64,000 bases of DNA, from contig NZ_CP017148.1 in NCBI RefSeq assembly GCF_001741865.1, positions 1-64,000 on the forward strand, written 5' to 3'. The notes below the pieces were generated by a model, which was not told the origin of the DNA, did not search any database, and saw only the letters and a list, made by a program, of their open reading frames with translations. Source of the stretch: Bosea vaviloviae. Lineage in GTDB: Bacteria > Pseudomonadota > Alphaproteobacteria > Rhizobiales > Beijerinckiaceae. The number at the start of each line of letters is the position of its first letter. Position 1 is the stretch's first letter. Of the stretch, positions 1 through 64,000 are shown in pieces. A program made the position numbers and the translations under genes.

Positions 1-598
1 AGCCCTTGAGGCGATCCGCCATGCGGTCATTAGGATCGACGGCGTTGGTGACAATGGCCATACGTCGGTGCCCACGACTGTGAAGCAGATGCACCATCTG
101 CCGTGCGCCTTCGTAGTTGTCGTAACCGACGACGGAATCGATTGGGTTATCGGTTAGGTTCGAACACTCAACCACTGGAAGACCACTGGCTTCGATCAAG
201 CGCCGCGTCTGCGGCGTATGCCAGGCTCCGGTGAGATAGAACGCGTCTGGTCGTCGCTCCAGAAAGTCGGTCACGATCTGCTCTTCGCGCTCGATCGAGT
301 AGCCGCAGTGGCCGATCATCAGCTGGATGCCGTTCTCATGCAGCACGTCACTAAGACCCTGCATGACCTCGGCGTGCTGGGTGTAACCGATGGCTGGAAT
401 GATCGCGCTGATCATACCGGTTCTGTTTGCAGCCAACCCACGGGCGACGAGGTTGGGCATGTAACCTAACTCGCGGATGCAGGCCTCGACCTTCTCGCGG
501 GTCTCCGGCGAGACGTTCCTGGAGCCGTTGAGGACGCGCGAAACTGTGCCGGCACCAACCTTCGCCAATCTTGCAACATCGGCGATCTTTACGCGCAC
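1..598 (-). CDS. LacI-family transcriptional regulator (partial, C-terminus outside window)
   Basis: This is a DNA-binding repressor of the LacI/GalR family. The reverse strand begins RVKIADVARLAKVGAGTVSR, the classic LacI helix-turn-helix, followed by the hinge-type sequence RELGYMPNLVARGLA and then a periplasmic-binding-protein-like effector domain. The likely start is a GTG at 598 with GGGAGAG just upstream; an ATG at 617 is in a different frame. The gene runs off the left edge after about 199 residues, so the effector pocket is incomplete and the ligand cannot be inferred. It is divergent from the SDR/ABC operon and probably controls it through the palindrome at 707-720. Confidence 0.9.
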   Translation of the reverse strand, partial: MRVKIADVARLAKVGAGTVSRVLNGSRNVSPETREKVEACIRELGYMPNLVARGLAANRTGMISAIIPAIGYTQHAEVMQGLSDVLHENGIQLMIGHCGYSIEREEQIVTDFLERRPDAFYLTGAWHTPQTRRLIEASGLPVVECSNLTDNPIDSVVGYDNYEGARQMVHLLHSRGHRRMAIVTNAVDPNDRMADRLKG

Positions 599-674
599 GG
601 AACTCTCCCACGGACATCTGCCGAAGCTGATTCCTATTTCAGCCGACGATCGCGGCCAAGTCCAAATTTTACGG

Positions 675-720
675 TTGACACCCTTATCTACCCGACATAG
701 TCAATATGGAAGCGCTTCCA
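675..720 (+). promoter_or_regulatory. Promoter with LacI-type operator
   Basis: A perfect -35 hexamer TTGACA lies at 675-680. The sequence TGGAAGCGCTTCCA at 707-720 is a perfect 14-bp palindrome with the central CG typical of LacI/GalR operators. It sits about where the -10 region or transcription start would be, so a bound repressor would block RNA polymerase. It lies between the divergent lacI-type gene and the SDR gene. Binding by the adjacent regulator is inference. The rest of 599-879 shows no convincing gene. Confidence 0.75.
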
Positions 721-879
721 ACTTAAGAAGGGGCGCATGAAATTGAATGGAGGAACACGAAGCTGCGTTTACTCGCAGCACAGTTTCAGCCGAATCGCAC
801 TTTGAGACCGCGAACATCGCCGTTCGTGATCGATCAACTGTGTCCGTGCTTAAAACCGGCAAGGCGAGAACGAAAGCGC

Positions 880-1635
880 ATGTCCATCTCCGGCAACCTG
901 ACAGATCTCGCCGGCCAAACGGCCATCGTGACCGGCGGTGCGCGAGGCTTGGGTCTCGGCATCGCCCAGAGATTGGCCGTCGCCGGCTGCCACGTGGCGC
1001 TGTGGGATGTCAATTTCAGCAGCTTCGATGGCGACAATGCCGGTTTCGTCCCTATCCTGGAGCAGAAGGTCGATGTCTCGGACGCTGCCGCTGTCGATGT
1101 CGCCTTCGCCGAAGTCGTCGCCAAGGCTGGCCAGGTCGAGATTCTGGTGAACAACGCCGGAATCAACGGCCCGATCCACGCAGTGTCGGACTACCCCATC
1201 GAAGCGTGGCAGAGGGTACTCGCGATCGATCTCAATGGCGTCTTCCATGGCTGCCGGAGCGCCGTCCCCCATATGCGCGAAAGGGGATATGGTCGGATCG
1301 TCAACGTGGCATCGATCGCCGGCAAGGAAGGTAACCCCGGTGGCAGTGCTTACGCTGCCGCAAAGGGCGGCGTCATCGCGTTCAGCAAGTCTCTCGCCAA
1401 GGAACTCGCCACGTCAGGCATCCTGGTGAACTGCATCGCGCCGACCATGGCCGAGACCGAGCTCCTCCAGGAGATGACGCCAGAATTCATCGCGACCATC
1501 CGCTCCAAGATCCCGATGGCCAGGTTCCTCCGGATCGAAGAGGTGGCCGAGATGGTCGCCTGGATCGCAAGCCCCGCCTGCAGCTTCACGACGGGCTTCA
1601 CATTCGACCTGACGGGCGGCCGCGCGACGTACTGA
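880..1635 (+). CDS. SDR-family NAD(P)-dependent oxidoreductase
   Basis: A classical short-chain dehydrogenase/reductase of 251 residues. The cofactor motif TGGARGLG is at 18-25, the structural NNAG at 91-94, and the catalytic Ser145, Tyr158 and Lys162 (SAYAAAK) are present. The ATG at 880 is chosen because the family's normal N-terminus (a Rossmann strand beginning about 12 residues in) starts there; the frame is open upstream to 802 but that stretch is not family-like. It is first in the operon with the ABC importer and probably oxidises a hydroxyl group on the imported compound. The substrate is unknown. Confidence 0.9.
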   Translation: MSISGNLTDLAGQTAIVTGGARGLGLGIAQRLAVAGCHVALWDVNFSSFDGDNAGFVPILEQKVDVSDAAAVDVAFAEVVAKAGQVEILVNNAGINGPIHAVSDYPIEAWQRVLAIDLNGVFHGCRSAVPHMRERGYGRIVNVASIAGKEGNPGGSAYAAAKGGVIAFSKSLAKELATSGILVNCIAPTMAETELLQEMTPEFIATIRSKIPMARFLRIEEVAEMVAWIASPACSFTTGFTFDLTGGRATY

Positions 1636-1721
1636 GAGAACCAATCCCGACGCGGTGGCAGCCGTCTCGCGACAAGGCCAGAGCCAACAAGGTCTCGGCA
1701 AAAAGCACGATGGGAGGTGTC

Positions 1722-3452
1722 ATGTCGACTGAAACGATCGCTCAGGCGGTGCCGCCCCGGGGAGGGATGCCGTCGTTTTTAAAGCGTTCCCCGCCGCGGT
1801 CGCTCAGGCAGGCCGGTTGGCTGACGCTTGCGTGCATGGTCCTGGCTGTCTTCTCCCTGTTGCCCCTGATCGCTCTCGTTGTCCGCGGCTTCGTCGAGAC
1901 CGAGGGCGGGCGCCTTGTCCTCACATTTAGCGCCGTCAAGACGGTCATGAGCCAGTCCGGCTATTGGTTCGCCGCTTGGAACACGGTCGTCGTCTCGATC
2001 GGATCCATGATCCTCGCCGCCGTGATCGGTGTCATCCTGGCCTGGTGCTTGGTGCGCACCAACGTGCCTTTCGCGCGGCTGCTGGAACAGCTCGCGACGA
2101 TGCCGATCTTCATCCCGCCCTTCATCGGCGCCTTCGCATGGGTCTTGATCGGCGCCCCGCGGATCGGCTTGTTCAATCTGCCGACCAGGGGGCTTGGGCT
2201 GGGCGAGCCGCTCGATATCTACACCTATACGGGCCTCATCTGGACGATTGGCATCTACATCGCGCCCTATGTGATGATGATCGTGGCTTCGGCGCTGCGC
2301 AACATGGATCCAAGCCTCGAGGAGGCAGCGCAGGTCGCCGGCCTCAGCCGTGTGCGGACCATGTTCCAGATCACGCTTCCCGTCGTTGCGCCATCAATCC
2401 TGTCGGGCTCGGTGCTCGCCTTCGTGATCAGCATCGGCCTGTTCGGCACGCCCGTCCTCCTCGGGATGACGAAGGAAATCTACCTCGTCACGGCGCGGAT
2501 TTATCTCGAACTACAACAGTTTCCGCCGAGCTTCGGTATCGTCGCCGTGCTCGCGATTTACCTGATGGTTCTCTCTGTCATCGCCAACCTCCTTCAGAGC
2601 TGGGCCCTGCGTGGGCGATCCTTCGTCACTGTGACGGGCAAAGGATTCCGGCCGCGCATCATCCAGCTGGCCACGGGGCGCTATGTCGTCGCGGGCATCA
2701 TCTGGCTCTACTTGCTGCTGACGGTGGTCGGACCGATCATCATCATCATTGCGGCATCCGTCTCGACCTACACCTGGTCGGGAAGGTTTACTTGGAACAA
2801 CATCGCCTTCCTCTGGGAATCAGAGGATGTGCGCTCCACTCTTTGGAACAGCCTCTTCATCACGATTCTCGCCGCGAGCGCGACCACGATTCTCGGCTTG
2901 ATCGTGTCGTGGATCACGGCGCGGACGCGCATGCGCGGCAGACAGTTCCTCGAGCACGTCGTCCTTCTGCCGATGTCGGTACCGAGTCTCGCCTTCGCGC
3001 TGGGAGTCAGCTTCTTCTGGCTATGGTTTCCGTGGAGCGTCTACGGCACGGTCTGGATCATCATCATCGGCTTGATCGGGCGCTACATCAGCTACTCCGT
3101 GCGATCGATCACCAGCAGCCTGATCCAGATTCATCCCGAGCTTGAAGAGAGCGCTCGCATCTCGGGCTTCGGCTGGGGGAGCACGATGTGGCGCGTCACG
3201 CTACCGCTCGTCCTGCCCGCGATCATCTCCAGCTGGGTGATGGTCTACTCGATCTTCATCTCCGAGCTGTCGATGGTGCTTCCGCTCTACACGACGAGTT
3301 CTCGCACGCTGTCGATCCTGAGTTTCGACACCTGGGCGGTCGGGGAATTCTCCCTCGTCGCCTCGCTTTCGCTGCTGCAACTGCTGCTTGGCGTCGGCGT
3401 CATGTGGTTCGTCACGCACATCACGAAACAGCGGCAGATCGCGGCAACTTGA
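1722..3452 (+). CDS. ABC transporter permease, two-module (FbpB/iron-polyamine type)
   Basis: An inner-membrane permease of about 576 residues, built from two tandem copies of the binding-protein-dependent transport domain. Each half ends in an EAA loop: EEAAQVAGLSRVRTMFQITLP in the first and EESARISGFGWGSTMWRVTLP in the second, both contact points for the ATPase. About twelve hydrophobic segments are visible. The start at 1722 follows GGGAGG; an in-frame ATG at 1710 is possible. Double-length permeases of this kind occur in Fe3+, phosphonate and small-organic-anion importers. It works with the ATPase and binding protein encoded downstream. Confidence 0.92.
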   Translation: MSTETIAQAVPPRGGMPSFLKRSPPRSLRQAGWLTLACMVLAVFSLLPLIALVVRGFVETEGGRLVLTFSAVKTVMSQSGYWFAAWNTVVVSIGSMILAAVIGVILAWCLVRTNVPFARLLEQLATMPIFIPPFIGAFAWVLIGAPRIGLFNLPTRGLGLGEPLDIYTYTGLIWTIGIYIAPYVMMIVASALRNMDPSLEEAAQVAGLSRVRTMFQITLPVVAPSILSGSVLAFVISIGLFGTPVLLGMTKEIYLVTARIYLELQQFPPSFGIVAVLAIYLMVLSVIANLLQSWALRGRSFVTVTGKGFRPRIIQLATGRYVVAGIIWLYLLLTVVGPIIIIIAASVSTYTWSGRFTWNNIAFLWESEDVRSTLWNSLFITILAASATTILGLIVSWITARTRMRGRQFLEHVVLLPMSVPSLAFALGVSFFWLWFPWSVYGTVWIIIIGLIGRYISYSVRSITSSLIQIHPELEESARISGFGWGSTMWRVTLPLVLPAIISSWVMVYSIFISELSMVLPLYTTSSRTLSILSFDTWAVGEFSLVASLSLLQLLLGVGVMWFVTHITKQRQIAAT

Positions 3453-3482
3453 GCCGAGCGAGCAGCGCCGGGAGAAATTGAC

Positions 3483-4556
3483 ATGAGCGTTCGAGTTGAA
3501 GGACTGACCAAATCATTCGGGGCCCTGCGCGCGATCGATGATCTGAGCGTGACGTTTCAGTCCGGCAAGATTTCCGTGCTGCTGGGCGCCAGCGGCTGCG
3601 GCAAGACGACGACATTGCGCTGCATCGCTGGGCTGGAGACCCCCGACGGGGGCGAGATCCTGATCGAGAACGAGGCGGTCTACGCATCGGCTCGCGGTGT
3701 GGACCAGCCGCCCGAGAAGCGTCGGCTGGGCATGGTCTTCCAGTCCTACGCGATCTGGCCGCATTTGACCGTAGCGGGCAATGTGTCGATGCCGCTTCAG
3801 GCGCAGAAGGTGCCGAAGGATGAGATCGCCAGGCGCGTCAAGGAGACACTCGCGATTGTCGGCCTCAGCGACCAGGCCGAGAAGAGTGCGATGAAACTGT
3901 CGGGGGGACAGCAGCAGCGCGTCTCGATCGCGCGCTGTCTCGTCGGCAATCCCCGTCTCATCCTGATGGACGAGCCTCTCAGCAACCTCGACGCCAAGCT
4001 GCGTGTCGAGATGCGTCAGGAGATCCGGCATCTCCAGGAGCGGATTAGCGCCACGATCCTGTTCGTGACCCACGACCAGGAAGAGGCGATGTCGTTAGGC
4101 GATGAGATCTTCCTCTTCGACAAGGGGCGCGTCGTTCAGCAGGGGCCTCCAGAGGATCTCTACTTCCGTCCTGTCGTTCGTTACGTGGCCGAATTCCTCG
4201 GGAAGGCCAATCTCTTCAATGTTGCGATCCGGCCTGACAAGGACGGCGCCAGCGTTGCAGCCTTGCCTTCCGGCGAGGTCATCACGCGAGGCAGCATTCA
4301 GGGCGGCGCCACGGAGCGGGAGGCCCTCTGCATGGTCCGTCCCGAATCGTGGAGGGTCTCTTGTGGAGGGGAAGCCGGCCTGCCGGCCCTCGTCCGAGAG
4401 GTGATGTTTGTCGGAGATCGCCGGGAACTCCGCGTCGACACATCCATCGGGGCCCAGATCGTCGTGACTTATGGCTACCAGCGCTTCTCCGTCGGCGACC
4501 GTCTGTCGCTGACCGTCGCGCCTGACCTGGCTCACCTCTTCGAGGCGCAGGCCTGA
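3483..4556 (+). CDS. ABC transporter ATP-binding protein (PotA/FbpC-like)
   Basis: This is the ATPase subunit of the importer, 357 residues. Walker A GASGCGKT is at 35-42, followed by the Q-loop (VFQSYAIWPH), signature LSGGQQQRV, Walker B LILMDEPLSNLDA and the H-loop THDQEEAMSLGD. The C-terminal 110 residues match the TOBE-type regulatory domain of the PotA/UgpC/FbpC group. It lies 30 bp after the permease gene and is cotranscribed. The substrate is not specified by sequence; neighbouring catabolic enzymes suggest an organic acid or polyol rather than iron. Confidence 0.93.
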   Translation: MSVRVEGLTKSFGALRAIDDLSVTFQSGKISVLLGASGCGKTTTLRCIAGLETPDGGEILIENEAVYASARGVDQPPEKRRLGMVFQSYAIWPHLTVAGNVSMPLQAQKVPKDEIARRVKETLAIVGLSDQAEKSAMKLSGGQQQRVSIARCLVGNPRLILMDEPLSNLDAKLRVEMRQEIRHLQERISATILFVTHDQEEAMSLGDEIFLFDKGRVVQQGPPEDLYFRPVVRYVAEFLGKANLFNVAIRPDKDGASVAALPSGEVITRGSIQGGATEREALCMVRPESWRVSCGGEAGLPALVREVMFVGDRRELRVDTSIGAQIVVTYGYQRFSVGDRLSLTVAPDLAHLFEAQA

Positions 4557-4656
4557 AGACCTCGGCGCTCCATGGACCCGCGGTGGAGCGTTCGGATGCA
4601 GAACGTGCGCGGGCTCACAACAGACTTCGTCAGAAGCGAAAATCGGAGGGAATACG

Positions 4657-5727
4657 ATGACATCCACCAAAACCCGTCGCGGCGTCCTGCACGGACTTGC
4701 CACCGCGACCGCGCTTGCCCTGCTGGCGGCCTTGCCGGTTACGCAGTCGGCCAGGGCCGCCGATGCCGCCTTGATCGCCGCAGCCGAAAAGGAAGGACAG
4801 ATCGTCGTTTATGGCGACCCCTTCACCGTTCCGTTGCTGCTGAAGGCATTCAGCGCCAAATATCCGAAGATCAAAGTCACTTCGGCGACTGGCGACGGGT
4901 GGCAGATCTATAACCGCTTCGTGGCCGAGAATGCGGCCAACCGGCCGCTGATGGACGTCATGTACCAGGCGGAAGACACCGTCATCACCGCCAAGACGTC
5001 CGGGTATCTCGCCAACTTCACCAGCAGCGAAGCGGGCAGTCTGACCAAGCTCGGCCTTCCTGCTGGCGGTGGTTACGTTCGCGGCAACGGCAACCTCATC
5101 ATGTTCGCCTACAACCACGAGGCCATGGCCAAGAAGCCGCTGCCCAAGGACTGGACTGACTACATCAACCCACCAGCGGAATGGGAGGGTTTGGGCGCGA
5201 TGTCGAACCCCGGCTCGTCCTCAGCGACATTCGCCACGGTCGCTGCGCTCTACCAAACCTTCGGCGCGGAAAAGGGAGGCGCTATCCTGAAAGGCTTCCG
5301 AAGCGCCAAAGGCGAACTGAACCCGTCGATGGGCGTCATGGCGACGAAGCTCCAGACGGGCGAACGGCCGCTCGATTTCTTCAACATCACCACAGCGGTC
5401 TCGGGCATCATCGCCAAGGGGGCGCCCGTCACGATGGCCGTGCCGGCATCCGGCGGCGTCGCCCAGTTCAACGCCATCGGCATCAGCGCCAAAGCTCCCA
5501 ACCCGAACGCGGCCCGTCTGCTGGCGGACTTCGCACTGACGGCCGAGATGCAAACGGTCTTCTCCGAGGCTGGCGTTTATCCGGTGAGGACCGGCGTCGC
5601 CTCGCCCAAGGGCTTGCCCGTCCTGACCGAGGTCAAGCTGATGGATCTGGATCTCGAAAAGGCTCTGAAGGACCGCGAGACCATCCTGAACTGGTGGGCG
5701 ACCAGTACGGGCTTCAGCTACCGCTGA
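4657..5727 (+). CDS. ABC transporter substrate-binding protein (Fe3+/organic-anion type)
   Basis: A periplasmic solute receptor of 356 residues. The N-terminus has a charged stretch (KTRRG), a hydrophobic core and a likely signal-peptidase site after SARA. The mature part begins like family-1 iron-type binding proteins (EKEGQIVVYGDPFTVPLLLKAF, with KYPKIKV). The tyrosine cluster that binds ferric iron in true FbpA proteins is not evident, so a carbon substrate is more likely. It follows the ATPase gene by 100 bp; the start is preceded by a GGAGGG ribosome-binding site. Confidence 0.88.
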   Translation: MTSTKTRRGVLHGLATATALALLAALPVTQSARAADAALIAAAEKEGQIVVYGDPFTVPLLLKAFSAKYPKIKVTSATGDGWQIYNRFVAENAANRPLMDVMYQAEDTVITAKTSGYLANFTSSEAGSLTKLGLPAGGGYVRGNGNLIMFAYNHEAMAKKPLPKDWTDYINPPAEWEGLGAMSNPGSSSATFATVAALYQTFGAEKGGAILKGFRSAKGELNPSMGVMATKLQTGERPLDFFNITTAVSGIIAKGAPVTMAVPASGGVAQFNAIGISAKAPNPNAARLLADFALTAEMQTVFSEAGVYPVRTGVASPKGLPVLTEVKLMDLDLEKALKDRETILNWWATSTGFSYR

Positions 5728-5768
5728 GCCCATTCGCTACCAGGCGACGACGACCGGGACCCTAAACA

Positions 5769-6635
5769 GTGAAAGTCCATGCGATGAGAAAAGCCATCGA
5801 TCTGCGCCAAGTCTCGGTTGCCAACCTTACGATCGGGCGCATCAGCCCGGTCGAGTTCATCGAGAAGGCCGCTGCAGCCGGGTTCGGAGCGGTCGGCCTG
5901 CTCATGATGAGCGCGACGGCGCAACCGCTTCAGCACGAGATGGTCGGTCGTCCCGACATGATGAGGGCGGTGAAGGCGGCATTGGCCGCTCATGACATGC
6001 GCGTCTTCGACATCGAAGCCTTCATCCTGTCCCCGCAGACGGATTTCGAGCGGATGCGCCCGGCTCTCGCCGCCGGAGCAGAACTGGGCGCGACTCATAT
6101 TTCGTCCATCGGCACCGAATTCATCGGCAACCGCGTGTTTCTGGATCCCGTGCAGCGCGTCGATCTCTTCGGCCGCCTCTGCGACGAGGCGGCGCAGTTT
6201 GACCTCCATGTAGGCGTCGAGTTCATGCTTTACCGCGACATCCAGACCTATGAGGAGGCCCTCGCCATTATCGAGGCAGCCGGTCGATCCAATGCCGGCC
6301 TCATCCTCGACGTGCTGCACATCCAACGCGCGAAGACGACGCCCGCCGATCTCGCCAAGATTCCGGCACACCGCGTGGCTTACGCCCAGTTGTGCGATGC
6401 CCCCGACCGCTCTCCCACGCTCGAAGAACTGCCTGTCGAGGCACGCACCTCACGACTTCATTTGGGTGACGGGATTATACCGCTCGGCGAGATTCTTGAC
6501 CTCCTGTCTGACGGCACGCCGCTTGTGATCGAAACGCCCGTCGCGTCCGAGGCTGCCTGGTCGGTCGAGGCGCGACTCATGGCTGCGGCCAAGAACGCCG
6601 AGACCTTCTTCCAGGAACAGCTGACGCAGGCCTGA
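5769..6635 (+). CDS. Sugar phosphate isomerase/epimerase family protein (TIM barrel)
   Basis: 288 residues in the xylose-isomerase-like TIM-barrel family that includes hydroxypyruvate isomerase, myo-inosose dehydratase and AP endonuclease 2. Features include the N-terminal strand motif, a metal-binding-type VGVEFMLYRD segment, and LILDVLHIQRAKTTPADL, in which Asp and His would bind a divalent metal. The start is GTG 5769, with an alternative ATG at 5784. Its place in the ABC operon points to isomerisation or dehydration of the imported compound. The exact reaction is not known. Confidence 0.8.
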   Translation: MKVHAMRKAIDLRQVSVANLTIGRISPVEFIEKAAAAGFGAVGLLMMSATAQPLQHEMVGRPDMMRAVKAALAAHDMRVFDIEAFILSPQTDFERMRPALAAGAELGATHISSIGTEFIGNRVFLDPVQRVDLFGRLCDEAAQFDLHVGVEFMLYRDIQTYEEALAIIEAAGRSNAGLILDVLHIQRAKTTPADLAKIPAHRVAYAQLCDAPDRSPTLEELPVEARTSRLHLGDGIIPLGEILDLLSDGTPLVIETPVASEAAWSVEARLMAAAKNAETFFQEQLTQA

Positions 6636-6639
6636 TATT

Positions 6640-8325
6640 ATGAACGTAGAAGAGTGCGATGTTCTGGTGATCGGCTCCGGTGCCGGCGGCCTGTCTGCCG
6701 CTGTCACCGCTGCCTGGCATGGTCTCAAGGTCATTGTGGCCGAGAAGGAGCCGGTCTTCGGAGGCACAACCGCGTGGTCGGGCGGGTGGATGTGGGCGCC
6801 GCTCAACCCGCTGGCCAAACGCGCCGGCATTGTCGAGGACATCGATGCACCGAGAACCTATCTTCGGAATGTCCTCGGCAATAATTTCGACGAGGCGCGC
6901 GTCGAGGCCTTCCTCACCGCCGTGCCGGAGATGGTCGCCTTCTTCGAAGAGAAGACCGCTCTGCAATTCGAAGACGGCAACAGGATATGCGACACCTACG
7001 GCACTGTTCCAGGCGCTGGGACGGGAGGGCGCTCGGTCATCGCCGCTCCATATGACGCCCGTCGCCTGGGAGCACTCGTCAAGCGCCTCCGCCATCCGCT
7101 GCGTGAGACGACCTTCCTGGGCATGACCATCCAGGCCGGTCCAGACCTCGCTGCCTTCATGAACTTCACGCGCTCGCCGAAAGCTCTGGCTCATGTTGCG
7201 CGGCGCTTGGGCCGGCACGTCATCGACCTCGCCCTCCATCGCAGGGGCATGCAACTCCGCAACGGCTTGGCGCTTGTCGGCCGGCTGCTCCAGTCCGCAG
7301 CCGATCTCGGAGTGGAGCTGCGTGAAGCGTCCCCCGCGATCCGACTGCTGGTCGAGGGCGGTATGGTTAGAGGTGCGGTTCTGGATCGGCCGGACGGCGA
7401 GCTCGAAGTCAGGGCAAGCTATGGCGTCGTGCTCGCAGCCGGCGGATTTCCGCAGGAGGCAGAGCGGCGGCGGGAGATCTTTCCAGCCGACGAGCAGCAT
7501 TGGACGCTCGCCGTTCCATCCGCGACGGGCGACGGTTTGCGGCTGGGCGAGTCGGCTGGCGGCATCGTCGACAGGGCGGTCGCGGCTCCCGGGGCTTGGT
7601 GCCCGGTTTCACTCGTTCCTTTTTTCGACGGCACGACCGGCCGCTTTCCGCACATCATCGAGCGCGGCAAGCCGGGCATCATCGGCGTGCTCGCGAACGG
7701 CCGGCGCTTCTGTAACGAGGGCGATGGCTACCACGATTATGTCGCCGCTATGCTTGCCGCCGCGCCGGATGGAGAGGAGGTCGCGTCCTGGCTGATCTGC
7801 ACGCGCGCCTTCCAGCGCCGGTATGGGCTGGGCATCGCCCGACCGACACCGCTACCCGTCGAACCCTATATTAAGTCCGGATACATCAAGGTCGGTGCGA
7901 CGATCGCCGAGCTCGCAAAGGCTTGCGGCATCGATCCCACGGGTCTCGAAAAAACCCTCGCAGAATACAACAAGCATGCGCGAGAAGGAGCTGACCCTGA
8001 GTTTGGCCGAGGCTCTACGCCATACAACCGACTTCAGGGCGATGCCACCAACAAGCCGAACCCTTGCGTCGCACCAATCGATCAAGGGCCATTCTATGCG
8101 GTGAAGGTCCTGCCCGGCAGCTTCGGTACGTTCGCGGGGCTCAAGACGGACGGCAGCGCGCGGGTGCTCAGTGCATCCGATGAGCCCATCCCAGGCCTCT
8201 ACGCGGCCGGTACCGACATGGCGAGTGTGATGGGCGGTCACTATCCGGCCGGCGGCATCAATCTCGGTCCGGCCATGACGTTCGGCTACATCGCCGGCCG
8301 GCATCTGGCCAGTCATCCAAATTAG
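6640..8325 (+). CDS. FAD-dependent oxidoreductase (3-ketosteroid dehydrogenase/fumarate reductase-like)
   Basis: A 561-residue flavoprotein. The N-terminal FAD motif is VIGSGAGGLSAAV, followed by VAEKEPVFGGTTAWSGGWMW, as in the FAD_binding_2 family. The C-terminal AGTDMASVMGGHYPAGGINLGPAMTFG closes the FAD site. Relatives act as 3-oxosteroid delta-1-dehydrogenases or fumarate/urocanate-type reductases, so it probably adds or removes hydrogens across a C=C bond next to a carbonyl. It begins 4 bp after the isomerase-like gene and ends the operon. It is clearly paralogous to the gene at 36378-38111. Substrate unknown. Confidence 0.87.
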   Translation: MNVEECDVLVIGSGAGGLSAAVTAAWHGLKVIVAEKEPVFGGTTAWSGGWMWAPLNPLAKRAGIVEDIDAPRTYLRNVLGNNFDEARVEAFLTAVPEMVAFFEEKTALQFEDGNRICDTYGTVPGAGTGGRSVIAAPYDARRLGALVKRLRHPLRETTFLGMTIQAGPDLAAFMNFTRSPKALAHVARRLGRHVIDLALHRRGMQLRNGLALVGRLLQSAADLGVELREASPAIRLLVEGGMVRGAVLDRPDGELEVRASYGVVLAAGGFPQEAERRREIFPADEQHWTLAVPSATGDGLRLGESAGGIVDRAVAAPGAWCPVSLVPFFDGTTGRFPHIIERGKPGIIGVLANGRRFCNEGDGYHDYVAAMLAAAPDGEEVASWLICTRAFQRRYGLGIARPTPLPVEPYIKSGYIKVGATIAELAKACGIDPTGLEKTLAEYNKHAREGADPEFGRGSTPYNRLQGDATNKPNPCVAPIDQGPFYAVKVLPGSFGTFAGLKTDGSARVLSASDEPIPGLYAAGTDMASVMGGHYPAGGINLGPAMTFGYIAGRHLASHPN

Positions 8326-9092
8326 GACACGCTTTCAATGCCAAGCCATTCAACATCCCGAACGGGTCCAGCGCCACAAGGTCGAAACGTCCGACGCGCT
8401 CACACATTCTTTCAGCTATCTGCATCGCAGATGCCGTCATCTGCTGTTCGTAAGCAATCAGTCCTGAGCCTTGCTGCAGACGTGGCAAAGAAGCGTTTGT
8501 GTCTGGCGCTGTCCTTTGACCGAGTGAGGTTTCGTACGCTCGGCTTCGGCGTCACCAAGACTCCTCTCCTGCTCAGCCTTCAACTTGGCCAGCGCATCGT
8601 TTCCACGAGCGTGTTTGGCAGATGTCCCTTAGGCGATTCCGCTAAAACGTGAGCCGCCTCCACGGCTGCGGAGGCCTCACGCGCTTCTCATGCGATAGCT
8701 TGCCGCGTGCCGTTGCCGAGCAACGGGAGAATCTGCCCACACCTGCAAGGCCGATCCTGCCGCTTCACCTGCGGCCCGCTCTGCTGGCAGGAGTAGCCAT
8801 CGTCGAGCGTGCCGGACCGGAGATGCTCCGAATGCTGCGTGGTCAAATGATGGGTGACAGCAGAGCCCGATTCGCTGACGCCGCCGAGAACATGATAGTC
8901 CGAGCCCGCAGGTCGAGAGCCTCTTCTCAAATGCAGCTAATTTGATAATCCGGCCGCCAAGATTCTCACAATTAAATGCCGCCCTGAACCAAACCGGCGC
9001 ATTCCTACAATGCCAAGCGACAGCGGAAAAAGACGTCGTGGGCGAGAGCCGGGCCATCCGCGAGGACATCGACTTACGGCCGACAGGGCGAC
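8326..9092. other. Intergenic stretch without a convincing gene
   Basis: About 770 bp between the FAD oxidoreductase and the LuxR gene. Short open frames on both strands look like chance or debris; none has a recognisable domain. One minus-strand reading around 8480-8620 (ALAKLKAEQERSLGDAEAER) looks protein-like but is interrupted by stops, which would fit gene decay. A hairpin pairing GTGAG (8649-8653) with CTCAC (8676-8680), and GCCTCC with GGAGGC inside it, is present without a T-run. The LuxR promoter should lie in the last part. Confidence 0.5.
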
Positions 9093-9953
9093 ATGCTAGA
9101 AGATCTCCAAACGAAGAAGGCCCGTTCAGGCCCGCGTCATGGGGAGAGAATCGTGACCTTGCTTCAATCAGGAAGCGTCTACGAAGAAGGGTGCTTGGGC
9201 GTCATTGCGAATATTGGTCGCGATACGTTCCCTGCGAGCGCTTTCGCCTGCCTTCGCCATGTGGCCCAAGCGGACATGTTCTCAGCCTTCGTCAAAACGG
9301 ACGCTGGTCGAGTGGACCTGATCTGCGCCGATGGCGTCGGAGCCAATCAGACGAGCCCGGTCGGCCTTTCCTTGCGATACGCCAATGAGTATTGGCGGCG
9401 TGATCCCATGATGGACATTCGCGTTCCGGCTGGGGAAAGCGTCACGCTGCGTCAGTCTTGGTCGAACATTCCCGATCGCGACTACAGAAGCATCTGCTAC
9501 CTCCACCCCCGGGTCATCGAACGGATCTCGACCTGCATCCAGCGTGACAAGGACGTCATCTTCCTGAATATCTACCGTCGGGAGGCGAGCGGTTGCTTCG
9601 CGGACGACGAGCTCGAACGCTTCCATCGGGTGGCGAAGGCCGTCGCAACCTGCGTCGGCAGTCATGAACGCCTCATGAGGCTGGAAGCACTCGCGCTGAG
9701 GCCCTCGCAAGCCGCGACCGAGCGCGCGCTTCGGGCTGCCGATCCTCGCCTGAGCGTCCGGGAGGCCGAGGTCTGCGCAGGCATCTTGCGCGGCGATGCA
9801 ATCAAGGAAATCGCCAACAAGGTGTCGCTCGAGCTCAGCAGCGTCATCACCTACAAGAAGCGAGCGTTCCATAAACTGAACATCTCGACCCGCCGTGAGC
9901 TGCAGGAGATTTACGAGCGAGGCCTGAAACGAACGCTGATTTTCGATGAATGA
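9093..9953 (+). CDS. LuxR-family transcriptional regulator
   Basis: 286 residues. The last 65 residues form a LuxR/GerE helix-turn-helix: LSVREAEVCAGILRGDAIKE, then an unusual VSLELSSVITYKKRAFHKLN in place of the common T-V--H----Y-KL pattern. The N-terminal 180 residues have no receiver phosphorylation site and resemble a GAF-like sensory region rather than an acyl-homoserine-lactone domain, so I cannot say what it senses. An alternative GTG start at 9153 has a GGGGAGAG sequence upstream. It precedes, and probably controls, the VOC/hydrolase/MBL genes on the same strand. Confidence 0.85.
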   Translation: MLEDLQTKKARSGPRHGERIVTLLQSGSVYEEGCLGVIANIGRDTFPASAFACLRHVAQADMFSAFVKTDAGRVDLICADGVGANQTSPVGLSLRYANEYWRRDPMMDIRVPAGESVTLRQSWSNIPDRDYRSICYLHPRVIERISTCIQRDKDVIFLNIYRREASGCFADDELERFHRVAKAVATCVGSHERLMRLEALALRPSQAATERALRAADPRLSVREAEVCAGILRGDAIKEIANKVSLELSSVITYKKRAFHKLNISTRRELQEIYERGLKRTLIFDE

Positions 9954-10088
9954 GGGGCCCCAATCCCCAGATCGCCAAGAGAGGTCGGGGGGGCCGCGTG
10001 GCGGCGAATCCTGTCCCTGACAAAGGAGGACATATCCGGTCCCGATGCCACAGCAGACTGTTCCCAGTCACGCTAGAGGAGCAGCCGC

Positions 10089-10619
10089 ATGTCAGACCTT
10101 CCGCCGATCAAGGGCCTGTATCATTTCTCATTCCCCTGTCGGGACGCAGAGGAAACCCGAGCCTTCTACGAGGACTTGCTCGGCCTCCCGCTCGTCAACT
10201 TCATGCAGGCTGACAAGGTGCCAAGCACCGGGGAGGAGAAGCCGTACGCCCATATGTTCTTCGAGATGCGGGACGGGTCCTACATCGCGTTCTTCGACCT
10301 CTGCGAGAATGCGATGCCGGAACCGTCGCCGAACACTCCCGACTGGGTCATGCATTTCGCGGTCGAGGTCCCGACCGTCGACGACGTCCTCGCCATGAAG
10401 GCGCGCCTGCAGGCCAAGGGTATCGACGTGAAGGGTCTCGTCGATCACGACTTCATCCAGTCGATCTACTTCTTCGATCCCAATGGCCTGCGCCTGGAAG
10501 TGACGACGCGTACCGAACAGCCGGGCGTCATCGAGGAGGCTAGGCGAACCGCCCACGGCCAGATCACAGCATGGAGCCGTTTCAAGGAAAAACGACTGGG
10601 TGCCGCCGCGAGGGCCTAA
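10089..10619 (+). CDS. VOC-family protein (glyoxalase/extradiol dioxygenase fold)
   Basis: 176 residues with two beta-alpha-beta-beta-beta modules. The first begins LYHFSFPCRDAEETRAFYED with a metal-ligand His; the middle has WVMHFAVEVPTVDDVLAMKA and the end has YFFDPNGLRLEV, with the expected Glu ligand. This is the vicinal oxygen chelate metal fold found in glyoxalase I, fosfomycin-resistance enzymes and extradiol dioxygenases. It may be a dioxygenase or lyase in a three-enzyme catabolic route with the hydrolase and MBL-fold enzyme that follow. The start is preceded by AGAGGAGCAGCC. Confidence 0.85.
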   Translation: MSDLPPIKGLYHFSFPCRDAEETRAFYEDLLGLPLVNFMQADKVPSTGEEKPYAHMFFEMRDGSYIAFFDLCENAMPEPSPNTPDWVMHFAVEVPTVDDVLAMKARLQAKGIDVKGLVDHDFIQSIYFFDPNGLRLEVTTRTEQPGVIEEARRTAHGQITAWSRFKEKRLGAAARA

Positions 10620-10711
10620 TCTCCCAGCGCCGGACACGAACTTCGACCCGGCTCCAAGATGACCCGTGACGCAAATCGCGTCCAGCGCCAACCATCAGCC
10701 ACGAGATTACG

Positions 10712-11902
10712 ATGCAAACTAATGCGGTGCCGGCGGCCAGCTGGGACAGGATCCCGGTCATCATCCGGTTCCCGGAAAAGCTGGCCATGGTCGAGACCTA
10801 CGGGTTCTCGGGCAATCAGGGCGAAGTCGTGCTTGAGGGACAGCACCTGCTGCCGAGAAACTGCCCGTCGGATACCCTCTTCCTGCTGATGCATCCCGCT
10901 TCGACCCTGCAACTGTTGCCGATTCCGGCGGCTCTCGCGGCGGCCGGCATCCATGTGCTGTGCGCCGGCAGCAGATACGCAAAGAACGACAGCGCCTTGA
11001 TCATGGAGAAGGTCGCCTACGACCTGGGCGCCTATATCCGCTACGCGAAGGAAGAGCTGAAGTATCGCAAGGTCGTGCTCGTCGGCTGGTCGGGGGGCGG
11101 CTCCCTATCGTTGTTCTATCAGGCTGAGGCGGAGGCTCCCACGGTCAGAGAGACGCCGGCAGGCGATCCCTACGACCTGACGGGTGCCGACCTCACGCCC
11201 GCAGACGGCGTGATCTTCATAGCTGCCCATCTCAGCCGTGCGGAAACGCTGACCGAATGGCTCGATCCGTCGGTTATCGAAGAAAACGATCCCGACGCTC
11301 GCGACCCCGAGTTCGACATCTACCGGGAGGGTTTCCGGAATGGACCACCGTTCTCACCCGACTTCGTCGCGGCCTTCCGTGAGCGGCAGAGGCAGCGCAA
11401 CGGCAGGATCACATCCTGGGCCATCGATACCCTCGCACGGTTGCGCGAACGGAACGACGGGGAGCGCGAACGCGCTTTCGTCGTGCACAGGACGATGTGC
11501 GACGTGCGTTGGCTCGACCCGACGCTCGACCCCAACGACCGGCGCCCCGGCTGGACCTATCTCGGCGATCCCCGGATCGCCAATTCCGCCCCGGCCGGCC
11601 TTGCCCGCTTCTCGACACTCCGATCCTGGCTGTCGCAATGGTCCCTCACCCGATCGAACGTGACGGCGGCACGCAACGCATCCCGCATCCGCCGAACTCC
11701 GGTTCTACAGATCGAAAACAGCGCGGACGATGCGGTGCCGGCGACACATAACCCAATCGTGCGCGAGGCCCTCGGCACAGCCGACAAGGAATTCGTCGTG
11801 ATCAAGGGCGCCACGCATTATTACGTCGGACAACCCGAACTCCTCCGGGAGTGCCTTGAGGTCATCCGTGACTGGAGCCAACGGCACGGGTTTGCCGACT
11901 GA
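10712..11902 (+). CDS. Alpha/beta hydrolase
   Basis: 396 residues with an alpha/beta-hydrolase core. The nucleophile elbow is VVLVGWSGGGSLSLFYQAE (GWSGG, Ser nucleophile). A likely acid lies near NSADDAVPATHN and the catalytic His is in IKGATHYYVGQ near the C-terminus. Between elbow and acid there is an unusually long insertion of about 200 residues, which may form a cap. It sits 92 bp after the VOC gene and 50 bp before the MBL-fold gene. An ester or C-C bond hydrolase role is plausible; the substrate is not known. Confidence 0.82.
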   Translation: MQTNAVPAASWDRIPVIIRFPEKLAMVETYGFSGNQGEVVLEGQHLLPRNCPSDTLFLLMHPASTLQLLPIPAALAAAGIHVLCAGSRYAKNDSALIMEKVAYDLGAYIRYAKEELKYRKVVLVGWSGGGSLSLFYQAEAEAPTVRETPAGDPYDLTGADLTPADGVIFIAAHLSRAETLTEWLDPSVIEENDPDARDPEFDIYREGFRNGPPFSPDFVAAFRERQRQRNGRITSWAIDTLARLRERNDGERERAFVVHRTMCDVRWLDPTLDPNDRRPGWTYLGDPRIANSAPAGLARFSTLRSWLSQWSLTRSNVTAARNASRIRRTPVLQIENSADDAVPATHNPIVREALGTADKEFVVIKGATHYYVGQPELLRECLEVIRDWSQRHGFAD

Positions 11903-11952
11903 CCGGAATTTTCCATCCCACAACGCGACGAACTCATCGAACAGGGAATACC

Positions 11953-12915
11953 ATGGTCGCCTTCGCCTCAACAGCCGACATCGCCAACCAGACGGCCCGG
12001 ATCGTCGAATTCGCCGAAGGCGTCTATGGCTATGTAAGCCAGCACGATCCCAACTGCGGCTTCGTCGTGGGCGACGAGTATGTCCTCGTCATCGACACTC
12101 GCGCGACACCAGCGGCCGCGCGGGCATGGATCGCAGACATCCGCACCGTCACGGACAAGCCGATCCGATACGCGTTCCTGACCCATTATCACGCCGTCCG
12201 GGCAATGGGGGCCTCCGCCTTCGGCGATGCCGCGATCGTGGCAAGCAAGGCCACCGGCGCCCTCTTGACCGAACGCGGCCAGGGCGACTTCGAGGCAGAG
12301 ATGCAGCGCATGCCCCGGCTTTTCGAGGGCTTCGAGGAAATACCCGGCCTAACCGAGCCCCATATCCTGTTCGACGAGGAAGTGACAATCAAGGTGGGCC
12401 GACGGAGCATCCACCTGATGCATATCGGCAGGGGCCACACTGCAGGCGACTCGATCTGCTGGATCCCCGACTGTGGCGTGCTCTTCGGCGGCGATCTCAT
12501 CGAGAACCGCACGGGCATCTATTGCGGTGATGCCTATATCCGCGACTGGCTTCAGACGTTGGAGCGGCTGCGAGCCTTCGCCCCGAAGGTCCTCGTGCCC
12601 GGGCGTGGCGCACCCCTCACGACCCTCCAGGCCGTGAGCGACGCGGTCGACAGCCACAAGAACTTTCTGGTTACGCTGCTGCGGACCGTCCAGTTGGGCC
12701 TCGACAAGGGGGCGGATCTGCCGGGCTGCTACCGGCTGGCGCGGGAGAAAATCACGCCTCTCTACGGTGACTGGCCGGTCTACGACCATATTCTCCCCTT
12801 CGGCGTAGCGCGCGCCTACGACGAGCTCCGCGGTCTGCAGCACCCACAGATCTGGACGCCTGAGAGAGATCAGGCGCTGTGGAAGGCTGTCCATCCCGGC
12901 GGGAAATCGTCATGA
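11953..12915 (+). CDS. MBL-fold metallo-hydrolase with variant metal motif
   Basis: 320 residues with the metallo-beta-lactamase fold: GFVVGDEYVLVIDTR, then LTHYHAVRAMGASAFGD, the third metal region HIGRGHTAGDSICWIPD and VLFGGDLIEN. The usual HxHxDH metal motif reads HYHAVR here, so the Asp and His that hold the second metal are replaced, whereas the GHTAGD and GGD elements are intact. This suggests a one-metal or altered site. It is the last gene of the LuxR-linked set and is followed by a terminator hairpin at 13021. Confidence 0.82.
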   Translation: MVAFASTADIANQTARIVEFAEGVYGYVSQHDPNCGFVVGDEYVLVIDTRATPAAARAWIADIRTVTDKPIRYAFLTHYHAVRAMGASAFGDAAIVASKATGALLTERGQGDFEAEMQRMPRLFEGFEEIPGLTEPHILFDEEVTIKVGRRSIHLMHIGRGHTAGDSICWIPDCGVLFGGDLIENRTGIYCGDAYIRDWLQTLERLRAFAPKVLVPGRGAPLTTLQAVSDAVDSHKNFLVTLLRTVQLGLDKGADLPGCYRLAREKITPLYGDWPVYDHILPFGVARAYDELRGLQHPQIWTPERDQALWKAVHPGGKSS

Positions 12916-13291
12916 GCGGCCAAGCTGCATAGTCCTCGCTGCAGCAGCGATCGGACCTATCGCGTGCAGCACGGATGTGAACCAGCGGCAGAACTACGAT
13001 GGCTGGCGATGACACTTTATCGATGACGGTGCGCGGCGCATGCAGCGCAACCGTCATCGTTTTCAGATTCCAGCTAGCGCCGTACACGCACCTTCATCCC
13101 CGTCGCATCGGTTTGTAATGCGCGCAGAGATGTGTCGGTGGGCGATCAGGCTGACGTCAAAACGCCGTAGCAAATCCCTTTTTCCGGCGCTATCAGGGTC
13201 GAAATCCTCTTAGCGACGGCCTCGAACTGTCCAAGCAAGCCAAGCCAGCTCTTGGGATGCTCGAACAGAGCATCTAGCCGCAGACGCGGGT
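12916..13291. other. Intergenic region between convergent operons
   Basis: About 375 bp between the stops of the MBL-fold gene (plus) and the FMN reductase (minus). It contains the terminator at 13021-13063. On the minus strand, roughly 13150-13290, there is an open frame without a start codon (reading LRLDALFEHPKSWLGLLGQF) that could be debris of a decayed gene; I do not recognise it. Confidence 0.5.
13021..13063 (+). terminator. Intrinsic terminator-like hairpin
   Basis: CGATGACGGT (13021-13030) pairs perfectly with ACCGTCATCG (13050-13059); an inner GCGC/GCGC pair extends the stem. A TTTT run follows at 13060-13063. It lies about 105 bp after the MBL-fold stop codon, between convergent transcription units, and could stop transcription from the plus strand; on the minus strand the T-run equivalent is weaker. 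Confidence 0.75.
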
Positions 13292-13855
13292 TCAACGCAG
13301 TCGGTTGGTCCACGCCGCAAGCGCTTCCAGCAACTGCCGGATGAAGTCGCGCGTCGGTTCGTCGGTCAGGCGGCCGTCCTCGTCGAATTTGGTTGGCGCC
13401 TGGCCGATCATGACTTCCGGCTTGTTGATCGGGAAGGCGTTGAGGAAGATCAGCATCTGCCGCAACTGATACTGGGCGCGGGCCGTGCCGAGGATACCGC
13501 CGCTCGCGCCCATGATGGCGACGGGCTTGCCGTCGAAGGGCTGGCTCGGCGGGCGCGAGGCCCAGTCGATGGCGTTCTTCAGCACGCCGGGGATCGAATA
13601 GTTGTATTCGGGCGTCACGAACAGGATCGCGTCGGCCGCCGAAAGTTGCTCACGCAGCCGCTGCGCCGGGGGCGGAAAGCCAACGAGGCGGACATCGTCG
13701 TTGTAGAGCGGCAGGTCGCCGATCTCCGCAGTCTCGATGGTGACGCCTTCGGGCGCGAGCTCGATCGCGGCACGCAACGCAGCCGTGTTGAAAGAACCAG
13801 CGCGCAGGCTGCCCGAAATGCCGATGATCCGCACCGGGCGGTTCTTGTGGTCCAT
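13292..13855 (-). CDS. NAD(P)H-dependent FMN reductase
   Basis: 187 residues of the NADPH-dependent FMN reductase (flavodoxin-fold) family. The FMN phosphate loop is IIGISGSLRAGSFNTAALRA, and the family motif for the isoalloxazine contact is FVTPEYNYSIPGVLKNAIDW. It probably supplies reduced flavin to a monooxygenase or reduces quinones formed during aromatic catabolism. A GAAGGAACGAAGC ribosome-binding region precedes ATG 13855. It is the last gene of the minus-strand ABC/ring-cleavage unit. Confidence 0.92.
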   Translation of the reverse strand: MDHKNRPVRIIGISGSLRAGSFNTAALRAAIELAPEGVTIETAEIGDLPLYNDDVRLVGFPPPAQRLREQLSAADAILFVTPEYNYSIPGVLKNAIDWASRPPSQPFDGKPVAIMGASGGILGTARAQYQLRQMLIFLNAFPINKPEVMIGQAPTKFDEDGRLTDEPTRDFIRQLLEALAAWTNRLR

Positions 13856-13916
13856 GCTTCGTTCCTTCGGTTGATTTCAATGCGGATAGGTGCCGGCGGG
13901 TCGATGCCTGAAGGTC

Positions 13917-14204
13917 TCAGCCCTGGCGGCGGATGAAGCCGGTGATCGTGGCCGGGAGCCAGATATCGGCGGCATGAAAGGGATCGGCCCGGTGAAAGCG
14001 CTCGACCAACGCGCGGTCGGGCGCCTCGACCAGAAAGAGGCTGCCGATCATCGTCACGTCATCATCGGCGACGAGCGGTCCCGACATAATGATCGTCACG
14101 CCGAATTCCGCCGTATCGGCGAGAAAGGCTTTGTGGGCCTGATAGTGATCGAGCCTGCGGCTCAGCACGCCCGGCCGATCGACCGCATGGATCGCAAACA
14201 GCAT
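13917..14204 (-). CDS. YciI-family protein
   Basis: 95 residues: MLFAIHAVDRPG, then HKAFLADTAEFGVTIIMSGP and the end ADPFHAADIWLPATITGF. This ferredoxin-like fold is shared with muconolactone isomerase-type and YciI enzymes; the conserved His and Asp of the family are in the middle. ATG 14204 is chosen because a strong GGGAGGAG site lies just upstream, although the frame is open further. Its position beside ring-cleavage genes suggests a small isomerase or dehalogenase-like helper. The function is not proven. Confidence 0.82.
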   Translation of the reverse strand: MLFAIHAVDRPGVLSRRLDHYQAHKAFLADTAEFGVTIIMSGPLVADDDVTMIGSLFLVEAPDRALVERFHRADPFHAADIWLPATITGFIRRQG

Positions 14205-14242
14205 GTCTCTCCTCCCGCGCAGGCCTGCTCCTCGCATAAGCC

Positions 14243-14262
14243 GGCCGGCTCGAAAGCCGGCC
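14243..14262 (-). terminator. Intercistronic hairpin after the binding-protein gene
   Basis: GGCCGGCT (14243-14250) and AGCCGGCC (14255-14262) form an 8-bp GC-rich stem with a 4-base loop, between the binding-protein stop and the yciI-like start. There is no T-run, so it more likely protects the binding-protein mRNA from 3' decay or partly attenuates transcription than stops it fully. Confidence 0.5.
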
Positions 14263-14280
14263 GTATCACGCGTTGCCGGC

Positions 14281-15255
14281 TCAGTTCGTCTTCGTCGCCA
14301 TGGCCGCCGCCTCATCCCATTTCGGGCAGGAGCGCGTCTCGAGCGCCGTGTCGTAGGGCTGGTAGTTGGTCTTGTCGATGACGGTCGGCTTCAGCACGAC
14401 CTCGGTGACGATGGCCTCCTTGCGCAGCGCCCGGATGGCGACCATTGTGCCGATGCAGCCCTGCAGGAAGCCGTTATAGTCGCCTGAGGCCAGCAATTTG
14501 CCGGTCTTGATGGCATCGACCGCCTCCTTGGTGCCGTTGATGCCGACGATCAGCGCCTTTCGGTTCGCGCCGTCGAGCGCCTCGATCGCGCCGATCGCCA
14601 TTGCGTCATTGGCCGCCAGCACGCCGTCGATCTTCTGGTGCGACTGCATCAGGTTCTCCATGACCTGCAGTGCCTGGAGCCGCTGGTAGTTCGCCGGCTG
14701 GCTCGCCAGCAGCTTGACCTCCTTGAACTCCTTGATGGCCTCGTTGAAGCCCCTCACCCGATCGACATTGGTGAGCGAACCCTTCACGCCCTCGATGATG
14801 ACGACATTGCCCTTGCCGCCCATCGCCTTGAGCATGTAGCGCGCCGTCTCCAGGCCGAGGCTGTAGTCGTCGGCGCCGATGAAGGCGAGGAACTTGCCGC
14901 CCGCGCTGCGGTCGGTGGTGTTGACGACCGGTATGTTGGCGTCGTTGATCTTCTCGACGCCCGGCACCATCGCCTTGTAGTCGACCGGCACGAACACGAT
15001 CGCGCTCGGCTTCTTCACCACGACGTCCTCGATCTGGCTGAGCTGCTCGGGGATCGAATCCGGCTTGGTCGGAATATAGTGGATCGTCTTGGCGTTGAGC
15101 GCCTTGGCCGCGGCATCGGCGCCGACGCGGATCGTCTGGAAAAAGGGGTTCGTGTGGTTCTTGGTGAAGACGGCGATCGTCTCGCCATCGGCGAGCGCAG
15201 CCGTCGCCAGCATGGCGGCGGGAAGCGAAAGCGCGAGTGTTTTCAGATAGGTCAT
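14281..15255 (-). CDS. Sugar-type ABC transporter substrate-binding protein (RbsB-like)
   Basis: 324 residues; signal peptide MTYLKTLALSLPAAMLATAALA, then mature GETIAVFTKNHTNPFFQTIR. Periplasmic binding protein domain of the ribose/galactose group, with the typical IPVVNTTDR and GVLAANDAMAIGAIEAL segments. The start is ATG 15255, preceded by AAGGAGG; the reading frame stays open upstream but that is shadow of the permease. It feeds the two permeases and the ATPase encoded upstream. Given the catabolic genes in the same operon, the ligand may be an aromatic or polyol compound rather than ribose. Confidence 0.92.
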   Translation of the reverse strand: MTYLKTLALSLPAAMLATAALADGETIAVFTKNHTNPFFQTIRVGADAAAKALNAKTIHYIPTKPDSIPEQLSQIEDVVVKKPSAIVFVPVDYKAMVPGVEKINDANIPVVNTTDRSAGGKFLAFIGADDYSLGLETARYMLKAMGGKGNVVIIEGVKGSLTNVDRVRGFNEAIKEFKEVKLLASQPANYQRLQALQVMENLMQSHQKIDGVLAANDAMAIGAIEALDGANRKALIVGINGTKEAVDAIKTGKLLASGDYNGFLQGCIGTMVAIRALRKEAIVTEVVLKPTVIDKTNYQPYDTALETRSCPKWDEAAAMATKTN

Positions 15256-15323
15256 GACGTTCCTCCTTGGTTTCTTGGTTTGCCGGGTCTTCTTGGTTTG
15301 CGGGGGCTGGTTCGACTGCCCGT

Positions 15324-16298
15324 TCAGGTTCGGCGGCGGCCATACATGTCGAGCCAGACCGCGAGAACGACGATCACGCCCGTGACCAGCGGCTGCCAGT
15401 TCGCGTTCACCGCGAGCAGGTTCATGCCGTTGAGCACGAGCGTCAGGATCAGGGCGCCGACGAAGGTGCCGAAGACGGTGCCGACACCGCCGAAAAGCGA
15501 GGTTCCGCCGATCAAGACGGCAGCGATGGCCGGCAGCGTCATGGCCTCGCCGATGTCGCCCTCGGCCGAGTTGAGCCGGGCGAGGAAGACGATCGAGGCG
15601 ATGCCGGCCATGGCGCCGGAGACGGTGTAGACGAGAATCAGGCGCACATTGACGGGAATGCCGGAGAGCCGCGCCGCGACCGGATTGGCGCCGATGGCGT
15701 AGATCTGCTGGCCCCAATTGGTGCGCTGCGCGAAGAACATGCCCACCGCAAGAAAGGTCACCATCAGGTAGACCGGGATCGGAACGCCCAGGAAATAGCC
15801 GCTGCCGATCTGCCGGAACCCCGGCGGGAAGCCATGGATCGTCTCGCCGGCCATGTAGTAATAGGTGACGCCGTGCAACACCCAGAGCATGCCGTAGGTG
15901 GCGATGAAGGACGGGATCCTGAGCTTCGTCACCATCAGCCCGTTGAAGAAGCCGACAAGGCTGCCGACGCCGAGGCCGACGAGCACGCCGAGCGCCGGCG
16001 AGCCGGTCGCCTTGATCGCGGTCGCGGCGAGGCAGGCCGAAATGCCGATATTGGCGCCGACCGATAAGTCGAGGCCGCCGGTCAGGATCACCAGGGTCAG
16101 CCCCGAGGCCAGGAAGAACAGGAGGCTCGCCTGCCTGAGCACATTGAGCAGGTTGTTCAGGTTCAGGAAGGATTCGGTCAGCAGCGCCAGCGCGATGCAG
16201 AGCAGGCCTGCCGCGAGCAGCCGGTAGAGCACCTGCACGACATCCTGCGAGAGATGGATGCGGCTCGCAGGCGCCAGGATGTTGTCGCTCGTGCTCAT
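15324..16298 (-). CDS. ABC transporter permease (RbsC/branched type) 1
   Basis: 324-residue inner-membrane permease of the ribose-type family. About ten hydrophobic segments are visible, with the family motifs LVILTGGLDLSVGANIGISA near the N-terminus and AVLIGGTSLFGGVGTVFGTF near the C-terminus. It overlaps the upstream permease gene by 4 bp (ATGA). Together with that protein it probably forms a heterodimeric channel for the substrate delivered by the downstream-encoded binding protein. Confidence 0.93.
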   Translation of the reverse strand: MSTSDNILAPASRIHLSQDVVQVLYRLLAAGLLCIALALLTESFLNLNNLLNVLRQASLLFFLASGLTLVILTGGLDLSVGANIGISACLAATAIKATGSPALGVLVGLGVGSLVGFFNGLMVTKLRIPSFIATYGMLWVLHGVTYYYMAGETIHGFPPGFRQIGSGYFLGVPIPVYLMVTFLAVGMFFAQRTNWGQQIYAIGANPVAARLSGIPVNVRLILVYTVSGAMAGIASIVFLARLNSAEGDIGEAMTLPAIAAVLIGGTSLFGGVGTVFGTFVGALILTLVLNGMNLLAVNANWQPLVTGVIVVLAVWLDMYGRRRT

Positions 16299-17248
16299 GA
16301 TTTCTGGCTCCGCAGGCCGTCGATGAAGAGGGCGAAGATGACGAGGACGCCGATACAGGCGACCTGCACCGAGGATGGCACCGCCAGCAGGTTAAGGCCG
16401 TTGCGCATCACGCCGACCGTGACGACGCCGAGCAGCGTGCCGAGGATCCAGCCATTGCCGCGCTCGAAGGAGGTGCCTCCCAGCGCCACCGCCGCGATGG
16501 CGTCAAACTCCATGCCGATGGCGGCTGTCGGGTGGCCGGCATTCATGCGCGCCGTCATCAGCATGGCGGCGAAACCCGCCATGGCGCCGCCCAGCGCGTA
16601 GACCGCGATCAGCATGCGCGGCCAGCGAACGCCGGCAAGCGTCAGCGCGTCCCGGTTGCCGCCGAGTGCGAAGACATAGACGCCGAAGCGCGTGTGGTAG
16701 AGCAGGCCATGGAAGGCGAGATAGGTCGCCGCGCCGATGAGGATCGGCAGCGGCAGCCCGATCATCTCGCCCGAATAGACCGCGCGGACATGGCGGGGAA
16801 TGCCGACCACGCTCTGGCCGTCGCTGACGATCAGCGCCAGCCCCTGGGCGACGCCGAGCGTGCCGAGCGTCGCAACAAAAGGCGGAATGCGCAGGAGCGC
16901 GACCAGCCAGCCATTCAGCACGCCGAAAGCGCCCCCGACCAGCATGGCGGCGGCGAGGCCGAGCAGCAGCGACTGGCTCGCCACGACGACCAGCGCGAAG
17001 ACGATCGAGGCCAGCGTCAGGACGGCGCCCATCGAGAGGTCGATGCCCTCCGTCATGATGATCAACGTCATCGGCAGCGCCAGCAGCAGCAGGATCGTCG
17101 ACTGCACCAGCACGTTGGAGAGGTTGGCCGTGCTGGCGAAGCGCGGGCTTGCAACCGCGAAGGCCACCAGCAAGACGACGAGGACGATGGCGACGCCGGG
17201 AATGCGCGAAAATTGCGCATGGGCCGGGGCAAGGACCTGCTCAGCCAT
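16295..17248 (-). CDS. ABC transporter permease (RbsC/branched type) 2
   Basis: 317-residue permease paralogous to the neighbouring one. It carries MTEGIDLSMGAVLTLASIVF and AVALGGTSFERGNGWILGTL at the equivalent positions, and about nine or ten membrane segments. It overlaps the ATPase gene by 8 bp, so translation is coupled. Two distinct permeases with one fused ATPase is a common arrangement for carbohydrate-type importers in Hyphomicrobiales. Confidence 0.93.
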   Translation of the reverse strand: MAEQVLAPAHAQFSRIPGVAIVLVVLLVAFAVASPRFASTANLSNVLVQSTILLLLALPMTLIIMTEGIDLSMGAVLTLASIVFALVVVASQSLLLGLAAAMLVGGAFGVLNGWLVALLRIPPFVATLGTLGVAQGLALIVSDGQSVVGIPRHVRAVYSGEMIGLPLPILIGAATYLAFHGLLYHTRFGVYVFALGGNRDALTLAGVRWPRMLIAVYALGGAMAGFAAMLMTARMNAGHPTAAIGMEFDAIAAVALGGTSFERGNGWILGTLLGVVTVGVMRNGLNLLAVPSSVQVACIGVLVIFALFIDGLRSQKS

Positions 17249-18800
17249 GATGCATCCCCATCTTCACGATGTTTTCTTCGGAGAGTTGCTGGCGCGCGAG
17301 TTCGCCGACGATGCGGCCCTCGCGCATGACATAGGCCCGGTCGCAGACATGGACGATCTCGGCCTGCTCGGAGGAGATCATCAGAACGGCGGCGCCCTGC
17401 GCCACGAGCTGGTCGATCAGCGCAAAGATCTCGGATTTGGCGCCGACATCGATGCCGCGCGTCGGCTCGTCGAAGATGAAGAGCCGGGCTTCCGCCGCCA
17501 GCCATTTGCCGATCACGACCTTCTGCTGATTGCCGCCCGAGAGCAGTCCGACGGTCTGGTTCGGCGAGGGCGTTGCGATGCGCAGGCGGGCGATCAGTTC
17601 CTCGGCGGAGCGCTTCGCGCGGCCTGGCTTGAACAGCCCGTTCGGAAAGAGTCGGTCGAGGCCGGCGATGGCGAGATTGTCGCTGACGCTGCGGATCAGC
17701 GCGAGGCCCTCGCTCTTGCGGCTTTCCGGGATCAGCGCGATGCCCTGCGCAGCCGCGCGGTCAGGACCGCCGGTCCTGAGCTGGCCGAAGACGCGGATCT
17801 CGCCCGCCGTGACCGGATCGGCCCCGAAGATCGCACGGGCGACTTCCGTGCGGCCCGAACCGACCAGTCCGCACAGGCCGACGATCTCACCGGCCCGGAC
17901 GACCAGATCGATATCCCTGATCCCGTTGGCGGCCGACAAGCCGGTCACTTCGAGCGCGATCTCGCCAGGCGTCTCGGCGAAATGGCGGGGATAGCTCATG
18001 TCGACGCTGCGGCCGACCATCATCCGCACGAGCTCGTCCGGCGTGGTCTCGCCGGGCAGGGCCTGGCCGGCATTGCGCCCGTCGCGCAGCACGGTGATGC
18101 GGTCGCCCAGCGCGAAGACCTCGGCCATGCGGTGCGAGATGTAGACGATGGCCACGCCCTGCGCCTGGAGCTGGCGCATCATGGCGAAAAGCCGCTCGGT
18201 TTCCCGGTCCGACAGCGCGGCCGTCGGCTCGTCCATCACCAGGATGCGTGCCTCCTGCGACAGGGCCTTGGCGATCTCGACCATCTGCTGCTGGGCGACG
18301 CCAAGGCTGTGGACAGGTGTCCTCGGGTCGATGTCGAAACCGATCCAGTCGAGGACGCGCTTCGCCTCGCGATAGGTGCGCTCGCGGTCGATGAAGCCCG
18401 GCACCCGCGCCTTGAACTCGCGCCCCAGGAAGATGTTCTGGGCGATGTCGAGATAGGGTACGAGCGAGAATTCCTGGAAGATGACGGCGATGCCAAGCTT
18501 GCGCGCATCGGCCGGCGAGGTGATCTCGACCTTCTCGCCCTTGTGGAAATATTCGCCCGCATCGGCCCTGTAGGCGCCGCACAGAACCTTCATCAGCGAG
18601 GATTTGCCGGCGCCGTTCTCGCCGAGCAGCATGTGGACCTCGCCCGGCCGCACCGCGAAGGAGACGTCGTCGAGCGCCTTCACGCCGGGAAACTGCTTTG
18701 AAATCCCCCGGAGTTCGAGCAGCGGCGCAGCCTCGCTGGGCGCGGCTTCGACGGCAGCCGACGGAACGGGCCGAATTCTGGGCTCGATGGCGGCGTTCAT
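17241..18800 (-). CDS. Sugar-type ABC transporter ATP-binding protein, double domain (RbsA-like)
   Basis: 519 residues with two fused nucleotide-binding domains. The first has Walker A GENGAGKSS, signature SLGVAQQQMVEIAKAL and Walker B LVMDEPTAAL. The second has a degenerate Walker A (CGLVGSGRTEVARAI), signature LSGGNQQKVVIGKWL and FIFDEPTRGIDVGAK. That asymmetry is normal for RbsA/XylG. The start is ATG 18800 (MNAAIEPRIRPVP), which overlaps the end of the FAD dehydrogenase gene by 4 bp; the open frame upstream is that gene's shadow. Confidence 0.93.
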   Translation of the reverse strand: MNAAIEPRIRPVPSAAVEAAPSEAAPLLELRGISKQFPGVKALDDVSFAVRPGEVHMLLGENGAGKSSLMKVLCGAYRADAGEYFHKGEKVEITSPADARKLGIAVIFQEFSLVPYLDIAQNIFLGREFKARVPGFIDRERTYREAKRVLDWIGFDIDPRTPVHSLGVAQQQMVEIAKALSQEARILVMDEPTAALSDRETERLFAMMRQLQAQGVAIVYISHRMAEVFALGDRITVLRDGRNAGQALPGETTPDELVRMMVGRSVDMSYPRHFAETPGEIALEVTGLSAANGIRDIDLVVRAGEIVGLCGLVGSGRTEVARAIFGADPVTAGEIRVFGQLRTGGPDRAAAQGIALIPESRKSEGLALIRSVSDNLAIAGLDRLFPNGLFKPGRAKRSAEELIARLRIATPSPNQTVGLLSGGNQQKVVIGKWLAAEARLFIFDEPTRGIDVGAKSEIFALIDQLVAQGAAVLMISSEQAEIVHVCDRAYVMREGRIVGELARQQLSEENIVKMGMHHG

Positions 18801-20206
18801 CGGCGGCTCCCCCCTTCGCCGGCATGCTGCCGGAAGATCTTGCCCGGGTTCATGATGTTGTGCGGGTCGAGCGCCTGCTTGATCGCGCGCATCGCATCGA
18901 CCGCCTCGCCCAGTTCCTGTTCGAGGAAATCGATTTTCCCGACGCCGATGCCGTGCTCGCCCGTGCATGTGCCTTCGAGCGCGAGCGCCCGCTCGACGAG
19001 CCTGCCGTGGAACGCTTTCGCCCGCGCGATTTCCTCCGCATCGGCAGGGTCGATCAGGATGAGCAGATGGAAGTTGCCGTCGCCGACATGGCCGACGACC
19101 GGCGCGATGAGGCGGCTCTCCTCGATATCCCGCGCCGTCAGGCTCAGGCATTCGGTGAGACGCGAGATCGGCACGCAGACGTCCGTGACCATTGCGCGGG
19201 CGCCCGGACGAAGCCCGAGCCCGGCATAGAGCGTGTTGTCGCGGGCCTGCCAGAGCCTGCTGCGCTCCTCGGGCGTGGTCGCCCATGTAAAGCCGAGACC
19301 GCCCTGATCCGCCGCGACCGCCTGCGCAAGGCCGGCCTGCTCGGCAACGCCCGCCGGGCTGCCGTGGAACTCGAAGAAGAGGGTCGGGGCCTCGCGATGA
19401 CCAAGCTTTGCAAAGGCGTTGACGCCCCGCATCATCATCGCGTCGAGCAGTTCGATGCGCGCCACCGGAATGCCCGACTGGATCACGCCGATCGCGGTGT
19501 CGACCGCTGCCTTCAGGTCAGGGAAGGCGCAGACGGCCGAGAAGATCGCTTCGGGCTGCGGATGCAGCTTCAGCGTGACCTCCGTGATCACGCCGAGCGT
19601 TCCTTCCGCGCCGACGAAGAGCCGAGTCAGGTCGTAACCGGCGGAGGATTTCCGCGCCCGGCGGGCGGTGCGGATGATCCGGCCATCGGCGAGCACGACC
19701 TCGAGCGCCAGCACATTGTCCTTCATCGTGCCGTAGCGGACGGCCATCGTCCCCGATGCCCGCGTCGACGCCATACCGCCGATCGAGGCGTCGGCGCCAG
19801 GATCGATCGGAAAGAACAGCCCGGTGTCGCGTAGCTGCGCGTTGAGCTGCTTGCGGGTGATGCCCGGCTGGACCCGGACATCCATGTCCTCGGCATTCAG
19901 GGCCAGCACGCGGTTCATCCGCGTCATGTCGAGGCAGAGGCCGCCGTCGAGCGCGGCTGCATTGCCTTCGAGCGAGGTTCCCGCTCCGAACGGGACGATC
20001 GGCATGCCGGTCTCGGCGCAAAGCCGGACGATGCGCCGGACCTCGTCCGCATCGTCGGGAAAGACCACGACATCGGGCGGACGCGGCGCATGATAGGCCT
20101 CGCTGCGCCCATGCCCGTCGAGGACGCCCGGCGCCCGCGTGGCGCGCTCGCCCACCATTCCGGTGAGCCGCGCCATGATTCCGTCGACGCTCGCATGCGC
20201 GGTCAT
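18797..20206 (-). CDS. FAD-binding oxidase (D-lactate/glycolate dehydrogenase GlcD type)
   Basis: 469 residues of the vanillyl-alcohol-oxidase-type FAD family. The FAD-binding segment IVPFGAGTSLEGNAAALDGG, GADASIGGMASTRASGTMAVRYG, and the C-terminal metal/substrate region GHVGDGNFHLLILIDP plus CTGEHGIGVGKIDFLEQELG are all present. It probably oxidises a 2-hydroxy acid, passing electrons to the respiratory chain. Located between the intradiol dioxygenase and the transporter genes, it may oxidise a hydroxy acid made in this pathway. Confidence 0.9.
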   Translation of the reverse strand: MTAHASVDGIMARLTGMVGERATRAPGVLDGHGRSEAYHAPRPPDVVVFPDDADEVRRIVRLCAETGMPIVPFGAGTSLEGNAAALDGGLCLDMTRMNRVLALNAEDMDVRVQPGITRKQLNAQLRDTGLFFPIDPGADASIGGMASTRASGTMAVRYGTMKDNVLALEVVLADGRIIRTARRARKSSAGYDLTRLFVGAEGTLGVITEVTLKLHPQPEAIFSAVCAFPDLKAAVDTAIGVIQSGIPVARIELLDAMMMRGVNAFAKLGHREAPTLFFEFHGSPAGVAEQAGLAQAVAADQGGLGFTWATTPEERSRLWQARDNTLYAGLGLRPGARAMVTDVCVPISRLTECLSLTARDIEESRLIAPVVGHVGDGNFHLLILIDPADAEEIARAKAFHGRLVERALALEGTCTGEHGIGVGKIDFLEQELGEAVDAMRAIKQALDPHNIMNPGKIFRQHAGEGGSRR

Positions 20207-20301
20207 CGTCCGTTCCTCCCCTGATTCGTTTCTTGGCGGGCCGGCTGATCCGGCCTTGTGCTGATTGGTCTTCTTGGGCCTCGTGGCCGCATTGTTTCGT
20301 G

Positions 20302-21192
20302 TCAGGCGGCGCGCGACGCTTTTCCCGTCTTCGGCTTCAGGCCGAAATCATAATGGAGCCGGGCATAAGGCCGATCGAGCATACGGCCATCAGGAGCCTC
20401 GCCGGCCGGGTGTTCGACGAAGTCGCGGATCAGCGAATCCTTCACCCCGAAAACGACATCGGAATCGAGGTACTGGTCGCCGGCGACGAAGACATGCGTC
20501 ACCAGGCATTCGTGGCCAGGCGCATCGATCATGAAATGCACATGCGCCGGCCGCCAGGGATGGCGCCCTTGCGCCGCGAGCATCTGCCCGACCGGACCGT
20601 CATGGGGGATCGGGTAGGCCGCGGGTTTGATCGTCCAGAAATGGAACCCGCCCTCCGCGTCGGTGCGGAATCGTGCCCGCATGGCGAGGCCGCCGAGCGC
20701 GTCGAGCTGCTGCACGTCGTAATAGCCGTCATCGTCGGAATGCCAGACATCGACCGCCGCATTGACCAGCGGCTTGCCGTCGGACCCGCTGACCGAGCCC
20801 GAGACGAAGAGGGGCTCGCCCTTCATCCCCTCGGAAATATCGGCGCCGAGCGCGCGCTCCGGCGGCTCCTGGACGTAGAACGGCCCCAGCACCGTCGTCT
20901 CCGTGGCGCCCTCGGGCAGCCGGTGGTTGATCGCGTCGACCAGCATCGATACCCCGAGCGTATCGGAGAGCAGGATGAATTCCTGGCGCTTGTCGTCGCA
21001 GATGTGCCCCGTCCGGGTCAGGAACTCGATGCCCTGCTGCCATTCCTCCTGCGTCGGCTGGATCTCGCGGACGAAGGCGTGGAGATGGCGCACGAGCGCT
21101 TCGCTGATCTCGCGGATGCGCGGCTCCGTCGCGTTGCCGACGCGATCCAGCACGGCATCGGTAATGGTGAACTCGTCAAAGTTCCGCATCAT
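20302..21192 (-). CDS. Intradiol ring-cleavage dioxygenase (hydroxyquinol/catechol 1,2-dioxygenase type)
   Basis: 296 residues. An N-terminal helical dimerisation domain (about 1-100) precedes the Fe(III) catalytic domain. The expected iron ligands are visible: Tyr158 in DGYYDVQ, Tyr193 in AAYPIPHDG, and His217 and His219 in RPAHVHF. The family cleaves catechols between the hydroxyls; cotranscription with maleylacetate reductase points to hydroxyquinol (1,2,4-trihydroxybenzene), giving maleylacetate. It overlaps the upstream dehydrogenase gene by 17 bp. A related enzyme is encoded at 39984-40877. Confidence 0.92.
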   Translation of the reverse strand: MMRNFDEFTITDAVLDRVGNATEPRIREISEALVRHLHAFVREIQPTQEEWQQGIEFLTRTGHICDDKRQEFILLSDTLGVSMLVDAINHRLPEGATETTVLGPFYVQEPPERALGADISEGMKGEPLFVSGSVSGSDGKPLVNAAVDVWHSDDDGYYDVQQLDALGGLAMRARFRTDAEGGFHFWTIKPAAYPIPHDGPVGQMLAAQGRHPWRPAHVHFMIDAPGHECLVTHVFVAGDQYLDSDVVFGVKDSLIRDFVEHPAGEAPDGRMLDRPYARLHYDFGLKPKTGKASRAA

Positions 21193-22105
21193 GTCCTCCT
21201 GGCTTGTCTTCCCCGTCGGGCTCGCCCAGACCGGCGAGCCACTCGCTCAGCCGCACGGTGGAGATGAAATCATCCTCGCCGCAGCCCCGGCCGATGAGCG
21301 CGCCATAGGTCTCCCGCGTCAGGGCCGCGAGCGGCATCGCAACCGCGCTCGCATGCCCGGCGTCGATGATGAGGTCGAGATCCTTGGCCATCTGCCGGCA
21401 GGAGAAGGTCGGGCTGAAGTCCCGCTCGGCGAGATGGACGGCCTTGTACTTGACCATCGGCGAGGCGACGGCGCTCTCCGTCAGCACATCGAGGATGTCC
21501 TGCCAGCCGATCCTGCCCTTGCGGGCGAGAACGATGCTCTCGCCCATCATCGCCGCGGACACCGCGATCATCAGGTTGACCGCGAGCTTGGCGTAGCGCG
21601 CCTCCTCGGCCTCGCCGAGGTATTTCTGTGCGCGGGTGAAGGCGGCCGCGACCGGGCGCACCACCTCGAAAGCATCGGCGGGTCCGGAGACGAAACAGGT
21701 CAGGTTGCCGGTATGGGCGATCGAGGCATTGCCCGAGACGGGTAGCCGGAGATAGGCGACGCCGCGCGCCTGCGCAGCGTGCGCGACCTCGGCCGATATC
21801 TCGGGGCTGACGGTGCTCGTCTCGACCAGGATTGCGCCTGGGGCCATCGCCGCGAGCAGGCCATCCGCGCCGAGCGCCACGGCCTGCAGGGCGCGGTCGT
21901 CGGGCAGCGAGGTGAAAACGATATCACGTGACGCGGCAGCCGCCATCTCGGCTGCCTTCCTCACGCCGCCCGCCACGGCGGCATCCATCCGGCTGGCGTC
22001 GCGGTCATGGCCGGTGATGTCGTGGCCTGCCTCGGCGATACGGATCGCAATCGGCAATCCCATCTTTCCGAGGCCGATCCAGCCGATTGTCAGTGCTTGT
22101 GCCAT
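21176..22105 (-). CDS. NAD(P)-dependent oxidoreductase, 3-hydroxyisobutyrate dehydrogenase-like
   Basis: 309 residues of the beta-hydroxyacid dehydrogenase family. The Rossmann motif is IGWIGLGKMGLPIAIRIAEA, the substrate-binding loop LRLPVSGNASIAHTGNLTCF aligns with the usual D-PVSGG region but with NA replacing GG, and the catalytic lysine is in ARYAKLAVNLMIAVSAAMMG. It probably interconverts a 3-hydroxy acid and a semialdehyde. It lies between the amidohydrolase and dioxygenase genes in the same operon. Confidence 0.88.
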   Translation of the reverse strand: MAQALTIGWIGLGKMGLPIAIRIAEAGHDITGHDRDASRMDAAVAGGVRKAAEMAAAASRDIVFTSLPDDRALQAVALGADGLLAAMAPGAILVETSTVSPEISAEVAHAAQARGVAYLRLPVSGNASIAHTGNLTCFVSGPADAFEVVRPVAAAFTRAQKYLGEAEEARYAKLAVNLMIAVSAAMMGESIVLARKGRIGWQDILDVLTESAVASPMVKYKAVHLAERDFSPTFSCRQMAKDLDLIIDAGHASAVAMPLAALTRETYGALIGRGCGEDDFISTVRLSEWLAGLGEPDGEDKPGGHDAEL

Positions 22106-22115
22106 GCCATTTTCC

Positions 22116-23477
22116 TCAAGCGGCGTTCTGCCGGAGCCCGAGATCGCGGACGATCCGGGCGCCCGAGGCGGCGAGTTCGGCGAGCTTTGCGTCGAGACCG
22201 GTCGCGTCGAGACGCCCGTCGCGCTTGCGGAACCGCCCCGCGATCATCACCGACTCGATATCGCCGCGGCCGGCCTGCATGACGACTGTGGCAACGGGAT
22301 CGTGGACAGGCTGCAGATGCAGCGCTCGCGCATCGACCAGCACGATGTCCGCCTGCTTTCCGGGCGCGAGCGAGCCGATCCGATGCTCCAGCCCCAGCAT
22401 CCGCGCGCCCTCGATCGTGATCCATGACAGCGCCTCGCGCACTGGGATCGACGATGTCGACGGAATCGCGCCCGTCTCCTGCCGGCTCCGGGCGTTGTCG
22501 AGCGCCCGCTGCGCCCCGAGCGCGACCCGCCCGACAGTCAGCATGTCGCCGGCGATGACCGATTCAAGGTCGACGCCCAGCGACGGCGCGGCGCCCAGCG
22601 CCCGCAGCCGGCCGGTGATCGGAAAACCGTGGCCCTGGCTCATCTCGTTCTCCGGCGCGGCCGAGAACGAGACGCCGAGCCGCACAAGCCGCTCAAACAG
22701 CACGTCCGGCAGGTCGTTGCCATGGACGATGTTGACGCCGGGGCCGACAAGACCGGCCTTGATCAGGGCCTCCCATCCGCCCGGCGTCCGAGCCGGCCCA
22801 CCGCCCTGATGCATCGAGGCGACGAGCCCGAATTCGCGCGCCAGCCGGAAATCGGCGAGCGAAACGGGCAGCGTCGCGTAATGCGGGCCGAGGATGGCGA
22901 GGCCGAGGGTGAGCAAACCTTCGTCGGACGCGAACCGCCCGCGGCGCAACCGCTCGACCTCGGCGCGGGGATGCGGCACCTCGGAGAAATGCGGCGCGCC
23001 GGGTTTGGGGTCGGGCTTCGGCGAGCCGTGAAAGAAGGCCGCACGGATGCCGCTCTCGGCGAGGGCCTCGACGGCAGCATCGGTATGGTCGGGCGTCGGG
23101 TTGTTGTGGCACCAGTCGACCAGCGTCGTCGTGCCGGCGTCGATCTGCCCGAGCGCGCCGACCAGCGTCGCGATGCGGATATCGTCGGGCCGGAAGCGGG
23201 TCGCCAGGCCGGCATGGACCCAGCGGAAATATTCAAGCAGCGTCCAGTCGGCGGCAAGCCCGCGCAAACCCGTCTGCCAGCTGTGCATATGGGCGTTGAC
23301 GAGCCCCGGGATCGCGATGCGGCCCCGCGCATCGACGCGTTCGGCGTCCGGCACATCGATCTGCGGGGCGATGGCCGCGATCTGTTCGCCCTCGATCAGG
23401 ATGTCGCCCGAGAGCAAGTCGCCGGGGGCATCCATCGTGACGATCGTCGCGCCTGCGATGAGGGTTTGCCGCGTCAT
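22116..23477 (-). CDS. Amidohydrolase (ATZ/TRZ-like deaminase family)
   Basis: 453 residues, metal-dependent amidohydrolase superfamily. The first metal motif is PGLVNAHMHSWQTGLRG (HxH), His ligands follow in GLVASMHQGGG and GVNIVHGNDLPD, and the last Asp is in VSFSAAPENEMSQGHGFPI or shortly after it. It resembles 8-oxoguanine deaminase and chlorotriazine hydrolases, which remove amino or halide groups from heteroaromatic rings. Start ATG 23477 is 4 bp after the maleylacetate reductase stop; upstream open frame is shadow. In this operon it may hydrolyse an N-containing precursor. Confidence 0.87.
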   Translation of the reverse strand: MTRQTLIAGATIVTMDAPGDLLSGDILIEGEQIAAIAPQIDVPDAERVDARGRIAIPGLVNAHMHSWQTGLRGLAADWTLLEYFRWVHAGLATRFRPDDIRIATLVGALGQIDAGTTTLVDWCHNNPTPDHTDAAVEALAESGIRAAFFHGSPKPDPKPGAPHFSEVPHPRAEVERLRRGRFASDEGLLTLGLAILGPHYATLPVSLADFRLAREFGLVASMHQGGGPARTPGGWEALIKAGLVGPGVNIVHGNDLPDVLFERLVRLGVSFSAAPENEMSQGHGFPITGRLRALGAAPSLGVDLESVIAGDMLTVGRVALGAQRALDNARSRQETGAIPSTSSIPVREALSWITIEGARMLGLEHRIGSLAPGKQADIVLVDARALHLQPVHDPVATVVMQAGRGDIESVMIAGRFRKRDGRLDATGLDAKLAELAASGARIVRDLGLRQNAA

Positions 23478-23481
23478 CGCC

Positions 23482-24567
23482 TCAGGCCGCCTTCGACACG
23501 GTTTCGGACAGCGGCGGCTCGCCGGCGTGAGCGCGCGCGAGCAGAGCGTGGATCGCGTCACGCTCGATCGGGCGCGGGTTCCAGTAGGGTTTTTCGACGG
23601 CGATGTCGGCGGCGCGATCGATGCCGTCCCCGGGCATGCCGATCTCCGCCAGCGCCTGCGGCACGCCGAGGCCACAGATGAGATCGAACAGGCCGTTTGC
23701 GGCATCCGCAGCGCCCAGCGCCCGCCGGATCGCAGCCATCGCCTCGGGCGCGGCCGCGGCGTTGTAGGCAACCGCATGCGGCAGCACGATCGTATGCGTC
23801 TCGGCGTGGGGCAGGTTGAACGAACCGCCGAGCACATGGCAGAGCTTGTGGTGCAGCGCCATGCCGGCGGAGCCGAGGCAACAGCCGCAGAGCCAGGCGC
23901 CATAAAGCGCCTGCGTCCGGGCTTCCACGTCCTGCGGATCGCGGATGATCGCAGGCAGCGCCACTGCCAACGCGCGAATCCCCTCCTCGGCCATCAGCGA
24001 CACGATCGGGCTGCGATCCTGCGCATAGAGCGCCTCGACGGCGTGGGCGACCGCGTTGATGCCGGAGGTCGCGGACAGCGCGGCCGGCAGGGTCAGGGTG
24101 AGATCGACGTCGTAGATCACCGTCTCCGGCAGCACGTCCAGCGTGCGCACCGTCGTCTTGAGGCCATCCCTGGTCTCGCCGAGGATGGGGGTCATCTCGG
24201 AGCCGGCATAGGTCGTGGGGATACAGAGCTGATCGACGCCGGAGCGCAGCGCAAGCGCCTTTCCGAGCCCCGTCGTGGAACCGCCGCCCAGCGAGACGAC
24301 GCAATCCGCGCCGCTCTCCGTCATGATGCTCAGCGCAGCCTCGGTGACATCAGCCGGCGTGTGCATCGTCGCGCCGGCATAGATCCCGCCGAACAGCCCG
24401 CCGAGCCCCGCCCCGAGGCGTCGGCCCTCGGCCTCCTGCTGCGGCGTGGTCAGCACCAGCGCGCGCTTTGCACCGAGGCGCTCGACTTCGGCTGCCGCGG
24501 CGGACAGCGTGCCGCGCCCGAACACGACGCGGACCGGCAGGGCGTCGTAAACGAAGGAGCCGATCAT
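23482..24567 (-). CDS. Maleylacetate reductase
   Basis: 361 residues of the iron-containing alcohol dehydrogenase superfamily, in the maleylacetate reductase branch: start SFVYDALPVRVVFGRGTL, NAD(P) loop VSLGGGSTTGLGKALAL, PTTYAGSEMTPILGETRDG, and the His-rich MALHHKLCHVLGGSFNLPHAETH. It reduces maleylacetate to 3-oxoadipate, the step after intradiol cleavage of hydroxyquinol, so it pairs with the dioxygenase three genes downstream. A 3-oxoadipate CoA-transferase is not in the window. Confidence 0.92.
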   Translation of the reverse strand: MIGSFVYDALPVRVVFGRGTLSAAAAEVERLGAKRALVLTTPQQEAEGRRLGAGLGGLFGGIYAGATMHTPADVTEAALSIMTESGADCVVSLGGGSTTGLGKALALRSGVDQLCIPTTYAGSEMTPILGETRDGLKTTVRTLDVLPETVIYDVDLTLTLPAALSATSGINAVAHAVEALYAQDRSPIVSLMAEEGIRALAVALPAIIRDPQDVEARTQALYGAWLCGCCLGSAGMALHHKLCHVLGGSFNLPHAETHTIVLPHAVAYNAAAAPEAMAAIRRALGAADAANGLFDLICGLGVPQALAEIGMPGDGIDRAADIAVEKPYWNPRPIERDAIHALLARAHAGEPPLSETVSKAA

Positions 24568-24637
24568 CCGAGCATTCCCTGATTTTCACGCATCTTGGCG
24601 CGGCGACGATACACTGTGTCCCGACGGGTCTCGCGCG

Positions 24638-24979
24638 CTATTCGCGGTCCTCATAGCGGTGCTCCGCAGCGTCGATCGGATAATCCACCTGGTGACGGTC
24701 GATCCTGAGATCGCCGAGCTCCCGGCGCACGCGCAGATGCTCGGGATGCGTCGCGTAGGACGTCAGATCCGACATGTTGGCGAATTCGGACACCAGCACG
24801 ACGTCGCAGGCATAGTCGACATTGCTGACGTCGACCCCGACCTCGATATGGTTCAGACCGTCGATGAGGCCCTTGAGACCCTCAAACGCGGTCTTGACCT
24901 TAAGCCGCGCCGCCGCCCGCTCTTCGGGCGTGTCGCCGCGCAGCCGCCACATCACGATGTGCTTGACGGGTCCCGACAT
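24638..24979 (-). CDS. Dabb-family (stress-responsive A/B barrel) protein
   Basis: 113 residues: VKHIVMWRLRGDTPEERAAA at the start and DVVLVSEFANMSDLTSYATH in the middle, the pattern of the dimeric alpha/beta barrel (Dabb) domain. Members include small cyclases and decarboxylase-like helpers in aromatic metabolism; most have no known role. It is first in the minus-strand operon, 110 bp from the divergent lysR start, so it is expressed from the LysR-controlled promoter. Confidence 0.88.
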   Translation of the reverse strand: MSGPVKHIVMWRLRGDTPEERAAARLKVKTAFEGLKGLIDGLNHIEVGVDVSNVDYACDVVLVSEFANMSDLTSYATHPEHLRVRRELGDLRIDRHQVDYPIDAAEHRYEDRE

Positions 24980-25024
24980 GATGTTCCCTCGCCTGCGTTT
25001 TTTCTTGTCTCGTTGCGAGCCAGT

Positions 25025-25089
25025 TTTGACTTGCGGAAATCGGAAATAAATACCTGAATCAGGAACTCTCTTTTCCTCTAGGTGGAAAT
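25025..25089. promoter_or_regulatory. Divergent lysR / catabolic-operon control region
   Basis: The 110 bp between the Dabb and lysR starts contain TTGACT (25026-25031), a -35-like box for lysR, and a perfect inverted repeat CCTGA-A-TCAGG at 25053-25063. LysR regulators usually bind such dyads between divergent genes. The assignment as the LysR site is inference. Confidence 0.5.
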
Positions 25090-26004
25090 ATGGACCGGCT
25101 GACCCAGCTCGAAGTGTTCGTGAAAACGGCAGAGCTGAACAGCTTGTCGAAAGCCGCGGACACGCTGGGCATGTCGAACGCGGCGGCGAGCCGCCATCTC
25201 GCCGCGCTGGAGGAGCGGCTGGCGGCCCGGCTGATCGAGCGCAACACGCGCCGGCTCTGGCTCACGGAAGCCGGTCAGGAATTCCTGCAGCGCTGCGGCG
25301 CTCTACTCAACGAACTGGCCGAGGCGGAGGACGCGGTCAGCGAGCGCACCCTGTCGCCGAAAGGCCTGTTGCGGGTGACCAGCTCATTGTCCTTCGCGAC
25401 GATCTACCTCGCCCCGATGCTGCCGGCCTTCCGCGCGCTCTATCCGAAGCTCAACGTCCAGATCACCGCGGCCAATCGATATCCCGACTTCATCGAGGCG
25501 GGCATCGACGTCGCGATCCGCACGCGCGAGCAGGAGCCGGATTCCAACATCATCGTGCGCCGGCTTGGCCAGATGCGCCGGGTTCTGGCGGCGTCGCCCG
25601 GTTATTTTTCGGCGCATGGCGTGCCGCAGAGTCCCGCCGAACTCGCGCGCCATGACATGCTCGTCTACAATCTCGCCAACGATCCCTATTCGCTTCACCT
25701 GCGGCGCGGCACCGTCGCCGAGACGATCCGCATCTCCGCGGCCCTCGACAGTAATGACGGCCAGGTCGTGCGGCAGGCGGCGCTGGCCGGGCTCGGCATT
25801 CTGATCCAGCCGCTCTACATCGTGCAGCCGGACATCGTGGCGGGTCGGCTCGTCCCGATCCTGATGGATTGGGAACTGCCGATGCTGACGATGAACATCG
25901 CCTATCAGAACCGCCTCAGGCTGCCGGCGAAGATTCGCGTCTTCTCCGATTTCCTGGTCGAGCACATCCGCCAAAAATCAGATGCCAACATCTGGATGGA
26001 CTAA
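25090..26004 (+). CDS. LysR-family transcriptional regulator
   Basis: 304 residues. The N-terminal winged helix is typical: LTQLEVFVKTAELNSLSKAA, then LGMSNAAASRHLAALEERLA and ERNTRRLWLTEAGQ. The C-terminal part is the substrate-binding domain, of the clade with IDVAIRTREQEPDSNIIVRR and AGLGILIQPLYIV. It is divergent from the 12-gene unit beginning at 24979 and is its likely activator or repressor. The inducer would be an intermediate of that pathway. Confidence 0.93.
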   Translation: MDRLTQLEVFVKTAELNSLSKAADTLGMSNAAASRHLAALEERLAARLIERNTRRLWLTEAGQEFLQRCGALLNELAEAEDAVSERTLSPKGLLRVTSSLSFATIYLAPMLPAFRALYPKLNVQITAANRYPDFIEAGIDVAIRTREQEPDSNIIVRRLGQMRRVLAASPGYFSAHGVPQSPAELARHDMLVYNLANDPYSLHLRRGTVAETIRISAALDSNDGQVVRQAALAGLGILIQPLYIVQPDIVAGRLVPILMDWELPMLTMNIAYQNRLRLPAKIRVFSDFLVEHIRQKSDANIWMD

Positions 26005-26356
26005 ATAAACCCAGCGGCTCTCTAACTGAGGACTACGAGGCTTCCGGCTTGAGAGGCACGCGCGCGGGCACCCTAGCGTCTTGACGGCATGGTGCCGTCC
26101 TCTCCCAATAGCGCGCTCAGCGATCGAAACGGAACGGCCAACCGGTCGAAAGCGCTCGCCTGGATTCAACTGCCAACGATCCGCTCCGAGCATCGCTCTC
26201 GATTCCCCGTTCCCAATTGAGGATCTCTTGGGGCTTGAGCGCTCCAGAGGTGCGATCCCGCTCTGTGAGGCGCAGAGACTTGTCAAAATGAATGAGCCTC
26301 GACAACGCCCGTAACCGGTCGCAACCTGAGATGGCATGGCGTTGGACCAGCTTGCG
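26005..26356. other. Intergenic region between convergent lysR and flavin monooxygenase genes
   Basis: About 350 bp. A small hairpin, GACGGC (26083-26088) with GCCGTC (26094-26099), lies near the lysR end but has no T-run. Two short open frames (plus 26081-26314; minus 26117-26305) have no recognisable domain and are probably chance. Confidence 0.45.
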
Positions 26357-27565
26357 CTAGACCGCCCTCTTCAGAAAGCCGGCAACTTGCCGGTAATTCG
26401 CTGCGACTTCCTCCAGTTCGGCGGCGGAGATCAGATCCTTGATCCGATCCTCCGGGCCCTTGACGCGAGCCGCTGCGATATCGAGCACGCGCTCGGGGCC
26501 AGAATTGCGGTTGTTGAGGACCACCTCGGTCGTGAGCGGCCGCCGGATGGCTTCATAGGTAAGAAGCCCTTTCGGCCCGGGCTGCGCGGCCAGTGAGTGG
26601 GCGAGAACCCGAGCGTCGATGATCGCCTGCGACGCACCGTTCGCGCCCATCGGGTACATCGGGTGCGCCGCATCGCCGAGCAACGTGACCCTCCCCTCTG
26701 TCCACCACGGCAACGGGTCGCGGTCGATCATCGGATACTGGGTGATCTTCTGAGTGTTCTTGAGTAACGCCGAAATGTCGAGGTCCGGCATCTGAAAGCC
26801 GGAGAATCCCGCGATGAAATCCCGGTCTCCTTCACGGGTCCAGTCGGCCTCCTCAGCCGCGCGTGGCCGGTCGTGGCGCACTTCGGCCACCCAGTTGATC
26901 AGAGCCTTGCCGTCGCGAGCGGCGCGCCCGCTGATCGGGTAACAGACGAATTTCACGTCGTGGTCGCCTGCGATGAACATGGTCCGCCCGTCGGCGAAGG
27001 GAGCCTGTAGATTGGCCCCGCGCCACATCATCGTCCCTTCGTAATGCGGAGGCGCTTCTTGCGGATGAAGCTGCCGGCGCACCATCGAACGGAAGCCATC
27101 GGCCCCGATAAGCAGATCGCACTCGTGGCGAGTGCCGTCGGCGAAATCCGTATGCACGCCCCGCTCGTCCTGCGTGAAGCTGGAAACCGCCTTACCGAGC
27201 ACGACCGCATCTTGCCCCATCCGGGAGCGCACCGCCTCGAGCAGCAGGAATTGCAACTCGCCCCGGTGAACCGAATACTGCGGATATTCGAAGCCCGCCT
27301 CGACAGAACGAGGGTCTGACTGGATCAGATGGCCGAAGCGCGTGCGGTATTCGATCGCGCGGGTGCGGATCGCCATTTCGTCGAGAGCGGCGCCAACACC
27401 AAGCCCGTGCAACACGCCCGAAGCATGGGGCATGACGTTAATCCCAACGCCGAGAGGCTGCAGCCTCTCCACCGCTTCGTAGACTCGGACGTCATGCCCC
27501 TTCTCGTGCAGGCACAAGGCCGCTGCCAAACCGCCGATGCCGGCGCCCGAAATGGCGATCTTCAT
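26357..27565 (-). CDS. FAD-dependent aromatic monooxygenase (salicylate/3-hydroxybenzoate hydroxylase-like)
   Basis: 402 residues, group A flavin monooxygenase. FAD motif ISGAGIGGLAAALCLHEKGH, the DG motif LLIGADGFRSMVRRQL and the GD motif VTLLGDAAHPMYPMGANGAS are all present. It would use NAD(P)H and O2 to hydroxylate a phenolic acid in the cytoplasm. Start ATG 27565 has AAGGAGAC upstream; the open frame continues to 27706 but lacks family similarity. It is third after the MhpA-like and marR genes on the same strand. Exact substrate not determinable. Confidence 0.88.
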   Translation of the reverse strand: MKIAISGAGIGGLAAALCLHEKGHDVRVYEAVERLQPLGVGINVMPHASGVLHGLGVGAALDEMAIRTRAIEYRTRFGHLIQSDPRSVEAGFEYPQYSVHRGELQFLLLEAVRSRMGQDAVVLGKAVSSFTQDERGVHTDFADGTRHECDLLIGADGFRSMVRRQLHPQEAPPHYEGTMMWRGANLQAPFADGRTMFIAGDHDVKFVCYPISGRAARDGKALINWVAEVRHDRPRAAEEADWTREGDRDFIAGFSGFQMPDLDISALLKNTQKITQYPMIDRDPLPWWTEGRVTLLGDAAHPMYPMGANGASQAIIDARVLAHSLAAQPGPKGLLTYEAIRRPLTTEVVLNNRNSGPERVLDIAAARVKGPEDRIKDLISAAELEEVAANYRQVAGFLKRAV

Positions 27566-27994
27566 CGTCAAGTCTCCTTCAATGAGGTCTGTTTTTTTCT
27601 TGCCAGGCCGCGAGTTTCGGGCCGTGTCACGCGCTTGATCGCAGAGCCGCACTGCACGCCGGCAAATTGCTGGATGCGTGGCAGAGTCCCGCCGCGCGGC
27701 GGCCACGCTTCAACTTGGCGTCGCGTACTGTCAGCAGATCGAAGATGGCAATGCTAACGCTCGCTGCGATACCGAGCCTTGCGAAGCCCAGTGGACTTGC
27801 TTCTGCTTTATCGTGTCGCCGACACAATGAAGCAGATTTGAGTCTATGACACGCGCCGCTTGCCGATACCCGCCCTACCCGACCACCCGGGCATCACCAC
27901 ACCTTGAGAGCTTCAGGACATTTCCCCACTAATCTTCTTTCCGAAGATGGTAAGGCAGCCTGATCAAATTAGTCAATCGCCCTGACGAAACGCC
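27566..27994. other. Intergenic region upstream of the flavin monooxygenase
   Basis: About 430 bp between the marR stop and the monooxygenase start. An inverted repeat, ATCTTC (27932-27937) and GAAGAT (27943-27948), could be a weak terminator after marR or a regulator site. No gene is supported; short open frames here lack domains. Confidence 0.45.
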
Positions 27995-28465
27995 TCATGG
28001 CATGAGGGTGTCAAAGGTCGATCCATACGCCGCCAGACCCTTCAACATCATGTTCATGCTCTCTTCGCCCAGTTCCGAGCGCATCTCACGCTCGGCGATG
28101 TCGACGGCGGCGCGGAAGTCTTCGAGCCACGCCAACCCAGCAGGCGTGAAGGCGACGATGCGGGCGCGACGGTCGCTCGGATCGGCGGCACGTGTGATCA
28201 GTCCCAGCGCAGCGCATTGGTCGACCAGCTCGCCCATCGCTTGCTTGCTCATCGAGGCCCGCCGAGCAAGTTCGGTAAGCCGCGTGCCATCCACGTCGAG
28301 ATTGCGCGTGAGGCTGACATGCGCGATGCGCGTTTCGGCGTGCCCGCATTCCTTCATCAGATACAGAACGCGGGCCTCAAAGCGCCCGACGGCATTGTTC
28401 AGGAGTCGGCCGATATTGGCGTGACGCCAGGCACTTCGCGACGTCCTGCTATCTGGCTGGGCCAT
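27995..28465 (-). CDS. MarR-family transcriptional regulator
   Basis: 156 residues. The winged-helix core is seen as TRLTELARRASMSKQAMGEL, then GLITRAADPSDRRARIVAFT, with the conserved DxRxR-type wing. ATG 28465 (MAQPDSRTSRSAW) is preferred because the N-terminal extension to 28597 is unlike the family. It lies between two flavin monooxygenase genes and probably represses one or both until a phenolic ligand is bound. Confidence 0.88.
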   Translation of the reverse strand: MAQPDSRTSRSAWRHANIGRLLNNAVGRFEARVLYLMKECGHAETRIAHVSLTRNLDVDGTRLTELARRASMSKQAMGELVDQCAALGLITRAADPSDRRARIVAFTPAGLAWLEDFRAAVDIAEREMRSELGEESMNMMLKGLAAYGSTFDTLMP

Positions 28466-28684
28466 GCTGTGCGAATCGCTTTTCCAAGGTCGGGGCCGGA
28501 TGGGAGATTCGGCGGAGCAACCATACCAGCCACGCCGGCCCGGCAAGAGAAGCGTTGAGGAGGTCGGGATAACGCCCTGGCGGCAAACCGATCGCAACGA
28601 CGGGATCGTTGCCTAACCCATTGAGGAAGGTTCTGCGATACCCGGGCGATGTGGACGGACTATCGCTGGGCCTTCCCTTTCAGG

Positions 28685-28900
28685 CTACAGCTTGATCGAG
28701 ACCGGAAGATGGTCACTGGGCGCACCGGCGGCGTCAAGACAGGCGCGCAGTACGTTCCGGTCTGCCACCTGGTTGGCCAGCAGAAAGATCAGACGGATAT
28801 TGAACGCAGCGCTTTCCTCAAGAGTCAGTCCCTCGTGCTTCCGGCAGAAGGCCTCGTAAAAATCATCGGGAGCCGGAATGGCGATTGTTTCGACGTTCAT
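28685..28900 (-). CDS. Small protein, DUF2783-like
   Basis: 71 residues, with IPAPDDFYEAFCRKHEGLTL, then ESAAFNIRLIFLLANQVADR and LRACLDAAG. I recognise it as resembling the DUF2783 family, small proteins encoded directly after MhpA-type flavin hydroxylases. It overlaps the end of the upstream hydroxylase gene by 4 bp (ATGA), so the two are translationally coupled. Its role is unknown; a subunit or chaperone of the hydroxylase would fit. Confidence 0.75.
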   Translation of the reverse strand: MNVETIAIPAPDDFYEAFCRKHEGLTLEESAAFNIRLIFLLANQVADRNVLRACLDAAGAPSDHLPVSIKL

Positions 28901-30528
28901 TCCCCGGCTCCTTGATTTTCGGCCGTACCAGCCCCGAGAGCCGCCGCGAGTAAAGCGTGAACGCTATCCTCGCCGACTTCGTCCAGATGCCCGGCGATAT
29001 GGAGATCCGGCCGGATCAGCACCGCCTCGTGCCGGGACAGGCCGAGCCGCTCGCTCAGCTCCCCAGCCGGGTCCCTGATGTCGGCTCCGTCTCCCTGGCC
29101 GATGGAAAGGACCTTCAACATCGCATGTTCCGGCGCGGGCGTGGCGGGATTGCGCGTAAGCAGAATGAAGCTCGACCCGTCCCTGACGAGATCGACGAGG
29201 GTGCCCGAGCGACCGTCAGCATAGCCGATGCGCGCATTGGGGACGGAGCCTCCGCCTCCAAAGGCGATGAAGGGGGACGTCGGATACGCGAAGGCCTCGG
29301 ACAGCCTGCCGGTGTTGACGAGGGCTCGGGCGAACGGGTAGCGCCGTGCCAGCGCGATCACCTGCTCCTGAATGAGACGCTCCTGGACCGTCGTGGGGGA
29401 GACGAAGCGCAGGCTGCGGGAGGCGATCTTGGTGTTGTGGATGGCGGCGGCGCGGCGCTCCGCGTCGTAACTGTCGAGCAGTCGCTCAGGCGCCAGTCCC
29501 GCCAGCACCAGCGCAAGTTTCCAGCCGAGGTTGTCGGCATCCTGGATGCCGCTATTGCCGCCGCGGGCGCCGAAAGGCGGAAAGACGTGGGCGCTGTCGC
29601 CGGCAAAGAGGATGCGATCCCGGCGGAAATCGTCGAGCAGATGGGTTCGCGAGGCCCAAGGGCCATACCAGACGAGATCGAAGGCGACGTCGGGACCAAG
29701 CAACCGCCGCAGCAGAGCGTGACAGGTTTCCTCGCTCGGCTCCGTGTCGTCGCCGGCATCGAGCTGAAAGTCGATCCGCCAAATCCCGTCAGCCATCGGG
29801 TGGCGCCACACGGCGCGCCCGTCGTTGGCGCGCGTGCGGATCCAGGTCCATCTTTCGTCGGGAAGCGCGTCGGCAAATCGTACGTCGCAGATCAGCCAGC
29901 GCTCGGTGCCTTTCGCAGGATAGGTCGGCAAGGCGAGACAGTTGCGCAGCGTGCTGTTCAGTCCCCCGCAATCGACCACCCAGTCGGCCTCGATCTCGTA
30001 GCGGCCTCCGGACCATTCGACCTCCAGCGTGACGAAGTCATCGTTCGCGCGCACCCCGGTCAGCTTGTTGCCCCAGCGGATGTCGGTCAGCGGATGTCCG
30101 TGCAGCCGCTCGGCGAGAAACCATTCGACGTAGAACTGCTGAATGTTGAGGAAGGGCGGCTGGCAGGACAGATTCCCGCGCGCAGCGTCGAAGGAATAGA
30201 CGACCTCGTCCTCGACCAGCGACCGTCCGATCGACCAGGCGACCCCCTTGGACGCGATACGATCGAAAACGCCGAGCCGGTCGAATATCTCGAGGCTCTT
30301 CTGCGCATAGACGATGCCCCGCGAGGCCGAGCCCCGGACGCCGACCGTGTCATCCTCGTCCAATAGAACGACATGCTGCCCACGGGCCGCCAGATCGCAT
30401 GCCAGCGTGAGGCCGCTCAATCCGCCGCCCACGACCACGACCGGGTGGCGGGTCCGCGCCCCTCCGTCCAAGGGCGTGTAGGTGGCAAAGGTCGGTATCC
30501 GGTACCCGTCCCGAGTGCTCTCGATCAC
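28897..30528 (-). CDS. FAD-dependent hydroxylase, MhpA-like (3-(3-hydroxyphenyl)propionate-type)
   Basis: About 543 residues. FAD motif VVVVGGGLSGLTLACDLAAR, a DG-type motif read as DWVVDCGGLNSTLRNCL, and GD motif ILFAGDSAHVFPPFGARGGN, followed by a C-terminal thioredoxin-like region (about 430-543) as in MhpA and phenol hydroxylases. The chosen GTG 30528 has AGGAGG nine bases upstream; ATG 30546 in frame is an alternative. It would hydroxylate a phenolic substrate using NADH. It is divergent from the liv-type operon at 30715. Confidence 0.87.
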   Translation of the reverse strand: MIESTRDGYRIPTFATYTPLDGGARTRHPVVVVGGGLSGLTLACDLAARGQHVVLLDEDDTVGVRGSASRGIVYAQKSLEIFDRLGVFDRIASKGVAWSIGRSLVEDEVVYSFDAARGNLSCQPPFLNIQQFYVEWFLAERLHGHPLTDIRWGNKLTGVRANDDFVTLEVEWSGGRYEIEADWVVDCGGLNSTLRNCLALPTYPAKGTERWLICDVRFADALPDERWTWIRTRANDGRAVWRHPMADGIWRIDFQLDAGDDTEPSEETCHALLRRLLGPDVAFDLVWYGPWASRTHLLDDFRRDRILFAGDSAHVFPPFGARGGNSGIQDADNLGWKLALVLAGLAPERLLDSYDAERRAAAIHNTKIASRSLRFVSPTTVQERLIQEQVIALARRYPFARALVNTGRLSEAFAYPTSPFIAFGGGGSVPNARIGYADGRSGTLVDLVRDGSSFILLTRNPATPAPEHAMLKVLSIGQGDGADIRDPAGELSERLGLSRHEAVLIRPDLHIAGHLDEVGEDSVHALLAAALGAGTAENQGAGE

Positions 30529-30714
30529 GAAGCATGACCTCCTCATGGCTACGGATTGACGTTCGCCGCTTCGACACCCAGCGACCCAAGGTCGCCGATA
30601 GCGCGTAGCCGACCAAGAAAGCGTCCCCTCAGAAGGGGGACATTGCGGCCGGCCCGACCGTCTTAACTGCAATCAATTAATCCGGCGATCGAACCGGTTC
30701 TCAGGGAGGGAAAC

Positions 30715-31851
30715 ATGCGAGCACTCGTTCTTGCGGGGCTTTTGTCCGTGGCTGCGGCTCCAGCTCCAGCTCAAGACACCGTGACAATCGGGGCAGTGCT
30801 GTCGGTGACGGGCGCGGCCGCCTTCCTTGGAGAGCCCGAGGAAAAGACCCTGCGGATCTATGTCGACAAGCTCAATGCCGAAGGCGGTCTGCTCGGCAAG
30901 CAGATCAAGCTCGTGATCTACGACGACGGCAGCGATGCCAACAAGGCCCGGACCTTCGCGACCCGCCTTCTGGACGACGGCAAGATCGCCGCGATGATCG
31001 GCGGAACCACGACCGGCGCTTCCATGGCGATGCTTCCCGTGTTCGAGGAGCGTGGCGTCCCGTTCATCTCGCTTGCCAGCGGCATCAGCATCATCGAACC
31101 GGTGCGCAAGTTCGTCTTCAAGGTTCCGCACACCGACAGGATGGCTTGCGAGCGGATCTTCGAGGACATGAAGGCACGCGGCCTTTCGAAGGTCGGCCTG
31201 ATCTCAGGCAGCGACGGGCTCGGTCAGTCGATGCGCGATCAATGCGTCGCCGTCGCGCCCAGGTTCGGCGTGCAGATCGTCGCCGACGAGAAATACGGCG
31301 CACGCGACAGCGACATGACGGCCCAGCTGGCCAAGATCAAAGCGGTGGCCGGACTCCAGGCCGTCCTCAACGCCGGCGCAGGGCAAAGCCCCGCCATCGT
31401 CACCCGCAACTTCGCCCAGCTCGGCTTCTCGAACGTCGCGCTGTATCAGAGCCACGGTGTGGCCTCGAAGAGTTTCATCGAGCTGACAGGCGCCGCCTCG
31501 GAAGGCGTTCGCCTCCCCTCTGCAGCGTTGCTGATCGCGGGCCAGCTGCCCGCCTCGGACATCCAGAAGCCCGTGGTGATGGCTTACAAGCAGACCTACG
31601 AAGCGGCCACCGGCCAACCGGTCTCAACGTTCGGCGGACATGCCTACGACGCGCTGATGATCGTGGCGGACGCCGCGAAACGGGCCAAATCCCTCGACCC
31701 CGAAAAGCTTCGCGACGCGATCGAGACGACGAAGGAGTTCGTCGGCACGGGCGGCGTCTTCAGCTTCGACAGCCAGGACCATCTCGGCCTCGGGCCCTCC
31801 GCCTTCAAGATGATCGTCATCAAGAACGGCGATTGGACGCTGGCCAACTAG
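30715..31851 (+). CDS. ABC transporter substrate-binding protein (Liv type)
   Basis: 378 residues. Signal peptide with cleavage after PAPA/Q, then TVTIGAVLSVTGAAAFLGEP as in branched-chain amino acid receptors. Subfamily features are KLVIYDDGSDANKARTFATR and MIGGTTTGASMAMLPVFEER. Many such receptors bind aromatic acids instead of amino acids; the surrounding flavin hydroxylases support that here. The start is preceded by AGGGAGGGAAAC. It leads the operon with the four other Liv components. Confidence 0.92.
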   Translation: MRALVLAGLLSVAAAPAPAQDTVTIGAVLSVTGAAAFLGEPEEKTLRIYVDKLNAEGGLLGKQIKLVIYDDGSDANKARTFATRLLDDGKIAAMIGGTTTGASMAMLPVFEERGVPFISLASGISIIEPVRKFVFKVPHTDRMACERIFEDMKARGLSKVGLISGSDGLGQSMRDQCVAVAPRFGVQIVADEKYGARDSDMTAQLAKIKAVAGLQAVLNAGAGQSPAIVTRNFAQLGFSNVALYQSHGVASKSFIELTGAASEGVRLPSAALLIAGQLPASDIQKPVVMAYKQTYEAATGQPVSTFGGHAYDALMIVADAAKRAKSLDPEKLRDAIETTKEFVGTGGVFSFDSQDHLGLGPSAFKMIVIKNGDWTLAN

Positions 31852-31932
31852 GCCGCCCCCCGAACTGCTACCGGCACCACGACCGAACCGCCGAGTCGAA
31901 CCTCAACGCATCACGTAGACCGGGCAAGCGTC

Positions 31933-32805
31933 ATGGCTGAACTGCTACAGTACCTCGCGACGGGCATAACGATCGGGTCGGTCTATGCGCTCGTCGCCCT
32001 GGGGTTCACGCTGATCTACAACTGCTCCGGCATCGTGAATTTCGCGCAGGGTGAGTTCGTGATGATCGGGGGCATGGTCACGGTTGCCCTCACAGCGTAC
32101 GGGCTGCCCCTCGAGGCGGCAGCAGCCGGCGCGGTGGCCGTGGCGATCATGGTCGGCATCGCGATCTACATCTTCGCAGTCGCACCAGCCGCACGCGCGT
32201 CGCCCGTGACGATCATCATCATCACGATCGGCGTCTCGATCTTCCTGCGCGGCTCTGCCCAGATCCTGTTCGGCAAACAGTTCCATGGCCTGAAGCCGTT
32301 CCTCACCGAGGAGCCGGTCATGATCTTTGGCGCGGCCGTGCAGTCACAGGCCTTCCTTGTCATCGGCGGGATGGCGGCGGCATCGCTCGTCTTCTGGCTC
32401 CTGCTGGAACGGACGCTGGTCGGCAAGGCGCTGCTGGCCACGGCTGCCAACCGGCTCGCGGCCCAGTTGGTCGGAATCGACCTGCGGCGCATCATGCTGA
32501 TCGCCTTCGGCGGGTCTGCCGCGATCGGAGCGATCGCGGGCATTCTCGTCACGCCGATCACCCTGACCAGCTACGACGTCGGCACGATGCTCGCACTGAA
32601 AGGCTTCGCTGCTGCGATGCTGGGCGGGATGGGCAGTCCTCTCGGCGCCGTCGCGGGCGGCCTGCTGCTCGGCCTCGCCGAGGCGCTTGCGGCCGGGTAT
32701 CTCAGCTCCGCCTACAAGGACGCGATCGCGTTTCTCGCCACCTTCGCCGTGCTCCTGCTCGCGCCCAACGGGTTGCTCGGGCGGCGCAGCATCAATCGCG
32801 TGTGA
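31933..32805 (+). CDS. Liv-type ABC transporter permease (LivH-like)
   Basis: 290 residues with about eight hydrophobic segments. LivH motifs are visible: LVALGFTLIYNCSGIVNFAQ near the start and LKGFAAAMLGGMGSPLGAVA near the end. Forms the membrane channel with the LivM-like product, whose GTG start overlaps this gene's TGA. Confidence 0.93.
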   Translation: MAELLQYLATGITIGSVYALVALGFTLIYNCSGIVNFAQGEFVMIGGMVTVALTAYGLPLEAAAAGAVAVAIMVGIAIYIFAVAPAARASPVTIIIITIGVSIFLRGSAQILFGKQFHGLKPFLTEEPVMIFGAAVQSQAFLVIGGMAAASLVFWLLLERTLVGKALLATAANRLAAQLVGIDLRRIMLIAFGGSAAIGAIAGILVTPITLTSYDVGTMLALKGFAAAMLGGMGSPLGAVAGGLLLGLAEALAAGYLSSAYKDAIAFLATFAVLLLAPNGLLGRRSINRV

Positions 32806-33755
32806 GCCAAATGCCCTACCGCCTCAGCGACCGTCACCTCGTCGTCGCCGCCCTGGCCGGCGTCATCGTCCTGTTGGGTTGGCTTTTGCCAAACGCGTAT
32901 TTTCTCCGGATCGCCACCCTCGTCTGGATCTTCGCGCTCGCCACGTTGGGGCTGACGGTGCTTATCGGGCAGGCGGGTCAGGTCAGCCTCGGACAGGCCG
33001 GCTTCTTCGGCATCGGCGCCTACAGCGCCGCGATCCTCCCAACCCACTTTGGCGTGTCGCCGCTCGTGACCCCTATTGTCGGCGCGTTCATTTCGGGCGC
33101 TCTCGCCTTCGTTGTCGGCCGGCCGATCCTGCGCTTGAAGGGACATTATCTTGCCATCGCGACCCTTGGCCTCGGCTTCCTCATCAGCATGGTGTTGACG
33201 AACGAGGCCGGCTGGACTGGTGGGCCCGACGGGATGCAGGTGCAACGACCTGTGGTCTTCGGCATGAACCTCCGGCAGCCCGCGGCCTGGTACTGGATCA
33301 GCGCGATCAGCTTGCTGATCGGTGGCTGGCTCGTGCTGAACCTTGATGGGACCACGACAGGCCGAGCCTTTCGCGCCCTCCGCGACAGCGAAGTTGCTGC
33401 CAGCGTGATGGGCATCGACGTCAGCCGAATGAAGCTGCGCGCCTTCGTCCTCGCCGCCATCTATGCCTCGTTCGCCGGGTCGCTGCTGGGCCTCTCGAAC
33501 GGCTTCGTCACACCTGACCAGTCCAGTTTCCTGCAGTCGGTCGAGATGGTCACCATGTCGGTCCTGGGCGGGGTTCATTCCGTGGTCGGCGCGATCGTAG
33601 GTTCGGCCATACTGGTGCTCCTGCCGCAGATGCTGACCGTCATGCAGGATTACGAAACCCTCGTCCTGGGCGCGATCGTCGTCGTGGTCATGATCTTCCT
33701 GCCTGGTGGCGTCGTGCCGGCACTTGCCGCACTCACGAAACGGCGGACGCGATGA
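32802..33755 (+). CDS. Liv-type ABC transporter permease (LivM-like)
   Basis: 317 residues, about nine membrane segments. Motifs: LTVLIGQAGQVSLGQAGFFG, and ATLGLGFLISMVLTNEAGWT with the TGGPDG sequence after it, then FRALRDSEVAASVMGIDVSR for ATPase contact. GTG start overlaps the livH-like stop; its own end overlaps the start of the ATPase gene by 4 bp. Confidence 0.93.
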   Translation: MSQMPYRLSDRHLVVAALAGVIVLLGWLLPNAYFLRIATLVWIFALATLGLTVLIGQAGQVSLGQAGFFGIGAYSAAILPTHFGVSPLVTPIVGAFISGALAFVVGRPILRLKGHYLAIATLGLGFLISMVLTNEAGWTGGPDGMQVQRPVVFGMNLRQPAAWYWISAISLLIGGWLVLNLDGTTTGRAFRALRDSEVAASVMGIDVSRMKLRAFVLAAIYASFAGSLLGLSNGFVTPDQSSFLQSVEMVTMSVLGGVHSVVGAIVGSAILVLLPQMLTVMQDYETLVLGAIVVVVMIFLPGGVVPALAALTKRRTR

Positions 33756-34534
33756 ACATCTTGCGCGCCCACGACGTCTCGATCGCCTTCGGCGGCGTAA
33801 AGGCCCTGAACGAGGTCGGATTCGACGCGATTCCCGGCGAAGTCCTGGCGATCATCGGTCCCAACGGGGCCGGAAAGACGACGCTTTTCAATGTCGTCTC
33901 AGGTCTCTATCGGCCATCGAGCGGACACGTAGAGCTCAATGGCCGGGACATCAACGGACTGCCGCCCCATCGGCTCGCGGGCATGGGGCTGTCTCGGACC
34001 TTCCAAAATCTACAGGTCTTCACGGAAATGAGCCTGCTCGACAACGTGCTGGTCGGCCGTCATCTGCAGGAACGCCACAGCTTCCTCGGCGACCTGCTGC
34101 GCCTTCCGAGCGTAGCGAGGCAATATGATGCCAGCAAATCGCGGGCCGCAGAGCTCGTCCGTCGAGTAGGCTTGGAAGCGCAGACATCGGCAATGGCAGG
34201 AACCCTGCCCTATGGCGCCCTCAGGCGGCTCGAGATCGCCAGGGCGCTTGCGACCGAACCAAAGGTTCTCATGCTCGACGAGCCTGCCGCGGGGTGCAAC
34301 CCCGCAGAGACGCGCGAGCTGGGCGCGCTCATCAGATCGCTGGCCGACGATGGCCGGGCCGTGGTCCTGGTCGAGCACGACATGCGCCTCGTCATGTCGA
34401 TCTCTGATCGTATCGTCGTACTCGATCGAGGGCGCGTGATCGCCAAGGGCGCGCCGGCCGACATCCGTTCGAACGCAGCGGTCATCGAAGCCTATCTCGG
34501 CCGCCTCGGTGCAGAGGAGGCAGCCCGTGCTTGA
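33752..34534 (+). CDS. Liv-type ABC transporter ATP-binding protein (LivG-like)
   Basis: 260 residues. Walker A GPNGAGKTT, Q-loop RTFQNLQVFTEMSLLDNVLV, signature LPYGALRRLEIARALA (the YG variant usual for LivG) and Walker B VLMLDEPAAGCNPAET. It drives import together with the LivF-like ATPase, whose start lies inside this gene's end. Confidence 0.93.
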   Translation: MNILRAHDVSIAFGGVKALNEVGFDAIPGEVLAIIGPNGAGKTTLFNVVSGLYRPSSGHVELNGRDINGLPPHRLAGMGLSRTFQNLQVFTEMSLLDNVLVGRHLQERHSFLGDLLRLPSVARQYDASKSRAAELVRRVGLEAQTSAMAGTLPYGALRRLEIARALATEPKVLMLDEPAAGCNPAETRELGALIRSLADDGRAVVLVEHDMRLVMSISDRIVVLDRGRVIAKGAPADIRSNAAVIEAYLGRLGAEEAARA

Positions 34535-35228
34535 GGTCTCCGGAGCGTCGGGCGGCTACGGCCCGATCCAAATTCTCCATGGCCTGTCGCTGCGCGTCGA
34601 CAAGGCCGAACTCGTTGCCTTGGTGGGTTCAAACGGCGCCGGCAAGACGACGCTGCTGCGCTCGATCTCCGGCCTGCAGCCACTGACGTCCGGGGATATC
34701 CGTCTCGACGGCGAGCCGATCCGGCACATGCCGGCCCATCTGCGCGTGGTCCGCGGCCTCGCCCATGTGCCGGAGGGCCGACAGGTCTTCGGGCCCCTCT
34801 CAGTCGAGGACAACCTCCGGCTGGGAGCCTATCTGGACCGGAGCGGCGCCGTCGCGCGGAAGAGGGACCGCGTCTTCGATCTGTTTCCGGCGCTCGCGGA
34901 GAAGCGACATGCGGCGGCGGGGGGCTTGTCGGGCGGGCAGCAACAGATGCTCGCCATTGGGCGCGCCCTGATGTCCTCTCCGCGGGTCTTGATGCTTGAC
35001 GAGCCGTCCATGGGGCTCGCCCCCAACTTGGTCGATACCATTCTCGACATCGTAGGTCAGCTCACGCGCGACGGCATGGCCATTCTCCTGGTCGAGCAAA
35101 ATGCCGTGGCCGCGCTTCGCATCGCAACCCGAGGCTATGTCATCGAGACCGGACGGATCACGCAGGCCGATACCGCCAAAGCGCTGTTGGGGGACGAACG
35201 CTTGCGAGCGGCGTACCTCGGCGAATGA
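34527..35228 (+). CDS. Liv-type ABC transporter ATP-binding protein (LivF-like)
   Basis: 233 residues. Walker A GSNGAGKTT, VPEGRQVFGPLSVEDNLRLG typical of LivF, signature LSGGQQQMLAIGRALM and Walker B VLMLDEPSMGLAPNLVD. GTG 34527 is selected because GAGGAGG stands just upstream and the family N-terminus begins there; an earlier in-frame GTG at 34509 is less likely. It completes a five-gene importer. Confidence 0.92.
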   Translation: MLEVSGASGGYGPIQILHGLSLRVDKAELVALVGSNGAGKTTLLRSISGLQPLTSGDIRLDGEPIRHMPAHLRVVRGLAHVPEGRQVFGPLSVEDNLRLGAYLDRSGAVARKRDRVFDLFPALAEKRHAAAGGLSGGQQQMLAIGRALMSSPRVLMLDEPSMGLAPNLVDTILDIVGQLTRDGMAILLVEQNAVAALRIATRGYVIETGRITQADTAKALLGDERLRAAYLGE

Positions 35229-35285
35229 CGACCGGGCGATAGAGGTGCATCCGTCGAAAATGAAACAACCTGAGGAGGAACGGAC

Positions 35286-36374
35286 ATGAAGAGGCGCGAA
35301 ATCCTTACAGCCGCGGCGGGCGTCGCCGCCGCATCCGTGATGGCACGGCCCGCGATCGCGCAAGGCCGCCCCAAACTGAAATGGCGCATGGTATCGAGCT
35401 TCCCAAAAAGCTTGGACACCAGCTTCGGAGCAGGTGTCTTCCTTGCGAAGCGCGTCTCCGAACTGACCGAGGGCGGTCTGGAGCTGCAGGTCTTCGCCCC
35501 CGGCGAGATCGTCGGGGGGCTCGAGGCCCTGGATGCCGTTTCGAACGACACGGTCGAGTGCTGCCATTCCGTGAGCTTCTATGGCTTGGGGAAGGACATC
35601 AGCTTCGCCGTAGGATCGGGCCTACCTTTCATCTTCAACGCTCGCCAGCTGCAGGCGTGGACGTTCGAAGGCGGAGGCCTGAACCTCATGAACGAGTTCT
35701 ACTCCGGCTTCAACCTATGGGGTCATCCCTGCGGCAACACCGGCGCGCAAATGGGAGGCTGGTTCCGGAAGGAGATCGCCACGCTGGACGATCTCAAGGG
35801 TCTGAAGATGAGGATTGGGGCGATGGGAGGCCAGATCCTTTTGCGCCTAGGCGTCGTGCCTCAGCAGATCGCAGGCGGCGACATCTATGCCGCTCTGGAG
35901 AGAGGTACGATTGACGCAGTGGAATGGTCCGGCGCCTACGACGACGAGAAGCTCGGCTTCGCCCGGGTAGCGAAGTATTATTATTCGCCCGGCTGGTGGG
36001 AAGGCGGCCCCATGCTGCATTTCTTCGTCAACCTGAAGCGCTGGAACGATCTTCCCGCCTCCTACCAGGCCGCGCTTACGTCAGCTTGCCACGAGGCCAA
36101 CAACCGGATGCTGGCCCAACTCGACGCCCGCAATGGAGCCGCACTGAAGCGGCTGGTGGGTACCGGCGTCCAACTGCGCCTGTTCTCGAAGGAAATCCTC
36201 GACGCCTGCTACAACGAGACGATGAAGCTCTACGACGAGCTCTCAGCCAAGAACCCAAAGTTCGCGAAGCTGTACGCCAGTATCAACGCCATACGAGGCG
36301 ACATGCTCCTCTATCAGCGAATTGCGGAGCTTCCATACGACTCGTTCGTATACTCCCGCTCGTCGGGCCGATGA
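35286..36374 (+). CDS. TRAP transporter substrate-binding protein (DctP-type, orphan)
   Basis: 362 residues. The N-terminus MKRREILTAAAGVAAASVMA resembles a Tat-type signal (with RRE), followed by LKWRMVSSFPKSLDTSFGAG as in TRAP receptors for 2-oxo acids and other organic acids. The arginine and hydrophobic binding region lies around GLKMRIGAMGGQILLRLGVV, and the segment GTIDAVEWSGAYDDEKLGFA is typical. No DctQ or DctM gene is adjacent; the neighbours are ABC genes and an FAD oxidoreductase. A ribosome-binding site GAGGAGG precedes the start. Confidence 0.9.
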   Translation: MKRREILTAAAGVAAASVMARPAIAQGRPKLKWRMVSSFPKSLDTSFGAGVFLAKRVSELTEGGLELQVFAPGEIVGGLEALDAVSNDTVECCHSVSFYGLGKDISFAVGSGLPFIFNARQLQAWTFEGGGLNLMNEFYSGFNLWGHPCGNTGAQMGGWFRKEIATLDDLKGLKMRIGAMGGQILLRLGVVPQQIAGGDIYAALERGTIDAVEWSGAYDDEKLGFARVAKYYYSPGWWEGGPMLHFFVNLKRWNDLPASYQAALTSACHEANNRMLAQLDARNGAALKRLVGTGVQLRLFSKEILDACYNETMKLYDELSAKNPKFAKLYASINAIRGDMLLYQRIAELPYDSFVYSRSSGR

Positions 36375-36377
36375 CGC

Positions 36378-38111
36378 ATGGATGCGATAGGACAAACGGG
36401 CATGTCGTCGCCTTCACCGTCCCGTGCCGATCCACCAGGCGTCGAACGGCATGTGTGCGACGTACTCGTGGTCGGCTCCGGAGCGGGAGGCATGGCCGCG
36501 GCGGTGACCGCAAGGCTTGCTGGACTCGACGTCCTGTTGGTCGAGAAGACTGATCGCATCGGTGGAACGACCGCGCTTTCCGGCGGGGGACTGTGGGTCC
36601 CCGCCAATCCCCTGGCTCGGGCGGCGGGCGTTGAGGACGACGTCGATGACGCCCGCCGCTATGTCGAGAGCCTCGCCGGGAACCATGTCGATCACCCGTT
36701 GCTCGATGCATTCCTCACTGCCGGACCGGAAATGGTCTCGTTCTTCCACGCGAACACCGACGTGCGGTTCGTCAGCGCGACCAGGTTTCCCGACTATCAT
36801 CCCGGTCGTCCCGGTGCCGGTACGGGGCGCACGCTACTGACCGAACCTTTCGACAGTCGGGAGCTTGGCGAGGCTCGGCCGATGTTGAGGGAACCGTTGC
36901 GGCAAATGACGCTCGGAGGAATGACCCTGGCATCAGGCGACGAGCTCTGGCACTTCCTGAGGGCGTCGCGATCCGCGCGCTCCGCGCTCTATGTTGCCCG
37001 CGTGATGGCTCGCCATCAGCTGGACAGGATGCGCTACGGCTACGGGACCCGCCTAACGAATGGCAACGCGCTGGCCGCACGCCTGCTGAAGACCCTACTG
37101 AGGCTTGAGGTCAAGATCTGGCGGCGCGCACCCGTCACAGAGCTATCGGTCGATGGCGATTCCCCGGAGGCCTTGGTCGAGCACGACGGCGCACAAGTGC
37201 GGGTCGAGGCCCGGCGGGGGATCGTGCTCGCATGCGGGGGATTTCCACACGACCAGGCGCTGCAGCAACGTCTATTTCCGCACGTTCGCACCGGAAGCGA
37301 GCATGCCTCACCCGCCCCGGCAGGCAACCAGGGCGATGGGCTTCGCCTCGGCGAGGCAGCGGGTGGACTTGTTCGTTCCGATCTGGCCCATGCTGCTGCC
37401 TGGGTTCCGGTTTCCGTTATCTCGGAACGAGAAAGATCGGTCTTCCCTCATCTCGTGGATCGACAAAAGCCAGGTTTTATCGCCATCGACCGCAGCGGCC
37501 GCCGTTTCGTCAACGAGGCAGAATCCTATCACGCGTTCGTTCCTGCCATGGTGGCTGCAACCCCGCCCGGCATGTCCGTGTTGGCCTACCTTGTCTGCGA
37601 CCAGCGGGCGATCCGGAAATATGGCCTCGGTTACGCCAAGCCGTGGCCCTTGCCGCTCGGCCCACACCTGAAATCCGGTTATCTCAAACGAGGGAACACT
37701 CCGGAGGAGCTCGCAGCGCATCTGGCTGTCGACCCGAACGTATTTCGCGAGACGATCGACCGCTTCAATGCGCGGGCCGAGGTCGGGCAAGACCCCGAGT
37801 TCGGACGCGGAAGCACGGCGTATAACAAGTTCATGGGCGATCCCTCGCACGCTCCCAACCCGTGCCTGGCACCGCTTCGGACTCCACCATACTACGCGGT
37901 GTGTCTGGAAATCGGCGATCTGGGTACCTTCGCCGGCCTCAAGGTCGATGCCCACGCGCGGGTTCTGGACCGGAAGGGGCGTCCGGTCGGCGGTCTCTAT
38001 GCCGTCGGCAATGATATGGCCAGCGTACTGGGTGGCAGCTACCCGGGGGCGGGCAGCACGCTGGGACCCGCCATGGTATTTGGTTTCCTCGCGGGGCGGC
38101 ATCTTTCGTAG
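36378..38111 (+). CDS. FAD-dependent oxidoreductase (3-ketosteroid dehydrogenase/fumarate reductase-like)
   Basis: 577 residues, with FAD motif DVLVVGSGAGGMAAAVTARL, then VEKTDRIGGTTALSGGGLWV, and C-terminal LYAVGNDMASVLGGSYPGAG. Along its full length it parallels the product of 6640-8325, including the shared segments DPEFGRGSTAYN and GTFAGLK. It probably performs dehydrogenation or reduction at an activated C-C bond. It begins 3 bp after the TRAP receptor gene and ends the operon. The in-frame ATG at 36402 (after AACGGGC) is another possible start. Confidence 0.87.
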   Translation: MDAIGQTGMSSPSPSRADPPGVERHVCDVLVVGSGAGGMAAAVTARLAGLDVLLVEKTDRIGGTTALSGGGLWVPANPLARAAGVEDDVDDARRYVESLAGNHVDHPLLDAFLTAGPEMVSFFHANTDVRFVSATRFPDYHPGRPGAGTGRTLLTEPFDSRELGEARPMLREPLRQMTLGGMTLASGDELWHFLRASRSARSALYVARVMARHQLDRMRYGYGTRLTNGNALAARLLKTLLRLEVKIWRRAPVTELSVDGDSPEALVEHDGAQVRVEARRGIVLACGGFPHDQALQQRLFPHVRTGSEHASPAPAGNQGDGLRLGEAAGGLVRSDLAHAAAWVPVSVISERERSVFPHLVDRQKPGFIAIDRSGRRFVNEAESYHAFVPAMVAATPPGMSVLAYLVCDQRAIRKYGLGYAKPWPLPLGPHLKSGYLKRGNTPEELAAHLAVDPNVFRETIDRFNARAEVGQDPEFGRGSTAYNKFMGDPSHAPNPCLAPLRTPPYYAVCLEIGDLGTFAGLKVDAHARVLDRKGRPVGGLYAVGNDMASVLGGSYPGAGSTLGPAMVFGFLAGRHLS

Positions 38112-38348
38112 GTCACGAGACCTCCTCTAATCGCCTGGCTCAAAGGCCCGCTTCGGCGTTCGTGCGGCGGGCCTCGAAGAAATTGGCATGCGGGACGAGC
38201 AAAGCCCAGCCTCCACATAGGCTGACACCGCCTGCTCGCGAGCACGAATTACGCCGAGACCGCCCATCACCATGTATTTGATCTCGACGACCTCATCCAT
38301 GCCGTGCAGCGAGCCCTCGCTAACAAGCAAATCTCACGACGCATTCTG

Positions 38349-38945
38349 CTAAGCTCGCGATGCATACCTGTCGATGTTATCGTGAACTAGCTTCATCAAG
38401 CTATCCCTCGTGGGGTCACGCGAACCTGCCATCCATGCGGCGGCGAGAGGCAGACGACCTGTCGTATCCTCCTCCTCGAGAATCAAGGGAATGTATGTGA
38501 CGCCAGCAAGTGACATGCCCGAGATCCAACGAGGCACGAGCGCGAGCCCAAGCCCTGTCGACACGACATGTATAATTGTCTGCTTCTCGGTCGCAATTTG
38601 CGCTATACTTGGAACTCGCCCAAATTTTTCGAAGAGCTTGATCGTGACGTCATGACTGTGCGGGCGAGACCGCCGATCGGGAACGATCAGAGGCTCATTC
38701 ATGATGTCGCTTATTGACAATTTCTTGCGTCTGGCAAGCGGATGAGTCGATGGAACTGCCACAATAGGCGTTTCGTAAAGAAGATGACAAAAATCGAGGG
38801 TTGGCGGCACGTGTATAGGCGGCCTTAAAAACGCGACATCAACTCTGCCGGACATCAGTTTCGGCAAAAGTCGAATAGTTTTCTCTTCAACAAGTTCCAC
38901 CTCGATGTCAGGTCGTATCTGTCGAAATGTCCGTTGGGTGATCCG
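38349..38945 (-). pseudogene. LysR-type regulator remnant lacking its DNA-binding domain
   Basis: The reading contains the LysR effector domain: RPDIEVELVEEKTIRLLPKL, then GRVDVAFLRPP, VSTGLGLALVPRWISG and a normal end. The helix-turn-helix and linker, about 95 residues, are missing; the open frame starts at 38957 within what should be the effector domain. The plus-strand SnoaL-like remnant begins at the same place, so the regulator was cut by a rearrangement. It could not bind DNA as a LysR protein. Confidence 0.75.
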
Positions 38946-38949
38946 ATCG

Positions 38950-39216
38950 CTGGGCAACTATACGTCCGACATCCTTGTCATGATCGAGGAGGGTCATAGG
39001 GTGTCGGCAAAGCTGCGCTTTCACGGCCTTCACCGCGAGGCCATGTTCGGTCATGCGGCGACAGGGCGTCACGTTTGGTGGAACGGGACGCCGATTTTCA
39101 CCTTCGAAAGCCGCAAAGTTCGAGATTTGTGGGTTCTCGGGGACATCCAAGGTCTGATCGGACGCATTACTGAAAATGGCCCTGGAGACATCGAATTCGA
39201 GGTCGCCTCGCGCTGA
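38950..39216 (+). pseudogene. SnoaL-like/ester-cyclase family remnant, N-terminus missing
   Basis: Readable from about residue NYTSDILVMIEEGHRVSAKL through FHGLHREAMFGHAATGRHVW to FTFESRKVRDLWVLGDIQGL. This matches the C-terminal two thirds of the SnoaL-like polyketide cyclase/ester cyclase family (normally about 130-140 residues). The first 40-50 residues are absent and replaced by antisense sequence of the LysR remnant. It may be expressed from ATG 38905 as a fusion, but is most likely dead. Confidence 0.65.
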
Positions 39217-39564
39217 CCCCAAAACTGGGGGGTGGCCGGTCCGGCCGAACGTCCTACGACGCGCGCCGCCCTGCTGGGGCTCTATCCGCCAAGCCTTGAG
39301 AACAGGCCCGCTAACAGGCCATCAAGGCCGAGGGCTGAGAACTGCGACGGTCGGCGGCGAGCGGCGCCATCGTCAGCACGGCTCCGGCTTGCGGAGCATG
39401 CACGTTTCCCGCCACGTAATTGGCCGAAGCCACCCAACGCCTCGATAGGGAACCCATCGACGGGTGATCGACGGCATCAGACGACCTTGGCCGCCGCCGC
39501 ATCAAGCATGAGTTCGCCGACAAGATAGCCGCGTCCGTTCCATCGCATCGCTTTACGATCCCAA

Positions 39565-39690
39565 ACCTCGGCACGCGCGGCCCGAACGACTGGGCCTCGT
39601 CATGGGCTAGGCCGCGCTGGATCCTAAACGGATCGAAAGAGGCGTTCAGATCCTTGGGGACGTGGTTTCGCGAACCCTGCCTGCCTCAGG
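39565..39690 (+). pseudogene. Possible fragment of a PLP aminotransferase-like (MocR) C-terminus
   Basis: A reading of this stretch gives RPERLGLVMG, an in-frame stop, then AALDPKRIERGVQILGDVV and a stop. The last part resembles the C-terminal helix region of MocR/aminotransferase proteins (IERGVRILG pattern). The identification rests on about 30 residues and is weak. Confidence 0.25.
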
Positions 39691-39806
39691 ATAGAGATAG
39701 AGTGGGCCAGTCCCGTTCGGTCTTCGTCACCCTCTGTTCCCTTGACCTTCGCCGCTGGACAGGCCGCCCGCAAACCAGCGGCAGAATGCCGAAGGTAACT
39801 CTTTAA

Positions 39807-39814
39807 AATCGATT
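39807..39814. promoter_or_regulatory. AATCGATT operator candidate 1a
   Basis: AATCGATT within the 10-bp palindrome AAATCGATTT (39806-39815), in AT-rich sequence 170 bp upstream of the dioxygenase gene. It is the distal member of a pair; the proximal member is 138 bp downstream. Six such sites mark the control regions of the O-demethylation block. Confidence 0.6.
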
Positions 39815-39935
39815 TATCTTCGAGCCGAATGATGCCGCGTCATGAAAAATCCCCGACATTTCCAAGGAAATTAGACATTATTGGCCCTATTTTCGGCGTG
39901 GCCGCGTAAGCACGCCCACGACGCAGGCAATCGCC

Positions 39936-39953
39936 TTGACAAATAATCGATTA
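39936..39953 (+). promoter_or_regulatory. Promoter -35 with AATCGATT operator candidate 1b
   Basis: TTGACA (39936-39941), two bases, then TAATCGATTA (39944-39953), a perfect 10-bp palindrome located in the -35/-10 spacer. The same TTGACA-NN-TAATCGATTA arrangement occurs on the minus strand at 44422-44405. A protein bound here would block RNA polymerase. It drives the dioxygenase-hydratase-aldolase operon starting at 39984. Confidence 0.7.
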
Positions 39954-39983
39954 AAAAAGAAGGTTTGGGCGAAGGAGTGAGAC

Positions 39984-40877
39984 ATGCTCATTGCAAGCGA
40001 GGCCGACGTAACTACCGCTACCCTGGACGTGATGGCGCGCACCGACGATCTACGACTGCGCGAGATACTGGTGTCGCTTGTTCACCATCTGCACGGCTTC
40101 GTCCGGGATGTGAGGCTGACGGAAGCGGAATTCCGGGAGGCCGTTGCGGTCCTCAACGAGGTCGGCCAGCTCGCTTCGGACACGCACAACGAAATGATGC
40201 TGATGGCAGGTTCGTTGGGCATCTCGTCCCTTGTCTGCCTGCTCAACAATGGCGATGGCGGAAACACCGAAACGTCGCAATCGCTGCTCGGCCCGTTCTG
40301 GCGCCTCGACTCTCCCCGGGTGGAGAACGGCGGCTCGATTCTCCGGTCCGACACCCAGGGCGACCCGCTTTTCGTGACGGCGCGGGTGATCGATGGCCAA
40401 GGCCGACCTATCGCTGGCGCGGAGGTCGATGTCTGGCATGCCTCGCCGGTGGGCCTGTACGAAAACCAGGATCCCGAACAGGCGGAGATGAACCTCCGCG
40501 GCAAGTTCACCACCGACGGAGACGGCCGCTTCTGGTTCCGGTCCGTGATGATGATCGGCTATCCGATCCCGACCAGCGGGGTCGTCGGGCGTCTTCTGAA
40601 GGCGCAGCGCCGCCACCCGATGCGGCCCGCACATCTGCACGCGCTGATCTTCAAGCCCGGCTTCAAGGTGTTGATCTCGCAGGTCTACGATCCCAACGAC
40701 CCCCATATCGACTCGGACGTTCAGTTCGGCGTGACGCGATCGCTGATCGGTGACTTCGTACGGCATCAGGAGCCGCATCCGGTGCAGCCGGATGTGGCCG
40801 GACCCTGGTATTCGCTCGACTACACCTATGTCATGGAACCGGGCGAGGCGATCCTGCCGCGCCCCCCGATTCGCTGA
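39984..40877 (+). CDS. Intradiol ring-cleavage dioxygenase (hydroxyquinol/catechol type)
   Basis: 297 residues; N-terminal helical domain (about 1-100) and Fe(III) catalytic domain. Iron ligands expected at Tyr159 (VGLYENQ), Tyr193 (IGYPIPTSG), His217 and His219 (RPAHLHA). It opens a catechol or hydroxyquinol ring between the hydroxyls. The segment after Tyr159 carries an insertion (QDPEQAEMNLRG) not seen in the 20302 paralogue, hinting at a different ring substituent. A GAAGGAG site precedes ATG 39984. It leads an operon with hydratase and aldolase genes usually tied to meta-cleavage products. Confidence 0.9.
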   Translation: MLIASEADVTTATLDVMARTDDLRLREILVSLVHHLHGFVRDVRLTEAEFREAVAVLNEVGQLASDTHNEMMLMAGSLGISSLVCLLNNGDGGNTETSQSLLGPFWRLDSPRVENGGSILRSDTQGDPLFVTARVIDGQGRPIAGAEVDVWHASPVGLYENQDPEQAEMNLRGKFTTDGDGRFWFRSVMMIGYPIPTSGVVGRLLKAQRRHPMRPAHLHALIFKPGFKVLISQVYDPNDPHIDSDVQFGVTRSLIGDFVRHQEPHPVQPDVAGPWYSLDYTYVMEPGEAILPRPPIR

Positions 40878-40893
40878 GACGAAGGACCAACCC

Positions 40894-41676
40894 ATGCTGA
40901 CGGAAGACGAACGGCGCGAGGCCGCCGCCGCGATCCTGCGGGCCGAACGGGACCGCGTCCCCTGCCCTCAGCTTTCGCGCACCTACCCGCATATGGAGAT
41001 CGAGGATGCCTACCGCGTGCAGGACATCTGGGCCCAGGCACGCATCGACGCGGGCGCACGGGTCGCCGGTCACAAGATCGGCCTGACCTCGCGCGCCATG
41101 CAGATGGCGTCGAAGATCAACGAACCCGACTATGGACGCATTCTCGACGACGCCTTGTACAATGACGGCGCGCAGATCCGCGCCGACCTGTTCATCAAGC
41201 CCAGGCTGGAGGTCGAACTGGCCTTCGTGATGAGCGAGGATCTGCAGGGTCCCAACTGTCGGATTTACGACGTCCTGCGCGCCACGGAGTTCGTCGTGCC
41301 GGCGCTCGAGATCATCGACTACCGGACCGAGGTACCGCGCGCGATCGTCGATACGATCGCCGACAATGCCGCGTTCGGGGCGATCGTCGTGGGCGGCCGG
41401 CCGATCCGCCCGATGGACGTCGACATCCGCTGGATCGGCGCGACGTTGGCGCTCAACGGCATCATCGAGGAATCCGGCGTTTCTGCCGCGATCATGGGTC
41501 ATCCCGCCGCCGGCGTGGCCTGGCTCGTCAACAAGCTGCACGCCGTCGGCGCCAAGCTCGAGAAGGGTCAGATCGTGCTGGGGGGATCGTTCACCCGGCC
41601 GGTGGACATCAAGCGCGGCGACGTGGTGACTGCCGATTACGGTCCGATCGGTGCGATTTCCGTTTCATTCGTTTGA
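40894..41676 (+). CDS. 2-oxo-hept-3-ene-1,7-dioate hydratase-like (HpaH/MhpD family)
   Basis: 260 residues. Family motifs: [20 protein letters not shown] near the start, metal-binding [12 protein letters not shown], and the ends [20 protein letters not shown] and ITLGGSFT-like [16 protein letters not shown]. In characterised relatives, a Mg2+-dependent enzyme adds water to a 2-oxo-enoate. Start ATG 40894 ([14 protein letters not shown]); the open frame upstream overlaps the dioxygenase gene. It lies 16 bp after the dioxygenase and 8 bp before the aldolase gene, so hydration then aldol cleavage is implied. Confidence 0.88.
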
Positions 41677-41684
41677 GGGCTGCC

Positions 41685-42446
41685 ATGGAACTGCCTCGCA
41701 ATCGCTTCAAGCATGACTTGCTGGCCGGCCGCCAGCAGATCGGGCTCTGGTGCTCGCTTCCGGGGTCGTATGCGGCGGAAGCCGTCGCAGGCGCCGGATA
41801 TGACTGGTTGCTGTTCGACACCGAGCATTCGCCCGGCGACCCCCTGACGGTCCTCCCCCAACTTCAGGCCGTAGCACCCTACGATGTGTCGGCGGTGGTC
41901 AGGCCAGCGTCGAACGATGTCGTGCTCATCAAGCGCTTTCTCGACTTTGGAGCACAGACGCTTCTCATCCCATATGTCCAGGATGCCGACGAGGCCGCCG
42001 CAGCCGTCGCGGCCACTCGCTATCCGCCGGCGGGTGTGCGCGGAGTGTCCGGGCTGACGCGGGCGACCCGGTTCGGCCGGATTCCCGGCTACGCAAAGCG
42101 CGCCACCGAAGAACTCTGCGTGCTCATCCAGATCGAGACGGTCGAGGCTCTGCAACAGATCGAGCGCATCGCTTGCGTCGAAGGCGTCGATGGGTTGTTC
42201 ATCGGCCCCGCCGATCTCGCCGCCAGTCTCGGATATGCCGGCGAGCCCGGCCATCCGTCGGTCGAGGCCGAGGTTCTCGCTGCCATCAGCCAAATCCGCG
42301 CGGCGGGAAAACCCGCCGGCATCCTGACGCCGGACGAGGCGTTCGCGCGCCGTTGCATCGCGGCAGGCTCGTCGTTTACCGCTGTAGCGATCGATGCCGG
42401 AATCCTTGCGCGCGGAACCGAGGCCGTCGCGGCCCGGTTCAGATAG
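41685..42446 (+). CDS. HpcH/HpaI-family aldolase (4-hydroxy-2-oxo acid aldolase)
   Basis: 253 residues, class II metal-dependent TIM barrel. Motifs: [20 protein letters not shown], then [14 protein letters not shown] with the catalytic His, [20 protein letters not shown] with the metal Glu, and [20 protein letters not shown] with the metal Asp. It splits 4-hydroxy-2-oxo acids to pyruvate (or a related oxo acid) plus an aldehyde. ATG 41685 follows GAGGGC; an upstream TTG is less likely. It ends 8 bp inside the convergent folD gene. Confidence 0.9.
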
Positions 42447-43314
42447 CGGCGGCGCCCGAACGCTGGCGTGCGGCCTTGAGCGTGTTTTGCAGCAGGTAGG
42501 CGATCGTCATCGGACCGACGCCGCCGGGGACGGGCGTGATGGCTCCAGCCCGGTCGCAGACCTCGTCGAAAGCGACGTCTCCAACCAGCCGGTATCCACC
42601 GTCTCTCGCAATGCGGTTGATGCCCACGTCGATGACGAGCGCGCCGCGCTTGATCCAGTCGCCGCGAACCATTTCCGGTTGGCCGGCCGCTGCGACGACG
42701 ACGTCCGCGGTGCGGCAAAGGTCCGCGATGTCGCGGGTGCGGGAATGGGCGATCGTGACCGTGCAGTTCTCGCCCAGAAGCAACTGAGCGAGGGGTTTTC
42801 CGACGATGTTGGACCGCCCCAAAACAACGGCATGCGCACCCGTGAGGTCGGGTTCGACGCTCTTCAGCAGATGGATGCAACCGAGCGGCGTGCAGGGCGA
42901 CAGGGCGCGCGTATCGCCCGTCGCAAGGCGGCCGGCATTGATCGGATGGAAGCCGTCGACATCCTTGGCGGGATCGACCGCCGACAGAAGCGCAGTCGCG
43001 TCGATGTGAGGCGGAAGTGGCAGCTGGACCAGGATCCCGTCCACGGCGAAGTCGTCGTTGAGAGTCTCGACCAATCGCATCAGCTGGTCTTGCGACACAA
43101 CTTCTGGAAGTCGATGCTCGAACGACTGCATCCCGGCGTCGACGGTTTGCCGCGCCTTCGCGCGGACGTAGACGGCGCTGGCGGGATCGTTTCCGACGAG
43201 CACGACGGCAAGGCCGGGCGTTCGGCCAGTCTTGCCGAAAGCCTCGACTTTCTCCTTGAGCTCAGCCCGCAACCCCGCGGCTATGGCTTTGCCATCGATG
43301 ATACGAGCTGACAT
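42439..43314 (-). CDS. folD: Bifunctional methylene-THF dehydrogenase/methenyl-THF cyclohydrolase
   Basis: 291 residues, typical FolD length. The active-site segment [19 protein letters not shown] has the conserved Tyr and Lys, [20 protein letters not shown], the NADP loop [20 protein letters not shown] and the end [20 protein letters not shown]. It oxidises 5,10-methylene-THF to methenyl-THF, then hydrolyses it to 10-formyl-THF. It lies 3 bp after purU and downstream of AATCGATT sites, so this copy probably serves methyl-group oxidation for the O-demethylase rather than biosynthesis. Confidence 0.95.
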
Positions 43315-43317
43315 GGC

Positions 43318-44184
43318 TTAGTCCCGGAAAACGACGGTCTTGGACCCGTTGCGCAAAACCCGACCGTCGAGATGCCAGGCTATCGCCCGGGATAGCACGC
43401 GCCGTTCAATGTCGCGTCCCTTGCGAACGAGATCGTCTGGCGTGTCGACGTGCGATATCCGCTCGACGTCCTGCTCGATGATCGGGCCCTCGTCGAGGTC
43501 GGAGGTGACGTAGTGGGCCGTCGCCCCGATCAACTTGACGCCCCGCTCGAACGCCTGGTGATAGGGCTTGGCCCCCTTGAAACCCGGTAGGAAGGAGTGG
43601 TGGATGTTGATGCAGCGATCCGCGAGCTTCGTTGCCAGATCGTCCGAAAGGACCTGCATGTACCGCGCCAGGATCACGAGGTCGGCACCCCGTTCCTGGA
43701 CGACCCGCCAGACCGCCGCTTCCTGCTCCGGCTTCGTCTCTTTGGTGATCGGCAAGTAGTCGAACGGGATGTCGCCGAACTCGTGGGCCGCGTAGGTCTC
43801 GCGCGGGTAGTTCGCGATGATGCCGACGATCTCCATGTCGAGTTCGCCCATCCGCCAGCGATACAGGATATCGGTCAGGCAGTGATCGAAACGGGAGACC
43901 ATGATGACGACGCGCTGCTTCTCGCGGCGCGGACGCATCGTCCAATCCATGCCGAACGTCGTGGCGACCTCGGCGAAGCTCTGGCGAAGTTCATCCGGCG
44001 ATGCCGCATCGGATAAGAGACCGAAGCGGACACGCATAAAGAAGCGCCCGGTCTCCTCGTCGTCGAACTGCTGGGCGTCCTGGATGTTCGCGTCGTGCAG
44101 GAACAGGTGCGTGGCGACTTTCGCCACGATGCCCGGGCGGTTTCGGCACGACAGGGTAAGGAGATGCGTATCGGTCGTGGTCAT
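43318..44184 (-). CDS. purU: Formyltetrahydrofolate deformylase
   Basis: 288 residues. N-terminal ACT domain ([20 protein letters not shown]) and C-terminal formyl-transferase-like hydrolase domain with [40 protein letters not shown] (catalytic Asn/His) and [16 protein letters not shown] (catalytic Asp). It hydrolyses 10-formyl-THF to formate and THF, which recycles THF for O-demethylation. ATG 44184 is the family-like start; the open frame extends to 44223. It is the first gene of the purU-folD operon. Confidence 0.95.
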
Positions 44185-44240
44185 TTGATTTCCCCCGCGC
44201 GATCGCGCGTACCTCCGGCGCATGATCTGGGCCGCCTAGG

Positions 44241-44259
44241 CGTCAATAAAAATCGATTT
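44241..44259 (-). promoter_or_regulatory. AATCGATT operator candidate 2a
   Basis: AAATCGATTT (44250-44259) is a perfect 10-bp palindrome. On the minus strand it is followed by TTA and TTGACG (44246-44241), the same spacing as site 3a near 51385. It lies 66 bp upstream of the purU start. Confidence 0.6.
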
Positions 44260-44404
44260 CTTTGGCAAGGCAGTCGCACACGAGCTGCACATGAGTTTCA
44301 TCGCCCCGCGCTTGTGAGAGCAAAATTCCATTGCATATTTAGATGCCATGCCCACTCTTATTTCCGAGCCAGGCCCAGCTGATTGCCGCTTTCGTTCTCT
44401 TCAA

Positions 44405-44422
44405 TAATCGATTATATGTCAA
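44405..44422 (-). promoter_or_regulatory. Promoter -35 with AATCGATT operator candidate 2b
   Basis: On the minus strand, TTGACA (44422-44417), two bases, then TAATCGATTA (44414-44405), the same geometry as site 1b. It points toward purU-folD, and lies 207 bp upstream of the divergent gntR start, so it could also provide autoregulation. Confidence 0.68.
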
Positions 44423-44620
44423 CACCCGGACGAACCAGAGCTGGCAGCGGGTTGCTGCCGGTGCGGCAAGAGGATGCCGGCTGCGCTGTCGCACCGACAT
44501 CGGGTTTGCTAAGCAGGGATGTTCAGCGGCCAGATGTTAGGTCGCCAAGTGGCAGGTGGCGGGCAACGCCATTGGGAACGGTCAGTCGGCTCCGTCGAGC
44601 CAAACAACCGGAGGAACTCC

Positions 44621-45445
44621 GTGGCGAAGGCCAGTCGCACCAAAGCTTCACATTCCCCTTCGGTTGATGGGCAGCAACTGGCTACCTCGGCGATGCCCGC
44701 TGCCGGCGGGAGCGGGGAGAACGGCAAGAACACGATCTCGACGCGCCTCGTCTCGCGGATGCGGGAGGCCATCCTGCAGGGCGAGCTTCCGCCGGGTTCG
44801 AAGATCAACCTCGACAAGGCACGAAGAACATTCGACGTAAGCCTGAGCCCGATGCGGGAGGCTCTGGCCCGGCTGACCTCGGTCGGCCTCGTCGAACTTC
44901 ACGACAATCGCGGTTACTCGGTGGCGCCCGTATCGCTGGCGAACCTGCGAGAGATCACGCAACTCCGCGCCGAGTTCGAATGCCTCGCCCTCGACATCGC
45001 CATGCAGAACGGCGACCTCGCCTGGGAAAGCGGGATCACGAGGGCGTTGCACAAGTTGAACCGCATCCATCGCGAGGCGTCTGATACGGCGAGCCTCGAA
45101 GCCTGGGAGGATGCCCACCGGGACTTCCACCTCACCCTGATCCAGGGGTGTGGCATGCCGATCCTGCTCAATTTCTGCACGACGCTGCACAATCTGAACG
45201 ATCGCTACAGGCGGATTTTCCTCACCCGCACTGGAGGCGACGCCGACGTCGAGCAGGAGCACAATCAAATCGCCCAAGGCGCCGTTGCCCGCGATCGGGA
45301 CTATGCGCGCGACAGGCTGCGCGAGCACATCCTAAGAACCGGACGCAATTTGCAAAATGCGTTGTCCGACGAACGCGCGGGCGCAATCCTCGCTCCTGGC
45401 CAACCCAAGCGCAGGCGGTCGGCAGGAGCTAGGTCAGACGCTTAG
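44621..45445 (+). CDS. GntR-family regulator with FCD domain (VanR-like architecture)
   Basis: 274 residues. Winged helix at about 37-105 (TRLVSRMREAILQGELPPGS, then FDVSLSPMREALARLTSVGL with the recognition helix) and an all-helical FCD effector domain at about 110-250, with the metal-site His of FCD proteins in EAWEDAHRDFHLTLIQGCGM. The likely start is GTG 44621, preceded by GGAGG; the frame is open to 44519. FCD regulators often repress aromatic or organic acid pathways until ligand binds. It lies centrally among the operons carrying AATCGATT sites and is their probable regulator. Its 3' end overlaps the convergent livF-like gene by 12 bp. Confidence 0.9.
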   Translation: MAKASRTKASHSPSVDGQQLATSAMPAAGGSGENGKNTISTRLVSRMREAILQGELPPGSKINLDKARRTFDVSLSPMREALARLTSVGLVELHDNRGYSVAPVSLANLREITQLRAEFECLALDIAMQNGDLAWESGITRALHKLNRIHREASDTASLEAWEDAHRDFHLTLIQGCGMPILLNFCTTLHNLNDRYRRIFLTRTGGDADVEQEHNQIAQGAVARDRDYARDRLREHILRTGRNLQNALSDERAGAILAPGQPKRRRSAGARSDA

Positions 45446-46147
45446 GTAGCGCCCCTTGAGAGAGGGCTCGGACAGGAAAGCCTGCGACGGCCCCGACCAC
45501 ACCGTACGCCCCTTCTCGATGATGTGATGTCGGTCCCCGACTTCCATCATCTGCCGCAGGTTGCGGTCTATGACCAGGATCGAAAGACCTTCTGACTTCA
45601 GCTGGCGCAACGCGCTCCAGATGACATCGCGCACGATCGGGGCCAATCCTTCCGTCGCCTCGTCGAGGATCAGCAGATCCGGATTGATCATGAGCGCGCG
45701 GCCGACGGCGAGCATCTGCTGCTCGCCGCCGGAAAGCTGCGAGCCCCAGTTGCCGAGCCGCTCCCCAAGGCGGGGAAACAGCGCGAGCACGCGCTCGAGC
45801 GTCCAGGGATCGGGCCGACCGGAACGGTTGGCCGCCGCGGCGACGAGGTTCTCCCGAACCGTCAGGTTGGGAAAGATGCGGCGGCCTTCGGGAACGAGCC
45901 CGATGCCCATCCGCCCCAAGAGGTGCGAGGGCGTCGACCGAATGGACCGCCCCTTGAAGATGATATCCCCGCCCAAGGTCGGAAGCTGGCCGGTGACCGC
46001 GCGCACGGTCGTCGTCTTGCCCATGCCGTTGCGGCCGAGCAGTCCCACCATCTCGCCCGGGCCCACCGTCAGCGAGACGTCGAACAGGATCCGGGACTGT
46101 CCGTAGGAAGCCTGCACCGCCTCCAGCCGCAGCAAACTTTCGGTCAT
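45434..46147 (-). CDS. Liv-type ABC transporter ATP-binding protein (LivF-like)
   Basis: 237 residues. Walker A GRNGMGKTT (with Met in place of the common Ala), LVPEGRRIFPNLTVRENLVA, signature LSGGEQQMLAVGRALM and Walker B LLILDEATEGLAPIVRD, where Ala replaces the usual Pro in DEP; such substitutions are common in LivF. Last gene of the livK-pobA-livHM-livG-livF operon; its start overlaps the livG-like stop by 4 bp. Confidence 0.92.
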   Translation of the reverse strand: MTESLLRLEAVQASYGQSRILFDVSLTVGPGEMVGLLGRNGMGKTTTVRAVTGQLPTLGGDIIFKGRSIRSTPSHLLGRMGIGLVPEGRRIFPNLTVRENLVAAAANRSGRPDPWTLERVLALFPRLGERLGNWGSQLSGGEQQMLAVGRALMINPDLLILDEATEGLAPIVRDVIWSALRQLKSEGLSILVIDRNLRQMMEVGDRHHIIEKGRTVWSGPSQAFLSEPSLKGRYLSV

Positions 46148-46905
46148 GCGGCGTCTTCCTGTTCATGCCCCAGATAGGCTTCCCGCACGCTGGCGTTCGA
46201 TCTGATTTCCTGGGGTGTGCCGGAGGCTACGAGGCGTCCGCCGACGAGAACGCTCACGGTGTCGGCCAGGTTGAAGACTGCGTCCATGTCGTGCTCCACG
46301 AGGACGATCGTGTAGTCGGCCCGCAGGGAGCCGAGGAGGTCGATCATGCGCTCGGCCTCAGCCGGTCCCATGCCCGCCATGGGCTCGTCGAGCAGCAGGA
46401 CGCGCGGCTGCATCGCCAAGGCGATCGCCAGCTCCAGCTGCCTGCGCTGGCCATGCGACAGCACCCCGGCGGGGACATCTCCGAAATCGGCAAGACCGGT
46501 TTGTTCCAGCACGGATCGCGTGGCGTCCGCCAGCGCCCGCACGCGTCGCGGCGCCTGCCAAAAGCGAAAACCATGTCCTTCCCTGATTTGAGCCGCGACG
46601 ACGACGTTGTCGAAAACCGAGTAATCGTCGCAGACGCTCGTGATCTGGAAGGACCGCAGGATGCCTAATCGGGCCCTCCCGCCCAGGTCGGCCGACGTAA
46701 CGTCGCGTCCCTCGAAGTGGATCTGCCCCGCCGTTGGCCTCAACTCGCCCGAAAGCTGTGACAGCAAGGTCGTCTTGCCGGCGCCGTTGGGCCCGATCAG
46801 GGCATGGCAGGTGAGCTCTCGTATCGCCAGCGTCACGTCGTCGGTTGCGGTGAGGCCGCCGAACCGCTTGGTCAGTCCCCTTGCTTCCAGGATGGTCGCC
46901 GTCAT
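46144..46905 (-). CDS. Liv-type ABC transporter ATP-binding protein (LivG-like)
   Basis: 253 residues. Walker A GPNGAGKTT, Q-loop LRSFQITSVCDDYSVFDNVV, signature LSHGQRRQLELAIALA and Walker B VLLLDEPMAGMGPAEAERM. ATG 46905 (MTATILEARGLTKRF) overlaps the fused permease stop by 4 bp; the longer open frame upstream is shadow of the permease gene. Confidence 0.92.
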   Translation of the reverse strand: MTATILEARGLTKRFGGLTATDDVTLAIRELTCHALIGPNGAGKTTLLSQLSGELRPTAGQIHFEGRDVTSADLGGRARLGILRSFQITSVCDDYSVFDNVVVAAQIREGHGFRFWQAPRRVRALADATRSVLEQTGLADFGDVPAGVLSHGQRRQLELAIALAMQPRVLLLDEPMAGMGPAEAERMIDLLGSLRADYTIVLVEHDMDAVFNLADTVSVLVGGRLVASGTPQEIRSNASVREAYLGHEQEDAA

Positions 46906-48821
46906 GTACTGCCACCCCGCCCCAGCACCAATCCGAAGAGCCCGCGTCGCGCAAGCAGGACGAAGACGATGAGCATCGGGCCGAACACGATCTGCCAATG
47001 CTGCGTCCATTCGCTCAGGGTGAATTCCAGCATGAGATAGGTCGCCGCCCCCACGACGGAGCCGAACAGCGTCCCCAGGCCTCCGAATATGGCCATGATC
47101 AGGATGCTGCCCGAGCGGGTCCATGACAGGTCCGCCGGGCTGACCAGCAGCTCGCTATTGGCCAACAGCACGCCGGCGATGCCTGCGATCACACCCGAAA
47201 TGACGAAGAGCAGAAGCTTGTAGAAGTAGGTCCTGACCCCGAGCGCCCTGACGCGTCGTTCGTTCTGCCTGCAGGCCTGCACGATCATGCCAAAGCGCGA
47301 ATTGACCAGACGCCAGCATAGCAGGAGGCACAGCGCCAACAGACCGAGTGCGAGGTAATATAGCGTTGGCCGGTTTCCGAGGTCGATGAGCGGCAGGGTC
47401 GAGCGTTGCGAGATCTGCAGGCCGTCCTCGCCCCCGTATATGCTGGGGGTGCTGGCGAGATAAAACAGCATCTGAGCGAAGGCCAGCGTGCTCATGATGA
47501 AGTAGAGACCGCTCGTCCTGAGCGCGATGGCCCCGATCACCAGTGCCATCGCCGCCGCGCTCGCGATCGCCAGCGGCCAGGCGACCAGCGCGTCGTGCGT
47601 GCCTGCCAGCACGATCGGCCCCAACGCCAAGGGCTCGCCGTGGTCGAGGTGCCAGCCGAGGATCGCGACGGCATAGGCGCCCGTACCGACGAATGCGGCA
47701 TGACCGAAGCTGACCAGGCCGCCGAAACCCGCGACGAGATCGAGGCTCAGGACCATCAGCGCAAAGATCACGATCCGCAGGAACAGCCTCAGAAGGAATG
47801 GGTCGTCGAGCCAGGTCGAGAGCGTCGGCACGAGCGCGAGCGCGATCATGCACAGTCCCACGACCGACGCTGTCACACGTTGCCGCGACTTGGAGAGCGA
47901 CCAAAGGATCGTGACCCGGTTTCCGTTGTCGCGAGCCTCGACCTGCGGCGGAGCCGACGCCGCAAAAAGGCCTTGTGGCCTGACGAACAGAACCCCGGCC
48001 ATGAAGATGTAGATTGCAATCGTCGCGATGGCGGACGGCAGGAAAAGGCGGCCGAGCGTGTCGATGAGGCCGATGACGATCGCGGCGTAGAAGGCGCCCT
48101 TGAGAGAGCCGATTCCGCCGACCACGATCACGACGAGCGCCATGATGAGGATGTTCTCCCCCATCCCGACGTTGACGGAGTAGAGCGGCCCCGACATCAG
48201 GCCAGCCAAGGCGGCCAGGGCCGCCCCGAAAGCGAATACGAGAGAGTAAAGCCACGTGATGTTCACGCCAAGAACGGCGATCATCCCGCGATCCGAGGCG
48301 CCGGCCCTGATGAGCATCCCAAGGCGCGTCCGCATCACGACGAACGACATTCCCGCTGCCACGACGAGCCCCACGCCGATCACGGTCAAGCGAAAGAGCG
48401 GATATTGGAGCCCGGGCAGCAGCGTCACGCTCCCATTGAGCAGTTGCGGGATCGGAGACGCGAGTGGTTGGGGACCGAAAATCAGTCGCATGGACTCGTT
48501 GAAGAGGTAGATGAGTCCGAACGTCACCAGCACCTGATCCAGATGGCTACGCGCATAAAGCCGCCTGGCACAGACGTACTCGACGGCCAGGCCTGCAACG
48601 GCGGCGCAAAGGCAAGCCCCCACCGCGGCGATGACGAACGATCCCGTCCATAGCTGGAGCGATACGGCCGCGAAGGCCCCGATCATGTAGAACGAGCCGT
48701 GCGCCAAGTTGACGAAATTCATGATGCCAAGGACCAGGGTCAGGCCCGACGCGATCAGGAACAACATCACGCCGGACTGGAGGCCGTTGAGCATCTGTTC
48801 GATAAGGAGTGGCAATGTCAT
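46902..48821 (-). CDS. Fused Liv-type ABC permease (LivH-LivM)
   Basis: 639 residues, about twice the normal permease length. Residues 1 to about 290 are LivH-like (SGLTLVLGIMNFVNLAHGSF, then ALVVIVVGGIGSLKGAFYAA), and about 310-639 are LivM-like (LVAGFGGLVSFGHAAFVGTG, and FGGLGTLFGSVVGAATYLML near the end). The two half-channels are thus one polypeptide, joined by a hydrophilic linker around DNGNRVTILWSLSKSRQR. The frame is continuous with no sign of sequencing error. It works with the flanking ATPases and the binding protein encoded after pobA. Confidence 0.93.
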   Translation of the reverse strand: MTLPLLIEQMLNGLQSGVMLFLIASGLTLVLGIMNFVNLAHGSFYMIGAFAAVSLQLWTGSFVIAAVGACLCAAVAGLAVEYVCARRLYARSHLDQVLVTFGLIYLFNESMRLIFGPQPLASPIPQLLNGSVTLLPGLQYPLFRLTVIGVGLVVAAGMSFVVMRTRLGMLIRAGASDRGMIAVLGVNITWLYSLVFAFGAALAALAGLMSGPLYSVNVGMGENILIMALVVIVVGGIGSLKGAFYAAIVIGLIDTLGRLFLPSAIATIAIYIFMAGVLFVRPQGLFAASAPPQVEARDNGNRVTILWSLSKSRQRVTASVVGLCMIALALVPTLSTWLDDPFLLRLFLRIVIFALMVLSLDLVAGFGGLVSFGHAAFVGTGAYAVAILGWHLDHGEPLALGPIVLAGTHDALVAWPLAIASAAAMALVIGAIALRTSGLYFIMSTLAFAQMLFYLASTPSIYGGEDGLQISQRSTLPLIDLGNRPTLYYLALGLLALCLLLCWRLVNSRFGMIVQACRQNERRVRALGVRTYFYKLLLFVISGVIAGIAGVLLANSELLVSPADLSWTRSGSILIMAIFGGLGTLFGSVVGAATYLMLEFTLSEWTQHWQIVFGPMLIVFVLLARRGLFGLVLGRGGST

Positions 48822-48900
48822 CGATGACGTTTCCTCAGCGTCCCGAGCCGTCGCAGTGACAGCGTCTTGGGCTCCGGCCAGGTGGCGCCAGCATGCGCGC

Positions 48901-50067
48901 TCAGTTCAGCGGAAGCCCCGTGTAGTTTTCCGCGAAGGACAAAGCCGCATGCCGGTTTTCCACGATGTGCCTGAGAGCCGCGAGGTTAAGCGCTTGCTCG
49001 AAAGGACTGTCCGACACGTGGAGGGCATGGGTGATCCATGCCGAGAACCGCTGCACCTGCCAGACGCGACGCAGGCATCTCTCGGAATAGCCGTCGATGC
49101 CCGATCGGTCGCCATTCCCGAAATACCGCTTCAGCGCGTCGCCTAGCACCGCGACGTCCGCGGCAGCCAGATTGAGCCCCTTTGCTCCGGTCGGCGGCAC
49201 GATATGGGCGGCGTCACCTGCGAGGAACAAGCTGCCATGCCGCATCGGCGCAGCGACGAAACTGCGTAGATGGATGGTCGAACGCTGGGTGATCGCTCCC
49301 TCGCGTAGAGGCACGGGTTCGCCGTCGCGCAACCTGAGATCGAGCTCCGACCAGACCTGGTCGTCCGACCAAGCTTCCGCATCAACATTCATCGGCACCT
49401 GAGCGTAGATGCGACTGACGGTCGGGGAGCGCATCGACATCAGCGTGAAGCCGCGTTCATGCGCCGCGTAGATCAGCTCATGGCTAGGAGGCGGTGTTTC
49501 CACCATGAGGGCGAGCCACTTGTAGGGATAGTCCTGCTCCCAGATCCTCAGGTCCCCGGAAGGCAGCGCCTGCCTGCTCGGGCCATGGAAGCCGTCGGCG
49601 CCGACGACGAATCGGCATGCGATGGTTTCGCGTGCGCCATTCCGCTCGACCGTTATCGTGGGCGCGTCCGAATCTATGCCGCTCAGCTCGACGACTGGGG
49701 TTTCGAAAAGGATCGGATCGCCGGCGCCTAGCCTCGCGGACACGAGATCGGCGACGAGCTTGTGCTGCGGATAGATCGTGATACCGCGACCGACCAGTTC
49801 CATGAGATCGAGGCGATGAGTTCGGCCCTCGAAGCGGAGAGCAGTACCCTCGTGGACGATGCCCTCCTTGAGCGCCCCATCCGCGACGCCGGCCTCGCGC
49901 AGGATGTCCACGGTCCCCGCCTCGATGACCCCAGCCCTGATCCGGTTCTCGATATAGGCCCGGCTGCGGCTTTCGACGACGATACTCTCGATGCCGGCAC
50001 ACTTCAGCAGCTGAGCAAGAAGCAACCCGGCCGGACCGGCGCCAACGATGGCGACTTGAGTCTTCAT
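48901..50067 (-). CDS. pobA: 4-hydroxybenzoate 3-monooxygenase
   Basis: 388 residues, standard PobA length. FAD motif VAIVGAGPAGLLLAQLLKCA, family sequence ENRIRAGVIEAGTVDILREA, HRLDLMELVGRGITIYPQHK, DG motif VVGADGFHGPSRQALP and GD motif FLAGDAAHIVPPTGAKGLNL. The enzyme hydroxylates 4-hydroxybenzoate to protocatechuate with NADPH and O2. It is embedded between the importer's binding-protein gene and its permease gene, so the operon takes up and hydroxylates the same class of compound. A close homologue with another para-hydroxy acid substrate is possible. Confidence 0.93.
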   Translation of the reverse strand: MKTQVAIVGAGPAGLLLAQLLKCAGIESIVVESRSRAYIENRIRAGVIEAGTVDILREAGVADGALKEGIVHEGTALRFEGRTHRLDLMELVGRGITIYPQHKLVADLVSARLGAGDPILFETPVVELSGIDSDAPTITVERNGARETIACRFVVGADGFHGPSRQALPSGDLRIWEQDYPYKWLALMVETPPPSHELIYAAHERGFTLMSMRSPTVSRIYAQVPMNVDAEAWSDDQVWSELDLRLRDGEPVPLREGAITQRSTIHLRSFVAAPMRHGSLFLAGDAAHIVPPTGAKGLNLAAADVAVLGDALKRYFGNGDRSGIDGYSERCLRRVWQVQRFSAWITHALHVSDSPFEQALNLAALRHIVENRHAALSFAENYTGLPLN

Positions 50068-50165
50068 GTTTTGTCAGTTCCGCGAGCCCGGGTGCCAGCC
50101 TGGGCTCCGGAAGTTTCCATGTCGTTCCATCGAGGGTCGTCGCACGCGGCCGCTATCGGCGCAGC

Positions 50166-51323
50166 TCAATCCTTGATCGGACATTTCTCGGCCAACTCGT
50201 CCTTGAGATTGGGCAAGGTGGCCCTCACCGTGTAGCTCAATCCCGTGCTCGATCGCTCGATCTTCGTGACGTAGAAGTTCTGGATGGGAAACTGGTTCGA
50301 GGCGAAGCTGAATGCTCCTCGCACGGACGGGAAGGGCGTCGTCTTCATCGCCGCCCGGAGGGCGTTCATCTCGGTCTTGCCGCCATTGCCTCGCAAGGCG
50401 GCATCGAGAAGGACGGGGAGGTCGTAGGCCTGGGCCGCAAAGGCGCTCGGCGTCCGACCATATGCCTCGCGGAAGGAGGTGACGAAGCGCTTGTTTTCAG
50501 GATTGTCGAGCTGTTCGGTCCACAGGCTGACAACGTTGGTCCCTGCAACCTCTGGCCCGACCTGCGTCAACATGATGTGATCAAGCGCCAGATAGGATCC
50601 GACCACCCGATCCATGGCGTACCCGACCTGGGTGAGCTGCTTCAGAAAGTTCACCCCGACCTGGCTGGGGTAGAAATAATAGAGCCCATCGACGTCCAGG
50701 GCCTTGAGGGAGGTAATCTCCGCGGCGAAGTCCTGCTGGGACGGCGGCGTGTAGATCTCCTTGACGACCGTGCCGGGAAAGGCCTGCTTGAAACCTGCCG
50801 CGAGGTCGCGCGCGCCGGGCGTGTTCCACCCCATCATGGCGATTTTCGAGAATCCGAGCTCCTTCGCCGCCATGCCGGTGGCCCGGCCAATGGTCTGGTT
50901 CTCGAAGCCCAGGACGAAGAAATTGGGACTGCACTTCTCTCCGGCGAAATCGGAAGGTCCGGAGTTGATGCTGACGAGGAGACGCTTGGCATCGCTGACC
51001 GGCTTGGCGGCGGCCAGGAGCATATTCGTGATGATTGGACCCGTCACGAGATCGACGCGCTCCCGTTCGACAAGCCGTTCTGCAGCCTGCCGAGCGACGT
51101 CGGGCTTCTCCTGATCGTCCGCGACGATCACTTTCACGTCGTTACCGGCGATCTTCCCGCCCAGATTTTTGATGCTGAGGTTGAAGGCGTCGATCATATC
51201 GCGAGCAACAGGCGCCTGAGAGCCGGTCACGCTCGTAACAAAACCGATCTTCAGCTCGGCGGCGGGCGCCAGCGCAGGCAATGACGCCGATGCCAGAGCG
51301 AGAAACAGGGTCCTGATCTTCAA
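50166..51323 (-). CDS. ABC transporter substrate-binding protein (Liv type)
   Basis: 385 residues. Signal peptide LKIRTLFLALASASLPALAP ending at PAA, then ELKIGFVTSVTGSQAPVARD. The middle contains DLVTGPIITNMLLAAAKPVS and FFVLGFENQTIGRATGMAAK, as in receptors for aromatic acids in Hyphomicrobiales. The start chosen is TTG 51323, preceded by AGGGAGG at a good distance; an ATG at 51407 in frame lies upstream of the operator and is unlikely. First gene of the pobA-containing importer operon. Confidence 0.9.
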   Translation of the reverse strand: MKIRTLFLALASASLPALAPAAELKIGFVTSVTGSQAPVARDMIDAFNLSIKNLGGKIAGNDVKVIVADDQEKPDVARQAAERLVERERVDLVTGPIITNMLLAAAKPVSDAKRLLVSINSGPSDFAGEKCSPNFFVLGFENQTIGRATGMAAKELGFSKIAMMGWNTPGARDLAAGFKQAFPGTVVKEIYTPPSQQDFAAEITSLKALDVDGLYYFYPSQVGVNFLKQLTQVGYAMDRVVGSYLALDHIMLTQVGPEVAGTNVVSLWTEQLDNPENKRFVTSFREAYGRTPSAFAAQAYDLPVLLDAALRGNGGKTEMNALRAAMKTTPFPSVRGAFSFASNQFPIQNFYVTKIERSSTGLSYTVRATLPNLKDELAEKCPIKD

Positions 51324-51374
51324 AGCAACCTCCCTATCGTTATTTTGGGCGAAGCTAGCCACGGACCCGAAACC

Positions 51375-51392
51375 CGTCAACAAAAATCGATG
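51375..51392 (-). promoter_or_regulatory. AATCGATT-like operator candidate 3a
   Basis: AATCGATG at 51385-51392, one mismatch from the AATCGATT motif. On the minus strand it is followed by TTTTTG-type spacing and TTGACG (51380-51375), matching the layout of site 2a. It lies 62 bp upstream of the TTG start of the binding-protein gene. Confidence 0.5.
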
Positions 51393-51512
51393 AAATTGCC
51401 GATACATGTTTCGTGCACCTCGCCAAAATGGCCCGCACCACCCTACTATGGCTTGTTATAGCGAGAGATGGCGGCGCTTGCCGCGCATCAGCGAACGGTG
51501 TAGAACACAAAA

Positions 51513-51520
51513 AATCGATT
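51513..51520. promoter_or_regulatory. AATCGATT operator candidate 3b
   Basis: AATCGATT followed by A, in the A-rich sequence upstream of metF (start 51589). It is 128 bp from site 3a, repeating the paired arrangement of the other two control regions. It would control metF-ligM. Confidence 0.6.
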
Positions 51521-51588
51521 ATCATGCGCTGCACCCGCAGCGATAACGATCCGGCGCCTCGTGCCGGCGTCGATGGCGAGATCTTCGG

Positions 51589-52458
51589 ATGAGCGACTCC
51601 TATCTTCAGCCCGCTCGAAGCTACGGCACGCTGGGCAGCCTGATCGAAGGCTTCTCGCTGGAAATGACGGCGCGAGACGCGGACGTCCTCGCCGAGGCCG
51701 TCGGCGACTTGCCGGCCGCCACGCGGATCGCCGTCACCTATCTGCCCGGCGAAGAGATGGCCGCGCGCGTGGCTGCCGCAGCATCGATCCGGAACTATGG
51801 CCACATACCCGTCCCGCACATCTCGGCCCGCCGGCTCACCAGCGTCCTGGAGCTGGAAAGTTTCCTGGACCGGCTTTCCATCGAAGCGTCCATTGATCGC
51901 GCCTTCGTCGTCGGCGGCGATCTGCGCGCGCCTGCAGGTCCCTATCCCGATGCGAAGTCCGTGATCGCATCGGGCTTGCTGGCGAAGTACGGCTTGTCGA
52001 GAATTGGTGTCGCCGGGTATCCCGAGGGGCATCCGTCCATATCGGAGCACGATCTGATGCTCGACTTGCGCACGAAACTCGCGATGTTACGCGATCTCGG
52101 CCACGAAGGCGTCGTGAACACCCAATTCTCGTTCGATGCGGAGGCCATCCTGCAGTGGCTCGAAGCGCTCCGAAACGACGGCGTGACGGCCACGGTTCGG
52201 GTGGGCATCCCCGGCCCGACGACGGTGAAATCGCTCTTGCGGTTCGCGGCGCGGTGCGGCGTCGGGGCATCCACTGCGGTGCTGCAGAAATACGGCATAT
52301 CGCTGACAAAGCTGCTGTCGCCGGTCGGACCGGACCGACTGCTTGCAGAACTCGGCGCTCGGCTCAACGCCGAAAGGCACGGCGACGTGAGGTTGCATTT
52401 CTATCCATTCGGCGGGCTGGCTGGGACGGCACGCTGGGCGAAGACGCTCGTCCGCTGA
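51589..52458 (+). CDS. metF: Methylenetetrahydrofolate reductase-like protein
   Basis: 289 residues of the MetF TIM-barrel family: SLEMTARDADVLAEAVGDLP at the start, AFVVGGDLRAPAGPYPDAKS, IGVAGYPEGHPSISEHDLML and VVNTQFSFDAEAILQWLEAL (flavin and folate contacts). In biosynthesis the enzyme makes 5-methyl-THF; next to a THF-dependent O-demethylase it more likely runs in reverse, oxidising 5-methyl-THF to 5,10-methylene-THF. The usual AHLTC-like segment reads VPHISARRLT here, showing a divergent branch. It is 65 bp upstream of the ligM-like gene. Confidence 0.88.
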   Translation: MSDSYLQPARSYGTLGSLIEGFSLEMTARDADVLAEAVGDLPAATRIAVTYLPGEEMAARVAAAASIRNYGHIPVPHISARRLTSVLELESFLDRLSIEASIDRAFVVGGDLRAPAGPYPDAKSVIASGLLAKYGLSRIGVAGYPEGHPSISEHDLMLDLRTKLAMLRDLGHEGVVNTQFSFDAEAILQWLEALRNDGVTATVRVGIPGPTTVKSLLRFAARCGVGASTAVLQKYGISLTKLLSPVGPDRLLAELGARLNAERHGDVRLHFYPFGGLAGTARWAKTLVR

Positions 52459-52523
52459 CGATACGCTGTGTCCGCCGGCTTTCGTCGAATCAAAGAAACA
52501 TCGAATAAGAGGCAGGAAACGCA

Positions 52524-53918
52524 ATGAACCAAGTCACGGGACAGCCGTCGCTCGAGGAATTTCTGAAGGGCATCCCCGATCTCGTCGATTACTTCTACAA
52601 CGACACCACCGCACCCCACAGCAAGGACCGATCGGGCCTGACACCGGTGCCGGCCGAGTTCGGCAACTGGGTCGACGAGCAGAAGGCCTGGCGCGACGGT
52701 GCGGTCCTGTTCGACCAGTCGCATCACATGCCGGAGATGTTCCTCAAGGGACCGGACGCCTTTCGAATGCTCAACCGCATCGGCATCAACAGCTTCGACA
52801 AGTTCGTACCGGGCAAGGCCAAGCAATTCGTCGCGTGCAATCACGATGGGCACATGATCGGCGAGTGCGTCTTGTTCTATCTGGCCGAGAACAGCTTCGA
52901 GCTGGTCAGCGGCATGCACATGCAGAACTGGGTCGAGTACCACGCCACGACCGGCGGCTACGACGTGACCATCGAGCGCGACCTTCCCACCTCGGTTAAC
53001 CCGCGAGGCCGCACCCAGTTTCGTTTCGGCCTGGATGGACCTGCGTCGGACGAGATTTTCGCCGCCGTCGTCGAGGGGCCGGTGCCGAACATCCCCTTCT
53101 TCAATTTCGCCCGGGTCAGGATCGCGGGTTGCGACGTGTTGGCGCTTCGGCACGGCATGGCCGGGGGCCGTGGCGTCGAGCTGGGGGGCCATATCGCGGA
53201 CGGCCCCAAGGTGCGAGAGGCCTTGCTCAACGCGGGCGCTACGCTCGGACTGCGGCCCGGCGGGACCTCCGCGTATTTCAGCGGCAACACGGAAGGCGGC
53301 TGGATGCCCTATCCGCTGCCGGCCGTCTATACCGGCACCGAGCTTAAGGCCTACCGCGAGTGGCTGCCTTCGAGCTCGTGGGAGACCAGCTCTCAACTCG
53401 GGGGCAGTTTTCGCGCCCAGAAGATCGAGGACTACTACGTCACGCCATGGGACATGGGTTACGATCGGATCTTGAAGTTCGATCACGATTTCATCGGTGG
53501 CGAGGCTCTTCGGCGGGCGGCGGAAGGCCCACGCCGGACGGCCGTGACCTTGGTCTGGAACGTGGACGATGTCGTCGACATCTTTCGGTCCCAGCTCGAA
53601 GACGAGTTGCCTTACAAGCAGCTGCGCTTCCCGATGGCTTCCTACAGCTTCCAGCAAAACGACGAGGTCCGCGACGCCAGCGGCGATCTAATCGGCCTTT
53701 CGAATTTTTGCGGATACAGCGCCAACGAACGACGGGTCATGTCGCTCGCGAACGTCGCTCGCGACAAAGCTACGCCGGGGTTGGACGTCACGGTGACCTG
53801 GGGCGAACCCGACGGTGGGTCACGCAAGCGCCACGTCGAGCGGCATCGGCAAAAGATCGTTCGTGCGCAAGTCGCGCCTTGGCCTTACGCAATGGCGTCC
53901 CAGCGCCGTCCGACGTGA
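52524..53918 (+). CDS. ligM: Tetrahydrofolate-dependent aromatic O-demethylase (LigM-like, GcvT fold)
   Basis: 464 residues, close to LigM (vanillate/3-O-methylgallate O-demethylase, about 470). It is a GcvT-fold aminomethyltransferase-family protein. Segments in common with LigM by my recall include EQKAWRDGAVLFDQSHHMPE (DQ and paired His at 64-68), LRHGMAGGRGVEL, GNTEGGWMPYPLPAVYTGTE, LKAYREWLPSSSWE, GGSFRAQKIEDYYVTPWDMG and KFDHDFIGGEAL. It moves an aryl methyl group to THF, yielding a phenol and 5-methyl-THF. The gene shares an operon with metF; folD, purU and pobA lie within 10 kb. The aromatic substrate (vanillate, syringate, methoxyhydroquinone) is not certain. Confidence 0.87.
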   Translation: MNQVTGQPSLEEFLKGIPDLVDYFYNDTTAPHSKDRSGLTPVPAEFGNWVDEQKAWRDGAVLFDQSHHMPEMFLKGPDAFRMLNRIGINSFDKFVPGKAKQFVACNHDGHMIGECVLFYLAENSFELVSGMHMQNWVEYHATTGGYDVTIERDLPTSVNPRGRTQFRFGLDGPASDEIFAAVVEGPVPNIPFFNFARVRIAGCDVLALRHGMAGGRGVELGGHIADGPKVREALLNAGATLGLRPGGTSAYFSGNTEGGWMPYPLPAVYTGTELKAYREWLPSSSWETSSQLGGSFRAQKIEDYYVTPWDMGYDRILKFDHDFIGGEALRRAAEGPRRTAVTLVWNVDDVVDIFRSQLEDELPYKQLRFPMASYSFQQNDEVRDASGDLIGLSNFCGYSANERRVMSLANVARDKATPGLDVTVTWGEPDGGSRKRHVERHRQKIVRAQVAPWPYAMASQRRPT

Positions 53919-54223
53919 AGGGCGCGTCGCGATAAAATCCGGCGGCAGGCACTGGCTGGGGCATCTTTGTTTCCCTCAATGCCTGCCGAGCGGCCCACAG
54001 CATTCTTTGCCATGCACCCAAAAGCTGGTCGGCCCAATTGAACTAAGCGCCGAATCTGGCCCAAACTCCTACACCATCACGCGCAGAACATCCGTCGACC
54101 TCCGCCCACTCACAAACAATATAGTTTGACATCCAACTTTTGGAGACCATACTAGAAATCAGAGGGCGCACCTCGACCATCCGATATCGGAGCGAGGGCG
54201 CTGTATTGTGAGGACAGCGCTGG
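53919..54223. other. Intergenic region with marR promoter
   Basis: About 305 bp after the ligM-like gene. TTGACA at 54126-54131 with CATACT at 54148-54153 is a plausible promoter for the marR gene. An inverted repeat TCCAA-ctt-TTGGA (54132-54144) lies in the spacer and is a candidate autoregulatory site. No gene seen. Confidence 0.5.
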
Positions 54224-54718
54224 ATGCCCAAAGCGCCCCGCCCCCCGGCCGCGAATGTCCAAGGGACCAAGATGTCCGGGGAGTATGACGAACGTTTCTT
54301 CCCGGCAGTCTTCAAGGAGGTCGTGGGCTTTCATTTGCGGATCGCACAGGAGGCCTCGTTCGAGGCGTTCGGTGTGATGGCAGGAAAGGCCAACCTGAAG
54401 CCAGGTTGGTACGCTTTGCTTACGATATTGAACGAGGCGGGATCCATGACGCCAAGTGAACTCAGCAAGCATTGTGGACGTGACCGCTCGACTTTGACCT
54501 CGACATTGAAAGCACTCGCCGCACGAGAGCTTATTCAACGGGAACGCAAATCCGATGATCAACGCAGCTACGAAGTCAGACTAACTGCCGTCGGCTTCGA
54601 TATTCAACGTCGCCTGCATGCGATCGCCATAGAGCACGAGCGCCGCCTTGATGAAATACTTGGACAGGACAAAGACATGCTGCTCGCAATGCTGCGCAGG
54701 ATCGCATCGCGCATCTAG
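54224..54718 (+). CDS. MarR-family transcriptional regulator
   Basis: 164 residues. The winged helix is visible as MTPSELSKHCGRDRSTLTST, LKALAARELIQRERKSDDQR and SYEVRLTAVG, with the DDQRSYEVRL wing typical of MarR. ATG 54224 is used; ATG 54272 (MSGEYDERFF) is an alternative. It precedes the TRAP transporter operon on the same strand by 110 bp, and probably controls that operon through the palindrome at 54748-54761. Confidence 0.9.
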   Translation: MPKAPRPPAANVQGTKMSGEYDERFFPAVFKEVVGFHLRIAQEASFEAFGVMAGKANLKPGWYALLTILNEAGSMTPSELSKHCGRDRSTLTSTLKALAARELIQRERKSDDQRSYEVRLTAVGFDIQRRLHAIAIEHERRLDEILGQDKDMLLAMLRRIASRI

Positions 54719-54747
54719 CCGGCGCACGAAACAACATACGATGGAGA

Positions 54748-54798
54748 TCGAAATATTTCGACGTATTGGTCTAGTAAAATAAGATGTAAAATCTAGAC
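54748..54798. promoter_or_regulatory. Palindromic operator candidates upstream of TRAP operon
   Basis: TCGAAATATTTCGA (54748-54761) is a perfect 14-bp palindrome. A second dyad, GTCTAG (54769-54774) and CTAGAC (54793-54798), flanks an AT-rich stretch where the -10 box may lie. Both are in the 110 bp between marR and the TRAP receptor gene and are good candidates for MarR binding. Confidence 0.55.
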
Positions 54799-54827
54799 AT
54801 AGCAACATAAAACGATGGGGAGGTAAA

Positions 54828-55868
54828 ATGATCAGAATTTCGAGCCACGCGCTTACCGGTTTTGCTGGTGCAATAGCCTTGCTTCTGTGCCCGGCCATCT
54901 CGCCCGCGCAGTCGCAGGAAAAACCCATACATCTGAAGATTTCGCTGTTTGTACCCCCTGCGCATCCGCTCGTCCCATCAGCCAAGGAATGGGCTGAAAG
55001 CCTTAAGAAGGCGTCCGGCGGGTCGATCACGGCAACCATTTTTCCCGCCGAGCAACTCGGGAAGGCGTTCGATCAGTACGACATGGTCAGCAACGGCATT
55101 GCCGACGTCGCGCTGGTCAGTCCCGGTTACCAGCCGGGACGTTTTCCGATCATCAACGCGGCCCAGTTACCCTTCATGGTCGCCAACGCGGATGGAGGCT
55201 CCGCGGCCGTCGACGATTGGTATCGACAATATGCACAAAGGGAGATGAGCGACACGCATTTCTGCATGGCGTTCGTTCATGACCCCGGCACGCTTCATTC
55301 GCGCAAGAAAGTGGTTCTGCCCGGAGATGTGCGTGGCCTCAAAGTACGGCCGGCCCAGCAAGCCATCGGGGAACTGATCACGACGCTAGGTGGCACGAAC
55401 ATCCAGGCGTCGGCCCCGGAGTCGCGGGACGCCCTCGAGCGCGGTGTCGCAGACGCCATCACGTTTCCGTGGAATTCGATCTTCCTGTTCGGGATCGACA
55501 AGGTCACCAAGTATAGTTTGGATGCTCCACTTTACACGACGTCCTATACTTGGTCCCTTAACAAGGCGGTCTATGATCGGGCTTCCGCCGCTCAGAAGAA
55601 GGTGATGGACGATCACTGCACGGCGGAGTGGGCCGTCAGAATCTCGCATGCCTGGACGGTCTTCGAGGAAGAGGGGCGCCAGAAGATGCGCAAAGCTTCC
55701 GGTCACGAAATCACCGAACTGTCTCCCGATCAGTTGAAGCAATGGCGTAATGCAGCGGCACCGCTCGCAATGAGTTGGGCGAATGCAGTGCGCGCCAAGG
55801 GGCTCGATCCGGACGCGGTTCTGACCGAACTCAGGCAGAAGCTATCGGATCGCAAGGCCATCTACTGA
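54828..55868 (+). CDS. TRAP transporter substrate-binding protein (DctP)
   Basis: 346 residues. Signal peptide ISSHALTGFAGAIALLLCPA ending near SPAQS, then IHLKISLFVPPAHPLVPSAK. The receptor features LGKAFDQYDMVSNGIADVAL, LPGDVRGLKVRPAQQAIGEL (with the carboxylate-binding Arg) and ALERGVADAITFPWNSIFLF are present. It binds an organic acid in the periplasm and hands it to the DctQ/DctM products encoded next. GGGGAGG precedes the start. Confidence 0.93.
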   Translation: MIRISSHALTGFAGAIALLLCPAISPAQSQEKPIHLKISLFVPPAHPLVPSAKEWAESLKKASGGSITATIFPAEQLGKAFDQYDMVSNGIADVALVSPGYQPGRFPIINAAQLPFMVANADGGSAAVDDWYRQYAQREMSDTHFCMAFVHDPGTLHSRKKVVLPGDVRGLKVRPAQQAIGELITTLGGTNIQASAPESRDALERGVADAITFPWNSIFLFGIDKVTKYSLDAPLYTTSYTWSLNKAVYDRASAAQKKVMDDHCTAEWAVRISHAWTVFEEEGRQKMRKASGHEITELSPDQLKQWRNAAAPLAMSWANAVRAKGLDPDAVLTELRQKLSDRKAIY

Positions 55869-55982
55869 TCCGAGAATCCGGCTGGACATCCTTTTCGCCA
55901 GCGGCTCTTCCCCGCCCTTCGCCAGCGGCGCTTCCCGCATGGGTAAAAGAGCCTTCGCCGCACCTGTCCGGGAGCTTGCCCT

Positions 55983-56537
55983 ATGCAGTACAACGCACCG
56001 CCGCCGCCGGCGGAGACGAGCCTTCCGCGCAAGAATGCGACGGATCGCTTCATTGAAAGCATAGAATGGATTGCCGCCGCCGCTGTGGGCATCGTCGCAG
56101 CCAATATCTTCATCTCGGTACTGCTGCGCTATTTCTTCAGCGTATCCATACCAGACAGCTATGATTTCGGCCGCATGCTTCTCGGCATCCTCATATTCTG
56201 GGGAATCGCCGCGACGAGTTATCGCGGCACGCACATCACCGTCGATCTGATCTGGGACTTCGCCGGTCCGCGCCGAAAGCGCCAGATTGACATCTTTGCC
56301 ACCTTGGTTCTGCTTTTCGTCGTTTCGATGCAGACGATCATGCTCTTCGACAAGGTCGTCACGACAAAAGCCCAGAACATCCTGACGTATGATCTGCAGA
56401 TACCGACATGGCCGTTCTTTGCAATTGCGTGGCTCGGGGATGTCTCGGCAGTGATCCTGATCGCCGTGCGTACGGTCCGCCTCATCGTCAACCCTATCCC
56501 AATCGACGAACCCCGTAACCTCGAAGCGACGGAGTAG
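55983..56537 (+). CDS. TRAP transporter small permease (DctQ)
   Basis: 184 residues with four hydrophobic segments: AAAVGIVAANIFISVLLRYF, MLLGILIFWGIAATSYRGTH, FATLVLLFVVSMQTIMLF and IAWLGDVSAVILIAVRTVRL. The sequence SYRGTHITVDLIWD matches the DctQ consensus around the second helix. It ends 6 bp before dctM. Confidence 0.92.
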   Translation: MQYNAPPPPAETSLPRKNATDRFIESIEWIAAAAVGIVAANIFISVLLRYFFSVSIPDSYDFGRMLLGILIFWGIAATSYRGTHITVDLIWDFAGPRRKRQIDIFATLVLLFVVSMQTIMLFDKVVTTKAQNILTYDLQIPTWPFFAIAWLGDVSAVILIAVRTVRLIVNPIPIDEPRNLEATE

Positions 56538-56543
56538 CCGGCG

Positions 56544-57842
56544 ATGTCCCAAGATGTCATCGCCGCCGGAAGCTTCGTCGTACTGTTTGCCTTGATGCTG
56601 CTTCGTGTGCCGGTCGGCATGGCGATGGGGCTTGTCGGCATCACCGGCTTTGGCCTGATCACGGGGTTCGGGCCTGCCCTCAAGCTCATCGGCCAAACGT
56701 CGATGCGAACCGTGACGGACTACACGTTCGGCGTCATTCCCATGTTCCTGCTGATGGGCGCATTCGTGACCAACTCCGGCATGAGCCGGGAACTGTTCCG
56801 CGCCGCCAATACGTTCATAGGCCATCTGCGCGGCGGGCTCGCCTTCGCGACGATCGTGGCCTGTGCCGGCTTTGCCGCCATCTCCGGCTCATCGGTCGCT
56901 ACCGCCGCGACGTTCTCGACGGTCGCCTATCCCGAGATGCGGCGGGCGAAATATCCCCGATCCATTGCGTCCGGAACCATCGCCGCGGGCGGTACGCTGG
57001 GAGCCATGTTCCCGCCATCGACCGTCCTGGTGGTCTACGGCATCATCACCGAGCAGGACATCGCGAAGCTGTTCATGGCGGGCGTCCTCCCGGGTCTCCT
57101 AGCCGTGGGGATGTATCTTCTCACGATCGCGCTCATCGGCTTGGTCCGGCCGGAACTTGTGCCGGCCGGCCCGCGAAGCTCCAATTCGGAGCGTCTAGCC
57201 GCCGTAAAGGACGTCTGGGCCCCTTTGTTGCTCTTTCTGTTCGTGATGGGCGGCCTCTACGGCGGATTGTTCACGCCCACGGAAGCCGGCGGCATGGGTG
57301 CTAGCGGCGCGTTCATCATCGGCGTCGTACGCGGGAAGCTTCCGCGAAAGGCGATCCTGGCGTCCCTGCTGCAGGCGACACGGACCGCGGCGGCCGTGTT
57401 CACCATTTTGATCGGCGCCTTGCTGTTCGGTTACTTTCTCACCATCACCGGAACACCCCAGCGGATCACCGAATTCCTCACCGGCCTTGGTCTGGCTCGC
57501 TACACCATCCTGATCTTGATTCTGGTGATGTATCTAGTTCTCGGCTGCCTGATGGACGCCATGGCGATGATCATCCTGACGGTGCCGATCATCTTTCCCG
57601 TGATCGTGGCACTGGGGTTCGACCCGATCTGGTTCGGCGTCATCATCGTGATGACGGTGGAGTTAGGTCTCATCCATCCTCCGGTGGGCATGAACGTCTT
57701 CGTCATCAAGAGCGTCATTCAGGACATCAGCTTCTCGACGATCTTTCGAGGCGTTGCGCCGTTCATCGTCACCGACCTGATCCGCCTGGCGATCCTGGTC
57801 GCGTTCCCGGTGATCGCCATATGGCTTCCGAGTCGAATGTAG
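56544..57842 (+). CDS. TRAP transporter large permease (DctM)
   Basis: 432 residues with about twelve hydrophobic segments. Family motifs include MLLRVPVGMAMGLVGITGFG, FAAISGSSVATAATFSTVAY, AAGGTLGAMFPPSTVLVVYG and VELGLIHPPVGMNVFVIKSV. This is the Na+-coupled channel subunit, pairing with the DctQ product and fed by the DctP receptor. Complete three-gene TRAP system. Confidence 0.94.
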   Translation: MSQDVIAAGSFVVLFALMLLRVPVGMAMGLVGITGFGLITGFGPALKLIGQTSMRTVTDYTFGVIPMFLLMGAFVTNSGMSRELFRAANTFIGHLRGGLAFATIVACAGFAAISGSSVATAATFSTVAYPEMRRAKYPRSIASGTIAAGGTLGAMFPPSTVLVVYGIITEQDIAKLFMAGVLPGLLAVGMYLLTIALIGLVRPELVPAGPRSSNSERLAAVKDVWAPLLLFLFVMGGLYGGLFTPTEAGGMGASGAFIIGVVRGKLPRKAILASLLQATRTAAAVFTILIGALLFGYFLTITGTPQRITEFLTGLGLARYTILILILVMYLVLGCLMDAMAMIILTVPIIFPVIVALGFDPIWFGVIIVMTVELGLIHPPVGMNVFVIKSVIQDISFSTIFRGVAPFIVTDLIRLAILVAFPVIAIWLPSRM

Positions 57843-57927
57843 ACCGCCGTCCTCGACAAGGGGCACGACGGCCTGCGTGCTCGAGAGGCGGAACAGCTAA
57901 CACAGACTGACCAGGCGCGTGGGCCAG

Positions 57928-59670
57928 ATGGAACCGAACATGCAGAAAACAGACAACGGAATGACGGCTTCCAACGGCGTGTCGATCGCGAGGAAACCAA
58001 ACTCCAGCCCGAGCGGCCATGTCGGGTTCGCCATCGCGGAGGCGTTGAATAGCCTCAACGCGGCAATCTGCTTTGGCGTATCTGGTTCGACCAACTACTA
58101 CGTCTGCGAGGCTCTGGGGCGACTCGGTGTCCGCTACATTGCCGCAGGACATGAATGTAATGCGATCGCGATGGCCGACGCCTTCGCGAGGCATAGCGGA
58201 AGGCTAACCCTGGCCAGCGTTCATGCAGGGCCGGGCTTGACCAACGCGATCACGGCGATAGCGGAAGCGGCCAAGGCCAGAACGCCCCTTTTGGTACTCG
58301 CCGGTGACGTTGCAGTCGGAGATGTCCTCTCCAACTTCCACATCGATCAAGATGCGCTCGTCCGATCGGTGGGAGCCGTCCCAGAGCGGCTTGGATCAGC
58401 CGCATCCGCTGTCGAAGACGTGGTCCGCTCGTGCGAGAAGGCCATCCGCGAGAGGCGGACCGTGGTGCTCAGCATGCCGCAGGACATCCTGCAGTCGCCC
58501 GCGCCCCCCGTCGCCATTCGCCTCCTTGAGCGGCAACCGCCAGCGGAACCGGACAGCAGGCTCGTTCATGAGGTGGCCCAGCGGCTTGTCGCGGCGAAGC
58601 GGCCCCTCATCCTAGCCGGGCGAGGGGCGGTCATCGCCGACGCAGGCCCGATCCTTGGCCAACTGGCTGCAGAGGTCGATGCCTTGCTGGCGACCACCGC
58701 CCGCGCACACGGGCTCTTCGCCAACGAGCCATGGTCTATTGGCATCATGGGCGGGTTTTCGCTACCAGCAATGGCCGAGCTGATACGTCAGAGCGACATC
58801 GTGGTCGGGTTCGGCGCGACCTTTACCCACTGGACCACCCAAGCTGGTCGGCTTATCGCCAGCGACGCCACCGTGATCCAGATCGATTCCGATGTTTCAC
58901 GGCTCGGGTGCCAGCGCGGTGTCGATATCGCTCTATTGGGCGACGCGCGCGTCACTGCGGAAAAAATTCTCCGCGCCGCCCAGGAGTTGAAAAGGGGTGG
59001 TGTGAAAGGATGGCGAAACGAGGTTACTGCCACGGTCCTGGCAGGCCGCAAAGGCGATTTGCGGTCTTATGCCGATACATCAACGACGGAGTTTATAGAT
59101 CCACGCACGCTGTGTATCGAGCTCGACGCACTCCTACCGCCCGAACGTACGATCGCGAATGATGGCGGCCATTTCCAAGGCTGGCCTCCTCTGTACCTGA
59201 CCGTGCCCGATGCCGCAGGCTGGTCCTTCGCGATGTCGTTCTCGTCAACCGGACTGGGGCTGGGAACAGCGATCGGTGCGGCGCTCGCCCATCCAGAACG
59301 ACTTACCGTCCTGTGCGCAGGCGATGGCGGGTTCATGATGTCGCTTTCCGACCTCCAGACCGCGGTGAACCTCAAGTTGCGCATGTGCATCGTTATCTTC
59401 AACGACGCCTCCTACGCTGCCGAGGTCCATGAGTTTGGTCCGCTGGGCTATCAAACCTCCATTGCCACGTTTCCGGTCACCGATTTCGCAGCCATTGCCC
59501 GGGGGACAGGAGCGGCCGGCACGATCGTGCGCACGAAGTCTGATCTTGCGGACCTTCGCCAATGGGTGGGACAAGGCTGCAACGGCGTTTATCTAGTCGA
59601 TGCACGGATCAATCCGGACCTCGCGGCGGACTGGTTTTCGGAGCTTCTAAGGCAGAAGCATGCGCATTGA
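57928..59670 (+). CDS. Thiamine diphosphate-dependent enzyme (acetolactate synthase-like)
   Basis: About 580 residues. N-terminal Pyr domain with the catalytic Glu in AAGHECNAIAMADAFARHSG, a central Rossmann domain, and the C-terminal PP domain with LCAGDGGFMMSLSDLQTAVN and VIFNDASY, the GDG-N ThDP/Mg site. It belongs to the acetolactate synthase/benzoylformate decarboxylase group, and would decarboxylate or condense a 2-oxo acid. GTG 57919 and ATGs at 57940 and 57961 are other possible starts. It follows dctM by 85 bp, so the imported acid may be its substrate. Not a typical IlvB: no small-subunit gene is adjacent. Confidence 0.87.
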   Translation: MEPNMQKTDNGMTASNGVSIARKPNSSPSGHVGFAIAEALNSLNAAICFGVSGSTNYYVCEALGRLGVRYIAAGHECNAIAMADAFARHSGRLTLASVHAGPGLTNAITAIAEAAKARTPLLVLAGDVAVGDVLSNFHIDQDALVRSVGAVPERLGSAASAVEDVVRSCEKAIRERRTVVLSMPQDILQSPAPPVAIRLLERQPPAEPDSRLVHEVAQRLVAAKRPLILAGRGAVIADAGPILGQLAAEVDALLATTARAHGLFANEPWSIGIMGGFSLPAMAELIRQSDIVVGFGATFTHWTTQAGRLIASDATVIQIDSDVSRLGCQRGVDIALLGDARVTAEKILRAAQELKRGGVKGWRNEVTATVLAGRKGDLRSYADTSTTEFIDPRTLCIELDALLPPERTIANDGGHFQGWPPLYLTVPDAAGWSFAMSFSSTGLGLGTAIGAALAHPERLTVLCAGDGGFMMSLSDLQTAVNLKLRMCIVIFNDASYAAEVHEFGPLGYQTSIATFPVTDFAAIARGTGAAGTIVRTKSDLADLRQWVGQGCNGVYLVDARINPDLAADWFSELLRQKHAH

Positions 59671-60678
59671 GGTCAGTCCCTGCCAGGCTTCGAGCACCGC
59701 CTGCGCCAGCGCCGTGCCCGAGGCCTCGCGGCGGCCTGACAAAGATTTTCGCAACGACCGTCGATCGGACGCGACCGGCTGCCATGCTCGCGATCAAGCC
59801 GGATAAGCGCACGTCCGCGATCGGCAACGCTTGTCAAAAGTTCGCCGAGGAAAAACATATCCATGCGAGTACTCCGAATCCCGGATCCGAAAGACCATTC
59901 GAAGCCAGATCTGGACGACGCAATTATGGGGCTTCGAATATCACGCGGGGAGTTCGCGTGAGCCGTTCGCCGCCTTCTGCGCCGACTGGGACAGTCTCGG
60001 GGACGGCAAGCCCGCCGGCTGACGCATACATGTGGAAGATCATATCCTTTTCGAGCGACCAAGCTGCTCCGAGGCGCTGCGACGCTGACGAGTTATTTCC
60101 CAGCGTATACTTGTGATATTGTCGTGGCTGGGCCGTAGCTTTCTTTCGAGCGCGCCATGGCGCATGATAATTCAGCTCTGGCCTTTCCTCGATCAATTCG
60201 CTTATAGCAAAGTATTTTTTGCGCTTTGATTCCACCAATTGCCGCATTTCGTGATAATCCTGATTCTCAATCACTAACCGCCTCGATCGTTGGAAGCTTT
60301 GATAACGCTGACCTACGCGACTGCGTAACCAAAGCAGTGCTGTAACTCTTCAGTTAAGCGATGGTAGCGAATTGATCGCGAGGAATGCGCTCGATTCTCG
60401 CATTCGATATGACACAATGCTACGAGAACTTATCGCAACCTACCGCAATGCTTGGCCTGCGGGCCTCCACAGCCATTATGCCGGCGTGCGGCCGAGGCAT
60501 TGCACCTACGCGACCTGATGCTACGTCCTGGGCATTCGCACACTTCACCGGCAAGGCTTGCGAGGCCTTGTTGCGAAATGCACCCGAAAATCGAGCGCAA
60601 AAAACCTCTCCACTCAGTATGTTTCGACCATCTTGGCGGATGGAAGGCGCGTCCGCAGCTATCGAAGCGGAGCTAAGC
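59671..60678. other. AT-richer region with possible small ORF and debris
   Basis: About 1 kb between the ThDP gene and the PLP-enzyme start. From about 60100 to 60700 the base composition is noticeably more AT-rich than the operons to the left. It contains a possible small minus-strand gene (59924-60274) and an open frame in phase with the PLP enzyme (from 60385) whose predicted residues do not look like the family. No other gene is supported. Confidence 0.5.
59924..60274 (-). CDS. Hypothetical small protein
   Basis: 116 codons. The N-terminal half reads like a real soluble, charged protein (YHEMRQLVESKRKKYFAISE, then LIEERPELNYHAPWRARKKA). The C-terminal part is less convincing. I do not recognise a family. 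It lies alone on the minus strand in AT-rich DNA next to a likely acquired PLP-enzyme gene. Confidence 0.35.
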   Translation of the reverse strand: MIENQDYHEMRQLVESKRKKYFAISELIEERPELNYHAPWRARKKATAQPRQYHKYTLGNNSSASQRLGAAWSLEKDMIFHMYASAGGLAVPETVPVGAEGGERLTRTPRVIFEAP

Positions 60679-62181
60679 ATGTCGTTACCGGGCTCAGGTC
60701 TATTGGACTCGATTGAGATCGTAGATGCCCAAGCGCGCTCCGCCGCGATACGTAGAGCTCGCGCTCGCGGAGTTCGGCTTCCGACCTTTTCGCAGCTGGC
60801 AGGCATCACTCCGATACCAGCTGATATAACTGCAAACCTTCAGGGCGTGGATCCCGATGCGCCCGAATCCGACAATCTCTGGCGAGTCAATTGGTTCAAC
60901 GCGGAGGATCGCAGAACGCTTGCCGGCCTTCCTCGGCATTTTGTGCTGCCGAAGGCGTTGACGGGCGTTGATGCGCCGATTGTGGTGATGGTTGGGGCCC
61001 ATTTTCCCATGATCGGGGCGCATAAAGTGCTCCCGGCTTACGCGGGCCTCGTGACCAAGCTGGTGTCCGGCAGATTCGACCCGGAGCGCCATCGCGCAGT
61101 TTGGCCCTCGACTGGCAATTACTGCCGCGGCGGCGTTGCGATCTCCCGGATACTCGGTTGCGACGGATTAGCCGTGTTGCCGGAGGGCATGAGTCGCGAA
61201 CGCTTTGAATGGTTGGAAAGGTGGGTCGCAGATCCGTCCCACATCATCCGCACGCAGGGCACCGAGAGCAACGTCAAGGAAATATACGACGCGTGCCATA
61301 CCCTTGAGCTCGATGACAGCAATGTCATCCTCAATCAGTTTTCCGCATTTCCCAACTACATGGCTCATTACCTCTGCACTGGGACGGCTTGCGGAAAGGT
61401 GTTCGAGAATTTCGCACGACAGGCAGCGGGCTCCCGATTGGCAGCTTTTGTCTCTGCTACCGGCTCGGCCGGCACCATCGCCGCCGGCGACTACCTCAAG
61501 GCGGTGTACGGCACACGGATCGCCGCGGTCGAAGCTCTAGAATGCCCGACATTACTCGAAGGCGGTTACGGAGAGCACAACATCCAAGGCATTGGCGACA
61601 AGCATGTGCCCTTGATACATAATGTAATGAATTTAGATTATATTATTGGTGTATCAGATCAATCGACCAACGCATTAAACGTCCTGTTTAGAGGCGAATC
61701 GAATCGCAACGCGTTGAGAAATCTCTTGGGTGTCCAGCGATCTGAGCTTACGAGTTTTGATAACGTTGGCATCTCGGGCTTCGCCAATATCGTCGCTTCC
61801 ATCAAACTTGCGAAATACATGGACTTTGGCCCCGACGATGTTATCGTCACGATTGCTACTGATGGCGCTCAACTTTATGAGAGCGAAGCGGCAGCTATGA
61901 TCGAGACGCACATTCCGGAAGACATCCCGCAGAATGACTTTCACGCCATGCTTCGGCGTTGCCTGCATGAACCAGTGGCAGACTCAGTGATCGAAACGAC
62001 GGGGCGCGACCGACGCAGAGTTTTCAATCTTGGCTACTACACCTGGGTCGAGCAGCAAGGCGTGAGTGTCGAGGACTTCGATGCACGCCGCAGCCAAGCT
62101 TTTTGGAAGGGCGTCGCCAGCTCCTATCAAGCCTGGGACGACTTGATCGAGGACTTCAATGCGGAAGTTGCACTGAACTAG
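60679..62181 (+). CDS. PLP-dependent enzyme of the cysteine synthase/threonine dehydratase fold (fold type II)
   Basis: 500 residues from ATG 60679, which has GGAG upstream; the open frame begins at 60385. Fold-II features: the likely PLP lysine Lys116 in MIGAHKVLPAYAGL, phosphate/substrate loop WPSTGNYCRGGVAIS (144-147 STGN) and the glycine loop SATGSAGTIAAGDYL. It is longer than cysteine synthase (about 310) and belongs to a larger, poorly characterised group. Codon use is AT-richer than neighbours, for instance around 61615-61690. Its TAG stop lies in the CTAG at the IS481 insertion point. A downstream RidA gene suggests that it makes a reactive enamine. Confidence 0.8.
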   Translation: MSLPGSGLLDSIEIVDAQARSAAIRRARARGVRLPTFSQLAGITPIPADITANLQGVDPDAPESDNLWRVNWFNAEDRRTLAGLPRHFVLPKALTGVDAPIVVMVGAHFPMIGAHKVLPAYAGLVTKLVSGRFDPERHRAVWPSTGNYCRGGVAISRILGCDGLAVLPEGMSRERFEWLERWVADPSHIIRTQGTESNVKEIYDACHTLELDDSNVILNQFSAFPNYMAHYLCTGTACGKVFENFARQAAGSRLAAFVSATGSAGTIAAGDYLKAVYGTRIAAVEALECPTLLEGGYGEHNIQGIGDKHVPLIHNVMNLDYIIGVSDQSTNALNVLFRGESNRNALRNLLGVQRSELTSFDNVGISGFANIVASIKLAKYMDFGPDDVIVTIATDGAQLYESEAAAMIETHIPEDIPQNDFHAMLRRCLHEPVADSVIETTGRDRRRVFNLGYYTWVEQQGVSVEDFDARRSQAFWKGVASSYQAWDDLIEDFNAEVALN

Positions 62182-63231
62182 ATGTTTGATCCCGGGCTTT
62201 GATGGTGCAATCTCGAAGCATGAATCGAGGGACGCGCTATGGTCCAGGTTCTTCACGGGAGCGCCACGACGACTGAGGCAGTCCGTCGAGCGATACAACA
62301 TAGTCAAGCGAGCCTGAGGGCGCTGGCGAAGCGCTACGGCATCAACCAGAAGACAGTCGCGAAATGGAAGAAGCGGAGTTCGGTCGCCGATGCGCCGACC
62401 GGGCCTAAGAACCCGTCCTCGACGGTGCTGACCATCGAAGAGGAGGCCATTGTCGTTGCCTTTCGGCGTCATACCCTGCTGCCGCTCGACGATTGTCTCT
62501 ATGCGCTGCAGCCGACAATCCCGACTCTGACTCGCTCATCGCTGCATCGTTGCCTGCAGCGTCACGGGATCAACCGCCTGCCCGTGGTCGAAGGCGAGAG
62601 ACCAGCCAAGACCAAGTTCAAGAGCTACCCGATCGGCTATTTCCACATCGATATTGCCGAGGTGCAAACCGCACAGGGCAAGCTCTATATGTTTGTCGCC
62701 ATCGATCGGACCAGCAAATTCACCTTCGTTGAGCTTCATCGGCAAGCCAAACGGCGCACCGCAGGCGACTTTCTCCGCCATCTCGTCGAAGCGGTTCCCT
62801 ACAAGATCACCATCGTCCTGACCGACAACGGCACGCACTTCACGACGCCGGGCGCCGGTGGCTCAGCGGTTCCGCTCATCAGGGAGGCGATGGCGAACGG
62901 AGAGCTGTTCCGCGCTCATGCCTTCGAATACGCCTGCGCCAAGGCCGATATTGACCACCGCACCACCAAACCGAAGCATCCCTGGACCAATGGCCAGGTC
63001 GAGCGGATGAACCGCACGATCAAGGACGCCACCGTCAAGCGCTACCACTATGACGACCACGAGCAGCTCGAACGGCACCTCGCCAACTTCGTCAGCGCCT
63101 ACAATTTCGGCCGGCGGCTCAAGACCCTGAAGGGGCTCACGCCCTACGAGTTCATCTGCAAACGGTGGACGATCGAGCCCGAAAAGTTCAAGCTCGATCC
63201 TATCCACCAAATGCCGGGACTAAACATCTAG
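62178..63231 (+). mobile_element. IS481-family insertion sequence
   Basis: Terminal inverted repeats: left CTAGATGTTTGATCCCGGGC (62178-62197), right end (63212-63231) reads CTAGATGTTTAGTCCCGGCA on the minus strand. CTAG occurs at both ends and is self-complementary, so it can be a 4-bp target duplication, as known for IS481 relatives that insert into CTAG. The element holds one complete transposase gene and looks intact. Confidence 0.85.
62239..63231 (+). CDS. IS481-family transposase
   Basis: 330 residues. N-terminal helix-turn-helix (SLRALAKRYGINQKTVAKWK), a second HTH-like region, and an RNase-H-like DDE core: YFHIDIAEVQTAQGKLYMFV (first Asp), TIVLTDNGTHFTTP (second Asp) and KHPWTNGQVERMNRTIKDAT (Glu). 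The gene is full-length and ends in the TAG within the right CTAG, so it is probably functional. Confidence 0.94.
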   Translation: MVQVLHGSATTTEAVRRAIQHSQASLRALAKRYGINQKTVAKWKKRSSVADAPTGPKNPSSTVLTIEEEAIVVAFRRHTLLPLDDCLYALQPTIPTLTRSSLHRCLQRHGINRLPVVEGERPAKTKFKSYPIGYFHIDIAEVQTAQGKLYMFVAIDRTSKFTFVELHRQAKRRTAGDFLRHLVEAVPYKITIVLTDNGTHFTTPGAGGSAVPLIREAMANGELFRAHAFEYACAKADIDHRTTKPKHPWTNGQVERMNRTIKDATVKRYHYDDHEQLERHLANFVSAYNFGRRLKTLKGLTPYEFICKRWTIEPEKFKLDPIHQMPGLNI

Positions 63232-63405
63232 GTCGCGCGCACGAAGTCTTCGGTTATCGGTCATGGAATGGGACAAATCTGCGGATTGAGCCCCGTCTTA
63301 GAGGCTTTTTCCCGCCCGGACGCAATATCTTTATTCGAGCCGACCCTTGCTGGCCGGAGGGCGGCCGGCCGCATTTCGACCGCTCGATCGACGAAAGGGC
63401 GCCAA

Positions 63406-63798
63406 ATGACCTCGATATTGCGACACAACCTCCCCGGCATGCCGCCTTCCGTCTCGCCCAGCAGCCATGCCGTGGAAGCGGACGGCCTGGTGTTCCTGAC
63501 CGGACAGTTTGGTCGAGATCTGCACGATCCAGAAGCGCCTCTTCCAGACGGCATTGCTGCCCAGACCAGGCGGACGCTCCAGAATATGCGTTCCGTTTTG
63601 GCTGACCTGGGCCTGGACATGCGAAATGTCGTCAGCGTTCGCGTTTTCCTCACTGAATTCAAGCGCGACTACGGCGAGATGAACCAAGCTTATGCGGAGT
63701 TCTTTGAAGTAGACCACCGTCCAACACGGACGTGCGTGGGCGTTACCCAACTCGTTCGCGATGCACTTGTGGAGATCGACTGCATCGCAAAGCGATAA
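63406..63798 (+). CDS. RidA-family protein (reactive intermediate/imine deaminase)
   Basis: 130 residues. The reading LPGMPPSVSPSSHAVEADGL, VFLTGQFGRDL, QTRRTLQNMRSVLADLGLDM, VVSVRVFLTEF and RPTRTCVGVTQLVRDALVEI matches the YjgF/YER057c/UK114 family, including the Arg (RPTRTCVGV) that binds the carboxylate and the terminal Glu. RidA proteins hydrolyse enamine/imine products of PLP enzymes. ATG 63406 is preceded by AAAGGG; the open frame begins at 63268. It probably belonged with the PLP-enzyme gene before the IS separated them. Confidence 0.9.
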   Translation: MTSILRHNLPGMPPSVSPSSHAVEADGLVFLTGQFGRDLHDPEAPLPDGIAAQTRRTLQNMRSVLADLGLDMRNVVSVRVFLTEFKRDYGEMNQAYAEFFEVDHRPTRTCVGVTQLVRDALVEIDCIAKR

Positions 63799-63835
63799 AA
63801 ACAAAACTCAAAACGAAGAAATGTAGGAGAGGAAT

Positions 63836-64000
63836 ATGGCCCAACCATCGGTTTCATCGCGCCTAGATAGGCTCCCGACCGGTCGATTTCATAAAAAACT
63901 TGTCGACCTCGTCGGCGGCGGCATGTTTTGCGACAACTTCGATATCTACATTGCCGGCGCTGTTCTGAGCGTTTTTATCGCTACCGGCTTTTCCACTCTC
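63836..64000 (+). CDS. MFS transporter (partial, N-terminus only)
   Basis: 55 residues to the window end: RLPTGRFHKKLVDLVGGGMF, then CDNFDIYIAGAVLSVFIATG. The first helix with DNFDIY resembles the aromatic acid/H+ symporter and sugar-porter type MFS (motif DxxD/DGxD in helix 1). TAGGAGAGG precedes ATG 63836. It follows the RidA gene by 37 bp and is probably the importer for the PLP enzyme's substrate. Confidence 0.8.
   Translation, partial: MAQPSVSSRLDRLPTGRFHKKLVDLVGGGMFCDNFDIYIAGAVLSVFIATGFSTL

Follow-up and report, generated by a model that had tools for sequence, protein, structure and literature searches.

The 64-kb window, the whole stretch of DNA analysed here, carries a gene cluster with an FCD-GntR protein encoded in its middle (Table 1). 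The short palindrome AATCGATT occurs exactly at positions 39807, 39945, 44251, 44406 and 51513, and a near-match, AATCGATG, at 51385. These sites are paired in three non-coding control regions, named A, B and C in Table 1, with 138, 155 and 128 bp between the members of each pair. The sequence-only reading of this DNA had given the same positions and spacings and counted six palindromes; six sites are indeed present, although strictly they are five exact copies plus one near-match. Two further exact copies, at 136 and 18928, were overlooked in that reading; they lie inside genes (as called by the analysis's own script) and lack A/T flanks. In total, the window holds seven exact copies against a mean of 1.45 in shuffled sequence, and none of 100 shuffles reached seven.

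Table 1. Genes and predicted regulatory sites of the cluster (positions in the window).
Feature	Positions	Strand	Remarks
Putative distal operator, region A (TTAAAATCGATTTA)	39807..39814	.	138 bp from proximal site
TTGACA (39936-39941), then putative proximal operator ATAATCGATTAA (39943-39954)	39936..39954	+	dioxygenase-hpaH-hpaI operon
Intradiol dioxygenase	39984..40877	+	nearest solved relatives PnpC, hydroxyquinol 1,2-dioxygenase
HpaH-type 2-oxo-hept-4-ene-1,7-dioate hydratase	40894..41676	+	TIGR02312 above cut-off; annotation of the Bosea vestrisii copy
HpaI-type aldolase	41685..42446	+	
folD, methylene-THF dehydrogenase/cyclohydrolase	42439..43314	-	
purU, formyl-THF deformylase	43318..44184	-	start taken at 44184
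Putative purU-near operator, region B (AAAATCGATTTC)	44251..44258	.	
TTGACA (44422-44417), then ATAATCGATTAT (44404-44415)	44404..44422	-	dioxygenase-type promoter facing purU
gntR, proposed repressor, 274 aa, GTG start	44621..45445	+	GntR wHTH 41-101, FCD 111-237
Branched-chain-amino-acid-type ABC transporter, two ATPases and one fused permease	45434..48794	-	
PobA-like flavin hydroxylase	48901..50067	-	
livK-type substrate-binding protein	50166..51362	-	
Putative near-match operator AATCGATG (51385-51392), region C	51375..51392	-	directly upstream of livK -35 TTGACG (51380-51375)
Putative operator AAAATCGATTAT, region C	51511..51525	+	overlaps -10-like TATCAT (51520-51525), upstream of metF-ligM
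Divergent MetF-like methylene-THF reductase	51589..52458	+	
LigM/DesA-like THF-dependent O-demethylase	52524..53918	+	best models below curated cut-offs

Association of the motif with gntR

The genome of 6,713,548 bp contains 70 sites of AATCGATT, 14 of them on the contig bearing the window (C2, 339,755 bp). The 12-bp form WWAATCGATTWW has six copies in the 6.7-Mb genome: four are in the window and two on the chromosome, in the stretch that separates a gntR paralog from the dioxygenase operon transcribed divergently from it. All six copies, as well as all five places with at most one mismatch to ATAATCGATTAT, lie within these two gntR clusters. The chromosomal half of the regulon had been overlooked by the sequence-only reading. 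Across 67 Bosea genomes the perfect palindrome ATAATCGATTAT occurs at 12 places, and each of these precedes a gntR match, orthologous or paralogous, by 56-318 bp; the region B site itself stands 209 bp upstream of such a match. The looser WWAATCGATTWW is present in 49 of the 67 genomes, often as TAAATCGATTTA and in many cases without a close gntR, so that the 12-mer alone is no proof of regulation. An order-wide scan of 397 genomes for the operator preceded by TTGAC returned 29 places, distributed over 23 of the genomes; 10 of these places are paired (in G000, G112, G366 and G467) and the other 19 single.

The same association is seen among relatives of the protein. With at most one mismatch, at least three of four flanks A/T and a distance of up to 1150 bp, a site lies upstream of the gntR operon in all of the best 80 of 192 relatives, which are not independent, several coming from the same genomes as others compared. 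By comparison, 63 other palindromes with equal base composition reached a median of 2 of 80. In 17 loci, where gntR is the second gene of its operon, the site is located about 0.85-1.1 kb upstream, in the promoter region of the gene that precedes gntR, and none of these 17 loci holds another 12-mer that matches as well. Loci that lack the dioxygenase, as in Pigmentiphaga, Bordetella and other Betaproteobacteria, still pair the site with gntR. A chance origin of the motif is rejected by the shuffles, its rarity in the genome, the Bosea-wide link to gntR and its presence in 80 of 80 relatives.

The extended motif is confined to two related clusters of the genome and is conserved, in orthologous clusters as well as ahead of gntR in the relatives; both findings support the single regulon that the sequence-only reading had proposed. 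Because every ATAATCGATTAT of Bosea stands near gntR and every one of the 80 relatives has a site, AATCGATT is very probably the operator of the FCD-GntR protein of this cluster. That it is bound instead by a LacI-type protein, by the MarR protein encoded at 54224-54718 or by a GntR protein resembling Atu1419 from Agrobacterium fabrum is highly improbable. LacI-type operators share this kind of CG centre, and a LacI-type gene on C2 (224,992-226,032) has GCACAATCGATTGCGC upstream; however, no LacI-type protein appears among the window proteins scanned with Pfam, which cover part of the window's genes. The MarR gene comes after ligM, and repression of ligM by the MarR-type DesR is reported for Sphingobium SYK-6 (PMC6888825). 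Palindromes like those of DesR or Atu1419 were nevertheless not found in the three control regions, and both operator types were rejected on this ground; the DesR-like inverted repeat GTTTGTGTNACATAC was not found upstream of ligM, its sole match, with three mismatches, being at 38493, outside these regions. The co-occurrence of motif and gntR in the 80 relatives also speaks against another binder.

Features of the FCD-GntR protein

The protein matches PF00392 with 45.4 bits (cut-off 27) and PF07729 with 64.5 bits (cut-off 24.3), which places it in the FCD subfamily of the GntR superfamily, as the sequence-only reading had recognised. Its predicted structure has six rather than seven effector-domain helices (residues 106-130, 133-148, 156-175, 180-204, 210-222 and 226-249; mean pLDDT 79.7), the mark of the VanR group, and in a Foldseek search with the model, structures from this group come ahead of FadR and NanR. 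Metal-binding FCD domains usually hold three histidines and an Asp or Asn; here H166, H170, H214 and H236 are invariant in 38 sequences, H166 replacing the usual Asn/Asp. The best NCBIfam model is CsiR (PRK11534), with a score of 121.3 bits against a cut-off of 218 that leaves the protein outside this equivalog.

Leu75 aligns with Arg45 of Atu1419, the G-reading arginine of the recognition helix, and the protein is therefore not a reader of the Atu1419 type. The consensus ATAATCGATTAT, for its part, lacks the GT/AC pair of the GntR/FadR signature NyGTNxACNy. Leucine occupies the place of Leu75 in 80 of 80 relatives, a count partly due to selection because the relatives were sought with two patterns, one being VSLSP. 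The rule that leucine at the arginine position means AATCGATT was rejected, since L020, L026 (GLSP) and L027 (SLSP), with 36-39% identity, have the leucine without a site in the stretch examined; L016 and L017 (SLSP; 50% and 42%) have both. Farther out, in the 13 relatives L018-L030, the site is missing from 11 and degenerate in two (L023 and L024).

Promoter context, spacing and proposed regulation

Two arrangements of the motif described by the sequence-only reading are present: the first, TTGACA-NN-TAATCGATTA, at 39936 and, reading the minus strand, from 44422; the second, ATCGATTTTT-R-TTGACG, at 44250 and 51390, both times on the minus strand. Promoters were counted in relatives at 56 of the 80 loci, those of the divergent type, with the operon and betaproteobacterial types left out. 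The layout TTGACN-1 nt-12-mer is found on the dioxygenase side in 52 of the 56, with poor -10 boxes, and the TTGAC-operator at gntR in 45, in every one of which TA follows exactly after a 17-bp spacer. In the plasmid cluster a clear promoter in the gntR direction was not found, the TTGACA at 44422 facing purU, and autoregulation of gntR appears weaker there than in the chromosomal type. At metF, L035 has TATAAT in place of TATCAT.

According to the proposed mechanism, the operator would be A(T/A)AATCGATT(A/T)T, bound by one GntR dimer per site. Without inducer, GntR would block four outward units (dioxygenase-hpaH-hpaI, purU-folD, livK-pobA-liv transporter and metF-ligM) and would also bind between purU and its own gene. 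The block would fall between -35 and -10 at the dioxygenase and purU promoters and on the -10 of metF, while the livK site would abut the -35. Activation from the -35-adjoining sites (livK and the purU-proximal one), with repression elsewhere, is quite unlikely. The livK operator does abut TTGACG-N17-TAGCTT (TAGCTT at 51357-51352), an activator-like position in which ATCGATTTTT-R-TTGACG is kept in five of five genomes, with the near-match 20-mer, GTCAACAAAAATCGATGAAA, identical in all five. However, a site abutting the -35 can also hinder the polymerase, the purU arrangement is found in one of the five genomes, that of this window, and the precedents Atu1419 and CsiR are repressors in the portions of their reports used here.

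For the paired sites, the sequence-only reading had suggested DNA looping or dual promoters, and the control regions differ in this respect. In region A the distal AAAATCGATT is kept in five of five genomes at 138, 139, 139, 139 and 139 bp from the proximal site, although the DNA between them has turned over (26-46% ungapped interval identity, with compensating indels); this constancy favours looping, in which one tetramer or two dimers would close a small loop from a second, promoter-less operator. The competing view, that the pairs are independent operators of two promoters per region, has a chance somewhat below even. In regions B and C the flanking genes diverge and each site adjoins one of them, and in P. 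putida CsiR protects two regions of a single intergenic region, as the consulted portion of that report describes (PMC6667623). Region B keeps both its ATCGATTT near purU and its AATAATCGATTAT in all five genomes, but with spacings of 155, 142, 142, 140 and 154 bp, a variation of 15 bp that disfavours a loop there. Two promoters could thus suffice in regions B and C; in region A no promoter was recognised beside the distal site, nor is there a conserved divergent gene, and yet the site is retained at a fixed distance. In the relatives, spacings bunch at 162-166, 171-175, 183-185 and 193-194 bp (41 of 80 loci), and helical phasing is only suggestive because the best periods disagree (10.1 for 41 loci, 11.05 for 24 groups).

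Judging by protein families, the regulon would cover the import, O-demethylation, ring hydroxylation and cleavage of methoxylated aromatics, with a C1 drain from methyl-THF through methylene-THF and formyl-THF to formate. The presence of metF, folD, purU and ligM would suit N5,N10-methylene-THF as the inducer, as proposed for Atu1419, which it releases according to the part of the report used (PMC7797058). This candidate is nonetheless unlikely: of the 80 loci, covered with flanks of up to 6 kb, two contain relatives of PurU and FolD and none a relative of MetF or LigM, whereas dioxygenase, HpaH and HpaI genes are usual. A ring-cleavage metabolite is the likelier ancestral inducer. The chromosomal paralog would control the second dioxygenase operon through the same operator, so that cross-talk is expected.

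Taken as a whole, the explanation by a GntR operator, four repressed units and looping at the dioxygenase region is highly probable. A more tentative evolutionary proposal, which falls short of being probable, is that a VanR-group clade of Alpha- and Betaproteobacteria dropped the G-reading arginine and reads AATCGATT, and that its Bosea plasmid member gathered a whole methoxy-aromatic pathway, uptake and a folate C1 drain under a single operator and keeps the dioxygenase operon repressed by means of a loop fixed at 138-139 bp. The literature searched held no characterisation of this GntR group, which is widespread near aromatic ring-cleavage genes and for which a testable operator, and hence a regulon, can now be put forward. 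In protein and operator together, nature would supply an example of altered DNA recognition within a regulator family that is among the largest in bacteria, and the constant distance between the operators makes it easy to test whether an FCD-GntR protein forms loops. The cluster would place O-demethylation and folate C1 recycling under one switch, which could be useful for lignin conversion.

Comparison with known systems

The following comparisons draw on portions of the cited reports. DesR from Sphingobium SYK-6 likewise controls a ligM-metF operon, but belongs to the MarR family, and its 15-bp inverted repeat was not found in the Bosea control regions (PMC6888825). CsiR, the best NCBIfam model, is a repressor that protects two stretches of the DNA between divergent genes; it differs in its glutarate regulon and in the cut-off that the Bosea protein does not reach (PMC6667623). 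Operators of the FadR subfamily share with the Bosea one an A/T-rich palindrome for an FCD protein; their common TKGT/ACMA boxes, to which BioR (TTATMKATAA) is a known exception as regards GT/AC (Suvorova et al. 2015, PMC4494728), are absent from it.

The closest known system is Atu1419, a VanR-group repressor that forms tetramers, loops DNA and controls metF and a vanillate O-demethylase as well as its own gene; its short palindromes come in pairs, 190 bp and 109 bp apart, and one palindrome lies between the -35 and -10 of the regulator gene (PMC7797058). Atu1419 is among the best Foldseek matches of the Bosea model, at about 24% identity, and both are FCD-GntR proteins of the VanR group with paired palindromes and metF-like and THF-dependent O-demethylase targets. 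They differ in the operator (ATGTATACAT for Atu1419, AATCGATT in Bosea) and at the position of Arg45, taken by Leu75 in Bosea. Relative to the targets given in the portion of that report used, the proposed Bosea regulon adds the dioxygenase, hydratase and aldolase, purU-folD, the Liv-type transporter and the hydroxylase.

Predicted operator sites and the two clusters of the genome

The sequence-only reading, which took paired palindromes with the core AATCGATT in three control regions as the mark of one regulon, is correct in the main. The predicted regulon of the FCD-GntR protein (gene gntR) is larger than first noted, as the genome holds two such clusters and the predicted operator extends across a clade. 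The six paired sites are present as claimed, five as exact copies and one as AATCGATG, all in non-coding DNA, but the window also holds two further exact copies, both intragenic. The window opens a contig of 339,755 bp (C2) in a genome of 6,713,548 bp in two contigs. Alone, the 8-mer is not rare, with 70 copies in the whole genome; the A/T-flanked form WWAATCGATTWW is, with six. The sites at 44251 (AAAATCGATTTC) and 51385 narrowly miss this pattern, and the seven exact core copies on C2 beyond the window all lack A/T flanks.

Both copies of WWAATCGATTWW outside the window lie on the chromosomal contig C1, in the gap between the gene for a GntR paralog (C1:1206546, 68% identity to the window protein) and a divergent second dioxygenase-hpaH-hpaI operon, whose three genes show 78, 80 and 73% identity to those of the window. 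Chromosomal-type operons in other Bosea loci show 77-80% identity to the window's. Their gaps hold two exact sites each in G008, G001, G032, G006 and G053, a single exact site plus AATCGTTT in G112 and G062, and no exact site in G055, G005, G035 and G084, where AATAATCGAT(A/G/C)AT-type and AATAATCGTTTATT sites are found instead.

Two similar sequences occur elsewhere. GCACAATCGATTGCGC, at G000:C2:224929 (L059:929), separates a further dioxygenase homologue (57%) from a LacI-type regulator gene, and is probably a LacI operator with the same 8-bp core. TAAATCGATTTA is repeated across many Bosea genomes with no gntR close by (for example, G012:C1:3172903 and G009:C2:4369389), has zero copies in the B. 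vaviloviae genome, and is perhaps the site of another regulator.

Predicted operators, promoters and enzymes of the regulon
Feature	Position	Strand and direction	Basis
WWAATCGATTWW, window copies	39805, 39943, 44404, 51511		Genome-wide motif count
WWAATCGATTWW, chromosomal copies	C1:1206213, C1:1206398		Genome-wide motif count
Putative dioxygenase-type promoter	39936	Plus, to dioxygenase	Sequence reading
Putative dioxygenase-type promoter	44422	Minus, towards purU	Sequence reading
Putative O-demethylase	52524		Role from family
Putative MetF-like protein	51589		Role from family
Putative FolD, PurU, PobA-like hydroxylase, Liv-type importer			Roles from families
Putative hydroxyquinol-type intradiol dioxygenase, HpaH-type hydratase, HpaI-type aldolase			Roles from families

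Association of the site with gntR

In 67 Bosea genomes, ATAATCGATTAT occurs 12 times, always upstream of a gntR match from the first search, at distances of 56-318 bp. The best 80 of 192 relatives, drawn from 84,980 species genomes, all carry a site (one mismatch at most, A/T at three or more flanking positions) no further than 1150 bp upstream of gntR, and 79 of these 80 have four A/T flanks, the exception being L163; the 80 are not mutually independent, and some are the same genomes as in the Bosea set. As a control, 63 further palindromes matched in composition were found at a median of 2/80 loci. The best two reached 42 (AAACGTTT, with 44 of its 46 matches coinciding with operator sites) and 31 (TATCGATA, with 8 of 34), and the rest at most 14; much of the remainder for TATCGATA looks like the conserved gntR -10, TATCGA then TC. 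At a stricter threshold, 141 matches fall in the 1150 bp upstream versus 13 elsewhere in 942 kb.

At 17 of the 80 loci, mostly from Bradyrhizobium and Tardiphaga, gntR is second in an operon and the site precedes the first gene, an amidohydrolase at the single locus scanned with Pfam. In Betaproteobacteria, the site is present and the dioxygenase absent. Tandem operator-like sites about 18 bp apart (L152, L165, L169, L170, L160, L162, L172, and L168 with 19) belong to operon-type and betaproteobacterial relatives, and none was seen in the window.

Promoters, spacing and the plasmid-type cluster

At 45 of 56 divergent loci, the operator lies in the spacer of a gntR promoter of the form TTGAC(A)-N17-TA; the N17 spacer was set in advance, and TA was then present in 45/45. 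On the dioxygenase side, TTGACN stands one base from the 12-mer in 52/56, with a poor -10. The operator overlaps TATCAT before metF (TATAAT in L035) and abuts TTGACG-N17-TAGCTT before livK, and no clear promoter of gntR itself was seen in the window cluster. These operator placements fit repression; livK may instead be activated.

The window cluster is 93.7% identical to a Bosea vestrisii plasmid over 96% of 14.3 kb, and its gene names agree with annotated copies on two Bosea plasmids. Four more genomes (L032, L033, L034, L035) carry this plasmid-type cluster and keep the sites in regions A (dioxygenase operon), B (purU/gntR) and C (livK/metF) wherever the region was covered, the livK-metF region of L034 being taken from plasmid record L175; L035 has AATCGATG at one site of the dioxygenase pair and TATCGATT at the purU-side site. 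Across the five genomes, the paired sites are spaced 138, 139, 139, 139 and 139 bp in region A, where the DNA between the sites shows 26-46% ungapped identity and can be aligned only with several indels in each direction. Because the distance is constant despite this divergence, spacing appears to be under selection in region A. It is perhaps so in region C (128, 129, 128, 128, 129), where the intervening DNA is more conserved, and apparently not in region B, where the distance varies (155, 142, 142, 140, 154).

Several neighboring genes were also observed. A MarR-family gene (54224-54718) directly follows ligM, and is also found beside the B. vestrisii copy. A LysR effector domain (38349-39260, minus strand) without an intact in-frame N-terminal HTH looks like a broken LysR gene adjoining the dioxygenase operon, and an integrase-core (IS-type transposase) gene lies near the right end (62239-63231).

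Predicted pathway and relation to Atu1419

Judging from enzyme families, the Liv-type importer would take up a methoxylated aromatic, whose methyl group the O-demethylase would move onto tetrahydrofolate; this carbon would be passed on to formate, and the ring opened by the cluster enzymes. The single reading frame 46902-48794 fits both LivH/UrtB and LivM/UrtC models, as a fused permease. In the PMC literature covered, subscription papers being outside its scope, we found no account of AATCGATT or its longer forms as a GntR operator, also among the papers listed on GntR with intradiol/HpaH/HpaI or with O-demethylase/tetrahydrofolate genes; papers matching the longer forms bear titles from other fields.

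The window GntR consists of a GntR wHTH and an FCD domain. Its predicted structure, at a mean pLDDT of 79.7, shows six helices in the effector domain, the number typical of the VanR group, and the recognition helix begins at Leu75; PmiR, Atu1419, a Brucella GntR and McbR head its Foldseek list. Leucine alone does not set specificity, because three relatives bearing it, two in a GLSP helix and one in an SLSP helix, lack such a site. In the alignment with Atu1419, the VanR-group repressor of Agrobacterium fabrum, Leu75 stands opposite Arg45, a residue reported to recognise the G of the operator (PMC7797058). The Atu1419 operator ATGTATACAT has this G three bases from the dyad, whereas AATCGATT has A at the equivalent place. 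It is suggestive that the predicted changes in residue and operator go together, and Atu1419 is the nearest known system.
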